Origin: Ceratothoa steindachneri
Lineage: Eukaryota > Arthropoda > Malacostraca > Isopoda > Cymothoidae
Length of the DNA stretch: 64,000 bases
Direction of reading: 5' to 3'
NCBI GenBank assembly: GCA_963969495.1
Contig: OZ018319.1
Location: 203,249,778 to 203,313,777, forward strand
Shown here in pieces: positions 1 through 64,000 of this stretch (position 1 is its first letter; each line of letters starts with the position of its first letter). A program made the translations under genes and the position numbers. The notes beneath the pieces were generated by a model that searched no databases, had not been told where the DNA came from, and worked only from the letters and a program-made list of their open reading frames with translations.

Positions 1-180
1 TTTCTTTAAGAATGAGTTTTTTCATAACAACATTAATTTTAAAAAAATAAGGGAAAATGTCAAAATTATTAAATTGGCTTATACATGAACATTCAACAAG
101 GTTTCTTTAAATGGAGTCATTTGAGCGAAAAATAAACTTTGCTGAATTCCAATTAATTAAGTGGTTATTTTCGGACATAT

Positions 181-316
181 GCACAAAAAACGCATTATTA
201 TTTACAGCTCTCCTAACGTTGTATTTATGCTGAATTAATACCGACAGATAATTGCTTTCCTCTCTGTCCAAAATACAATGTTAGGAGAGCTGTAAATAAT
301 AGTGCATTTTTTGTGC
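181..316. repeat. Foldback hairpin, 46-bp arms
   Basis: The arms at 181-226 and 271-316 are near-perfect reverse complements. Both contain TTTACAGCTCTCCTAAC in one orientation or the other, and about 44 bp of loop separates them. The right arm abuts the decayed 3' end of WREP copy 1 and supplies its last spurious codons, so the hairpin either inserted there or arose by inverted duplication at a break. It could be a small foldback element. I see no target-site duplication. Confidence 0.75.
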
Positions 317-1690
317 AGCCCCAAATGAATCCCATGCTCCTTTTTCTATGTCGGTCATCGAACTCGAGATGTTTTGGTTTTCCATTAACTTTCTGACCTG
401 TGGCCCATAAAAAAATCCAGCCTTTCTTTTATCATAACTTAAGCCAGAAAATATTGTACAAATGAATTTGAAACAGTCAACCTCCACATTAAGAGCTTTC
501 ATAAATTGTTTCATTAGCACTAGTTTAATATGAAGGGGTGGGAAGATGATTTTCTCTCGCTCAACATGTGGTTGGTGTATAATATTCTTCTCCCCAGTAG
601 TCAAACTTTCTCTAACTGGCCAGAGTTTCTGTTTCCAATGTTTGTTTTTGGCTCGGCTGTCCCATAAACACAGGGGGAAACACGGATATTTTGTATAGCC
701 TCCTTGTTGGCCAAGTAAAAAAAAGGCCATTTTCAGATCCACACATATGATCCATTTGTGTTCATCATATTTGAGTAAATCTAATACAGATCTTATATGT
801 TCGTGCTTCTCTTTTAAATGCACAGAGTGACTAATAAGAATCGCGCCGAAAAAGTTTCCATTGTAGATTAACACACATTTTAGACTTTTCTTTGAACTAT
901 CTATAAAAAGTCTCCAGTCATTTCTTGGATCATACTCTGAAACACCTATCGCGTTTAACAGACCCGCTACGTCACAGCAGTAAACAAAATCTTCTTAGGT
1001 TTTAAAGAATGCCAAGAGATCTCTCTTCCTGTTCCGATAAAAAGTTACATTTGTTTTTCCTGCAACAAATTCTTATCTTTAAGTCTAGAAACTAACATTT
1101 CGGATAACTCTTTTGACAGGCCTAGGTCTCTAACTAAATCATTCAGTTTTAATTGGCTGAAGTTTCCACGTTCTTGGGTCGATGGATGTACAAAGTCTGG
1201 ATCAATGTTAAGTTCATTTCTTACATCAGATTCACGTATATCACTTACATCGTCCAGTGAAGGAAGTTCCTTGAATACAGGTACTGGAATTTCATCTATA
1301 TGAAGCACTAGACGAATTGTAAATCAAGTTTTGAGTAACTTATTTTATGTCGCGTTTTCTTGCTATAACCAGAAGTCTTTGTGAGACAAAAGTAGCAATC
1401 GTTTACATGTTTTTTTGTCTCCCGCGACACCATAGGAATGCCGAATCCTAGTTGTTTTCTTGTACTCTTTGTCCATTGGCGTAGATTTTCGAAACATGGT
1501 TTACAAACATTGTGCGGGACCCACGTTTTATCCTGATCATCTAATTTAATCTTAAATTAAGCCTAGTATGCTCTTTTCACAAAAATACTAATGTTCATTC
1601 TTTGAGGTGGTGCAGTAAAACAACCACATATACCTATAGCAAAACGAGTCAGGGGAATTCAAACATTTCCTTCGTAATGAGGCCATACTA
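281..1690 (-). pseudogene. WREP-family transposon protein, copy 1 (decayed)
   Basis: Reading on the minus strand, the family landmarks appear in order but in several frames. They are an N-terminal segment like VKRAY followed by DDQDKTWVPHNVCKPC (about 1,690-1,520), GIPMVSRETKKHVNDCYFC (about 1,440), a block ending in LVRDLGLSK (about 1,130), then a long open stretch at 281-874. That stretch holds HSVHLKEKHEHI, DLKMAFFLLGQQGGYTKYPC, LCLWDSRAKNKHW, PPLHIKLVLMKQF and AWDSF. The C-terminal third (the HFLHSHLD...GERFHQD region of other copies) is missing, cut at the foldback at 181-316. Frames break near 875-1,045 and near 1,310, so no full protein can be made. The family is present five times here. 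I do not recognise an established name for it. No terminal repeats were found for this copy, whose left end may lie outside the window. Confidence 0.7.
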
Positions 1691-1999
1691 CTGAATGTTA
1701 GTTCATAAAACAAATCTGAAAAACACAAAATTATATTATACACAATTGCTTTATATATCTAGATGTGCATAAAGAGAAGTCTAAATACATAGATAAAATA
1801 AAATAAGAAGAATACCAAACGCCTCCACTTCCGTTTACTTGGTCATAAGATATCCTACTACTATTATTGGTACAAATATGGACCAATCCATAAATAAAAA
1901 AACTTGACGTGATAGAAGAAAACTATTGCCATTTTTAAACCCCGTGATCCCAAATTTCCCAAGAACAGGTTCAAATTTAAGTCAGCATAAAAAAGTTAA

Positions 2000-2350
2000 A
2001 ATTTCTTGACCAATGTTATTTTTGCATTATCAATGCTAATTGAATGGTTTTCATTTGACATGTGGAGAAACAAATTAGTTGAAAGAGATCCATGTCGCAT
2101 ATCGAATTTATGTTCCTTCATTCCCTTGGAGAATCTGCTGCTTTTGCTAATATATACTTGATTGCACGATTTGCAAGGGATATAAAAAACCCTGTTCTTG
2201 ATTGATGGATCTATTATATCGGGGTGAATTTTAAAAGCGGGTAATGGAAGTGTAATTTAACAGTTTTTAGGCCACTTTCAACATCCAAGGGGTCAAATAT
2301 CTTTTTTCGAGCATAATTATGGTTTCATATAATCTTAAAGCTTTATATTA
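2000..2350 (-). pseudogene. Penelope-like element, GIY-YIG fragment (PLE-H)
   Basis: One minus-strand frame from about 2,215 to 2,003 reads as a Penelope-type GIY-YIG endonuclease domain. It has VFYIPCKSCNQVYISK with the C-x2-C pair before the GIY-YIG core, then KEHKFDMRHGS and NENHSISIDNAKI. The GIY is replaced by VFY and the YIG by YIS. Upstream (2,220-2,350) another frame carries the linker before the endonuclease. No reverse transcriptase domain is recognisable here, so this is a short 3' fragment. It is weaker than the other PLE copies but shares their C-x2-C and EHK spacing. Confidence 0.6.
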
Positions 2351-2765
2351 ACTTTTTTCCATTTATTAATTTTTTGCTTACAAACTTTAGTTCTAGATTT
2401 CTTCTACGACCAACTGGGCTAACAAAAGTTCTTAGGTTTCCTTAAAGCTAACGAAACATCAATAAATTTTGTTTAAAAAAAACAAAAGGCAACAAACTCC
2501 TTTAATTTGTTTGTTCTTTTGAAAAACTGAGTCTATAGGTAATTTGGCTGACAGCAATTCATATATCTATATATTTGCTTCTCATCTGAAGGCAAAAAAT
2601 ATTGTAATGAAATGGATGACATAAATTTCACAGGGGAATTTTAAAATCGGGGAATGGAAGGCTAATTTAGCATTTTTTAGGCCACTTTCACCCTCCAAAG
2701 GGTCAAATTTCTGTTTCGAGCATAATTATGTTTTCATATGATCCTAGAGTTTTATATTAAGTTTT
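2225..2765. repeat. Diverged direct repeat, about 130-bp units 413 bp apart
   Basis: The block at about 2,225-2,355 recurs at about 2,637-2,765 in the same orientation. Shared words include TTTAGGCCACTTTCA, GGGTCAAAT and CGAGCATAATTATG. It lies in the region upstream of the PLE-H endonuclease fragment, so it is probably a partial tandem copy of the same Penelope element, a common arrangement for this class. Confidence 0.65.
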
Positions 2766-2978
2766 TTATTATTCTTTTTATTTTCATTTATTCATCTTCC
2801 TAATTTTTCTGGCCTTTATTAATTCTTTCTTCAAAATAATCACTTGGTTTAATTGTTTTTTCTTCACTTAAGGAAAAATATACATTAAAAGGAAGTTTAA
2901 AGTTTTTTAAAGTTTAGCTAGTAATAGTGTGTCCAGGATGCTTGTGTGACCATCTATCACAGGAATGAGGTGTTAGGT
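2766..2978. other. AT-rich spacer
   Basis: No coding, repeat or RNA signal could be supported in this stretch. It is dominated by T-runs. Confidence 0.5.
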
Positions 2979-3194
2979 CTAGCAAGTGCTACTTTGACTG
3001 CATAATATATGATAGACTGCAAAATATATGATAAGGAGTGACTGCTCTCCAGCCTCCTTATCAAGAAGATGATCTACGGCTATATATCTTCCACAGATTT
3101 TCACTTCCTTTATTTTCACCACTTTCTCTACAGATATCTCCTTACAAACATTCTTAGAGGTTTTATCTTTAATTAAATACATACCTTTGTCCAC
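2979..3194 (-). other. Short ORF with KNVC...VKICGRY, unknown
   Basis: A 71-codon minus-strand ORF reads SKNVC, then a lysine-rich stretch, then VKICGRY. A second minus-strand segment at about 6,140-6,235 reads KNVCDKFIDEVMKLGKLKVC. The two share KNVC, a V.K core and VK/KVCG.Y at the same spacing, which suggests a common origin. The start of the 2,979-3,194 ORF lies in the duplicated unit at 3,108-3,609, so its first 28 or so codons are present twice. No family is recognised. It may be a fragment of an unrecognised repeat or a small exon. Confidence 0.25.
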
Positions 3195-3609
3195 CCGATT
3201 TTAAGGTTGCGACAGTCTTTCGATTGGATTATAAACTGGCTCAATATTATGTCCAAGAACGGTTAGAACTCACAGAGGTGAAAACCTATGCAAAATCAAA
3301 ATTTCCTAGAAATAAAATACCTGAATTATATCGACTAAAACTATAAATAATATCTCGCTTTATTTTCACCACTTTCTCTACAGATATCTCCTTACAAACA
3401 TTCTTAGAGGTTTTATCTTTAATTAAATACATACCTTTGTCCACCCGATTTTAAGGTTGCGACAGTCTTTCGATTGGATTATAAACTGGCTCAATATTAT
3501 GTCCAAGAACGGTTAGAACTCACAGAGGTGAAAACCTATGCAAAATCAAAATTTCCTAGAAATAAAATACCTGAATTATATCGACTAAAACTATAAATAA
3601 TATCTCGCT
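3108..3609. repeat. Perfect 250-bp tandem duplication
   Basis: The bases from about 3,108 to 3,357 are repeated immediately at 3,358 to 3,609 with period 250. I could find no difference between the copies, and CT of microhomology sits at the joint. Everything around is old and diverged, so this is either a very recent tandem duplication or an assembly artefact. Confidence 0.95.
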
Positions 3610-4122
3610 GGTAAGGCTAAGTTAGGTACTCGCTATTTAAGTTTAGAGTTGGCACTTACCTTCCCATTAATTTTGAAAGTAATCTTCTCAAAAAAGTGTC
3701 AAAGGCGTTTTATAATTTTACAGTTAAGGTTTATACAGGATAAATACAGGATGCTCAAACTTTTATATTGTCGACTTTGTATATTTAAACCACTGTATTT
3801 GTCATTTAGTTTAGGAGGTTGTGTTCTGAGTGATAAATGAATAAACTTTTACCTGAAAAGCAGCGAGGTATATGATAATGAAGTTAATGAAAAAACAAGA
3901 GCTTTGATAGAGGAAAAGACACATAAAAAAATTGGAGGCAATATATATAAAGAAGGGTCATATCCTCTTAGGGTTCAGGTGATAACTATTTGAGAGGGGA
4001 TAAGTGACCTCGCTACGGGATTAAATTTGAAATTCCCTTTGTTCAGATGTAAGTTTGGGAAAAAATTAATTAGTTCGGATTCGACTACATGTCGATTAAT
4101 CCAGTCAGTTGATCTATATATA

Positions 4123-5362
4123 CGAGGGGCGGTCAATAAGTTTTGCAATTCGGATATAATGAAACAAGATATGAGGAAAAGTGTTTTATTATTTTTCAAT
4201 ATAACTACTTTCGACTTCAATGCACTTGCGCCATTTGTCCCTGAGGCTTCGAATTCCAGACAATCAGAAATCTCCCGACTGCTGTTCAATCCACTCCTGG
4301 ACGGCGAGCTGGACATCTTCATCGTCCCTAAACCGGCGTCCACGCAGTGCAGCCTTGAGCTGGCGGAAAAAAGTAGTCGCTAGGGAACAGATCTGGACTG
4401 TATGGGGGATGGTTGAGCTCCTCGAATTCGCACTCGCGCAGGGCAGCTTGTGCAACTCTGGCCTTGTGGACAAGGACATTGTCGTGGAGGAGCAGGACAC
4501 CACGTGTCAACTTGCCGCGCCGCTTCTTATGAATGCACTTCTTCAACCCAGCCAGTTCCTCGGCGTAATATTGGCCTGTGATGGTCCTTCCACGAGGCGC
4601 ATAGTACACCATCAACACTCCCTTAGAATCCCAAAAGATAGTGGCCATGATCTTACTGGCTGAGGGTTCGGTCCGGAACTTGATAGGGGTCGGAGAGCCC
4701 CTGGTCTCGGGATCCAGTGATGGACCCACGTTTCATCACCTGTGACTATGCGTGACTAGAATCCTCCGAACTTTGATGACGTTGAAGTCGATCATGGGGC
4801 GTGAGGTTTTGTGAGGTTTCTAGGGACCCAACAGGCACAGACCTTGGTCATGGCCAAATTGTCGTGGATGATGTTGGTAACACTTCTATGTGATATTTCA
4901 AGTTCTCGTTTCATTTCTCCGACCTTCACCCGTCGATTTTCGACGATTATCCTCTCCACACGGTCCACATCGTCCTCGTTGGTCACGTCTGAAGGGGATC
5001 CTGGACGGGGGTCATCTTCAAGAGACTCACGATCATGGTGGAACTCCCTATTCCAGCGATCAATGGTTGCATAGGAAGGGGCGATGTCGGTGTACACTGC
5101 AACCATGCGTTCATGGATCTCTTTTGCATTCTTGCCTTCCTTGGTCAAAAATTGATCAGTGCGCGGTGCTCAACCTTCTCCATTGTTGAAAAATTTGTGA
5201 CTGACGATCTGCGATCAGCTACTGCTTCTTAAATAGACGAGGCAGGAGCGTGCGGCTGCAGGTCCTGACTTGTTATAACTTGTCCTAACACCCTTTACAA
5301 ACAGACATTCCCCTTCCTCTGTTTTGCCCTACCGATTCGCAAAACTTATTGACCGCCCCTCG
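4123..5362 (-). mobile_element. mariner DNA transposon, complete ends
   Basis: The ends are inverted repeats that begin CGAGGGGCGGTCAATAAG (4,123-4,146 and the complement at 5,339-5,362). They are flanked by TA at 4,121-4,122 and 5,363-5,364, the target duplication typical of mariner. Length is 1,240 bp, close to the usual 1.2-1.3 kb. The element sits inside a Penelope fragment and is therefore younger than it. Confidence 0.95.
4328..5189 (-). pseudogene. mariner transposase (disrupted)
   Basis: DDE transposase that would cut and paste the mariner ends. The start is a minus-strand ATG near 5,189 (MEKVEHRALINF). A one-base disruption follows near 5,150, and the frame then runs to 4,792 with the helix-turn-helix region (PSYATIDRW, GRP-like GSPSD, ISHRSV) and the linker WVPRNLT. 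A second open stretch (4,729-4,328) carries HHW-like remnants, PTPIKFRTEPSASKIM, the second-Asp block LLLHDNVLVHKA and the third-Asp block HPPYSPDLFPSDYF. Together they cover most of a roughly 345-residue mariner transposase, but frame breaks near 5,150, 4,760 and 4,380 rule out a functional product. Two catalytic aspartates are visible (LHDN and YSPD). Confidence 0.9.
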
Positions 5363-5500
5363 TAAAACACATTTTATCCCAATCGACAGTTCTTGGTTGC
5401 AGACATGTATGTAAGGATTGAATTAGATACGTTGCTCGTGTGTACAGAATATTTGTGATCAGGAATCCTCTATTATGCTGCGTCCAGTTTGGCCTTCCTT

Positions 5501-7090
5501 ATAAATATTGCCTCAATGTGTTTTTTTGGGGCGCGTCCCTTTTTCTATTGTTTCACATTATTTCCTTTTTTTCTCATTTTGTTTATAAGGAATGAGTTAA
5601 TATTTGTACAGCAGAAGGATGTAGCGTGATACTCCCTCAGTAGTCCTTGTGAATATAAAAGTCGTCCTCTTAAAGCTTTGATTTTTCTTTAATTACTTAT
5701 CATTGTGCAAACTACGCTAATCTACTCTTAATGAAGTTAGTAATAAGAAGATATAAAAACTTATTACTGAACAACAAACAAGATAATTCTTAAAAAAATT
5801 AATAGGCATCTATAATATTCCCCATGTTAATTGTGATACAGCATGTTTTAATGATAGATGAGATGCTGTTAAATATGTTATGAAAGAATGATTTTTTTTC
5901 TTGGTAAGTGTGGTTGTATGATAGAAAGTTATTAAAAAATACTCATCATGAAAAGATAAAAGAAGTAAATATATTGAGAAAGCCAATTTCATAATTAAAG
6001 TTAAACATTAAAAGTCTTAGTTTATATGAATTTCTAAACAAAATAATTTGCAAAGAAGTAAAAGACTGAGAAGTGATTGTGAATTAAAGGCAGAAATACA
6101 AAAAATAGGCACTATTTTGTCTTTCTCGCAGGAGAACGTTTGTGGACCGGTACTGACCGGTTGTGTTTTGTAACATCCACACACTTTAAGCTTCCCTAAT
6201 TTCATCACTTCGTCTATGAACTTGTCACAAACATTCTTTCGTAGTAGCCATTGTGAGTTTTAGAAAGGTTTTAAGTAATTGTAATAAAAATGGTTTAGAT
6301 TCATAGCATCCGTAAGAAACGGAATAAAGCAACGGGCGAAAATTTGCTCAAGAGTAGAGAAGAGCAGAATATTTTTTATTGATAAATCTATAGCTATTTT
6401 TATGGCTTAAGGTATTATGATTTTTGTTAATAAACTTTGGATTTATCTGGATAGCGTCTCTGATTATTAGATTTTATTGATTAGCGACACCTGCGCAAAA
6501 GAGCACAGCTACCTGAGTTTATTATCCAGGGACTTACCATGGCTTCGATCAAAATTAATAATAATGCTTGATACAACTTCTTTACTAAGATTTTATATTA
6601 TTAAACTTCCCTTTGATCGTAGGTCTGAATTTGACTTAAAAGAAGTGGTGATAGCCTTTATCATGAAACGGTTATTGAAAAGAAAAGGAGACAAATCCAT
6701 TTAAAACCTTTCAGAATCCTTTTTATTGAAGCGACCACAAACTTCACCTCCACCAGAAGGTGCATTTAAGTCATTACTTGTATACCTTTGCTTCAAATTT
6801 TAAACTCTTGGAAGAGAGTCGATTGCCACCGATCTTTGTGCGGAAATCTTTTCCTTGTTCGTTGCCTTGTTAAACGCCATCTTGTGACAGGTACTTAATA
6901 GAATAGGGAGATGTCTAAGTAGGTTTAAAATTGCAAAAAAAAGATTAAAAATATTAGGAGCTATTGCGAATCAATGGGTTATTTGCATTTACGAATAATA
7001 AGTAGGCGAGAACAACGTAGGGCTCGTTGTCGTAGCTTTCTCAACGACTTGAAGAGTTATGGAAATCAAATTCTCATTTTTTTTTATTGA
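5501..7090. other. AT-rich stretch, no supported gene
   Basis: Short ORFs here carry no recognisable motif. The only point of interest is the minus-strand KNVC-type segment at about 6,140-6,235, described with the ORF at 2,979-3,194. Confidence 0.5.
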
Positions 7091-7099
7091 ATAACCTTC

Positions 7100-7380
7100 A
7101 CAGTCGATCCTTTCACCAACAAAAGCAGAACGACTGGGTGGTAAGGTTTGGCCAGGTCGTCTTCGAGGTCTGCTAAGTGTTCACGACCAAGCACCCGCGG
7201 CCTCCGTGATAATGTTCGGAGTTGTGGCTTCGAATGTCGAGAAGATGCCGCCGTCGGGATTCGCGGTCAGTTACAGGCTCACCGTGGCCAATTACAGGTA
7301 TATTTTAGCCATGATAGTCCTTCACTGGGTGCCACAGATCACAAAGAAGGCGGACTATGTTCTTTCAGCAGTGTAATATA
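7100..7380. other. GC-rich island of unknown origin
   Basis: A block of about 280 bp is markedly richer in G and C than its neighbours. It is open in one frame on each strand: plus-strand ATG at 7,148 for 77 codons, and a minus-strand frame containing PRVLGREHLADLEDDLAKPY that ends near 7,085. No domain is recognised. It may be a displaced exon or part of a GC-richer repeat. Confidence 0.3.
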
Positions 7381-7728
7381 GTGCAATTACTTACAGCACA
7401 ATACACACTTGAAGACAAAATAGTAGTTTATCACCATATTTTTCATTATAATCACCATAATTACCAGTTTTAATTACGAGGTGTGTCGGTGTGCATCAAT
7501 AACATTTCATTTTTGAAGCGCAATAGCAACGAGGATCTATCACTTAGAATGTTTGTAAGAAAATATCTGTGCAGAAAGTGGTGAAGATGAAGGGAGTGAA
7601 AGTGTGCGTGAGATATATGTATAACTGCAGATCGTCTTGGAGGCGTTTGAGCAGGCTATCACATACATGTCAGCTGCAGAATGCTGGCACATGTTAGAAC
7701 TGTCATTCTCTTGCGAGGGCATCAATAA

Positions 7729-10013
7729 CATTAGCCAACAAATTTTAACTTTGTCTCTGCTACTTGAGTAAATGTTGTTGTGACTAAATAATTTTGGTGT
7801 GCTGATTCCAAATCTGTGCTCAGATTTGTCCTAGCACATAAGGTTCCTGAGTTATGCAACTAGGATATATGGCTCACTTTGGCACCTTGGATCAATTAAT
7901 GATATAAGTATTACGAGTTTGAGAAGTATGAGACGTTTCTGGGCAAAAGTTTGTAATCGGGGCACCCTATTTGGAATTATGTACGTCCTTTTGCAGACCC
8001 AGACAAGATATGCATTACATATAATAGAGGTAGTACTCACCTAACTATAAATTTCTTCAAAAATGTTTGAGACTCTTGCTCTTGCGTTTGTACGTGGATA
8101 TAGTATCCTGCCGTTGTAGGAACCAGCAGTAGTCGCCCATCATGTTTTCGTTGAAGTAGCCTTGGTACCTGCTTTCCATCATTGCGATATCTCGGTGGAA
8201 CTTTTTTCCATGTTCGTCACTAATATCACCCATATTAGATGGGGAGAAATCTAGATGCGAATGCAAGAAATGCATCTTAAGAGACATCTGACACCCCCAT
8301 TCGTTGATAGGCCTTTAGCATGTTGTCCAGTAGTTCTTCATAGTTTTCAGCCATATGATTTACCAAGGAAGTTCTGCACTACATGGACAAATGAATCCCA
8401 TGCTGCCAGCTCAAGTGGAGTTAGTTTATTTCTGAACTCCCTGTCATGTATCAATTCTCTGATCTCCAGCCCTACAAAAATGCCAGCTTTAAGTTTAGCA
8501 TTGATTTTCTTTGCACCAAATTTCTCTTTGAGATACTGGGATCCATCAGAATCATGGGCCATTGCTTTAACAAAATTCGTGATAAGGCCAGGTTTGATAT
8601 GAAGTGGTGGAAGGTAAATCTTTTGTGGATGTACCAAAGGCATGTGCTTCGCATTATATCGGCCAACTATGTGCTCTTCTCTTTCGGGCCACCGTTTGAC
8701 AATATATTGATTCATGTCGTCAGGGCTGTTCCATAGGCATAAGAAGCACATATTCTTTGGATATCGTAGCTGCAGTCCAAGAAGTAAAGAAATTACCTTT
8801 AGATCACCACAGATATTCCACTTATGATGCGAGTAATGAACACCTTCCAAAATAAATTTCATTAAGTCATATGTCTCTATCATCCCAACAATAAGTGGGG
8901 CAGGAATTGAAGTTTTTTGTTACCATTGTGTAACAACACAGCTTTGAGGCTAGTAGTGCTTGCATTGATGGGTATTCTCCATTCATCAGGTAAATGCTCG
9001 TTTCCTAGCTGATTCATGTGGCCATTAACATCTGTACAGAAACAAGAACCATCTTCTTCTTTATGAAAGGCAGCTAAAGCCTCATGGCGTTTACGGAAAG
9101 TAGATATTTTTGCACCGTCCTCTAGAAGATTCCATTGCTGTAGTCTGAACCCAACAGTTCTACGTAATCCTTTGACCATAACAAACTATTCAATCTTTCT
9201 TGATTTATCAACTGGATCTTCTTTTACTTAGAATCATCCTCATACATTTCATCGTCATTGTTATCCTCCTCTTCAGGCGATGAATCATCTTTATCTGCAC
9301 TAGCTGATGGAGGAACTGGGATTGGAATCCCCATATTATGGGGCACTGATTTTATAGCTGACTTACAATCTAGATATACAATTTTTGACTTTTTCTTATT
9401 TGAGAATCCCGCAATATTTGTCATAAAAAAGTAGCGATCAAAAACATGATTTGTTGGCTCACGCCACACCATTGGTACAGTAAAAGGCTTACCCTTCCGT
9501 TTGCCGTTTAACGACTGTGGGAGACCCGTATAATACACAGTACAAGATTTGTAAGGTGCTAGGAGCTTGTTTTGGTCACCAACTTTACAACCAAAGTAAT
9601 AATTGTATGCAGTTTTGACTCATTTAGCTAGATTTTTCCGCTGGTTGCTTGGATATATCTTCCACAGATATAACAAAAGTTGTCTGGGGCTATTTATAAA
9701 TCTTCACCGATTCATGTTTCAAACTTAGTTTGTATATATCCTGTTATATACTTTTGTACAATCTTATTTCATTAACAAATTAATTGAAAGATAAATCTGA
9801 AAGAAAAATGCAATTAATCACTGTATGTAAATACCGTTTCGACACCACTACTATAATGGCTAAATTTGACAACATGATAAAGCAGGGGTGTAACGCGGGA
9901 ACTAAACACACACAACACATCCTCTCACTACTGTAGCCGAAGCAACACTGCCCATATGTGTAACTAAAGAGTATGTATGTAACTCAGGAACCTTACGTGC
10001 TAAAATAATTCTG
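7729..10013 (-). mobile_element. WREP DNA transposon, copy 2 (probable ends)
   Basis: Inverted repeats flank the copy-2 gene. TAGCACATAAGGTTCCTGAG at about 7,832-7,851 is matched by the complement of 9,982-10,002, and the similarity continues on both sides for about 40 bp. Further left, TAA then CATTAGCCAACAAATTTTAA at 7,726-7,748 resembles the left end of copy 5 (TAA, CACAGGGGAACAATTTTAA), suggesting the true left terminus at 7,729. The matching outer right terminus is not visible and may be lost. Confidence 0.6.
8057..9705 (-). pseudogene. WREP-family transposon protein, copy 2
   Basis: Minus-strand landmarks in order: CYICGRYI (about 9,680); YYFGCKVGDQNKLLAPYKSC (about 9,600); VPMVWREPTNHVFDRYFF (about 9,480); PIPVPPSASADKDD followed by an acidic run (about 9,330-9,225). 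Next come DEWRIPINASTTSLKAVLLHN (about 8,950), then an open stretch 8,883-8,347 with GDLKVISLLLGLQLRYPKN, CFLCLWNSPDD, PPLHIKPGLITNFVKAM and AWDSFVHVVQNFLG. A final open stretch 8,287-8,057 has HFLHSHLDFSPSNMGDISDE, KFHRDIAMMESRYQGYF and MMGDYCW. Three or four frame breaks interrupt it. It is the most complete C-terminal half in the window. There is no intron at the PM/VWREP point, unlike copy 4. Confidence 0.8.
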
Positions 10014-10800
10014 ACAAGGTACTTTCATCATTGACCTATTACACTCCATTAAGCAGTTACACATGTGTTTTGTCTAGTCCGAGTTCAGCCTCTGGGGCTG
10101 ATAGTCTCGGTGTGCTGTAGCATCTAATCCAGTTTCAGAGTTCATCCTGGGACAGTGGGAAGCTATGTGTAGTATCTTACCGAGAAAGAATTAATTCAGG
10201 TGTAGAAAGTGCAGTATATGCTACAGTATATCGTCCATTTAAGATTTATGCTTTATTCCCTTCAGATGAGGTGATATGTCTTGAGGTATTTAGTTTAGTG
10301 GGGGTTTATTTCTAGACAGAGGAGCTACTATGTGCTGCAGCATCTCTTCGAGTCAACAACCATCCGTGTTCAGGTATGGCTCTATGTGCTGTACCATCTC
10401 ATCTAGGAGGGGTTTTATCCCCAGGGAGAAGGCCTTAAGTGTACCCTTTCATACCCCTCCATTCCTCTAAAACCTCATTGTGATCTTATACATAATTATT
10501 ATAGTGTGAAGTTATGCATGTGATTAAGTGTATATATGAGAGAGTAAAATACTAAGGTTGACAGGATAAAATGTGTAGTTGCTAAATAATATCCTGTAGA
10601 AATACAAATAAATCAAAACACCTTTCGTCGCCATATTGGTATTATTAATTAATAATGCTTCTTTCTTATTTAGACTCGAAAATAACAGATCTTTCAAAAT
10701 TTGCAAAGTAAAAGATGAGAAACTTCACCTAATTGAGCCTCATAAGGAAAAATAAGGTTTCCTTCCTATTAGTTTCGATTTATTTTTGGTTAGTTAGTCA
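10014..10800. other. No supported gene
   Basis: Contains loosely repeated phrases such as TATGTGCTG.AGCATCTC around 10,130, 10,330 and 10,390, possibly old diverged repeats. Nothing else could be supported. Confidence 0.4.
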
Positions 10801-11149
10801 GCGCCAATCTTTCCATGATACTGGGAGGCTCTCCGACCGGATAATGAAATTTAAATAAGGTCAGTCTGACAATCGCTGGTCGGTCCGAGAGCGCCAGGGG
10901 CCGGTCCTGTTTTGGGGAGAGGTGCCAGGAAGTATTTTGTTTTTGACACCAAACAGCACTCAGGTGGAATCCTCTGTCACCTCGGGGGAGAGGGATCTGT
11001 TCCGCGTCAGAGGTACGTGGATATAGATATCCGTTTGCAGGATTCCTTGGAGCAGAGAGTGTGTGTGTTGCGCTGTGAAGGCAGGAGAGGAGAGAAAGCA
11101 GTGTTGTGATTGGCTATGTGTGAGGTGAGAGGTGTAAGATCTACCCACC

Positions 11150-11300
11150 CGAAAACGGGGTGAGCACAGCGCATCCACCAATCGGTAGCCAAATCTCTTC
11201 TACGTGCGCTGACGTTTGGGTCTGCTCCTACCGGGATTCCAAATCGAACCCGGTACCGCGACGTTGGGGAGCCAACGCCGTATCTATTTGGCTAGCATGA
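11150..11300 (-). repeat. tRNA-derived SINE head (candidate)
   Basis: Read on the minus strand, TAGCCAAATAG (about 11,286-11,296) fits the pol III A box. GGGTTCGATTTGG about 40 bp downstream fits the B box with one mismatch and sits in a T-arm-like stem (CCGGG ... CCCGG). A hairpin resembling an anticodon arm lies between them. No intact acceptor stem is seen, so a SINE head is likelier than a true tRNA. The GC-rich DNA at 10,800-11,150 may be its body. Confidence 0.45.
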
Positions 11301-12389
11301 GCTTTAGTTTTATTTATCTTCAATTGTTTAAAATTTGTGACCATTTTATATGGGTGTATGCAGGAATAAAAGGTAAAACAGCTCAGATATAAGAGCCTTT
11401 TGTCAATCTAAAAACCCGCTACCTAGTATTTTCGACAGGAACTAAATTTAGATGCGGGTGCTTGCTTTTAATTGTTGTTTTTTTTAAATAAATAAATGGA
11501 AAAGTTGGATTGAATCATGAATATGTGGGGTTGAAAGATGTGACTAATAGAAGGAGTACGAATTAGGTGATGAGTCGTTTTTGGCTCCACTTCTTATCAG
11601 AAGATTGGAGTGCGACGTCCGTCAGTTGGTGGTGATGGTAATGGTCATGATGATGTTAGTGGTGAAGGCCTGGGCGGACGTCGGGTGCCTGGTACGGTTG
11701 CTTAGTTTGTCCTTGGTCTCCCAGCACACGCTCCTTCACAAGAATGGAAGTAAGTGGGCCCCGTGGCTAGGAAAGCCTTGACATCCGGGACCTCTGACTC
11801 TGCTGCAGCCTTCTTCCGCCTTCGCAGCCGTTGGGTTTTGCAACCTCTCTCGCTTCTTCTGGCCTTTTAAGACTTTGTGGTTTAAATTAGGAGCTTTCTT
11901 CTAGCCTTTGCCCATTTAAGGAAACCCACAAGGCAATGGAGCTAGATAACCGTTGGCTCACAAGGAGCTCATCCGCCCTTTGAAATGTCTTTATTTTTTC
12001 TGCTGGGTGTCTAGCTACCTGAAAACTTTGGATCTTTGGAAGTAGCATTCGGGTTAACCTTTTTTTCAAAACTTTGAGCAATTGTCTCTAACGGCTCTCA
12101 AGTTTCGTTAAAACCATAATGTTTGTATGAGTCTTGCATAGATTTAATCTTAGTTTGCTTGATAATAATTCAAGTGGTGAGTAATGATGCGTTGACTGAG
12201 TGTTTCGAGAGTTTTTACAATTAAGTAGGTGGGGATTAGGGATTATTAAAATGAGCAGTTTGTTTATTCGGAGTGTGAAAAATTTGACGAATGAAAAAGT
12301 TTGGTGCGATTGATATGAGTGGGATAATGAAATCTTTCTGGATAGACAGTAGTATTATGGATGTGCAGGTGGCGTAGTAATGTTTAAAA
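11301..12389. other. No supported gene; GC-richer patch at 11,560-11,880
   Basis: The patch at 11,560-11,880 stands out by base composition and contains a GGTGATGGTAATGGTCATGA low-complexity run. Neither strand shows a recognisable domain. Confidence 0.4.
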
Positions 12390-12805
12390 CAGTGGCGGAT
12401 CCAGGATAAAAATTAGGAGTGGGAGGCTAACCTGAATTCCCCTCTCTGAGCAGTCTCAGAAAAGGGCATTGATCATTAATAATGTTTATTTTACACTGCA
12501 TTGATCATAAATAACAGTATCTTACTAACTCTCTCAGAACCGATTTTCCCACCCATCAGAAAATTAGGAATTGTGGTTTATTGTAGTTTTTGGACGTTAG
12601 CTTACTAAGGTATAATACTGTATTTAATAATAATTTTTAAGATTCACCTGTATTTTTGACATGTATTATATAAGGTACATTCTATCGTAACAGATTAAAA
12701 ACGTTTTTTTTATATATTCGATATTAGAATAGCAGAACAGAAGTATGGCTGAAAAAAGAAATATAAACAACCCCCTAGCCCCCCCCCTCCCTGGATTCGC
12801 GCCTG
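12390..12805. mobile_element. hAT-like MITE (416 bp)
   Basis: The left end reads CAGTGGCGGATCCAGG. The right end, complemented, reads CAGGCGCGAATCCAGG. The 8 bp outside are GTTTAAAA on the left and GTGTAAGA on the right, an imperfect 8-bp target duplication (6 of 8). No transposase is encoded. Ends of this type and 8-bp duplications are typical of non-autonomous hAT elements. Confidence 0.6.
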
Positions 12806-14477
12806 GTGTAAGATTATAATTACTATACCTTTAAATACACGATTTATCTCTGGTTAGCATTATAACGGGTGTTCCTTTTAAAACAGCTTTATTACCCCTA
12901 TATCTCTTTTTGTTTTCCAGCAAAAACAAGGCTCAAACACAGTATAGATACGAATATAAGCTTTGAATGTAGTAAGCAACCTTTTATTTATGTATAGAAA
13001 ATGACGATGGAAATTTTTGCACTTACATATCGGAAAGAAAATGCTTTATAACGAAATATCGTGTAAAAGAAGCAATATTTATAGCCTAATTATGCAGGCA
13101 TAATATCGCGTTTTTTCACGCAATCTACGTGAGATACGAAGTTAAGGTCTTTTGGGAAAGTTTGGACTCATTTTCCGTATTGCTTAAGCCTGAATAGTAA
13201 GCGCTAGAGCTACTATCGTAAGTGGGAGAACCAAATCTGCCACAACCAAGGTACCTCAATTTCAGGCTAGAGCAATTCTTGAGAAAGCGCAAAACCTAGA
13301 GGTTTAATTTATGAGCTGCTGTTGTGTATGCACGATGGACTCCTCCTTAATGAGACCCCCCAAGTCCGGCACTTATGGAAAGAACACCGCCTTCGCGATC
13401 TCCCAATCTCACCTATGACGTTTGTATGGGTTATTAAGTTCCCGTTACAAAACCAACCAACCTCTATGATCTAAGTGGGGCAATTCATTTAGATTTTGCA
13501 TGGATTCATGAAAGGGTGACTTTACTGATTAATAAAGATGCAAATAGATTTTATACGTTACTGTGAATTTCAATAAAGGCAATTAAGCTTATATAAAAAT
13601 ATGTATATACCTATGTTGTGTCCTAATTTGATTTCATTAAAAAGGCAAAAGTTATTAAGGCTGCCAGAGGCAAAAGGCTAACCCAATACATTTCTATTTT
13701 CCTTTTCTTTCGTTTCTCTACTTGTGTTTGTGTCCTTCTTTACCTATGTGACTCTTGTTTTGTTACTGTATGATACCCTAACAATTTATTGTTAGAAGAC
13801 CGGGTCTCTTAGTAAATTGAAGGGTTAATGCGCCCAAGATGTAGCACTGAACGGTTGCTCTATTTTATGCTATCTTTATTTATAGCCATGCAGTCATTCC
13901 ACCTCCAGTGGCCGAAATAAAGAAGTATGCAGAGCTCTAAAGAGCTGTATTATGTATGACTGTTTCGAAAATGTCTTCAATCTGTGTCAGAAGCCATTTC
14001 TTCTTGGTGTGAGAATAGAATTTTTCCTTCTGACTCTAAGGTTCTACTCAATATTTTTCCTACTACCCAAATATCTTTAAAGCTTTCTAATTATTTTAAT
14101 CGTCTTACAGTAAATTCTGTCAATTTTGTCTTTGGGTAGCAACTGTTTTTTTCTATTTGCTTGTGTCTAGAATACATAAAAAACACTGTTATTTATTTCA
14201 AACTTTGCTTTAGTGTCGAGGATAATGATATTAATATGAAATTTACCTATTCCCTCTGGAAGGAAGTGGCAAATTTGAACTTTCATTTGCATAAAGTAGA
14301 AACAAAACGACATGATACAAAATTAGCATTTATTTATTCTAGAATTACCTAAGTGAGACAATTAAAATATTTGAAATAAGAAATTTTCCATCATTTACGC
14401 TTATACTGTATATTACTTTCACGAATCAACCCTCAAATATAGTCTCTTGTCAGATTTTCATTATACGATCCTTAATA
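12806..14477. other. No supported gene
   Basis: Short ORFs only, none with motifs. Confidence 0.45.
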
Positions 14478-15760
14478 GGGGCGTTCAAAGTCCAGTAGAT
14501 CCTGATGAAAGCGTTCGCCATTCTCCTCGGAGTACGCTCCCGTGTTCTCCTTAAATTTATCATTATCAACGTCAAGAATATTGACTTTTAAGGACATCCT
14601 ATAACCCCTATGATGGTAGTGTGCCACGGTGTTCCTGCTGTCGCAAAGGTAAAAATAACAAGAAAACTTGGTAAAGCCACCTTGGAGACCGATCAAGAAG
14701 GCCATTATTATGAATTGTCCGATAACCTTCCAACCGTAATCCTAATATTCCTATGCTTAGAAAGATCTTGACACTGCTGTATTCTTCTTTGAGATGGACC
14801 GAGTGAGCAAGAGGAAGAGATGGATACATGTTCCCATTATGAAGCAGCACTGCTTTGAGGCTCCTGGACGAGCTGTCAATGAAGAGACGCCACTCTTTGG
14901 GGTTACCGGTGATTTCGATTGCCTCAAACAGACAAGTCACATTGTGACAAAAACAAAGCTCATCTTGACGTGTAAAAAAGCTTGATAAACACTGGTGACG
15001 CTTTCTCTGGGCTGATATTTGCACACTGTCATCTAACAAATCCACTGTTTGAGTCGAAGTTAGAAGCTCGGCATTGGACTTTGTGAGACCAAGATCTCTG
15101 ACAAGGTCTTTGAGATCTTTTTGGTTGGAGTAATATGGGTTTCTCTCCTCAGTTGCACCTCTGTAATCTGGATCAATGACTTTATCCTCTTCTGAACTGC
15201 TTTTCCTTTCTAAAAACTGCTGCTCTCTTTTCGGAGGAGTGGGTACGGGGATCTCAGAACTGTGTGGCATTGGCGCAATAGATGACTGAAGGCCTGGATT
15301 CATGATAACCGGTGCATTTTTGCCCGCCCAAAGTTTGGAAGGTTTCACCATGCAGAAGAAACAATTGCTGGATTAGTCAGTTGGTTGCCTCCAAATTCAT
15401 GGGATTGCGAAATTCATAGCTCTCTTTTTTTCCTCTGTACCATCCTATAAAAACAAAATGAAAACATAAGTATAAATATGCAAATACTTTTCATTTAATG
15501 TTACTAGAAATGTAAACAAAAATCCAGTATCCAAATAAACAAAACATTATATATATTACCTTCCAGAGGTGATGAAGGTTTGTCTTGATCTCCGACTGGC
15601 ATGCCAAACTATGCCTTGTAACCCTCACACATTTTAGTATATCTCTCTACAGAGTACGTTTTCGCTCTTCTCTCAATAAATTCGCCGCATACATAGCAAA
15701 ATGCGTCTATCAGATGCTTACAACCTCTTGAAGTCATGTGGGACGAATGCTTCTATCAAT
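14478..15760 (-). pseudogene. WREP-family transposon protein, copy 3 (divergent subfamily, intron-bearing)
   Basis: On the minus strand an N-terminal exon holds DAFCYVCGEFIERRAK, YTKMCEGYKA and MPVGDQDKPSSPLEG (about 15,720-15,560). A 115-nt intron (15,559-15,445) follows. Then AMNFAIP, a stop in place of M, IWRQPTD (about 15,410) and a long open stretch 15,351-14,608: PHSSEIPVPTPP, DLKDLVRDLGLTK, KEWRLFIDSSSRSLKAVLLH and HSVHLKEEY. The frame then changes to FLIGLQGGFTKF ... SLKVNILDVDNDKFKENTG and NGERFHQDLLDFERPY near 14,478. About 150 residues between the LGLQ and SLKV blocks are deleted, removing the PPLHIK region. It differs clearly from the other four copies (IWRQP for VWREP, DVDNDKF for HSHLDFF). 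Confidence 0.75.
15445..15559 (-). other. Probable spliceosomal intron in WREP copy 3
   Basis: The donor GAAG/GTAATA at 15,559 and acceptor TTTTTATAG at 15,445 bracket 115 nt of AT-rich DNA. Joining the flanks restores the family reading from GDQDK into the segment before IWRQP. The intron position is about 16 codons upstream of the one in copy 4. Confidence 0.6.
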
Positions 15761-16370
15761 GACGAGTGACGATGTCTGTGCTGTGACGGCTAAAGTTAAA
15801 CTGATCTGTTGAGTAGACATTCTTTGTATAAATATAGTCATCTAAGTTGCCAGAATGTTCTATAAATTCTTCCTACATATAAAAAATTCTCGAAAGTTCT
15901 AGAAAGCTCTACAGTTTATTTTTCATCAAATTAGTGCTGAATCTATGTAAAATGTAAGAGAACTGCCATTGGTGTCCAGGTCGCATCAAAACAAAATATA
16001 AGGGAAATAATAGCTATTACTACTGTATTACTGTTTCTATAACTTTTTAAATACAATATATCATGTTTATACCAAAACTGTGAAAAAACATAACCGTTGA
16101 AAGTTTTGATATACTTTTACTATTTGCATCAAAATAATGTTATTTACCATAAATGAACTAATTTAAAATTTCAATATCCTGGCCATTAAAGTAAGGTTTT
16201 GGGATTAAAATTGACTTTTTTTTATTTAATAGAGCCACAAACAATTGGGAAATAACAATTTTAACGCAAGGACAAGACAAAAGTGATTTTTTTTGCACGG
16301 TGTATTCTTTTAGATGCGTCTCTGTTACCTTACTATGTGGTCTTAAACTGTACGTTCCAATATTCTAAAC
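15761..16370. other. No supported gene
   Basis: AT-rich. The terminal repeats of WREP copy 3 were looked for here and not found. Confidence 0.45.
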
Positions 16371-16852
16371 CAGTGGCTTTTAACCTTTTATAACATAGTG
16401 GCACCCTAATTGTTATCTAGAAGCAGCCATGGCACCAAAATTTAAATTAATTTATGAATATATACTTTATGTGAAAAACAGTTCAGAATTAACCACGATT
16501 GACATTTAACCTAATTTAATCGAAGACATACAAATTTGAAAGTAAATAAATTTTACCATTAAAAGTTTAATGTGCCATTTGAGCTTGATGAGTATCACAT
16601 ACTTATTTAAGTTGACAAGGCAACTCTCATTTCTTCAATCACTGTCCACAATCTTTGTCTTTTCCTTGATTTTATGTTGTTGCAAAATGCAGAGAAGCTA
16701 GTTTTAAAATATTTTCAAGCGTTGTTAGATTTTGTTAGAAATGTTTGAATTGCATATTTTTTGCAATATAGGCATTTAATTTAAAAATGATTCTTGATCG
16801 CTCCCAGCGGACTCTTATTTGGCTCTCGCGGCACACCGGTTGAAAACCACTG
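16371..16852. mobile_element. hAT-like MITE (482 bp) with 8-bp duplication
   Basis: The left end is CAGTGGCTTTTAACC and the right end, complemented, is CAGTGGTTTTCAACC (13 of 15 match). The flanking octamers are TTCTAAAC (16,363-16,370) and TTCTTAAC (16,853-16,860), matching at 7 of 8 positions. The interior is AT-rich and non-coding. Ends and duplication length are those of hAT elements, and the right end (CAGTGGTTTTCAACCGGTG) looks like the widespread Charlie/SPIN type. Confidence 0.85.
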
Positions 16853-16860
16853 TTCTTAAC

Positions 16861-17890
16861 TGACATTGCTGAAAACGTTTACATAGACTTGTAACCGAGG
16901 TAATTTTAAAAATTAAATGCTATAGAAGACTTTTATAGACGGGGAAGATAGATAATGGGAAAATGCCTGGAGTGACCATAAGCTGAGAGGTTAGAAGTGA
17001 GCACTATAGGTGAGCTAGAAAGGTTGGGAACGCAATTTTAAAGACTCCCCTGCTCTTTCTATGTCAATTCGGTAGCCAATTAAAGACAAAATTATAATTT
17101 GCTGCCAAAAAAATGTTTTTAGCAAGAATAAATAGAGTTAATGATATTGTTTGAAGTCGTTATCCGATCTCATTTGGAAATGACAGGAGTGAAATCATTC
17201 TATCCGTATTTTCCAAGTGAGAACGATGAGAGGTTTTGATCCAGACTGTCATTGATGACCTAACACTAATTTGGCCCAAGTCATTGATTAATCCATTGTG
17301 ACGTCAGAGAGATTTGATATTCCCCGGCATATAGACGTCCATCCACCAAGACTTTAAAGTTTATATTTTGATTAGTTATGAGATGAAAGATACGAAAATA
17401 AGCAAAATAAGATAGGAAGACTTTTGTATATATAAGAATATTAACGATAACTGTGAATAGTTGTTTGGTTGGTTGCTCGGTTGGTCATTCCGCCATGCTA
17501 ACACTTAAATAAATCTATCATGCCAGTGGGCGAAAATAAAAAGAAATTACACATTTAATTTTAATATCCACTTCGTTTAGTTCTTTATATCTAAACATTA
17601 AAAAAATATTCTTCAAATTAACAAACTTGCTTTTCTTTAGAAAAACTTTTCTTTATTTTTTATATCTCTTACAAGTTTCAAAAGATTTATTCGAGAAGTA
17701 AATGGTACTTGCTTCACGTTAGCCATTTTTTTTATTTTCTTACTTTTGTCTAGTGTGTATCAAAATTTCCATAAGTTTTTACTGGGATACTTTTTCAAAT
17801 GCTTAAATCTTTATGTGTACAAACGTAAATTTTATGTACATTTAAAATAATGTATTGAAATAAATGTGTCTAATCTCTTTTCAAGACTGA
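16861..17890. other. No supported gene
   Basis: AT-rich sequence without recognisable elements. Confidence 0.45.
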
Positions 17891-18178
17891 TAACACTGGA
17901 GAACACTTATTTTATTGAATGATATGTGACACTTGATTGTAAGTAATTTTTGTGCGCTGAAAACGAATTTCACCTTGGTTTGGCTCTACTAGGTCCTGAT
18001 TCTTGTAAACAGCCCATACGCCATTTTCCATTTTGTTCCAAATTAGGACTAAAAATGAAGTCATGCGTTAACATAGATTTACAATTTTCATGAATACATG
18101 CAGTTCAAACTATTGTAAAATTACATTATAACGATAGAAATTACTTAAAATAAAACAAAACAAAGAGATATGAAGCTT

Positions 18179-20012
18179 TCATTCTGGTAAAAATGTTATT
18201 CTATAGGACTTTCTAGAGTATTTGGTTGTTGATGGCAGGTCTCTTTTCAAGCACCAGTAATAATCAGCCATCATGTGGCAATCCCAGTAGCCTTGATAAC
18301 GTTACTCCATAATTTTAATATATTGGTGGAATCTCTTCTCATGTTCGTCACTTACAGCACCTAAATTACTTGGAAATTGGTCAAGATGACTATTCATAAA
18401 ATGCATTGTTATGCTCATATACAACCTAGCACTTTATAGTTCCTTAAAAGTTTTCTTACGACTTCTTCGTAGTTATTTGCCCTATAATTGACTAAAAATC
18501 TTTTTATCAAGTCCACAAATAAAAACCAGGCATTTCTCTCGCGTTCATTCATGACATTAGGAAAACTGCTGACATTGATTGATGTTCTTATTTGTGGACC
18601 GTCGAAAATTCCAGCTTTGATTTTTCATAACTTAAAATTGAGAATTTTGAAATTATGTGTTGCAAACACTCGCCGTTTGTATCTAAAGCTTTTAAATATT
18701 GTTTCATGAGACCTAGTTTATATGCAGAGGAGGAAATATGATTTTATCTCTGCTCACTAAAGCTGGATTAATTACATTTTTCTTCTCCGACAGTAAGTGA
18801 TGTTCGTGATGGCCAGATTTGTTTGAAATAATGTTCTTCCTTAGCTCTGCTGTCCATAAGCAAAGGAAACAGGGATATTTAGTATACCCCGCTTGTTGCC
18901 CTACCAGAAAATTGACCATTTTTAAGTCAACACATATGATCCAATCGTGCTCCCTATATTTGATGATTTTAAAACAGTTTCTATATGCTCATACTTTTCT
19001 TTTAATGTTGTTGAGTTCCCGATTGGTATCGAGCTGTATAGATTGCCATTATGCAGCAACACACACTTAAGACTCCTTTTGGAACAGTCTAAAGACAAAC
19101 GCCAATCACTTGCATTGTAAGATTGAACCACCATCTCCTTTAACAAACTTGGTATTTCGCAGCAATATACTAAACTATACTCTGTCATAAAATATTTAAG
19201 AAGTTCTTTTTCTCTGTTTCTGTAAAAATAAATGTATGTGTTTGAACTAAGCATGTTTTTCTGTTTAAGTCTTGAAGCTAAAATTTCCGCAGCTTTTTGG
19301 GGGTAAATTTAGACCTCTTACAAGATCATCCAACTCGGCCTAGTTAAACCTTTGCTGATCACTTTCACTTACAACTACGCTTGGGTTGAATTCGGTGTCT
19401 GAATCCTCAGAGTGCATAACAATATTTTCAGAAACATCTTCAATAATTCCTGAGATGGCAGGCTCTTAAATCTTGGAATGGGAATTTTATTTGAATGTAA
19501 TACAGGTCGTATTGCGGTGTCGAAATTTGGGTACTCGATACAATGTTTATTTTTCTTAGCAAAGCCCAAAGTCTGGACAAAATATAAGTAGAAATCCGTC
19601 TTATGGTTAGTAGGCTCTCGCCACACCTGAAATTGAAAATTATTGTGAAGCTTTAACAAAAGCAAATTTTATCAAAGTTGTTTATGTACCTAAATTGCAA
19701 TTACACTTAGGTAATTTACAGTACACAAATGACTAAGTTACGTAGTTTTATGAAATCTTAAACTTACCATTGGAACTCCAAAAGGTATTTTTGACTCCGA
19801 ACTCTTCGTCCAATGTCGCAGTCTTTCAATCCTTTATGTGAAACCCATGATTTATCTTGATCCCCCTGTTTTATGCCAAAATAAGCTAAGTAAGCTCTTT
19901 TCACGAAGTCCTTTATATTTCTTCGTTGATGTGGAAGTGTAAAATTTCCATATATGTAGCAAAATGAATCAGAAGAGTTTTTGCATATGAACTTTCTAGT
20001 ACTTGAGGTCAT
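18179..20012 (-). pseudogene. WREP-family transposon protein, copy 4 (intron-bearing)
   Basis: Minus-strand start at 20,012 (MTSSTRKFICKNSSDS). Landmarks: FCYIYGNFTLPHQRRNI, FVKRAYLAYFGIKQGDQDKS, then after a frameshift RHWTKSSESKIPFGVPM. An intron (19,767-19,627) precedes VWREPTNHKTDFY, FAKKNKH and IEYPNFDTAIRPVLHS. A later frame carries RSLKCVLLHNGNLYSS (about 19,060). Next come FLVGQQAGYTKYPCFLCLW (18,919-18,860) and KIIFPPLHIN (18,720), and the C-terminal part includes RFHQ-like and RYQGYWDCHMMADYYW segments, ending at a TGA at 18,179. The usual FCYICG is changed to FCYIYG. Several frameshifts inactivate it, but its gene structure and terminal repeats are the best guide to the element. 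Confidence 0.8.
19627..19767 (-). other. Spliceosomal intron in WREP copy 4 (141 nt)
   Basis: The exon ends GGAGTTCCAATG, followed by donor GTAAGT at 19,767. The acceptor TTTCAATTTCAG ends at 19,627 and is followed by GTGTGGCGAGAG. Splicing joins GVPM to VWREP in phase 0, exactly reproducing the continuous PMVWREP motif that copies 2 and 5 encode without an intron. Confidence 0.88.
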
Positions 20013-20330
20013 ATTACTTCATTGTTTTGTCAATTTTTAAACGTATTTCAATTCTTTATTTTCAAAATCTGAAATATAAAACCAAACATTAGTTTAAATA
20101 GGTACTAATAGATAATTATAATTATAATGTGCAACTGCAAAAAGACCTAGCAAGTATTGAGAAAATATCCCTTTTAGGAATATGATCAAAGAGAAAGTGT
20201 GTTGAACAAAATCAGGACCCGATAGAGCAAAACGGAGTAAAACTTCGTGCTCAGCGCACCCAATTTACGTATAATTAACTGACAAATCTAAGTCAATAAA
20301 CCAAAAATTGAAATTTTTTCCCCAGTGTAA

Positions 20331-22840
20331 TATATTTAATTACTGCACTAATATATGTACTTTATAATACCCATCAACGATAATAATATCTAAACATTAT
20401 AACAAATATTGCCACTATAATTGACGAGATGGGTGTCTAGCCATCCCATATTTATATAATCACCACACTAACGTGAAGACAGGGCCTATTGAAACCAGCA
20501 GAGTGAAACAAACGTACTGCCGAAGAACAAAGAAACACTCTAATATTCACATAATTTATTCTATATCCCTAGATTCTCTTTTATCAGGCACCTATAAATT
20601 CCATTGACTTACTACTACTCATTTACTCAACTCCTTTCATCTACAAACACCATAGCTCTCCTTTCAAAATGGATTCAATTTCCTCCTCGATCTTTTATTC
20701 TTTTCTTTTCGATCTTTTTCACAAAACTTACCCCACTATACTACCATAATATAAATTATACTCTATTATATTCTTGACCATTTTATAACCTACAATTTCC
20801 AATCCAGAGATAATATCAAAAGAGAAGCCAAGCCGTAAGGATTTAGCAAGAGAGAACTCAAGATGAGTCATGACATATGGCTTCATAATTAATGGTTTTG
20901 TATTAAAGATACATTTTAGATAAATTCATCATTATATGTATCACTATAGTTGTCTTAGTAGCTTTAATTAATTTAAATTTAAGAAATCCGTATGTGTCGA
21001 TTTCTATTTTATTACTTTTCCGACCGCCCCTCAAGTGTTATATAATGTGTTTTGAGTCCATTCTCAGGTAATCATTACTAAATTTTGCTCAGATTTACTG
21101 TTAATCAATGTGATAAAGAGAGATAAATGCACCCAAACATGCAAACAGAGAAGCAGAAACAAAGAAATTTCGTTTTCAAAGTTTCCTCTCTGAAAAGGTT
21201 TTATTCAGCTGCATCCACGATTTACATTTATCCTGATCTTTTAGAAAAATATTCAAACTTTTGTATAAAAGGAAAAAGGTTGAAAGGTCGAGAATGACCT
21301 CAAAATTATAGACCCGATATCACACCACGAGAAGAAAGAGAAAAAAGGATAGGAAATAGCAAAGAGAAAAAAGAAAAGAAAAGCAGAAGTTTTTAAAATA
21401 GGAGAAACTTCCGATACGAGTTTATTGATTCGCCAGAATCAAGTGGAAGAGAAATAGCTGAAAACAATTTTAATGAAAAATAATATAGAAAAAGAAGGCA
21501 GGTATGAAGGAAACCAGAATTTCAAAATAGTTTAGCGAAAATATTTAGAAAAAGTGAACAAGGAAAGAGGAAAAAGGAATAACAGTCCGAAATAAAATAT
21601 AAGAAAGTCAGAAATGAATTATTTAAAGCATCTTGGGAGTCTGATTTGTCGCGTTGGTATTATTTTTATCAACAAATGTATGTTTCTTCAATTCATTTTC
21701 TTGTTTGCAAATATCTTTTTGACATTAAAATTTAGTTTATATATTATCGTTTTCTCGATTGTTCCTTCTTTGTATTTATATAAAGTTAATGGAAAAGTAT
21801 GACACTTATCCCAGAAGATGTCAATAGTCTGACGCAAAGCTAGAAAGAAAAATATAAAGAAATTCAATTTGAAAACCTTAAGCTATTTGTTATCATAATT
21901 GATATCAAAGAGAAAATGAAAAAATATTTTGCAAACTAGAACCTGAATTGAAAATCTTGCTGGAAATATAGTCATTATTATATTATTATCATTGTGGAAG
22001 TCGTTTTCTGCCAGGCTTTCATTTGCTAGAACTTTTAATTTAAAGGCCAAACATAGATCCTGCTTTCGACATTGAATCGCAGGTGGTTAAAAAGTAATGT
22101 AGATTTATGAATAAGCCAAGCCAAGATAAATGTTAAGGGAATATGCGAATTTTACTGAAATAATTTTAGCTTTAATATTTATATTTAAAATTTAATAATT
22201 AAAATCTTAAAAAATAGTATTTTTATTAGTTTTCCTTATCATATGAGGTCTATCTACCATCTTTGCTAACTAAAGTATTCATAGCAATGTTGAAAAGCAG
22301 CTGCTAAAATATTTATAATTTCATACTTTGGGCGGTTATATATACAAGGTAGAGACGGGATTTGTTTACAATTTTCGACTGCTAATATTTGGCATATTAT
22401 TTTAACCTTCGTTGTCGGTCTTTTTCTTCTTAAAACAATATAAACATTTTTGCTTTACCTTTTTTCAGAATAATAGATTATGGAAAATTTTGAACCCACT
22501 AATTTGTGAAAGAGGTATGGCGTTCCACTTGGAATACGCGCGGGAAGGATAAACAAGGAGATGTTAGAAATTGTTAATGTTAGCAAAAAGATGGTGTAAA
22601 AAGTCAAAAGGAGATACCAACAAATTCAGCTGCAACACGAAGAACAAGCTGAGGGCTGAGATTACTAGGGCTTTCAGGTGCCCTAAAACGGGAGATAGTG
22701 AAGAAGGTTTGTGGCCGGTTCTGAGGTTGCTTGGAGGCTGTCATCGATTACAAGCGGGTTCATTGAGTCGGATGTAGCTACAGAACATGTTATGAAGACA
22801 AATTGGAAATTTACGAATATACATATCTCTCCCCCACTGT

Positions 22841-22842
<2 letters not shown>
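20331..22842. other. AT-rich stretch, no supported gene
   Basis: About 2.5 kb without a supported gene or a clear repeat. The ORFs at 21,614 and 22,571 show no family motif. Confidence 0.5.
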
Positions 22843-25050
<2,208 letters not shown>

Positions 25051-25057
25051 TCGACTT

Positions 25058-25110
25058 CTTGGCTGAAGTTAAGCAACATCGGTGATGATTAGTCACCAAA
25101 TGGAGTACGG
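25058..25110 (+). other. 5S rRNA-like fragment (internal promoter region)
   Basis: GAAGTTAAGCAACATCGG, a gap, then GATTAGT and AATGGAG follow the order of the middle of animal 5S rRNA (GAAGTTAAGCAACGTCGG ... GGTTAGTACTTGGATGG). The rest of a 120-nt 5S gene is not seen. It is either a decayed 5S pseudogene or the head of a 5S-derived SINE. The DNA to about 25,420 could be the SINE body. Confidence 0.45.
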
Positions 25111-25605
25111 CGAAAACAAACGAAGGAATAGCCCGTAAAAACGTTGCAAGGAGAAATATGTAAATGTGTGACGGACAGAGGATGTGAAAATGTGTAGAAG
25201 ATGGCTAATCAATTTAGGTTGAAGGGTGCACGCGATTTTCCTTATATCATCTACTGGCTGATGGAGTCTACGCTACACCTGGCACTCCTTTGTAGGGAGA
25301 AAACTGGGGCCGGAAGGGCATCATATTCCACCAAGTCTGAGGTATAGTATCGTCTTTATCGCTGCTACGTTTTCCATCTTATTGCCAGCCGAGAGTGGCG
25401 AATCGTAAAATTGTCAGCCCCTAACTAAATAGGCTTTAGGTCCTGTAAATAGATGGTAGGCTCCGTGAAGCCACCTTCCTTAGTTGCACAAATCTAAGAA
25501 GAAATTAACTAAAATTTGATTGTCTCATTTCAATAGTTCAGAGAGTGGAAAACGTCAAAAATATTAGGCATTTTGTCTCGACGAAAAGATTCATTCAATA
25601 TTTCT

Positions 25606-25643
25606 CTTCTCTCTCTCACAATCGCTCTTTCTTTCTCTCTCTC
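25606..25643. repeat. CT-rich tract, left of LTR element
   Basis: A pyrimidine-rich tract that resumes at 30,388 after the LTR retrotransposon, consistent with one tract split by the insertion. Confidence 0.7.
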
Positions 25644-26554
25644 TGTGAGGGTATCCCCACGTGGAAGATCTTCAGCAGAAAGGAACTCCCATGTGCAGCC
25701 TAAGGCCCGTCTAGGACTAAAGTCGTAAGCCTACCCCCCGTCATCCCCTCCCACAAGCGGTAGCCTCGAATCGGGTCCCCCACGATTTACCTTTATGCGG
25801 GCTAAAATAGTTCTGCCAGAAGATTCGAGGCCCTTCGAGAGTAGAGCTGTTTCCCGCTAACCCCGAACTCCGGGGAAAGCCTCGGATATAAATAACGCTC
25901 GACTCCCCGGAAGACACACAGAGTTGAGAAGTCTCGCCAGAACGCAGAAAATTTCCCCATGGTTCCAAGTCAAGTGCTAGCAACAAAGCAAAGTGACAGC
26001 TGGACTATTTTGTGTATTTGGAATTAGCCTCAGCCAGGAGGTAATTCCAATGAAAGATAGCCCCGAGTGATTTTCCCGACTTCTTTCATCAACTCCTGTC
26101 GAAGCCCAACTCATTTCGGGTAGCCAAAATACTCTCCCCTAGACCAGAAGTTACCCTCCCCCCTTGCTTTTGGAGAACCGTCATCACTCCAACCTCCTGC
26201 TCTGAAGTCCGAGCGGTCTCACCTCACGTACAGAAGACATCCGTAAGCCAACCCCCCTTACCCTTTCAGTAACCCAAATTGAGTTTATTTTTGGCCGTTA
26301 ATTCTCTGAGGTAATTTTACCCTTCAAATCAATTATTATTTTTTTGTGTAAATAAAATCCTATTTTTATACATGTCTCTTTAAATAACCTTGAACTTTGC
26401 CATTGTCCATAATTTGTCTGACCTCGTTACACTCTTTCGTTACTCAGCCCGTCTGAACGCGGGGTTTTCCGTCCTTTTTGTCGGTTCGCTTTCAAGTTAT
26501 TGGTCCTCTCTCAAAGATATAATGTGGTATTGATATAATGTAATGTCATACCAC

Positions 26555-26558
<4 letters not shown>
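25644..26558 (+). repeat. 5' LTR of element 1
   Basis: 915 bp, TG...CA termini. It differs from the 3' LTR by scattered substitutions and lacks a segment of about 26 bp present near 30,090 in the 3' copy, so the element is not recent. Confidence 0.92.
25887..25894 (+). promoter_or_regulatory. TATA box in 5' LTR
   Basis: TATAAATA lies 240 bp into the LTR and is conserved at 29,690-29,697 in the 3' LTR. AATAAA at 26,351 (30,180 in the 3' LTR) would serve as the polyadenylation signal. Confidence 0.6.

Positions 26559-26612
<54 letters not shown>
26559..26612. repeat. (TA)n between 5' LTR and primer-binding site
   Basis: A pure TA run starts directly after the last LTR base (CACGACA/TA...). 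The 3' LTR is not followed by TA, so the tract belongs to the internal region and not to the LTR. Confidence 0.9.
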
Positions 26613-26618
<6 letters not shown>

Positions 26619-26635
26619 TACATATTATATAATTC

Positions 26636-26653
26636 TGGTGTCAAGTGTATTTG
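26636..26653 (+). promoter_or_regulatory. Candidate primer-binding site
   Basis: TGGTGTCAAGTG begins with the TGG expected for pairing to the CCA end of a tRNA. LTR element 3 has TGGTGTCAGGT at the same place (38,181-38,191, minus strand), also just after a (TA)n tract. It lies 77 bp from the LTR end instead of the usual few bases. Confidence 0.55.
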
Positions 26654-27071
26654 GGTTTTTACGAACCCGTGTCATTTTAATTTCGACATTAGAAGTTTCC
26701 TTTTTATTCACGTACATCCCTTTTATTTCAATTTTTGTATTGTACTAGCAGAAGGCAAGTTCAAGTTAGTTGAAGAGCAGTGGAACGTGATCTATTTAAA
26801 TTTTGTGTTGGACCCCAGGTAATTATTTTTTCTTTGTGTTCGAATTTTGGTGACTCTCCTGGTTATTAATCCAAAAGAGTTAAGGTCTTTGGTGTCCTAA
26901 TTCCGGTAGGAGCATTTTATTTTTTTTCCGCTTAGAAACAGCAGAGGTAAGTAGCTGTATCTTAATTTTTTTTTGTGATCAAGGCCTTGACGAATATTCA
27001 AGTATTCGTTTCGCGTGGGTAGTGTCGTAGCTCGTTTGCCTATCAGTGTTCCCTCAGTTAACTGCGTAAAA

Positions 27072-28115
27072 ATGTCATCCTTCGAAAAATTCAAGAGTCA
27101 AGGTGAAATGTTAGGTCTTTCGGGCAAAGACCTGCTAAATTACGTACAGGAAGAAGAGAGGAACGAACGGGCAGAGCGAAGGGAATTGGAGATGGAGAAG
27201 AAGAAACTGAAGATGGAGATGGAGGAGAACAAACTGAAGATGTAGATGGAGGAGAACAAACTGAAAATGGGAATGAAGGAGAACAAACTGGAGATGGAGA
27301 TGGAGAAGAACAAAATGGAGGAGAACAAACCGAAGATGGAGATAGAAGAACGTGAACAAATTAGGCAGCATGAGCTAGAAATCAGCCGAAATCAAATGGA
27401 TTCTCAGTCCATCGGTTCCCGGGCTGAAATTCCCCAAACTCCTTCAGTCCACCTTCCCGCTTTCAATGATGGAGAGGACTTTGGGTCATTTTTGGCCCAT
27501 TTTGAGAGAATCTTGCAGATCAATAGATGCGATCTCGAAAATGATGGCATCGCTCGCTTACTTCCCCTCCTAAATGCCAAGTTAAGGGATATCTTCGTAT
27601 CTCTTCCTCTGGAAGCAACTTTGGACTATTCCACGTTAAAGTCCGAATTGCTAGCCGCTGTTCATATTAATAGATAGTTCTACAGCTCCAGATTCAACCA
27701 GTAAAGGATCCGCCCTGGCCAAACATTTCGACAACACGGGTACATCCTCCAAAAAAACCTTCAGTGTTGGCTGGATGCGTGCAAAATTTCCCAGGTCTAC
27801 GAGTCCCTTCTGGACTTCTTCCTTAGAGATCAGCTTTTAGCTGCCGTGGCTCCCAAAATTCGCGCCTTCATTAAGGATAAACGTTGCGCCACTTTCAAGG
27901 AGTGCTTGGAAGAGGCCGATGTTTACGTGGGTAGTCACGATTTATACCCTAAGGATGTTAAAGAGGCTCCCCAATCGCCCAACAAAACTAAATTTTATGG
28001 CCCTAAGACCCCCCTTAAATTGGTTCCAAGATTTACCAAAGCTCCTATTCCCTAGAAGCCAAGAAACTTCCATCCATCGGAACAACGAGACGTTAAGCCC
28101 CTAGTTTCTTCTCCC
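27072..28115 (+). pseudogene. gag of LTR element 1
   Basis: The start ATG at 27,072 gives MSSFEKFKSQGEMLGLSGKD, followed by a highly charged Glu/Lys/Met coiled-coil-like region made of a roughly 10-codon repeat (EENKLKMEM). An in-frame TAG falls at 27,243. The capsid-like part resumes at 27,246-27,677 (DGEDFGSFLAHFERILQINR, RLLPLLNAKLRDIFVSLP, LDYSTLKSELLAA). It then shifts frame and continues at 27,846-28,055 (APKIRAFIKDKRCATFKECL). Element 3 (36,960-37,717, minus) has the same protein. The product would be a nucleocapsid precursor but is interrupted at least three times. Confidence 0.8.
27216..27340 (+). repeat. 30-bp tandem repeat in gag
   Basis: Units of the type ATGGAGGAGAACAAACTGAA recur about every 30 bp and encode the EENKLKM repeat. 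Slippage in this array likely drives length variation of the coiled-coil segment. Confidence 0.7.
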
Positions 28116-28121
28116 CCGGTT

Positions 28122-28850
28122 GTGCCGTACCAAAAGAACCCGATCGTCTGCTACACCTGCGGAGTTCCCGGCCATTACCGCACGAGCTGTCCTCACAACT
28201 CCCGATTCGCAAACTCTGAATCCCACCAAGTACACCAAATCTGGGCCGCCCCTGATCCTCCTCCTTTGCCTCAGAAGACTCGGGAACCTCCCTCGCCCAC
28301 CAAAGACCCGGTCCATCAGGTAAATTTTCTCTTTAATGAGAATAACCCTGGGGGATTGAAGTTCAAGAACGGAACTGTGAACGGTCGCCGAGTATCCACC
28401 CTCGTCCGTGACACCGGGTGCACCTATATTATACTGTCTGAGGACCTACTTCCCTCTGTTGGGCCCGACCACAAGAAATTTGCGGTGGTCCACGACTACC
28501 TTGGCCGGGCGAGTCGTTTCTCAGTAAATCGTTGTCACATCGAGTGTGACTATATGTCCGGTTGGGCCGAAGTGGTAGCGGCCCCAATCTAGTTCTGCTC
28601 CGTTTTATTCGGTCAGAACCCCGTAATTCACGACCATACCGTGGCCCAGCCCGTGATTACCCGTACACAGGCAGCCCTGGGATCCCGTGCACCTGTTCCT
28701 CTGGAAATCCCTATCGACCCGGAGTTCCAAGCCCTCCGGAGCGACAAGTTTTCTCGCGCCCAGAAGGAGTGCGCAACTTCCCCCTCCCCTTTGAGAGAAA
28801 ACTAAAGCCCTCGAGCGTGAGTCCACCCGAGGTAACAAACGAGTCTCGTA
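28122..28850 (+). pseudogene. Zinc knuckle and aspartic protease of LTR element 1
   Basis: CYTCGVPGHYRTSC (28,149-28,190) is a C-x2-C-x4-H-x4-C zinc knuckle, the RNA-binding motif of nucleocapsid. About 75 residues on comes LVRDTGCTYIILSEDLLP, the active-site Asp-Thr-Gly of a retroviral-type protease. The usual following Ala is Cys. A TAG at 28,590-28,592 ends the frame after GWAEVVAAPI, and another frame carries on to about 28,850. The block VGPDHKKFAVVHDYLGRA matches VAPDHYKFATVHYYLGRA in element 2 at about 46,850, which identifies both as one family. Confidence 0.85.
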
Positions 28851-28884
28851 TTCTGTGAAGAAGGACTTATTGAGAGGTTTGAGA

Positions 28885-29070
28885 CCTAATTGAACCTTAA
28901 GTCACGGGAACGAAAATTCAATCCTGGCGCGAAGGTGCTGGCGCTACTTCCCAAGGGAAGCAACAAAATCCTTAGCCAGTGAAAGGGACCCTAGCCCGTC
29001 CTCGAGGGTAGAGGACCCGTGGATTACCTCATCCATACTCCGGCGAGAGCGAAGATTTTCCACGTGAATT
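28885..29070 (+). pseudogene. Integrase C-terminal (GPY/F) tail of LTR element 1
   Basis: The frame reads SRERKFNPGAKVLALLPKGS, NKILSQ, stop, KGP, stop, PVLEGRGPVDYLIHTP, KIFHVN. In element 2 the corresponding segment is KFKPGQEVLLLLLTENNKLL, RWKGPYQV, REPVDYLMEI, so the two stops replace the Trp and Tyr of the W-KGPY module. The tail follows the protease directly, hence the zinc-binding and catalytic parts of integrase were deleted. Confidence 0.75.
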
Positions 29071-29447
29071 GTATATATATTATCTCATTAATGTTCCTAA
29101 TTATGATTTCTTTTTTTTTGGGTCCACTAAATTGTTAATTTTTTTTGTTCCATATTTATGCCTCCATTTAGTTGTTTCCTTTTTTTTTGTTCCACTGAAA
29201 TGTCGCCTATGTTCTCCTGTGATTTTTCTTTTGTTTAAAATTGTATTAGTTAAATTCTCTATAATCGACCTGTTTAAGGCTTATGCCCGTACATTCCCCG
29301 CTGAGCTCAGATTTACGTTTTTTTTGTGTACACCTGTCGTAGCAGGTAAGAATTTCCCTAGACCTTTGATAATACTAGTTTGACGGGTTGGTATGATCCT
29401 TTCCTACGCAAATGCTCTGTAAAGCATCATCTTTCGGTTGGGAGATG
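29071..29447. other. Noncoding 3' region of LTR element 1
   Basis: T-rich sequence between the integrase tail and the 3' LTR. RT and RNase H would be expected here in this family and are missing. The purine-rich GGTTGGGAGA just before the LTR is a weak candidate polypurine tract. Confidence 0.5.
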
Positions 29448-30387
29448 TGTGAGGGAATCCCCACGTGGAAGATCTTTAGCAGAAAGGAACTCCTATGTGC
29501 AGCAGAAGGCCCGGCCTGGCCTAAAGTGGTTAGCCTACCCCCCCCCCCCCCTTCCACAAGCGGTAGCCTTGAATCGAGTCCCCCACGATTCATCTTTATG
29601 CTGACTAAAATAGCTCTGCAAGAAGATTCAAGGCCCTTCGAGAGTAGAGCTGTTTCCCGCTAACCCCCAACTCCGGGGAGAGCCTCGGATATAAATAACC
29701 CTCAACTCCCCGGAAGAGACACAGAGTTGAGAAGTCTCGCCAGAGCCCAGAAGATTTCCCCATGGTTCCAAGTCAAGTGCTAGCAACAAAGCAAAGTGAC
29801 AGCTGGACTATTTTGTGTATTTGGAATTAGCCCCAGCCAGGAGGTAATTTCCCTGAAAGATAGCCCCGAGTGATTTTCGCGACTTCTTTCTTTAACTCCT
29901 GTCGAAGCCCAACTCATTTCGGGTAGCCGAAATACTCTCCCCTAGACCGGAAGTTACCCTCCCCCCTTGCTTTTGGAGAACCGTCATCACTCCAACCTCC
30001 CGCTCTAAAGTCCGAGCGGTCTCACCTCACGTACCGAAGACATCCGTAAGCCAACCCCCCTCCCCCCTCCAGTAACCCTATTGAGTTAACCTTCTCCCTT
30101 CGTTTATTGATGTAATTTTTGGCCGTTAATTCTCTGAGGTAATTTTACCCTTCAAATCAATTATTAATTTTTTTGTGTAAATAAAATCCTATTTTTATAC
30201 ATGTCTCTTTAAATAACCTTGAACTTTGCCATTGTCCATAATTTGCCTGACCTCGTTACACTCTTTCGTTACTCAGCCCGTCTGAACGCGTGGTTTTCCG
30301 TCCCTTTTGTTGGTTCACTTTCAAGTTATTGGTCCTCTCTCAAAGATATAATATGGTATTGATATAATTTAATGTCATACCACGACA
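29448..30387 (+). repeat. 3' LTR of element 1
   Basis: 940 bp, alignable along its length with 25,644-26,558, with a TATA box at 29,690 and AATAAA at 30,180. It carries a segment of about 26 bp (around 30,085-30,115) absent from the 5' LTR and a long C-run near 29,540. Confidence 0.92.
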
Positions 30388-30715
30388 CTCTCACCTATCT
30401 CTTTCTTAATCTCCTTCTTCCCCCTCTCTTTCTCTCTCTTAGTCTCCTTCCCTCTCTTTCTTTCTCTCTCTTAATCTCCTTTTACGCCCTCTCTTTCTCT
30501 CTCTTAATCTCCTTCTCCCTTTCCCCCTCGATTTCTATCTTTCTCTCTGCGTCTATCTCTCAATATCTCTCTTTGTCACTATCGCCCTTTATCTCTCTAT
30601 CTCACTCTTTCTCACTCTCATCCTTTCCCTCTATCACACTCTCTCACTCTTTTTGACTCTCACCCTTTCACTCTATTACTCTCAATCTCTCTCTCTCTCT
30701 CTTTCTCTTCTTCTA
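30388..30715. repeat. CT-rich low-complexity tract
   Basis: A long run of CTCT/TTTC words, the continuation of the tract at 25,606-25,643 that the LTR retrotransposon interrupted. Open frames through it are low complexity and not genes. Confidence 0.8.
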
Positions 30716-30779
30716 TCCCTAAAACTTTTCTATCCTTTACTTCTACTATTCTATGTGTAAGTGGCAGTAGATTTAAGGC

Positions 30780-30819
30780 CAGATCACCTTAGTCTGGGCC
30801 GTAAGGCCCGTGTGATCTG
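30780..30819. other. Perfect GC-rich hairpin
   Basis: CAGATCAC pairs with GTGATCTG, and inside it GGGCC pairs with GGCCC around a GTAA loop. It could be the 3'-terminal hairpin of a non-LTR element or another structured RNA end. No partner feature was identified. Confidence 0.5.
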
Positions 30820-31889
30820 TGTATCTATGTAACTCTATGTAACTCTCTTATTTGATTTCATGATTTGTGCAAACACAATCTTTTTTTTCGAAAATATTTT
30901 TTGAATTCCTTAGGATTTGACCTTTTCTCATGCAACTAGCTGCCATTTGACATCTGTTTGTTTAGTATTTGGAGGAGAAACCCTAGGGGACAAGTAGTTG
31001 AAGCTTGTCCTTTTATTTTGAAAGCGCTTTGCCAGGATTTCCTCTGGGGTGGGGGTTATAATCCAGTATTAGTGCGATCATCTTCTAAAGCAAAGATTTC
31101 TCAAGGTAATGAACTCAAGAAGGCCGCATAACTCACCTAATTTTGCATAACTCTACTTTACCTACCCAAATAAATGCCATTAATAGGGCAGGTGTTCATC
31201 AGGCATACTTCTCACTATTTAAATTGCATATAATATTCATACTTCTTCCTAGATGTTATAATTGGACTTTGAGACGTCGGGGTCGCTACAGTATTTCCTT
31301 TGTACTCGGGACGGATTGTGAAAGTTTCTGGAGGAGGAGGAGGAAGAAGAGGAGAAGGAGGAGGAGGATTTTTGCTATTATACTTAGGTCATTTGTGTAT
31401 GTGACTTTGCATGTGTTCTTTGGGTATCTGTTTGTTGCCCAGGGGAAAGGGGGCCTCTCTCCGCCACTTGATCATGGTTTTTTTTTAACTTTGTTTTGTT
31501 CTTAGTCTTAGTCGATTTTTGTTGCTTTGTATTGTTTTTATTGCTTTATTTCTTTTTGTTTGTTTTTTCTTGATCATTTTAATTAGAATGCATAATTATG
31601 GTTTTCAATTTTAAATTATGCCTCTGCCTTTGCTGATAGTCGCTTTAAGGAATCTCTTAACTTAAAAAATAACTTTAAGACATAATACAATGGAATTGCA
31701 TAGCTTTTCTTCTGGAGTATTTTCCAGGCATTTTCATACTATTAAAAAATCCGTTATTTTCCTAAAATTTCTTTTCACAATTAAGACCAAGTATTTTTTC
31801 CCATCACTTGCTCTATTTTAGTTCATTTTCTCCTGTTAAAACACCTTTTTTTTCCTATTTACTAATGTTAAAACATACTTTATTAATTG
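30820..31889. other. No supported gene
   Basis: T-rich. A short (GGA)n-type purine run lies at about 31,330-31,370. Confidence 0.45.
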
Positions 31890-32115
31890 CTAGCGACTCT
31901 ACATCTCATTATGTCGGTCGGTCGGTCCCAGTTTTCCTTCTTTTTGTATTAACATCATAACTATTCGGCCGATTCTAAAAAAAATTTGAAAAAACTTATA
32001 TTGTTTTACATTCTCTTTTGAATGCTATAATTGCCAAAGTCTTCTCAAGGTTAGCCCGGGAACTATTTTGTTTGGGCAATAACATCCTAACTATTCGGCC
32101 GATTCTGGGAAGCGT
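31890..32115 (+). repeat. Dispersed repeat R1, copy 1
   Basis: One of three copies of a family of about 230 bp (others at 40,800-41,030 and 56,395-56,650, both inverted). Shared words include GTCGGTCGGTC near one end and ATTCGGCCGATTC twice in this copy. TTTTACATTCTCTTTT is also shared. No coding capacity. Confidence 0.75.
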
Positions 32116-32573
32116 ATTTTTACTAGCCTATATTTAATATTGCTGTTTTCGAATCTGAATCAATGGCTTAAATTACTTTAACTTTTCAGTGGTAGTGATT
32201 AGAACTTATTTATTTGGAAGCTATGAGCTAGGCGATATCTTCTTAACATTTATTCATTTGCTACACATTCACTCAAACTACGACGATTTAATTATTAAAC
32301 CACTGTTGTTTGAAGATCCTCTGCAGGAGGTAATTTGGATGAAGTGATTTGGCCAAGGATAAATAGCATATAGAGTTTACAAGGAGGAAAAGCGACTTTT
32401 GCAGATATAAAGAAATAATGCGATACTTTTCATTATTTCTGCGGGTCAAGTGCTGCTTAATATCACTTTAACTAAATAATCTATCAAGTTATATTTTTTA
32501 TAGTGATATTGTCACTTTTTAATATTTGCTATATATTAAATGCAAATTGATATTTGTTGAGGTATTTTATCTT
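32116..32573. other. No supported gene
   Basis: AT-rich DNA between repeat R1 and the RTE LINE. Confidence 0.4.
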
Positions 32574-32935
32574 TACCAGCTTAATGTTGAAAGCAGGAAA
32601 AGTATCTGGCCCGGATGAAGTGTATATTGAGATGATTCGAGCCCTAGATAAGGAGGGATTGAAGATCATATGGGAGCTGTTAAAGATCATCTATGAAACA
32701 GGTCAATTACGTAGAGACAGGCTAAAAGTCTATCTTTGCAGCACTGCTAAAGACTCCTGGAACACTGGAATGCTCGAATCATCGAACAATGTCTCGTGTC
32801 TCATATTCTTAAAATTCTCTTGAAAATCATCCTGCAAAGGATAAGCCGCCGACTTATGCTTGAAATTCCACAAAACCAGTTCGGATTTATGAAAGACACA
32901 GGAACTAGGAACGCGATTTTTTCCTTGATGATGCT

Positions 32936-32980
<45 letters not shown>

Positions 32981-33910
32981 ATTGACCACCAAAAAGATCC
33001 TTATCTCGCCTTCATCGACCCTGAAAATGTTTTTGATAAAGTACGACATTCGAAACTTTTCAAGATGCTGGCCAATATCTAAATTGCTTAAAAGAAAAGC
33101 TAATCGTAAGATCTGTTTATTATGACCAAATTACCGCTGTCCGTTTAACAATTAGAACAACCAACTGGATCCGCATCAAATGAGGTGTATGCCAAGGACG
33201 AGTCATGTCGCCCGATCTCTTTAACCTTTACTCTGAGATCATCATCTGAGAAAGAGAAGATCGATCAGAAGGAATCGTTGTCCATGGTGTTAAGATTAAC
33301 AACTTACGATATGCCGGCGACACTGTTCTACTTGCTACATCGAGTGAGGATTCCCAAGAGCTTTTCTATGCTTCTGTAGTCTCCAGTGAACGCCTTGGTC
33401 TCAAAGTTAAAAGCAATAAGACGAAGGTGATGGTCATTTCAAAGTCAGAGGTCCCTCCAGCTTGTCAACTGCGGCATGGAAAGACACCAATCGCACAGGT
33501 TAACTCCTTTACCCTCTTTGAATGGACCGTAAGGTCTCCTAGGGTACCTTCTTTCCTTGTTGTTACTCCTTTAATTACCGTGGAGCTGTAGTATCATTTT
33601 ACGCCCTAAACAAGAAAGAGATCAGAAGAAGAATAGGATTCGCCAAAGATGCATTTTTACGGCTAAGAACAATTTTTGTATATAGAAAACTGTCAATTAG
33701 AGTCAAGATTCGCGTTTTGAAAGCCTATTTTCTGGTAAACTTTCCCTTATGGCCGTGGACACTCACGGCCGAGGCCCAACGTAACATCAAACAGCAGATT
33801 TTTGGTCCTACTAAAGGATGCTGCGGATCTCATATGTAGACAAGGTCAGGGACGAGGAGGTTTTGACTCGGCTCGGTGTGGAGAGGGAGCTCCTGAGTGT
33901 CGTAGAATGA
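32574..33910 (+). pseudogene. RTE-type LINE reverse transcriptase (decayed)
   Basis: Segments of a non-LTR reverse transcriptase occur in order: KVSGPDEVYIEMIRALDKEG, LLKIIYETGQL, then after frameshifts MSHILKILLKIILQRI, IPQNQFGFMKDTGTRNAIF. Then come AFIDPENVFDKV, NNLRYAGDTVLLAT, SVNALVSKLKA-like and finally [20 protein letters not shown] near 33,900. The catalytic YADD box is YAGD (33,310-33,321), one catalytic Asp changed to Gly. A (GA)n expansion interrupts it at 32,938. The endonuclease domain is absent, as in 5'-truncated LINE copies. The sequence stops at a (TA)n tract. The missing tail resembles the fragment at 38,881-39,095. Confidence 0.85.
32938..32978. repeat. (GA)n microsatellite inside LINE ORF
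   Basis: The run replaces a short Glu-Arg stretch before AIDHQKD, so it grew inside the reverse transcriptase coding sequence. Confidence 0.85.
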
Positions 33911-33913
33911 CCA

Positions 33914-35758
<1,845 letters not shown>

Positions 35759-35899
35759 TTTCTTGCGATATTGCATTAATTTTCATCATATATATATATA
35801 TAATCCAGGTAGTTTCCGCTGTGCAGCCTTAATTTTATTTTCAATAAGAAAACAATGGCGAGGAGTAGACTTAAATCCAACATCAAACAAATCTTTATT

Positions 35900-36960
35900 A
35901 CGATTGAGTAGTGCAACGTTGCGACCTAACGGTCATCTTCTGGCTCTAGAAAACATATTAAGATATACAAATATACAAAATAGGTTTAAGTGGTCACCGC
36001 AAATTATAATTATAGGGAAGTAAAATACAACGATTTAAGGAAAGAAGTAAAGTAAAATTGTACAAAAAACAACTAAAAAACTAGCTAATAAAAGCTTAAA
36101 AACCAACATAAAAAATCAATATAAAACCAAACGGATCAAATGAGAAACATACTTTGAACCTTTGATATCCAGTGAGAATATAGTGTGGTAGAGAGGTGAC
36201 GGGAAATATAACAGTTTCTCTAGTAGTGGTTGTTTAAAGGATGTTTAATGCAATAGAAGAGGAATCAAAATTGAGTGAGGGAGTTAGTGTTTTGATATAA
36301 ATAGATTCAGAGATACGTAGTGACAGTGGGTTTGAGTTGGAGTCCAAAATCTCGAGGTCATTCAGGGATGGAATTGTTTGGCATTTAATCGAGTGCTCTC
36401 TTATAGAAGAATTTTCTTTTTTATTAAGAACTTTCCCTGTTCTAAGGCTAATGCCCATGTGAAAAAAACGAGCCTGAAGGGTACGTAGGGTGCTTCCAAC
36501 ATATTTTCCAGAGGTACACTCTGGACAAGAGTAAAAATAAACTACACCACTACGTAAGTCCTTAGGAGTTTGATTTTTAATTTAAAAAAAAAATTCCAAT
36601 TGTGTGGTTGTTGGAAAAAACAACTTTAAATTCAGTTTGCCTAAAAAATTTTGCTAATAGTTTAGAGATATCTTTTCTGAAGGTTCGATTCAAAAACGTC
36701 ATCTCAGGAACAACAAGAAATCTAACTTCTTTAGGTGCAGCGATTTCAGAAAAGGGAGGGTAATATATATTATTTAAAAACTGTTTTATTGTCCTTTCAA
36801 TTAAGAGCGACGGAAAGCTGTTTTTTTATCAAGAGTGACTTCAAGTTCTACAACTCTTGGTGGATTTGGAGAAAGGATGAGCAAAGGTGAAAGCCCCAGT
36901 GTACAAGAGTCTTAATGGTAGAAATTTTATATTAAAATTACAGAAACTTTAAAAGTTAAT
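35900..36960 (-). pseudogene. Penelope-like element B (Neptune/Nematis type), C-terminal half
   Basis: Minus-strand reading: KEVRFLVVPEMTFLNRTFRK (about 36,740-36,680), FRQTEFKVVFSNNHTIG (about 36,630), then VVYFYSCPECTSGKYVGSTL with GIY-YIG replaced by VYF...YVG. The C-x2-C (CPEC) lies in the core. HMGISLRTGKVL, SIREHSIKCQT, LRISESIYIKTLTPSLNFD follow, ending at 36,237. The Neptune-like CPxC and SxREHxxxC layout separates it from elements A, E and G. A degenerate hammerhead-like motif follows downstream near 35,930. Reverse transcriptase is not recognisable, and the right end abuts the gag of LTR element 3. Confidence 0.8.
35905..35950 (-). ncRNA. Degenerate hammerhead-like motif, 3' of PLE-B
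   Basis: On the minus strand CAGAAGA, then T, GACC, a GTTA loop, GGTC, GCAAC and GTT follow the order core-1, stem II, core-2. The expected CTGAAGA has A for T, and GAAA is GCAA, so cleavage is not expected. Confidence 0.45.
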
Positions 36961-37717
36961 CCCTAACCCGGTAGAAAACCGACTTCTACACAGAATGCTT
37001 CTTCGAAGCATTCCTTGAAAGTTGAGCACCTCCAGTCCTTCACGAACGATATAATTTCGGAAGAGAGCGAAGCCAAAGGCTGTTCCTTCAGGATGAAGTC
37101 ATCTAGCGCTTATAATAGTGGGGGACTTTAGACGAATCAAGCCATAAATTGAAGTGCCTCTGAAGCGTATAGCAAAACTGACTAAAATTTTCATTAGGTT
37201 GAATATGGGCGTGGCAAGATTTAGCGCGGTAAAAATCTGGGGTCATATTATATGCAGCCAGCAATTCTGATTTCAACGTCGAATAATCGATTGTCGCCTC
37301 TGACTGGAGGGATATGAAAATATCTCTGAGCTGGTAACTTAAAAACGGCAGGAGTTTGGCGACGCCGTCTTTTCGATATCTTAGTTGTTAACCTTGAATA
37401 TTTTCTCCACATGCGTTAAGTAAGATCCAAATTCTTCACCTTTCATAGACGTATTTTGCGGGACGTCATTTCGTGAGTTGATGGAGAACGTCTCGATTCT
37501 CGCACTACTCATTCAAATTTATGTTGTGATATTCTTTCTCTTTCTTTTTTCTCTTCTCTGTCTTTCTCTCCCTCTTCTCTGTCTCTTTCTCTCGCTCTTC
37601 TCTCTCTCTCCTTTCCGCTCTCTCGACTCTCTCTCTCTCTTGTATGTATGACAGAAGATCATTTTCAGTTAGTCCAAGGGATTCGCCTTGCGATTTGAAT
37701 CGGTCGAACGAAGACAT
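36960..37717 (-). pseudogene. gag of LTR element 3
   Basis: Minus-strand ATG at 37,715-37,717 gives MSSFDRFKSQGESLGLTEND, nearly the same start as the gag of element 1, followed by an Arg/Glu-rich coiled-coil-like run (RERVERAERREREE). Later frames give GEEFGSYLTHVEKIFKVNN (about 37,440-37,385), KDGVAKLLPFLSYQLRDIF, IDYSTLKSELLAA and DFILKEQPLAS, CSTFKECFEEA. These match the capsid part of element 1 block by block. At least three frameshifts occur. The 3' side is cut by PLE-B at about 36,960. Confidence 0.8.
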
Positions 37718-38171
37718 CTTATCGCGTATTATCGAACTTAAAACCTCTCCACAAAATTAAAAGAAAAAAAAGAAACGTAACGGGATTGCCAACCCGATTT
37801 AATTTGATACGCACACCGACGCGATTATTATTTTCCGCATAAGCACTCGGAAATAAATGCCTGACCGTTCTTGACCCGAGAGCCTTTACCTCTGCCCAAC
37901 TAACACAAAGAACAATTCTTACTGAGCCTTTCACTTTCTGAAAGGATAAAATTCCCCTGGGGAATAAATGGGATGCACAGTCTCGAAAAATTACACACAA
38001 TAACCATACACGGTAAATATGAAATAGGTACACGAAGAAAATGGTTTCCAGTGGCAAATGTGAGTTTAAAATGTCAAAGATTATTTCTCCATACCTCCTT
38101 ATAGCCAAAGCCTTCGGCCTTATAACCACTGAAAAAAAAGAAAAGAACATATTTAAAAGACCTTTTAAAGA

Positions 38172-38192
38172 CCCTTCTAAACCTGACACCAG
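38172..38192 (-). promoter_or_regulatory. Candidate primer-binding site of LTR element 3
   Basis: Minus-strand TGGTGTCAGGT (38,181-38,191), preceded by C and a few bases from a (TA)n tract, matches the CTGGTGTCA of element 1. It lies about 460 nt upstream of the gag ATG, against about 430 nt in element 1. Confidence 0.55.
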
Positions 38193-38195
38193 GTT

Positions 38196-38200
<5 letters not shown>

Positions 38201-38240
<40 letters not shown>
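38201..38240. repeat. (TA)n tract of LTR element 3
   Basis: A short TA run immediately upstream of the candidate primer-binding site on the minus strand, at the same position as the TA tract of element 1. Confidence 0.9.
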
Positions 38241-38242
<2 letters not shown>

Positions 38243-38880
38243 TATATTTAGACGGAGTGAGCAGTCAAGGTCAATTGAGTAACCTTCGCTCGTCTCCCAA
38301 TAGCTATAGGATATATACAAATGGAAAAGATTGCAAACGGATACTTAATGTTTACAGGGAGCAAATAGATATGCTCAAACGTGAGCCCACAATTGAATCG
38401 CTGAAGCCTAGCTTGGGGGTTGATGCTTTATGAGACGACGCGGGGGAAGGGTGATTGAACGAGTAAATCGTAATCGATGGAGTTTAACCTCAGGAGTGAA
38501 TTTGAGGGAGTACTTGCGCCAGACGAGGTTAAAACCGAATCCAAAGATAGCCAATTGACTTGGGCTAAATTCCTTCGGTGAGAATTCTTGCCTTCGAGCT
38601 CGAGAAGGGGAAACGGAGCTGAAGAAAAAATGCCTCAGGCCAAGGAAGGACACCTCCTTAATCAAACACTCCATCGGGGGATAGGGCTAAGGTCCAGCGG
38701 AGTTTCTTGATATCGCTCGGAGAAGCGGGCAGCGTCTTCTTGCGCCAGCGTGCTTGGAATTCTTGCTTCTGCCTTATCAGCGGAAGCGGCTCGATTCTCT
38801 CACTGTTCCCACGACTTTGCTCTTCGTTGCTTGACCTCGTGCTTGGCCTCATAGTGGTATTAACTTCTATTCCCGACACT
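38241..38880 (-). repeat. Putative 5' LTR of element 3
   Basis: The position fits an LTR: on the minus strand it begins TGTCGGGAATAG at 38,880, directly against the LINE tail fragment, and ends at the (TA)n tract before the primer-binding site. It is about 640 bp. There is no second copy in the window to confirm it, and its sequence does not match the LTRs of element 1. Confidence 0.4.
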
Positions 38881-39095
38881 GAACATTATTATGGACCGTC
38901 AAAAACAATTCCTTCGACACTCAATCAGAAAGAGGGCACTCGAAGACCTTTGCCTCAGTGGGAAAATCCCTGAAAAGCGGGCCAGAGGAGGACAGCGGAA
39001 AAACCTTCCTCGACAATTTTGACATCGCAATGAACACGCCTTGGAAACAAGCCAGGGACAGATAAGCATGGCAGCGCATCATAGTTCGTCAAACG
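38881..39095 (+). pseudogene. LINE tail fragment (RTE-type C-terminus)
   Basis: The plus-strand frame reads IIMDRQKQFLRHSIRKRALE, LCLSGKIPEKRARGGQRK, then after a one-base shift TFLDNFDIAMNTPWKQARDR, stop, AWQRIIV. The GK...RARG.QR.TFLD pattern followed by AR.R..W is the usual C-terminal tail of RTE-type LINE reverse transcriptases. It picks up almost exactly where the LINE at 33,905 stops, so the two may be one copy split by later insertions. Confidence 0.7.
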
Positions 39096-40799
39096 CCGCT
39101 TCGGCGAAGGCACTAAGAGAGATAGTTGGGTCTGATGCCGAATGAGGCACTAATGATTCCTACAAAGTCTCCACTCTCGTTCTGAACTCCTTTTGCAAAA
39201 TATTTCAAAGGAGATGCATTTGTAAATTTAACCCATTTGTCATCCCGCTTACTCACCAGATTCCAATCCCAATGAAAACCTACAGTCAGAAATGGCTAAT
39301 ATATGGAGTGGAGAAAGGGGTAGGGTTGGCATTGCAAACAACCTTCACTAACATGTCTCTGAGCTATGAGAGACCATAGAGAGCCGGCTGAATATAATTA
39401 TATCTCGAATTTAATGCGAATTATTAACAAAGGCATATCCCCGAGAAAGTGTCGAAGGAAAGAACAATTATGTGTTGAAGATAGAGGAATCGAAATTGTG
39501 TAGATGAGATGTAGCCGCAGAAAATCCTGTTTCTGCCAGTTGCTTTAAGGCCGTCCACGCCCTGCCTTAGGTAAAAAAAAATGTTAGAAATTTAAAAAAT
39601 GAGGTAAGGTCAATAGCTTGGGGAAATGGTGGAAATAATGCAGGTATTTTAAAAACTCCCCCCCTCCCCCCCGCGGCCTCAATTAAGGATAATTGGACCA
39701 AAGTTGGTTGGCGACTAGACTTCCAAATTAGCCACCAGCCAAGTGTAGTGTAAAATTATGCGATAAACATAAACAGAACATTCCCCCTTTTCTTCTCTTC
39801 CATAACAAACACCTGAGAAACTACAGGAAAGGCTGCGACGAATATTTACTTCGAAACCAAACTAATGTGAAAATTTTAATGCTTGTTTTGCTTTTATGAA
39901 TTTGTTCCAAAGAAATTTACTTGCTGTTGTTCGATGCTTATTAAAGAAGTTTTTGTCATCCTAATTTTTGTTGAATTTTCAGTTTTTTTTATTTCTTCAT
40001 ATTTCTTCATTATTCGGAGACGAAGAATGCTTTCTCTCTCGAGGGACCTTCCTATGTTTCCTCAAACCCGACCATTGTGTCCTCTTTCTATTCATTTTGA
40101 AAATGCTCTACCGTCCTTAACGCCCCAAGTAGTCTCTTATTTATACTAATCGGGTTAGAAAGAAGAGAACAAGAAAGTCCAAGCTGGTAAAAGTAGCTTA
40201 CCAGCTTCTGTTTTCCCCCGACCTATCTTTTTACTTGCCCTATTTTCCGATATTCTCTGGATATAACTCGCACACATTTTAATTTAATTTAATCTTACTT
40301 TTGGGGGCGATGTTCTTGTTGCTTTTCGCTCTGAATTAATAAAAAAAACATTTCCTCGATCTTGCTATAATTATTTTTTTTCTTGGAACGAAGTATCATT
40401 TGCTTCTTCACTTTGGGCCTAAAATGCAATGCTTTTTTAATACAAAATACCCTATGCAAAGCTTGTGAATCAAGTATCATGTCAGTAAATGCTAAGTGGT
40501 CCATTGTTGTATTTTGTGCTGGGCCGCCTCATAAATAAGGAAAGAATTGAGCCAAACCAAACTGAGAATTTATGGTATGTGAACAATTTACACTTAAGAA
40601 TTTCTGTCAGAGAATATTAAAATAAAAATACGGTATTTAATTTTAATGTACTGTTTCCTACGCTTAACATTTATACAACATTTTTTTTTTAATTCAAAGT
40701 TAGGTTTAACTCAGCACGTCCACAAATATCCAAAACACTTATTTTGATATTTTTTTTAGAAGAAATTGAAACAAGGTCAACAGACCTTACTTATGACTA
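39096..40799. other. No supported gene
   Basis: Short ORFs only, none with motifs. Confidence 0.45.
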
Positions 40800-41030
40800 T
40801 ATGACCTTACGATCTTCCAAACTTTCAAGAATTCCCGAACTAACCTTGGAAAGACCTTGAAAATTATAATATTTAAAAAAGAGAATGTAAAACAACATAA
40901 GGGTTTCAAATTTCGTTAGAATCGGCCGAATAGTTACGATGTTTTTTCTAAAAAACTCATTGAAAAGTAAAACAGTTACCATCCGACCGATCGCTCGACC
41001 TACGAACAATTTTGTGCACGCGACTAAAAA
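40800..41030 (-). repeat. Dispersed repeat R1, copy 2
   Basis: Carries GAATCGGCCGAATAG and AGAGAATGTAAAACAACA in the same order as the copy at 56,395-56,650, and GACCGATCGCTCGACC in place of the GACCGACCGACC run. It ends near CACGCGACTA, as does copy 3. Confidence 0.7.
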
Positions 41031-42245
41031 TCAAGAAAGAAATTTGAATCTAAGCTTTCGAACCTTTCATCAATTGGGCCATAAAGAATAAACCCATCCC
41101 CAACTTATTCATTGACCAAATACAAATTTGCGGAATTGGAGGATTGAATATCAGATGTCTATGAGCAAATGCCCGCGGCTGTAAAAGAGAGAAAGGAATA
41201 AAAGGAAGGAGGGAAGGAGCAGGGTGATTTTTGTTGCGAAAAATCGTGACAAATTTGCACAAAGAACTAAGTAAACGACAAAGACGGTTACATTTTGGGA
41301 GAATGTAACTTTATTGATATTTTCCGAAATATCGTCTGAATATCAAATAAAATGATTTGAAACATCGTTCACATCAGAAGTGATTTGAATGTCTCCTATG
41401 GTCGAGGGCCATTTCTAGGGAATTGCGAGGTCAGATAATACTTCCCAAGTAATCTTTTCCTTATACTCAGGCTTTAGTCTTTATACTTTTACTTCCTATA
41501 CCTTCGCCACATTAAGAAATAATTTTCAAAATAATCTGCCCTGGAGGCGGTTTCCTCTCCCCGCCGGCGGGTCGGTGGGACATTGAGAGATTGCTACTGT
41601 TGGGCGTTATTGGTCTATTTTTAATTCCACTTCAAATTAAATGAAAATTCAGTTATTTAGGTCATAGCCGCGCATGAAATATTTAATTTAAAAATGGTAA
41701 ATAGTGAGGTCATCCTATGCATACCAATAGGCGTTATATCGAGTCGTCCTCAAATATATATACATATGGTCACTGACCAAGTTATATTTTGTTTTTTGTG
41801 ATGTAATTTTATATTTCGAACTTTAGAATGTTCGTATTAAATAATGGGTTAAGGAAAAATATCTGTTGTGGTTTATTTCTATTTATTTTCTAATATATAT
41901 TATTATGAATTAGCCCTAAGCTTTCTGCTTTCGAAGGTATTTTCAGAAGTATCAAACATATATTAAAAAAGTATGAACAAAGATAGCAAAGGTAATAAAA
42001 TAATATAAAGTCTTTTATCTGTTTAAGAAAGATACCAGATAACATTTGTCTATCGTCCATAAGTACAATTTTTGTGATCTTGGCCCACTGTAAAGTTTAT
42101 TTCTGTTGACTTCAGATATCCTTGTCTTTTTTCTTGCCTTTCATCCTTTTAGCCTTTGATTTTTAAGTCTCCTGCTAACTGTTCTATATGAGATTGTTTA
42201 AATTGAAGAATTTTAGACTGCCTAACAAGTTCAGAAGATATGTGA
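41031..42245. other. No supported gene
   Basis: AT-rich, no coding signal. Confidence 0.45.
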
Positions 42246-42325
42246 GGATGGTAGCGTATTTGTTAATGCAGGACCTGACGAGCGAAGAGCACTCGATGGC
42301 GTAAGTTCCAACCCCAACTATTATA
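42246..42325 (+). repeat. tRNA-derived SINE head (weak candidate)
   Basis: GGTAGCGTATTTG fits the pol III A box and GTTCCAACCCC about 50 bp downstream fits the B box with one mismatch. No tRNA cloverleaf could be closed and no poly(A) tail was identified. Confidence 0.35.
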
Positions 42326-43910
42326 CATTTTCTTTAACGGATAAAATAGTTTATATTTGTCGTAGGTGAGGTTAGATATTCTTCTCCTTAGTTTTCTTTC
42401 CTTGTCTCGGAACAGTTGGCTGATACACGCAGGGCAACTCTGCAGTTGAGCCTTGCCTCGAATAATGCAATTAAACTTTGGGTTTCAATAAATCTCTAAG
42501 AGTGACTAATTATACTTGGCAGAATTAATTCGACTATCTAGAAAGTTCTGTATATCAAACTGGGTGAAACAAAATAACTTTTACTCCTCCCAAACACAAA
42601 TAAAATATTAGACATGAAAGATAAATCAAAATTAAATGATGGACAGGTAAGATAAATCAAGGTCTACACGCTCGGCAGCACACAACCGACAACAATTCCG
42701 GTTGATCTGCCACCCAAAGATTCGGTCGCTCGAGAGGAGCACGAGGTGGGGGGGGGGGGCACTGAGCTCCTCGAGTACTTTCCAACAGCACGGGTTAGGT
42801 TAGCATTTAAGGCCGTTTAGTACTCAGCCTGATCGAATTATGACGGAAAATACAACTTACATTCCAATAACCACAGTCAGCCTAGAAAGTAGGGATCGAG
42901 GGAGTATTTGTCGGAGAGGAAGCTGAGCTCGAGAGATATTTTATCGTTTCTTTTTTTTCTCTTATCTTGTCTTCGGGCTCTTGGGGTATGGTAGACCGAG
43001 AGAAAGAAGCTTTAAAGAGAGACAAAATAGACACTCGTAAGTATAATGCAGGCGATCAGGGCACTGGGACGTATTATAAAATTATTCAGAGGGCAGGGTA
43101 TGTTTTAGTTAATAATTAACAATTATCGCAACTTACTTAATTCCCGCCTACACTCGACCATCAATCAGAGCGTACAGGCCTTACCTTATGCGACGTCTCC
43201 TCTTAGCAGAATACCAATTTAACCAGGCCAATGCTTTACTATATATACAGAACCCCGGAAGTGAAAGTTACAGAGGCGCCGGAATGGAAATTTTGCTTAA
43301 TCAATATAGAGGGGCGCCGGAAGCGAATTTAAAACTTCATGCCATATTACTGAATCTCTTGTTGTTACGATTAGGCTCGCTATAGCCGGTGTTATCGAAC
43401 GGAAGTGACCTTAAAAGAAGCCGATCGCGGGTTCTTTCCGTTTCAGGCGTCTCTCGCTCTCTCTGACATCTACTCCCATTCAAGATTGAACTTCTGGGTA
43501 GGAATGACATCCAATAATAATTCAATCTTAAGCTGGCTCCTAAGCCAAACAAGGAGAATACAGGACTCGTAATTTAGAAACCCCCCAAAATGTATGACAA
43601 TAAATTCGTGGGTAAAATTCCCAAATATAGAGACTGGAGAGTACATATGTATAAAGATTAATATTACAAAAGAAGACAATAGAAAATAACTCCAAGAAGG
43701 AGGCTCACCATCCTCGAATCTTTAAGCAATTATATTAATACAATCATTACAGAGAAAATGAATCCTAAGGGTACATGATTCCTTAAACCTAATTGGATAT
43801 ATTACATGGGCATATGCACATAAAAAAATCAATCTTAAAACTAAAAAAAAATATTTTCAATCAGGATCAGCTCGAAGGAGAATTCAAGGGATTTAGGCTT
43901 AAGGTATCGA
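42326..43910. other. No supported gene; possible 3' region of LTR element 2
   Basis: It includes a G-run and a CTCGAG...CTCGAG inverted repeat around 42,730-42,775. The 3' LTR of element 2 should lie here, but with no second copy in the window I cannot delimit it. Confidence 0.4.
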
Positions 43911-45290
43911 CTATACAGTTTTCTGATCCTTTAATATAAGGATCCTGAATTGGAATTTTTGTAAAAACAAACTCCAGCACATTAGACGATCATTATTTTT
44001 TTTTTTTACATTTCGGAGGTGGGATAAGGGTTTATGGTCAGCTTCTCGTATAAATTCTTTCCCCACCAGAAACATTTTAAATTTTGGATTCCCCAGACTA
44101 TCGTGAGGGCCTCCCATTCAATCACAGAGTAGTTCTTTCCTCGTGGTAGCAATTTTCGACTTGCATACACAATGGAAAAGCTCTCATCATTTTCCCCATA
44201 TTTAACAAGAACATAGACTATTCCCTCATTGCTGGCATCAGTTCGTATGTCAAGTTTCCCTTTGAGTTGATCGAAACGCTTAATCGTTAGTGGTTCCATA
44301 CAAGGAGCTCGGCAGCTTGTTTTTTTTTTCAAAAGTTCGCACAAAGGGGCGGACAGTGAGGCAAAATTACGAATAAAACGACAGTAAGAGGACGTGTAAC
44401 CCATAAAATATCTTAATTGCTTCTTGGTAGCCATTTTAATAATGGCTCGAATTTTATTCTTCTGGGGAGCTAGCTGGTTATCTCCAATTCGGAAGCCTAA
44501 ATAGTCGATTGTATTGTAGGCGAAGTAATACTTACTAGGGACAATGGTTAGATTATGTTCTCGAATTCTTTGTAGAAGTGCTCGAAAAGCATTCAGGTGC
44601 TGATTCCACTCAGTCGTAGCCACATAAATATTATCAGAATAAAAGGATATATTTGGCAACCCATCTAATATCCTTCTTATCATCCGATTATAATTACTAC
44701 ATGCAGTGACGAGGCCAAAAGGGAGTCGTTAAAATTACATCAGCCCTTTTTCAGTTGGGAAAGCTGTGTATTTTCTGACCTCTTCTCGTAGTAGAATTTG
44801 ATAATAGGCCTTGCACAAATCCAGCTCGGTTATGAATTTGGCTTTCTCAAAAAGATGAAGATTCTGTTCGATAAGAGGGATCGGCTCTGCGTCGAATACG
44901 GTTACCGAATTTAATTTCCTAAAATCGATGCACATCCGGTATGATCTATTTTATTTCTTAACCCTAACAACTGGGAAACAATAATATGATTTTGACGGCT
45001 CTATTGTTTGCAAATTTAAGGGCTTGTTAATTTCAGTATTAAATGCTTCTCTCAGGTGTATGGGCAGCGGATACAGCTTAGATTGGATCAGTTCTTCAGT
45101 GGTCAATTGAATATTGTGTTCGAATTGGGCTGCACAACCAGGAATTTCAGTGATGACGTCACTGAATTAATTCAGGAGGGACTGCAGTTAAGTTTTCTGA
45201 GGAGCCGACAGCTGGTCGCTCACCTTCAGTTCGGCCGACTAGAATTTGGGTTTGTCTGGCAAGACGTGTAGGGGATATTCGCTGTCTTGC
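43911..45290 (-). pseudogene. Reverse transcriptase and RNase H of LTR element 2
   Basis: Minus strand: EIPGCAAQFEHNIQL and PLPIHLREAFNTEI (about 45,150-45,050) lead into CIDFRKLNSVTVFDAEPIPL, FITELDLCKAYYQILL (44,935-44,735, motif A with LDL). After a break, ILDGLPNISFYSDNIYVATT (44,683 onward) carries the active-site box as YSDN (about 44,627-44,638), the second catalytic Asp being Asn. DYLGFRIGDNQL follows, then RNase H with DIRTDASNEGIVYVLVKYGE, YASRKLLP, NYSVIEWEALTIVWGIQ and DHKPLSHLRN, reaching 43,911. At least three frame breaks. Confidence 0.85.
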
Positions 45291-45439
45291 TTAATACAGG
45301 CGACTTGCACTACACTTAGGAAGTTCATAGAATAATTAGACTCCATTGGCGATTCTTCGTCTATAGCCACAATCTGGTTAGTCCATGCGCGCTGATGAAA
45401 TTTCTTGAGGAGATTTACGTGGAAATGCTTCCTCCCTGT

Positions 45440-46606
45440 TCATATTTCCATCAAATAATCGACTGGTTCGCGTTTATCGATCACTTGATAAGGGCCCTTC
45501 CATCGGCTCAGTAATTTGTTGTTTTCTGTTAGGAGCAACAACAAGACTTCCTGACCTGGCTTAAATTTTATATCTTCCGATTTGTAGTCGAAGTAAGTTT
45601 TATATTTATCAAGGTTAATATCCGCATTTTGATACGCTATTTCGGTGCATTTCTCCAACCTCTGTCGTAACACAAGCAGATATGAGTACGATGATTGGAT
45701 TTCCTGATCCAGTTTGTGGTTCACATATGATTCTTTCATAATGCTCAAATGGCCTCGTACATTTCTTCCGTATAGTAATTCTAACGGAGCGAAACGCAAG
45801 GTGTAATGTGGAATTTCTCTATACGCAAAGAGAGCTACCGGAAGAAATATGTGCCATTCTCTTGGCTGCGCGGCACATAATTTCTTTAGAATGACTTTGA
45901 GACTGTCATTTAACCTTTCACCTATCCCATTTCCAGTTGGGTGGAACGGAGTCGCAAACAGCGGTTTTATCATGAGCAACTTTCCAACATATTCCATCAA
46001 TTAAGACGTAAATTGGCGGCCACGATCCGACAATATCTCTTTCGACAGCTCAACACGGGAGAAAATCGTGATGAGTGCCTCGGCACAAGAGATGATGTCA
46101 ATCTTCTTAAGTGGCACAGCCTCGGGGAATCTAGTAGCGAAATCAACCAGAATTAAAACATAACTATGGCCCTCGCTTGGAGGTGGTTGAATCGGCCTGA
46201 TCAATTCAATCGCCAGTCGGGAGAAGGGTTCGGAGATTAATGGGCTTCTCTATAAAGATGCAGGCTTGACTCGCCCTTTAATTGCGGTCTTCTGGGAGAT
46301 GTCACACGAACGACAATAACGCGGTTTGATATCCGATGCACCTGGCCAGTAGAAATATTTAAAGACCTATTGTGCCGTCTTAGTGTGGCTAAAATGACCC
46401 GAGAAGAGACTACCTTGGGCGGTTCGAAGGATGGGTCTGATGTGGGAGCGGAGTACACATAATACTTGGGACTCTGTGCCAGTTTCTGCCGAGCACACGC
46501 GGAAAAGAAGATCATCCTTAACAATGAAGGAGATTACCTTATTGCCCTTAATGGTCTCTTGCGTCTTTTTTTCGCCTTTATCCATAAGTGAAGGAGGGAT
46601 TCGCAA
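45440..46606 (-). pseudogene. Integrase of LTR element 2
   Basis: Minus strand. The N-terminal zinc-binding H-x3-H (GHFSHTKTAQ) is followed by YFYWPGASDIKPRYCRSC with C-x2-C. The catalytic core shows RPIQPPPSEGHSYVLILVDF (first Asp, about 46,145), EILSDRGRQFTS (second Asp, about 46,020) and NGIGERLNDSLKVILKKL (Glu, about 45,920). The C-terminal module has FKPGQEVLLLLLTENNKLLS, RWKGPYQV (GPY/F) and PVDYLMEI ending at 45,440. The three catalytic residues are all present. Stops and shifts near 46,380, 46,210 and 46,001 break it. Confidence 0.88.
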
Positions 46607-46649
46607 TCTTTCTGGTTTTTCCGAAAATTCTCGTTAGGACATTTGGGCA

Positions 46650-46970
46650 ATTTGAAGTGCCAGGGGTTTCCAGAGGTCCGGGCGCTTCCGAGTCTTTAAT
46701 TGTTTGAGTTCTGGTGGTCACGGATACCCGCGGACTCTGGCGAATTAAAGCAGCACAGAACTTGATGGACGCTGCGAATACCTCAGCCCAGCCAGTGAAG
46801 TAGGCGCACTCGATGTAGTATTTCACAATGGGGAGTCTATTAGCGCGCCCCAGGTAATAGTGCACTGTTGCAAACTTGTAATGATCTGGGGCTACCGGTA
46901 CAAATAGCCGGTCAGATATCACGATGCACATGCACCCACAAAATTTGTCGCAAATTCGGTCTATCAATTA
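46650..46970 (-). pseudogene. Protease remnant of LTR element 2
   Basis: CMCIVISDRLFVPVAPDHYK followed by FATVHYYLGRANRLPIVKYY and GWAEVFAASI aligns with the element-1 segment from DTGCTYII to GWAEVVAAPI. The active-site DTG has decayed (the aligned residues read KFCG). RTQTI..SEAPGP further on matches the TRTQAAL region of element 1. Confidence 0.75.
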
Positions 46971-47339
46971 TTCCAGACCCTCCTCCTAAATGTTTTGCCA
47001 AAATATGTGAAGCAAGCCCTGACTCTCATATGTTTCAGAAAGTGGTTACAAAACTCATACTGGTAGGCTTTTACAAAATCTAGTAAATCTAAACTTTTAG
47101 CTTGCTTGAAAGAAATCGGTGCTTTTTATCTTCAATTCCTCCATTCCACTTTTGAAGATGTTGGTAATCATAGTCTCTATTAAATCTTGCGGTAATGAGT
47201 TCGACACTTGGACCACTCGGTTGGGGAAGATTAATTGCAGGAAAGATTTCTCATATATTCACATATTGAGCTTCTTATTGCCTGGTCTCTAATGTTTTAC
47301 TTACGAATTAAAGAGAGTTTTATTATTGTTTTAATAACA

Positions 47340-47800
47340 AGAGTAACGCCTCCACTAAAACATTTGTTATATTACCTTTTGCCTCACAGCTTTCCAAACT
47401 AAAACACTTCACTACAAATAACAATATTAAGATATGGTTTAAATATAACCACACTAAAAAAAAAGTGCTTTTCAAAAAACCTTGTAGCCAAGAGTCTGGA
47501 GTGGATCTTATTCCATGCAACAATTGCATGAAATGTTATGTAGGGGAAACTGGGGACTTTACTAAACATATATATGCACATTGAAGGAATATAAGAAGAG
47601 GAACCCTATCCTCTCGTTTGTTCAACCACGCGGGTAATTGTGATCACTAAATTGAATTTAATAATGCTAAAGTAGTCTCTAAGTCCGATAATTATTTTAA
47701 AAGATGGATAAATGAATCAATACTGATTGAACATATTCGAAATTACAATATGTCTGAGGGCACATTTAAATTTAATAAAGTAATTTAAATTATCTCGGCC
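47340..47800 (+). pseudogene. Penelope-like element E, GIY-YIG fragment
   Basis: Plus strand: FKYNHTKKKVLFKKPCSQES (about 47,435-47,500), then the endonuclease GVDLIPCNNCMKCYVGETGD with C-x2-C and YVG. A stop interrupts before RNIRRGTLSSRLFNHAGN, and SDNYFKRWINESILIEHIRN with MSEGTFKFNKVI ends near 47,789. The order and spacing match PLE-A ([28 protein letters not shown]). It is a 5'-truncated copy. Confidence 0.82.
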
Positions 47801-47930
47801 CAGAACTTCGAAAATTGTCACAAATTTACTCGTTCCGTAGCCTATATCTTCCTTTGCCCCTCTCCTTCTCCCTTCCTTGTGATCCTTCTTCCATCTGCTC
47901 CAATATATAAAGTATTTATGTAAAGTCTTG

Positions 47931-47983
47931 TCATTGTACAGTTGAGGATGGTAGTAGATTCCGAAACTAGTCCTGTAATGTAA
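47931..47983 (+). ncRNA. Hammerhead-like motif at the 3' end of PLE-E
   Basis: TACAG and CTGTA form stem I around TTGAGGA, T, GG...CC, GAAAC, TA, GTC. The core box differs from CTGANGA by T for C at the first base, stem II is weak, and one extra base lies between the core and stem II. Stem III (ACUAGU) is minimal and self-complementary, as in Penelope ribozymes that act as dimers. Confidence 0.55.
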
Positions 47984-48316
47984 TAAACTGATTCTGCTAA
48001 AGTGTTTTTTATATCTTGAAATAAATTCACGTTATTGTGAAGTTCTTCTGCATATATTCGCTGGGCACCCAACCACATGCTTCGTTCGAACGCATAATTC
48101 ACTTTTACCTTGTCATGAAGAACCTAACTGGTGTTCTTACTAATCCAGGAAATATCAGATCACAACGAAACCAAGTAAAGGAATTCCCATGACAACACAG
48201 TACGATGGCGCTGTCCACCAATTCTTCTACATATTCCTATCCCTTGATTTTTGGCACTTCAGTGTAATGATATTAAGGGAAGTCTATAAAAGATATTAAG
48301 GATAATCTATATGATA

Positions 48317-49678
48317 CAGGGTGACCCCCCAAAACGGGCCCCAACGTTCGATAGGCCTCATTTCTTAATTTTCGGCAAGGATTGAATGAAACTTTGGTGA
48401 TAACTAGTTCATTGTGTTTAAAAACATCATATCAAATCATGAGAGTCTTTGGTCTTTTCTTCTTTATTCTAGAGCACGTGTTCGAGATGACGTCCATTTA
48501 GTTCTGTGCATTTCTTGAGGCGCAGCACAAAGTTGTCCATGAAGTCCTTACAAACTGACCGACTAATGGCTCTGATCTCCTCCCTGATGGCTTCCTTGAG
48601 TTCCGTGATGGTCCTAGGTCTCTCTGCATACACTCAGTCTTTAAGGTAGCCCCGGAGAAAGAAATCTGGGGGGCTAAGGTGTGGGCTGTGAGATGCCCAC
48701 TCAAAATCAGTCTTGAGACTGATCACACGGCCACCAAAGTTCTCTTTCAGCCAATCTCGGTACAGGTTTGAGGCGTGAGAGCTTGCTCCATCTTGCTGGA
48801 ACTAGAACTTCCCCATAAGCGACGGAAACAGGGTCTGCAGCTCCCTCTTGAAGGTTTTGAGGACGTCAAAATACCACTCTTTGGTGACCGTCACTGTCGC
48901 GCCAGATTCCTCGAAGAAAAGTAGTCCGATGATGCCTCTGGCTGAGATTGCAGTCCATACCGTGCACACAGGGGAGTCTAGGGGCTAGGGGGCTATCTCA
49001 TTTTGTCTGGAGGTCATCAAAAAGACATTTGTCTTCGATTTTACCTTTCCTTCAAGATGGAAATGAGCTTCATCTGAGGTCCAAAGGAGGTTATAGAAAG
49101 TTGGGGTCTCCTGAATCTTCTCCAGTATCTTGACTGAAATAGCCTTCTCTGCTCCTTTTCTGAGGCTGTAAGGGTCTGCTTTGTCTGTATTTTGTATGGG
49201 TAGGCTTTTACATCCATTACTATCACTCTTCTGCAAGTCTCACGGGATATACCGAGGGACGGACTTCTCTTGCGCACGGAGTGGTTTAGACTGCTGAACT
49301 GACTCTCTGACGCTCTCGACCAGCTCAGCTGTACGCTTCCTGGGGCGTCCTGAATGGTTTGGACCGTTGTCACTGGCTGCATTGAGGTTCTTCACTGTCC
49401 CATAGTTCTCGAAGTGGCCCATTTAGTCCTGAATTCTGCACTTGAAGGGGGCTTTTTCACATTCGAACTGATACACGAAAGTGTCCTGCATTTTCTTGAA
49501 GAGCGTGTCTCGTAGTAATGTTTGACGCAGTATATTCTATGCTGGAGCTCCTATTGAGATCTACTTGTGTTCACAGGCCTTGCTTTCGTCATGTCCTGCA
49601 AAGTAAGGATGATTAGTGAATGAATGAAGGATATATTACAAAAAGTGTTTGCAGGCCCGTTTTTTGGGGTGTCAGCCT
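48317..49678 (-). mobile_element. Tc1/mariner-superfamily transposon 2
   Basis: The left end CAGGGTGACCCCCCAAAACG and the right end (complement) AGGCTGACACCCCAAAAAAC are inverted repeats followed by GGGCC. TA lies outside both (48,315-48,316 and 49,679-49,680). Length 1,362 bp. This is a different family from the mariner at 4,123. Confidence 0.85.
48475..49440 (-). pseudogene. Tc1/mariner transposase 2 (disrupted)
   Basis: Minus-strand pieces: GTVKNLNAASDNGPNHSGRP with RKRTAELVESVRESVQQS (49,400-49,300), LGISRETCRRVIVMDVKAYP, then TSDEAHFHLEGKVKSKTNVF (first Asp, about 49,090), FQQDGASSH (second Asp, about 48,795), FEWASHSPHLSPPDFFLRGY (about 48,690-48,640). In the last block the catalytic Asp of SPDLSPPDFF is His. 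The end near 48,480 reads LKKCTELNGRHLEHVL. Frameshifts near 49,240, 48,985 and 48,780 disrupt it. Confidence 0.85.
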
Positions 49679-49956
49679 TATTAATGAAAATATTGTTGAT
49701 TTAGAAAGAATCGGTATTTATGACTCTAAGGAAATGATATTATTGGAATATAATTATTGAAATTTTATTAATACTATTGATGAAATAACTTTGAGGCAAC
49801 ATTTTGGCTGTTAATATATCTTTTGATAATATTAATCAAATTTTATTTAAGATATTAATTAAATTATATTAATGAATTAATTTTGCTGATATTAATAATT
49901 AATATTTACATATATGGTAAATGAAATCAATATTATTGAAATATTGTTAATCATAA

Positions 49957-52274
49957 CACAGGGGAACAATTTTAATCACATTTTCTGGTGACTTAGATTT
50001 ATCTGACAATTTTAATTCTTTTTTTTCATGCTGATTTCAAATATATCATGCTATAGTTATTCTGTAATTTCTATTTTCTCGTTTTCCCGAAAACTACCCT
50101 CCAAACTGACAGATAAGGTGCTTCTAGAAAGCAAATACTTCACAGTACATAGTAGTAAGATAGTATAAGTGTTATTGTGCAAAATATTGACATTATTGTT
50201 TCTTTTTTTAGGTCTCATGTTAGAGTGATGGCTTCGTCAAGAGGAAATTGCGTTAATGATCCAGACACCTTCTTCTACATGTGTGGCTGTTACATGCTAG
50301 TTTGTCAAAGGCGCAATATATCAAACTTTGTGATCCGCACTTATAAGGCATATTTTGATGTTCCCCTTAGCGATCGAGATAAGGAATGGGCCCCACATGC
50401 TGTTAGCCATAGTTGTGTGGAACATCTTCGTGGTTTGACGAAAGGAAAGAGATATGGTCTTCCTTTAGGAGTCCCTATGGTGTGGCGAGAGCCAAAAGAT
50501 CATGTATCGGACTGCTATTTCTTTCTGGTGAATACTAAAGGGATTGGCAAGAAAAATAGGCACAAGATCGACTACCCCAACTTTTCCTCGGCGATCCGGC
50601 AGTACCTCATTCTGAGTTTTTACCAGTTCCGATTTTCAGTGGATATGCTTCCTCCGAGGATGTAAATGATGTATCTGATATGGAGGTACACGGAATGGAT
50701 TCAGTCTGTAGATTCATTATCAGATGCTGAACAGTCATTAGCTCCTCACTGTTTCTATCAAGAGGATTTGAATGACTTGATACGTGATTTGGCGCTCTCC
50801 AAGAAAGCTGCAGAACCTTTAGCCTCCAGGTTGAGTGAAATATCTATGCTTGACAGGTCGGTACGGGTATCATATTACCGAACAAGGGAGAGTACATTTG
50901 TTAAGTATTTCTCTGAGGACAAACGATTTGTATACTGCCACGATGTTCCTGGTCTGTTTACCGAGTTGGGATTTGGCACCTATACCCTTGCTGAGTGGAG
51001 ACTGTTTTTGGATAGCTCCAAGCGTAACCTCAATTGTGTCCTTTTGCATAATGGCAATGACTTTAGTGCAGTTCCTCTCGGTCACTCTGTCCATCTGCGA
51101 GAAACTCACGATGACATAAGAATGGTCATGGATTTACTTAAGTATCATGAACACAATTGGATCATATTTGTGGACCTTAAGATGGTCAACTTTCTCCTTG
51201 GCCAGCAGAAGGGATATACAAAATTTCCATTCTATATCTGTATGTGGGACAGTCGAGCCCGTGACAAACACTGGTACAAAAAAGATTAGCCAGTTCGGGA
51301 AACTTTGGAAGTAGGAATGACAAACATTGTTAATGAGCCATTCGTAAGTCAAGGGGAAGATCGTTTTCACTCCACTTCATCTCAAACTGGGGTTGATGAA
51401 GCAGTATATCAGGCGTTGAGCACTGACAATGATTGTTTTCAGTACATAGTAACAGCGTTTCCTGCTTTGTCATACGAAAAAATAAAAGCATGACTATTTG
51501 ATGGTCCCCAAATCTGAAGACTTCTCATTGATTCCAGATTCGTGAACACCATGAATGTAAAAGAGAAGGCAGACTGGCTCTCATTTTCTGTCGTTGTTCG
51601 TAACTTCTTGGGAAGCAAAAAAGCGCATAACTACCAGGATATGGTTACTAATATGCTTTTAGCATATCGTGATCTGGGATGCAACATGAATGTGAAGCTG
51701 CATTTCCTAAATAGTCACCTCGACCAATTCCCAAAGAATCAGGGAGCCGTGAGCGACGAACAAGAGGAACGCTTCCATTAGGATTTGATGACGATGGAAG
51801 AGCGCTACCAAGGTCACTTGGATAGACACATGATGGCGGACTACTGCTGGACAATTAGAAGAGATCAGCCAGAAAAAACTTAAAAAAGAAAGAGTTACAA
51901 ACGCAAATTTTTGCCCCGATTGAAATCAAGAAGAGGTCCTCCAGCCTGATGAACGGTCATTAATAAATTAGCATCTATTTGATTACAGCATTTGGAATCC
52001 TAATGTGTAATTCAAGTTTATTCTCATATGCAATAAAATGTTTGTGCAAAAAAACCTGCTTTACTATAAATAACGCAAAAGGATGATTCAAAACTACTTC
52101 AGGGCATTATGATAGGCGAGATAAAATGAAAATTATTGTATAATATTAGTTATTGATATTACGAAAAATCTGTAGCATTTAGAGAGAATCTGATTTCAGA
52201 TGCGAATTCAGTATGCTCAAATTAGGTAGGATAATGTACTTTTGTCAATTCACTAAATACATTGTTCCCCAGTG
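49957..52274 (+). mobile_element. WREP DNA transposon, copy 5, complete ends
   Basis: The left terminus is CACAGGGGAACAAT and the right terminus, complemented, is CACTGGGGAACAAT (13 of 14 match). TAA lies outside both (49,954-49,956 and 52,275-52,277). Subterminal similarity to copy 4 (TGACTTAGATTT at 49,989 and, inverted, at 20,285) shows the same family. Length 2,318 bp. Confidence 0.87.
50228..51949 (+). pseudogene. WREP-family transposon protein, copy 5 (best preserved)
   Basis: The ATG at 50,228 follows a splice-acceptor-like TTTTTTTAG at 50,211. The frame to TGA at 51,947 spans about 574 codons. Landmarks: FFYMCGCYMLVCQRRNISNF (Cys pair), PLSDRDKEWAPH, GVPMVWREPKDHVSDCYFF, KNRHKIDYPNFSSAIR, EDLNDLIRDLALSKKAA, FVYCHDV, AEWRLFLDSSKRNLNCVLLH, HSVHLRETHDDI, FVDLKMVNFLLGQQKGYTKF, MWDSRARDKHW, VVRNFLGSKKAHNY, LHFLNSHLDQFPKN, ERFH, RYQGHLDRHMMADYCW. 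Defects: two compensating shifts near 50,600 and 50,710, and in-frame stops at 51,287 (for Trp), 51,491, 51,515 (for Arg) and 51,779 (for Gln). It is probably the transposase of the element. The fold is not assigned. Confidence 0.82.
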
Positions 52275-52277
52275 TAA

Positions 52278-54010
52278 TAGGCAAATTATGATGATGATCA
52301 CTCATCATCTAATTACCTCTTGCAGCAAAACTGCGACAAAGGTAATGGATAGGTAGCATGACGATGAGAAATCGTTCTCTCCTGTTCTTTCAAATTTCTA
52401 CATAGAGCATTTTTTTTATCTTAATTTCCCTTTCTTAAGTACTATCAAAATATTTTCTGAGGTTCACTACATAGAAAACATAACGCGTTTCCGACCCATT
52501 AATGCTGGTACCGTTAATCAAGTTTACAGTAGAGACAGATCAATAAAAATTACTGTTTTTCAGATATTTGAATTCAAGTTAAAAAAATACATTAATTTGC
52601 CCTTTAAATTAAAGAAATCTCTCGGACCTTATCTCTTTTTTTTTATTTACATTGGTTTACATTTTCTGACAAACATATTTATAGCATATATAAACATATG
52701 AAAGAAACTACTTTAGTGCAAAGATGGAAAACAACGAATAAAGGGCAATAAAAATTAATGTGGAATACTTAGGTCTCATTTGCTCTGTTGATGAAGTAGG
52801 AGTATTTTTCTCAGATCCTGAGGAATTAAAGTTACTGGTAACGGAATTATCACAAGGAAGTTTAAGAGTTGTTATAAAAATGAAATAGTCAAAGAGGATA
52901 ATCTGTATCTATTAGACGCTCGATAATTCGCGCGGTCACAACGTTGTTCGCCCATAAATAACAACCACTCACGGAATCGCGTAAACTGCGGCGCGCGCGG
53001 TAAAAAATTTAGCCATTGTAAATATATTTTATAATAATATATGATATTATATAATATTATATGATATTATATGATTTTATATGGTACATATCATATAATA
53101 TTATATGATGGAGGGAGTGCGCAACTCTCCTGAATATGCCATCACCCCACAAATAATAGTAATAATCAGCAAGTAAAGATAATTTTATGCTACATTAAAG
53201 GGATTTCCAAAAATATGCATCGGTATTTATTTGCACAAGGATTTTTTTATGCCAGGCAACGGCAGATACCGATGCTAATAATAACGATAATAATCGATAG
53301 TTTGGAGGAAGAGAAAGGAATTACAAAAGAGGATCAAATTTTAGAGACTATAAAGACTTATATAACAGCTCGCGAGTCCTGATGTAGACCAACAAAATTA
53401 GACTGTGTGAAAGTAAAGTAAACTGCATTGTAATCAATGGTGGTTACGGTTTTTATAGCAATAACAGTTATCTTTACAAATGATACAGTTCTTTTTAGGG
53501 CTGTTAGATTAGGCTATTAGATACAGTCATTTGTTTGACGTAGATGAAGAGCCCCCCTCCTCCGCCGTGGCCGATGGATTGTAAAGGTGGCCCCTCATTG
53601 TTATAATAACTGTAAACTGTAGGAAAGTTATTGGCATCTTCAAAATCGACTTTACTCTACGCTTAAGACGCAAACTATTTAATTAATTCATCTCAGTTTT
53701 CTTAATTCATAGAAGCGAAACTTTGGCACTGAACGCAAAATACGTGCAAAGAAATGGGACAACGCAGAGGCAACAGGGAAGATACATGTTATGAATAACC
53801 CGCAATGAAAATAAAAAGATATATATAATAGACATAGTAAGATGGATAAAAGTTCTAAAGGGGAAATGAGAAATGATACGACATATTGCTAGCCGAAAAG
53901 AAAAATAAAATGGCAGAAAAAACCCTACGAACAAAACCTACGAATATGCAGTAGTCAAAATTGTTTTAAAACTGCCCCCCCCCAAAAAAACAACAACAAC
54001 AACTAAATAT
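52278..54010. other. No supported gene; AT palindrome at 53,030-53,110
   Basis: The only structured part is a run of ATATTATATGAT words at 53,030-53,110 that folds on itself. The rest is AT-rich and shows no coding motifs. Confidence 0.5.
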
Positions 54011-54019
54011 AAAAACTTT

Positions 54020-54245
54020 ATGCTAGTATAGTGGTTAGCGCGATGGCCCTTCAATCACTGGGTCGGCAGTTCGAATCTCTGTCCAGATTCCTTTTGAGAT
54101 GACACTATTTAGCGAAGGAAGTTATCGCCGTGACTGGTCCCCAGCTGGGAAAAGCCCGGGCTGACGTCGATTGATAAGCAGCAATACAGCATCTTTGTTC
54201 GGAAGACTGAAACCAGCGAATTTTAACTTTAAACGATTGTATTAT
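54020..54245 (+). repeat. tRNA-derived SINE
   Basis: GTATAGTGGTTAGCGCGATG (A-box region, about 54,025-54,045) and CAGTTCGAATCTC (B box, about 54,067-54,080) have tRNA spacing. A non-tRNA body of about 150 bp follows, containing GACTGGTCCCCAGCTGGGAA (hairpin) and ending near 54,240 in AT-rich DNA. A free-standing tRNA gene is unlikely because the acceptor stem does not close. Confidence 0.7.
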
Positions 54246-54860
54246 TTTTCAAATTGAAAAAAAGTAATCATCATCACTAACTCTATAATTTAAGAAGGGG
54301 ATTTTTTTTGAGTATTTGAATAATAATTTCATCTTAGGTTGGTGATGACTTATGTTTTTTATCAAAGTTATTTTCTAATAATTCTTTTATAAGATCAAAA
54401 AACAAAATGGTGAAGTTCAGAAATAAATATAAGTATCTAAATTTTGTGAATTTTTTTAAAACTCAAAGAATTACAAATGGTGAAGTTCAGAAAATATATT
54501 TTTATATATGTTTTATAGGTCTATATTTTAGCAACGTGATATTTTAAAAGGGGGAAAAATGGGTTTAGAGTTTCTTTTTAAAATTATTATAATTGTCGAA
54601 GTTCAGAAAATTTAACCATTCCTGCTTTTTTTTAGATTTTAACTTTTAATTTTAGTAGTGAAGCGCAAGCTCCCCCCGAAGTGGGGAGTGGCGAAGCCAT
54701 TGCCTGGTAGGTTTAAAATTTGTTTCAATTTTTAAAAAGTAATTAATCAAAAACTGTAAGAACAAAAAAATTTAACTGATTAAAAGTATTTTTAGAACAT
54801 TAAAAACAAGGTCTGCTAATCAAAAAGTCATGTGCCTTCACTTATTCTGATTTATGTCCG
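54246..54860 (+). repeat. Mosaic repeat family R2, copy 1
   Basis: Recognised by GGTGAAGTTCAGAAA (twice here), GAGTATTTGAATAATAATT and ACTCTATAATTTAAGAAGG. Pieces recur at 59,350-60,065 in both orientations, and a piece (CAAACGGGTTGCTTTTA) at about 56,640-56,720. AT-rich and noncoding. Confidence 0.7.
54655..54712 (+). repeat. Helitron-like 3' terminus (candidate)
   Basis: A hairpin CTCCCC...GGGGAG is followed by TGGCGAAGCCATTGCCTGG and then T. Helitrons end with a hairpin and CTRR placed before a T. The short form CGAAGCCATTGCCTGGT recurs at 59,762-59,778. No 5' TC end or Rep/helicase gene was found. Confidence 0.3.
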
Positions 54861-54864
54861 CCTG

Positions 54865-56390
54865 GCATAGTATGATTTAACCTAAACTTATCTAGCCTAA
54901 CCTAGCCTAGCAGAGAATGTATATATTATGGCCTATCTTAGCCTAGAAACCATAGTAAAGCCTGGCCTAACGAAAACTAGCCTAACATAGCCTAATACAG
55001 CCTAGCATATATAGGATAGTAAAGATTACCATAGTATAGCATAGTATAGCTTATCATAGTATGGCCTAGCCTAGAATAGTATAGTATAGCATAGCATAAC
55101 CTAGTATAGTTTAGAATAGTTTAACATTCTATTGACTATCCTATCCTCGTATAGCCTAGGCTAGCCTTGCAAAGCCTAGCACCGTATAGCCTATTTACCA
55201 TAGCCTACCTTACCCTAATCTAGCTTATCATAGTATAGTATAAACATTGTATAATCTAGCCTAGCATAGTATAAAATAGTCTAGCATAGTATTGCCTAAC
55301 TTAACTTAGTATATCCTATCCTATTCTAGCATAGTATATCTTTGGCATAGCACACCCAACCATAGTCTAGCCTAGCCTACCCTAGCCTATGCTAGCTTAG
55401 CATGGTACACTATAATCTAGCTTAGTATAGCGCAGTATAGCATTGCATAACATAGCATACCCTTGTATAGCCCAACCTAGTATATCATAGCATAGAATGG
55501 ACTAAAATAACATAGTATACGCAAGAGTAGCCTAATATACCCTAGCCTAGTATTGACTTGCATATATAGCCTAGCATAGTATATATTAGAATAACCTAGC
55601 TTAGTATAGTATACCTTAGCTTATCACAGTGTATTCTAGCCTAGCCTAGCTTAGCTTATCAAAGTATAGCCTAGCCTGCCTAGTAGAGTATAATCTAGCC
55701 TAGATTAGCGCAGCCTACAATTTTATATTAATACTTAGTCTAGCCTAGTATAGCTTACCTTAGTCTAGTATAGCCTATTTTAGTATAGCCTATTTTAGTA
55801 TAGCCTAGCTTAGCCTAGTTCACTGGAGCCTAGCCTAGTTAGCATATTCTAGCCTAGATAGCATAGACTATCTTCTTATACCCTACCCTAGCCTAGTTAG
55901 TATAGTATAGTATATCATAGTATTGCCTAGCCAAGAATATTAGATCTTAGCCTAGGGTTGCATAGCATGTATAACGTAGCCTAGCCTACTCTACCCTAGC
56001 AAAGCCTCTCTTATCCTAGTCTGGTATAGCGAAGACTAGCCTAGTGTAGCATAGCCGAGTATATCATAGCTTAACCTAGCATACCATAGCGTAGCCTAGC
56101 CTAGTATAGCCTTTCATGCCCTACCTAGACTAGACATGTATATCCTATACTATACTATTATATCCTAGTAAATCATAGCTTATTATTTTCTATCCTTAAA
56201 TATGTACTATATGCTATCCTATCATAACATATTTAGACTAAATTAGCATAGTATATTTTACCCTTGTATATTATATATTAGCATAGCTTATCATAGTATA
56301 GCCTAGCCTATAATATCCTAGCATAGCCTAGCCTATTCTAGGCTTGCCTAGCAGAGTATAGCATATTATAGCCTAGTCTAGTCTAGCAGA
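54865..56390. repeat. Degenerate pentanucleotide satellite (CCTAG / TAGTA type)
   Basis: About 1.5 kb built almost wholly from 5-bp words such as TAGCC, TAGTA and TAGCA in loose register (ATAGCCTAGCCTAG, CATAGTATAGC). The left part contains CCTAACCTAG, close to the arthropod telomere repeat read as CCTAA. It ends at repeat R1. Confidence 0.92.
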
Positions 56391-56394
56391 GCAT

Positions 56395-56650
56395 CGGTTG
56401 AAAGGTTATGTTATTGCCAAAACAAAATAATTCCCGGGATAACCTTTGGAGGACTTTGTCAATTATATCATTTAAAAGAGAATGTAAAACAACATTTTGG
56501 TTTTGAATATCGTTAGAATCGGCCGAATAGGTATGATGTTATTGCCAAAACAAAACAAAAACGCAAAACGGGGACTGACCGACCGACCGTCATAGTGAGA
56601 TGTAGACTCACTTGTGACCTGACTCGCACGCGACTACAAACGGGTTGCTT
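56395..56650 (-). repeat. Dispersed repeat R1, copy 3
   Basis: Contains GAATCGGCCGAATAG, TAAAACAACATTTTGG, GGGACTGACCGACCGACC and CATAGTGAGATGTAGACTC. The last two are also found, complemented, at the start of copy 1 (31,900-31,930). It is sandwiched between the pentamer satellite and a piece of R2. Confidence 0.75.
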
Positions 56651-56879
56651 TTAGTATTTACCTAAGAAAATCCATCCTAGAGAGTGAATGATAGATTTAA
56701 TTTGGGGCTAGTATTTATAGGTTTCAGGCTCGAACAAGTGACGCTTGAGAGAGAGGAAAGGGGAGTAGTACTACAACCAACTAACCAATGCTAGTTAAAA
56801 TTTAGTTAATTAATAAAGGTATTGAACTAAAATCTTCATTTAGAGTAGGTTTGTAGTGTTTTAAATATAAATTTTCAAG
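56651..56879. other. Short spacer with an R2 piece
   Basis: The first 70 bp match (inverted) the DNA at about 59,915-59,990. Nothing else is supported. Confidence 0.5.
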
Positions 56880-58800
56880 GGTTCTTAGGCATTGCTGAGT
56901 GTTATTAAAAGCTAATACTTTAAAATTAGTAAAATAAATATCGGTCTTACAATTTATGGCGTGTTCCCTAATAGAAGACTTCTACTTTCTGCTCAATACT
57001 TTGCCTGTGCGCCAACTAATACCCATATGAGGAGAGAACCACGTTCCAAGAGATCTAACAGTGCTGTCAATGTAAGAAGCGACAGTACAACTCGGACATT
57101 TAAACAAATAAACATCATCACTGTGCAACTCAAAGAAATAGGATCTTTAGTGCTGGTTAATTAGGCATAAAAATCTTTTTTAAATAAATAGGATTTTTCT
57201 TTTAAAACTATTGTTTATAAAGTCCATCTCTGGGGATTTTGGAAACACTTATGGAGAGTTAAGGGGGATCAATGAGTTTATCAAGAAACTTTTTTTAAAA
57301 CTCTATCATACATATAAGCCAGAAGGAAGTAAATTCTGTATAAAATATTTTTCGAGGAAAATAAATTCATTATGAATTTAATGGTAGGTGGCCGTCAGAG
57401 AGAAACTTCTATCTAGTAAGGTTTTTATTGTGGGTATTTTGTACTTAAAATCACAGAAACTAAAGTAATTTAAACCTAGTTCCTTGCAAGTCTTTTTTGG
57501 TACAGGGTTGTTTAAAAAATTCTCTGCTCATTATCACGGGTGACTATAAGATCAAGAAAACGCATACTATCATTAAACTGTACTTCCATAGTGAATTTAA
57601 TGTGGGAATGTAAAGAGTTAAAAGAATTTAAGAAAAGTCTGCTATGTGCAGGGTTTTCAAAAATTGCAAAAGAGTCATCAACAAAACGGCGATAGAAGGA
57701 GGGTTTGTAATTTTAATTAACGGGAAATATTTCATCTTCAAGATGTGTCATGAAAAGGTGAGTTGAAAGGGGTCCTATTGGAGAGCCCATTGCAACGCCA
57801 TCAATCTGGCTATAGACTTTATTATTAAAGGTGAATCAAGTTTCAGACAGAATTAATTCTAGAGAATTTTTTAATTGGATTCGTGAAAATCCATGAAAAG
57901 TATGTTGGAAATGGAACACCTTATTTATAATTAAATTTATTTTATAATTGAGGGAAATGTTGGTAAATAAAGATTCAACATCATAAATCACCACATATCC
58001 ATCATTAACCTTGGTAAGTAATTCTTTTTTAGATAAAGGTGAGAGGAGTTTAACTAAATATTTGGCCAGTTTGTATGATAGTAAGGAATAAGAGGCAAGT
58101 ATGGGTCTCATAAGGATACCTTCTTTGTTCCTTCCTTGGTAGATAATACATGGATGCTAAGTAACTGGAAGCTATGAATAATTCATTATAGGTACTCGTA
58201 TCTTCAGGAATAATTGATGCCTGTTTAAGTTGTGTTATAAAACGATTAACCTCATATTCGAGTCTTTGGAATGGTTTTAGGTAACTTATTTGTAAGTTGA
58301 AATATCGTATAATCATTTAGTATAGTGTGGGTCTTTTGTATATAGTTATACCTGTCAAGGATCACTACACCCTTTCTCTTATCTGGTTTAGTAACTATTA
58401 TATCCTTTTTGCCTGCTAGTGGCCTTAGTATCTTTCGGTTCTCAGGCTTGATTATGAAGTTTTAAATTTTAGATCAATGTATTTTAGAATAAAATTCGCT
58501 GAAGAGTGAAGATAACTCGGAACACTAGTGAAGTTTCTCTTTATAGGTAGATCCTTAAGTTTATGGGCTATGTTTTCAAAATACAATAATAATTTAGGTT
58601 TAGCTATTTTGTAAAATCGGAGTTTAAATTAAAGTTTGCAAATTTTCTGGTGTACGTTTGTATACATACTTTTTTGCGAGATATCTTTTGGTTTGATGCA
58701 AAAAGTACCTTATCAAGAAAAGCTCTAAAAGAGATAGGTACGTTTTCAAAATGGTCACTCACGACCACCAAGATCAGGCCTAGTATGGGCCACACAAAAA
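56880..58800 (-). pseudogene. Penelope-like element C (Neptune/Nematis type), nearly full RT
   Basis: Minus strand, in several frames: LKDLPIKRNFTSVPSYLHSS (about 58,560), FQRLEYEVNRFITQLKQASI (about 58,260-58,210), YLASMYYLP with MRPILASYSLLSYKLAKYLV (about 58,110). Then VVIYDVESLFTNISLNYKIN (motif A, about 57,990), DGVAMGSPIGPL (motif B, about 57,800), YKPSFYRRFVDDSFAIFENP (motif C with FVDD, 57,681-57,692) and SMRFLDLIV. Downstream (57,170-56,880) comes a GIY-YIG domain with CPSC and YID in place of YIG, HMGISWRTGKVLSRK, stop, KSSIREHAINC and LKHYKPTLNED. It is the most complete Neptune-like copy, with the catalytic Asp pair kept, but it has many frame breaks. Confidence 0.85.
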
Positions 58801-59349
58801 AAGGACATCACACACAGTTGTCCTGCCAAAAATACACGAGAGGTACAGCACACGCGGTAATTCCGCATTAAAATACAAAAGGGGTACAGCTCTGCCGGTT
58901 GTCTTACACTAAGTCAATAAATCACAATAGCCTTCCGATACGCACGAAACCGGAAAATAAGTGCACGAAATCCACTCTGCTCCTGAACACAACTTTCTTC
59001 TCCAAGCACGAAAAATTGGTGTCTTCTGTGAAGAATGAAGTCCTCGAAATTGAATTCCACGGAACAATAACAAATATGGATCGTTCAAAACCACAATGCT
59101 ACATTAACATACAATCAAAATTCCCAACTCCAGACATCAAATACTTTCTTTCATGACAAAATCGCAACAATTCTCATTCCAAACCCAATACTCAATTAAA
59201 TAACTAGGAGGGAACCGGCCGATCAAAGCGAACGAAAACTCCAGAATCTTTAGGATGACGTGTCAGCCTCAATCAATCGAACGAAGGTCCCACGATATCA
59301 CGTCACAGCGCTCGTCAGAAAAAAAGTGCAGACTATCAGATATTACGTG
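58801..59349. other. No supported gene
   Basis: The 85-codon ORF at 58,899-59,156 has no recognisable motif. The region is slightly less AT-rich than its neighbours. Confidence 0.4.
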
Positions 59350-60065
59350 TGTGACAAAGATATATAAAAATATATTTTCTGAACTTCACCATTTGTAATT
59401 CTTTATGTTTTAAAAAATTCACAAAATTTCGATGCTTATATTTATTTTGTGAACTTCACCATTTTGTTTTTCACTAACTTTATATTTTATGAAGGGAATT
59501 TTTGGGAGTATTTGAATAATAATTGGATCTTAGTTTGGTTATGACTTAAGTATATTTTAAATTTTTATCAAGGTAATTTCTAAGAATTTCTTTAGAGTTT
59601 GAAAAAACAAAATAGTTTAGTTCAGAAAAAATAAATATGATTATCCAATGCTTTATAATGTTTTAAAAGAAAATGAACTACAATTGCTGAAGTTCAGAAA
59701 ATTGATTAAAATTTAACCATGGTTGCTTTTTTTTTATATATTAAATTTTAATCTTAGTAACGAAGCCATTGCCTGGTTAATATTATAAAAGAATTATTAG
59801 AAACAACTTTGCTAAAAAAACATAAGTCATAACCAAACTAAGATGAAATTATTATTCATATACTCAAAAAAATCCCCTTCCTAAATTATAGAGTTAGTGA
59901 TGATGATGATGATGATTAGCCCCTAATCTAAATCCATCATTCACTCTCCACGATGGATGATCCTTTTCAGTAAGTAATAAAAGCAACCCGTTTTGTATTT
60001 TTAATATTCTAGTAATGCGTTTATTCGGTTAAATTTTTTTGCTCTTACAGTTTTTAGTTAATTAA
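59350..60065. repeat. Mosaic repeat family R2, inverted arrangement
   Basis: The segment 59,350-59,475 is in reverse orientation to 54,400-54,510, 59,475-59,790 is in the same orientation as 54,280-54,710, and 59,790-60,065 is reversed again. The last two form a foldback with arms of about 110 bp (GAGTATTTGAATAATAATT near 59,507; complement near 59,845). Confidence 0.65.
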
Positions 60066-60410
60066 TTTGTAAAAAATTAAAAAAAAAATTAACATTCCTT
60101 TTTTAATTTTAACAATAATACAGTTGTTTATTTTGCTTGAAGTTTTCATCTTTTCTAGTTTTTTTTCTTTTTGGTCAGTTTTAAAGCAAATTTGACTACT
60201 ACTTGTTCATGTTTCAAACCATTTTAAAACTTAATCTCTTTTCTCAATTAAAAAAAAACCCCATTTGTTTATTCTTCTTATAGTTTTACATTAATATATA
60301 TTTCATTAATATTTTATAATTAGTCATTTTCAAAGCAATTCACGGTCCTTTTGACCACTACCTGTTCATATTTTCTTTATATGTATTAATTTTAGTAATC
60401 TTGTATTTTA
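60066..60410. other. T-rich spacer with a diverged short duplication
   Basis: TTTCAAAGCAATTCACGG ... GACCACTACCTGTTCAT near 60,325-60,372 resembles TTTTAAAGCAAATTTGACTA ... CTACTTGTTCATG near 60,180-60,213. No gene is visible. Confidence 0.4.
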
Positions 60411-60411
60411 G

Positions 60412-60458
60412 CCTCAAGATGAAAACTTGTAGTTTTCGAAACGTTGTGTGGAAAATTA
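60412..60458 (+). ncRNA. Degenerate hammerhead-like motif
   Basis: CTCAAGA, T, GAAAACT, TGT, AGTTTTC, GAAAC, GTT. Stem II (AAAACT/AGTTTT) is perfect and the GAAAC box is intact, but the first core box has C for the invariant G (CTCAAGA for CTGAAGA). It is of the same subtype as the motif behind PLE-B. No Penelope protein is recognisable immediately upstream. Confidence 0.45.
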
Positions 60459-60531
60459 ATGTTGTTATATCCGTTTCTGGTAGATCTGGTATATCTACTC
60501 AATGCAGGCTTCACGGCCAAGCTCCGTGCAA

Positions 60532-60536
<5 letters not shown>

Positions 60537-60592
<56 letters not shown>
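60537..60592. repeat. (TA)n tract left of PLE-F
   Basis: A TA run followed by CATACATACATACA and a short GA run at 60,615-60,628 that leads directly into the left inverted repeat of PLE-F. Confidence 0.95.
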
Positions 60593-60600
<8 letters not shown>

Positions 60601-60660
60601 CATACATACATACAGAGAGAGAGAGAGTAAATATTAGAAACCACAAGTGGTAGCAGGTTC

Positions 60661-60707
60661 TTTATTACTGACGTTTCGCTCCTTTGGAGCTTCCTCAGAG
60701 TAACAAG
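60661..60707 (-). ncRNA. Hammerhead ribozyme, intact core (PLE-F 3' end)
   Basis: On the minus strand: TTGTTACT, CTGAGGA, A, GCTCC, AAA, GGAGC, GAAAC, GTC, AGTAATAA. CTGAGGA fits CUGANGA and GAAA is exact. TTGTTACT pairs with AGTAATAA (8 bp with one G-U) as stem I, and GCTCC/GGAGC gives a 5-bp stem II. Stem III is only ACGU, as in Penelope minimal ribozymes. Cleavage would follow GUC. One A between the core and stem II is additional to the textbook consensus. It lies on the same strand as, and 3' to, the GIY-YIG segment. Confidence 0.75.
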
Positions 60708-60969
60708 AAAGTAAGACAAGAAATGAATGGAACTGCCGTCTTTTATACACATGGGACTGAACTTAACTCTGACCATAATCCGAGCTCATCGCTAATTCGT
60801 CAGTTTTCTGAAGAGTTCGGGCCAGTGTTGGGGTGGTCCATCGCTCAAAGTTGTTCTTCTGCATCTTTTCACGGCAGATGAGACAAATGAAAGTGGAAAA
60901 CCACTTGCTCGGCCACGTTCCGAATTATGTTGAAGAAGCAGGAGTTGGTGTTCAAGCATTTTGACGTGG

Positions 60970-61215
60970 CTATGAATGCCGACTCCAATGCCTTCTTCTC
61001 CTTCTGTTAGATGCATATGCGACTGTTCTTGCCTCCCTCCAGCTGATGCGGTGTCCAGCATCTCGCAAGTGTTCGGTGAGAGCGGTGCTGAACCGCCCTA
61101 TCCAAATATCTTGCTTGTGCTCCCTCACTCTTGTGTCCACGCCCCTGGATGTCTTAACAATGTAGGCTTGGGGCAATCGCTGCAGGGCACCCTTTATACT
61201 ACGGAGTTCTTATTG
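60970..61215 (-). pseudogene. GIY-YIG segment of PLE-F
   Basis: Minus strand: VPCSDC (C-x2-C) near 61,200, then after a frame change AYIVKTSRGVDTRVREHKQD, IWIGRFSTALTEHLRDAGH. This corresponds to the YIGKTGR...REHKRDI layout of PLE-A, with YIV for YIG. No RT domain is found upstream (61,215-61,670 shows nothing recognisable). Confidence 0.7.
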
Positions 61216-61704
61216 CTCTGCGTCGGTGTTTTGGAACGTCAGATGTCTCCAAATCTGACACTAACGTAAAGGGAGACTCTAGTAGATGGTACTAGATTTC
61301 TTCCTATTGCGATGGAGAGAAAGCTAGTAGGAGTTGAGATAAAACTTACATTAGGCCTCACTTCCCCTGCTGCTGCAGCACGCTGGCCAATGTTAATGGT
61401 CTTGTTCCTTACCCTCTTGATAAAAGCCACAGGATACCACAGGTTCTGGAAGGAGTCTTTGATGTAAATCTTCTCCTGTGAGATGAACTCTTGGCTGCAA
61501 ATCCTCGGTGCGAACAGGAAGAACCCTATCACGATGCCTATTTTATTCCCATAATCTTGAACCCACAAGTAAAAGACAAAGTCATCTTTGTTGGTTGACT
61601 TTCTTTAGACTGAGAATTTCAAGCCTTCGTCGGTCCTGTGTAGTTTGACATCAGAAATGGAATCGTCGAAGACGGCAGTTCCGTTCATTTCTTGTCTTAC
61701 TTTC

Positions 61705-61749
61705 TTGTTACTCTGCGGAAGCTACAAAGGAGCGAAACATCAGTAATAA
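61705..61749 (+). ncRNA. Decayed hammerhead copy in the inverted repeat of PLE-F
   Basis: TTGTTACT, CTGCGGA, A, GCTAC, AAA, GGAGC, GAAAC, ATC, AGTAATAA. The invariant A of CUGA is C, and stem II has one mismatch, so it should be inactive. Stem I is fully kept. Confidence 0.65.
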
Positions 61750-61814
61750 AGAACCTGCTACCACTTGTGGTTTATCTTATTCTCCCTCTCTATTTATTGT
61801 CAATGACGCTTATC

Positions 61815-61818
<4 letters not shown>

Positions 61819-61879
<61 letters not shown>
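61819..61879. repeat. (TA)n tract right of PLE-F
   Basis: A TA run about 30 bp outside the right inverted repeat, mirroring the left flank. Confidence 0.95.
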
Positions 61880-61884
<5 letters not shown>

Positions 61885-62804
61885 ATACCTCTACTTATGG
61901 CTGCCGTTTGCGACTAGAGTCGGCTAAAATTATTTGCTTTTCTTTAAGTCGATTACAGCCTTGGCTCAAATAATTGTTCTTTGTTCTTGCATAATTTATA
62001 TATCGGAAAACGTATGAAATATAATTTTTCAGGCATTTGGCAACAAAGCTACGCAAATAATTTGCCCCAAACCTTCATCGGAAATCAATAAAAAGCGTTA
62101 AATATTTATTAAATACTTATTTCATTTATTATTGGCCTGTCTTTGACATACTGAAAGAAGTATAAGTTTTCCACATGAAGCAGCTATAACCATGATACGA
62201 TAGTAAATACGAAATATATATTATATGTGTAATGAGTACGAAATAATTACGTAAATACACGTAGAATTACAAATAAATTAATAGGATTAACTCAGAAAGG
62301 TGAACTTGTGGAAGAAAGATAGAATAAAGGCGGAAATAAAAGTGAATCAAAGGAAATTAGTGAAAATGATGTTGAAATATAACTGAAATAGAACCATGTA
62401 TTTATTGCACTATAGAGAAGGTTGTTTTTGTAATTTCCCTTAAAAATTGAAAACCAAACCAAGGAGAGCAGAAACTGAGAGAGATAAGGGAAGTTAAAAT
62501 TCGTGAAAGATTTATAGTTCCTCTCAAAACAGAATATTACTTTTGGTATTCAGGAACCGAAGGGGGGGGGGGGAGGAATTGATCCGGCTTACCTCGAAAT
62601 ATAAGGCAGAATCTCCTTTGGGCATTGGAGACAGGAAAGCTGCAATCCTCCAGGTGTCAGCTGCGGGAGTGTTACACCTTGCAGTACTTCACTGCAGAGG
62701 AGGATATGGTTCCTTTCAGATTGCCTAAACAGAAAATTCATGCAAAGAACAGAGCTTTAAAATGCAAAAGGTTGTTACAATTAAGGTAAAAGAAATAAGA
62801 GCGC
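61880..62804. other. No supported gene
   Basis: Includes a G-run at about 62,562-62,573. The ORF at 62,543-62,728 has no motif. Confidence 0.45.
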
Positions 62805-63070
62805 ATTTGTCAAAAAGTTGGAGCCACTTCGTCAAAATTAGTGAAATTTTCTAAACAAATAGAGCCAATTCGTAAAATAATTGGAGACGATTCATAAATA
62901 GGAAGCCACTTCTTAATAAAATGAGCCAATTTGACCAAATATTTAAGCCAATATGTCCACCAATTGGAGGCAATTCGTCAAAAATAGGAGTAAATTCTCA
63001 AAATATTTGGATCCAATTTGTAAAAAAAGGCACAAATTCCGTCTCAATTTGGAACTAATTAGTAAAGAAG
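62805..63070. repeat. Degenerate minisatellite, period about 20-24 bp
   Basis: Around ten diverged units of the type TTGGAGCCAATTCGTCAAAA follow one another (62,818, 62,857, 62,880, 62,903, 62,921, 62,945, 62,963, 63,007 and others). Confidence 0.75.
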
Positions 63071-63239
63071 GGAAAGAATTCGAAGTGTATTCGTCAATCT
63101 AACATCTCTTTTAAGCAAACTTTGCCATTCTCTTGTTCTCACGGCACAGGTTCTAAATTCTTATCTCCCACACACTCCTTTGGTCTGAATGCAAAGTAGG
63201 GCCATTTTACGAACGATTACTCTTATTCTGTGTATCTTT

Positions 63240-63470
63240 GGGATGGTACATAAAACCATTTTTACATAGGTAATTTTGAAGAAAAATGGCCGTGTAAACA
63301 ACACTATTTTCAGGTAGGAAAAGGAAAAGGAAAATAACCGTGTAAGAAACATCATTCCCAGATAAGAAATAGTGAAGGAATGGCCTTGTAAGAAACACGG
63401 TTTTTACATAAGAAATGAGGAATGGAAATGGCATGAGGGAAAACGAATTTTTCTATAGGTAATGGTAAAT
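63240..63470. repeat. Diverged tandem repeat, period about 50 bp
   Basis: GGCCGTGTAAACAACAC, ACCGTGTAAGAAACATC and GGCCTTGTAAGAAACACGG lie about 48 bp apart, each followed by a TTTTCA/TTCCCA and AGGTAAG/AGATAAG segment. Two minus-strand ORFs here are translations of the array. Confidence 0.65.
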
Positions 63471-64000
63471 GCATATAGCAGTTTAAAAAGCATAATTTTC
63501 ACATAATAATGATATTAAAATCGATATATTTAACTTCAAATATTTTGTTAACAATTAACACTATGAACTTGAAACAAATATAAGTAAAAACTTAATAAGA
63601 TTTAAAAATATACTTCAAAGAATTGACGTTATTTAACCATTGAGTTTGAAAAATGTACGGATCATTTATATTATACTAATTTTTCTTATTCAGATTTAAG
63701 AAAAAAAAAAGGATTAGTATATTATCAAAAAATTACGAGTCTGGCAGAAATTTCTGACAAACAATCTTTAACGCGATATCGTAATATCGACTCGGCCCCG
63801 ATGTAGCAGGCTTAGTTCAACCAGAACCTCGGCAAATATTGATTTAAACAGAAATGAAAATGGTTTAAGTGAAGAAAATAAACTATTTACGAATAAAAGT
63901 GAACGTTAATTTGCAAATATGACTGGTGTTTCTTGCTCTTCAGTCAATAGATTAATCAGGAACGATCAGCATTTAAACACGTACAAGTGAGTGACAGTTA
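63471..64000. other. No supported gene
   Basis: AT-rich to the window edge. Confidence 0.45.

Follow-up and report, generated by a model that had tools for sequence, protein, structure and literature searches.

What kind of genetic element carries the protein family marked by the blocks PMVWREP, LLHNGN, GYTKYPCFLCLW, PPLHIK and GERFHQD, for which several genes lie in the stretch of isopod DNA analyzed here (64 kb; hereafter, the window)? A sequence-only reading of the locus had proposed that this WREP family is carried by a DNA transposon with terminal inverted repeats (TIR) and TAA target-site duplications (TSD), that the protein is the transposase, and that the family may be undescribed. 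We conclude with high confidence that these are DNA transposons of the cut-and-paste kind, belonging to the Chapaev3 group and having a predicted RAG1/Transib-type DDE core, an assignment made by comparison with published descriptions.

Two bounded elements in the window

A tblastn search of the window with 10 relatives (E 1e-6) finds five gene copies and no others (Table 1). Copies 4 and 5 are bounded by inverted CACTGG(A/G)GAA ends with TAA outside each, located as in the sequence-only reading: in copy 4, CACTGGAGAACA at 17894 and, on the opposite strand, CACTGGGGAAAA, ending at 20327; in copy 5, CACAGGGGAACAATTTT at 49957 and, on the reverse strand, CACTGGGGAACAATGTA, ending at 52274. With at most one mismatch, TAACACTGGRGAA occurs in the window only at these four ends, compared with 0.27 occurrences expected, and none of 100 shuffles reached 4. 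The shared subterminal block noticed previously was recovered as well, as TGACTTAGATTT; in each copy, it lies at a distance of 33-44 bp from one end, the right one in copy 4 and the left one in copy 5.

Table 1. Elements, genes, flanking duplications and an empty site mapped in the window
Feature	Position	Strand	Basis
Complete but decayed Chapaev3-type element of 2434 bp (copy 4)	17894..20327	-	ends and TAA; alignments of relatives
TAA target-site duplication, left of copy 4	17891..17893		flank sequence
TAA target-site duplication, right of copy 4	20328..20330		flank sequence
Copy 4 transposase pseudogene, with frameshifts and stops	18182..20012	-	tblastn with 10 relatives; three-frame translation
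Copy 4 putative intron, 141 bp, GT...AG, between GVPM and VWREP	19627..19767	-	inferred from sequence alone
Complete but decayed Chapaev3-type element of 2318 bp (copy 5), with no visible intron	49957..52274	+	ends; relatives stop at the same bases
TAA target-site duplication, left of copy 5	49954..49956		flank sequence
TAA target-site duplication, right of copy 5	52275..52277		flank sequence
Copy 5 transposase frame of 551 codons, interrupted by 5 in-frame stops	50228..51880	+	translation
Copy 1, transposase gene fragment, no termini found	308..1731	-	tblastn; terminus scan
Decayed transposase gene of copy 2, termini not found	8066..9697	-	tblastn; terminus scan
Transposase gene of copy 3, the most diverged, termini not found	14385..15734	-	tblastn; terminus scan
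Uninterrupted copy of the repeat hit by the L105/L106 insertion, paralogous empty site	12390..12642	+	flank alignment

For copies 1-3, a scan of positions 1-4000, 6500-11500 and 12500-17500 with CACTGGGGAACA, allowing up to 3 mismatches, revealed no end at a plausible place; the few sites resembling CACTGGGGAACA lie either inside the copies or lack TWA on the outside. Copies 1-3 look like fragments, so that the window contributes two bounded elements rather than five. Both bounded copies are dead.

Several other repeats are recognizable in the window by eye. A 648-codon frame at 33739-35685 (plus strand) contains reverse-transcriptase and GIY-YIG-like blocks and is Penelope-like; the regions 44006-46000 (minus strand) and 27246-28592 (plus strand) are Gypsy-like fragments with reverse transcriptase, integrase, gag and protease-like frames; and fragments of a Mariner transposase are found at 4328-5169 (minus strand).

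Insertions across the genome

We examined insertions in the same 3.93-Gb assembly from which the window comes. The copy-5 family was sampled by a protein search, which gave 105,369 first-look candidates, of which 75 were scored, yielding 76 matched stretches; 41 of these insertions were examined (copy 5 and 40 others, retrieved as loci or as pairs of ends). An end was accepted if its 25 terminal bases matched without gaps and with at most 8 mismatches. By this fixed rule, 33 of the 41 have both ends, and the remaining 8 were dropped because an end was missing. One of the dropped insertions, L054, shows TTA on both sides by eye.

An exact 3-bp duplication flanks 25 of the 33 two-ended insertions (17 TAA/TAA, 5 TTA/TTA and single cases of CTA, TAG and ATA), compared with a single match at 2 bp and none at either 4 or 5 bp. 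When the right ends were shuffled among the copies, the mean was 12.0 matches, and 25 was reached in none of 10,000 shuffles. The duplication conforms to TWA in 22 of the 33 copies, and wherever both flanking triplets are TWA (22 pairs), they agree at the middle position. The duplication is preceded by A in 32 of the 33 copies and followed by T in 28. Two of the insertions, L087/088 and L093/094, have shared flanks and represent one duplicated insertion, which brings the independent count to 24 of 32. These two (C3:76080288 and C3:76095401) lie approximately 15 kb apart in opposite orientations, with flanks 99-100% identical, and are probably the product of a recent inverted segmental duplication.

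For the copy-4 family, a probe of 301 bp was taken from copy 4. Of its 858 first-look candidates, 40 were scored, and every one of them matched; the 40 fetched loci comprise 39 relatives and copy 4 itself. When aligned to copy 4, many of them match from position 1 and no further than 2434. Among the 40 loci, 32 have a recognizable left end and 26 a recognizable right end; CACTGGGGAACA represents the majority ends of this family, with individual copies mutated. At several loci, the segment 18-113 also matches the other end in inverted orientation (~76-78%), which makes the inverted repeats longer and imperfect. The duplication signal is weaker here, with 7 of the 21 two-ended copies among the 40 loci showing a duplication, 6 of these TWA; 7 was reached in 13 of 10,000 shuffles. 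Thus, in both families, the ends are present where they are preserved. By eye, copy-4-family members L020, L032, L034, L035, L040, L045 and L046 seemingly carry two extra end bases, TTCACTGG or CCAGTGAA, which stand inside an apparent TWA triplet; perhaps, this is a variant terminus or a case of shifted cleavage.

Uninterrupted target sites were identified as well. The insertion L105/L106 sits in a repeat, and its joined flanks align to uninterrupted copies of that repeat with no gap at the joint. The empty site in L041 reads GATAATAAAT, with one triplet rather than two (26 bp of the left flank are covered), and the one in the window reads GATCATAAAT, again with a single triplet. Because the triplet is present once in the uninterrupted target repeats, this is a mobile element, with TAA outside its boundaries. 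Together with the true 3-bp duplications, these empty sites uphold the proposal that the WREP family is carried by TIR DNA transposons. Ends of the element number more than a thousand in this genome: ATWACACTGGGGAACA occurs 1,372 times genome-wide, compared with 0 for the reversed control. The segments in L041 (3247-3420), L105/L106 and the window belong to one kind of repeat, which has received both a copy-4-family insertion (L041) and a copy-5-family insertion (L105), about 26 bp apart in the coordinates of the repeat.

Within the copy-5 family, all ten pairs among five loci are 90-92% identical, and 75 of the 76 stretches matched in the protein search contain an in-frame stop, so this family looks inactive in this genome. 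The copy-4 family looks older.

The predicted transposase core and the N-terminal zinc domain

The protein blocks named in the sequence-only reading are real and conserved. Three further motifs, C(2)C (C338/C341), LH (L386-H387) and H(4)H (H495/H500), are present in 119-120 of 120 aligned relatives. The core is predicted to adopt an RNase H-like fold carrying D265, D319 and E514 or E517, and the best structural matches of the predicted core are RAG1, HzTransib and BbRAGL, with 10-17% identity in structural alignments with the solved structures of the RAG1 core, HzTransib and BbRAGL. Structure prediction supports the identification of the WREP-family protein as a RAG1/Transib-type RNase H-like transposase with D, D and E as candidate catalytic residues, a distant relative of the enzyme that rearranges human antibody genes. 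The transposase role suggested previously is borne out at the level of the predicted fold, which is that of a transposase and not of a host enzyme. The relatives have a median length of 564 residues, and mostly 84-85 residues precede the point that corresponds to the intron of copy 4, which falls after residue ~81 in that copy.

Sequence comparison is far less informative. Pfam yields no family for the read-through copy, and none reaches the cut-off across the family members searched. When solved structures were searched by sequence with the read-through copy, a 120-member profile and the N-terminal domain, no hit was significant, and neither a ZAD nor a RAG1 entry came up. There was likewise no match at E 0.001 among viral-protein structures, and viral contigs and prokaryote genome contigs contained no relatives. 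The Pfam RAG1 profile hits 21 places in the isopod genome, and the four that were opened belong to another family, to which the WREP protein has no convincing tblastn match (best E 0.42). Within these tests, then, the relation of the core to RAG1 is visible by structure only. The four opened loci (L119-L122) are members of a repeated family, with stretches of up to ~2.4 kb in common and a protein that matches the end of the RAG1 profile; presumably, this family is Transib-like.

ZAD is a domain of many insect gene regulators. For the N-terminal ~75-105 residues of the WREP-family proteins (P0123, P0045 residues 12-105), the solved folds nearest to the prediction are ZAD domains; in sequence, the likeness is limited to weak, sub-threshold Pfam matches. 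The ZAD-like region overlaps a weak match to the N-terminal zinc region of RAG1 (RAG1_imp_bd), which is detected in 3 of 41 members at residues 43-112, below the cut-off (best E 0.011). Kapitonov and Koonin 2015 (PMC4411706) report that Chapaev, Chapaev3, TransibSU and RAG1 share an N-terminal zinc domain, Chapa, which they describe as a novel type of complex zinc finger. Here, the three weak RAG1_imp_bd matches lie on the N-terminal domain, and ZAD domains, rather than a novel finger, are the solved folds nearest to it. It is conceivable, although we hold this only tentatively and at somewhat less than even chances, that the N-terminal zinc domain is related to ZAD and that such a domain moved between transposases and gene regulators. 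If so, ZAD-type dimerization would be a possible role of this domain in the pairing of transposon ends, and confirmation of the resemblance would tie together insect regulators, transposases and RAG1. Our literature search, which mostly did not extend to subscription literature, found no text naming both ZAD and RAG1, and such a link may already be published.

Assignment to Chapaev3 and alternatives

The assignment to Chapaev3 follows from the TWA duplication between A and T, the CAC...GTG ends, the C(2)C, LH and H(4)H motifs, the element length, the protein size and the intron of copy 4. According to PMC4079192, Chapaev elements have CAC/GTG ends, Chapaev3 duplications are TWA, always between A and T, and the silkworm Chapaev3 element displays C(2)C, LH and H(4)H; copies 4 and 5 and their relatives likewise have 5'-CAC...GTG-3' ends. 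The closest parallels by description in that paper are Merrow and Garfield, whose full-length copies span 2,289-2,455 bp, a range that includes both copy 4 and copy 5, and encode 554-562 aa in two exons. These families share with the WREP elements the CAC/GTG ends, the A|TWA|T context and the three motifs, and their exon 1 (77-78 aa) ends close to the site of the copy 4 intron; they differ in being another family in another host. Most other Chapaev3 elements apparently consist of a single exon, as does the intronless copy 5, and Conan, the tenrec Chapaev3, is shorter in both element (1,865 bp) and protein (461 aa) (PMC4079192). In PMC12730594, Chapaev3 is treated as a sublineage of Chapaev, and C(2)C plus H(3-4)H is a signature common to EnSpm, Mirage, Chapaev, Transib and RAG1. 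The group is placed in Chapaev, within the CMC or 'CMCT' clade, and forms part of the 'Transib superfamily' of Kapitonov and Koonin; PMC4411706, which includes Chapaev3 in that superfamily, cites Repbase Reports 2007-2008 for the first description. Passages on octopus repeats (PMC13282606) and on the blow fly (PMC3630058) contain nothing bearing on the assignment. By this comparison of descriptions, the WREP family is a further family of a known group. The earlier hint at CMC elements, from the CACTG ends and the 3-bp duplication, pointed in the right direction; the idea of an undescribed superfamily is not supported and should be dropped, given that the features fit the published description of Chapaev3 (PMC4079192) and the group has been described since 2007-2008.

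The same earlier reading saw in a fixed TAA a reminder of PIF/Harbinger. The duplication is not fixed but TWA, which is also the rule in PIF/Harbinger (PMC4482050), and the lack of a Pfam family at the cut-off for the WREP protein would suit a relative of that superfamily or a new superfamily; either origin is nevertheless highly unlikely. According to PMC4482050, Harbinger elements average ~4.1 kb, their ends usually begin with A or G, and most autonomous elements have a second ORF with a Myb/SANT domain. In contrast, copies 4 and 5 are 2.3-2.4 kb long, start with C and contain one recognizable gene, and the predicted RAG1/Transib-like fold argues against both PIF/Harbinger and a new superfamily. 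Among frames of at least 120 aa, these two decayed copies show no second ORF. PIF/Harbinger was set aside on the CAC ends and the size.

The CAC ends and the best structural matches of the core would also suit a Transib or RAG-like element, strictly defined. Transib and RAG elements, however, produce 5-bp target-site duplications, as opposed to the 3-bp duplication found here; the low identity to the solved cores is another difference, and the Pfam RAG1 profile picks another family in this genome in the four places opened. Strict Transib was set aside on the duplication length, and we regard it as extremely unlikely. That the genes are host genes lying in repeats, or a domesticated transposase, is suggested by proteins of ~560 residues annotated as uncharacterized in bat, frog, snake, worm lizard and Hydra. 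In this genome, however, they are multicopy, lie inside sharp TIR and TSD boundaries, and nearly always contain in-frame stops, which leaves this explanation with a negligible probability.

For a Chapaev3 element, the observed ends, duplication, target preference, empty sites, conserved residues and predicted fold can be assembled into a mechanism in which recognition, chemistry, cleavage intermediates and dimerization would follow those of Transib and RAG1 by analogy. One gene, with or without a single intron, would give a transposase of ~560 residues, whose N-terminal Chapa zinc domain probably binds the ends or dimerizes. The transposase would recognize the CAC...GTG ends together with subterminal motifs, and a dimer would pair the two ends, as in Transib and RAG1. 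Excision probably proceeds via double-strand cleavage, as in Transib and RAG, and the 3' ends would be joined at A|TWA|T targets with a stagger of 3 bp, giving rise to the TWA duplication.

The structure prediction adds evidence for a RAG1/Transib core in Chapaev3, for which PMC4411706 and PMC12730594 argue via motifs, domain make-up and trees. In practical terms, the conserved 'uncharacterized' or 'hypothetical' proteins with WREP, LLHNGN and GERFHQD blocks, from Hydra to bats, are on this assignment Chapaev3-type transposases and should be masked as transposons; none of the 120 relatives listed has a Pfam domain. Animal contamination most likely explains why one family member, P0023, is recorded under a metagenome genome of Pseudomonadota.
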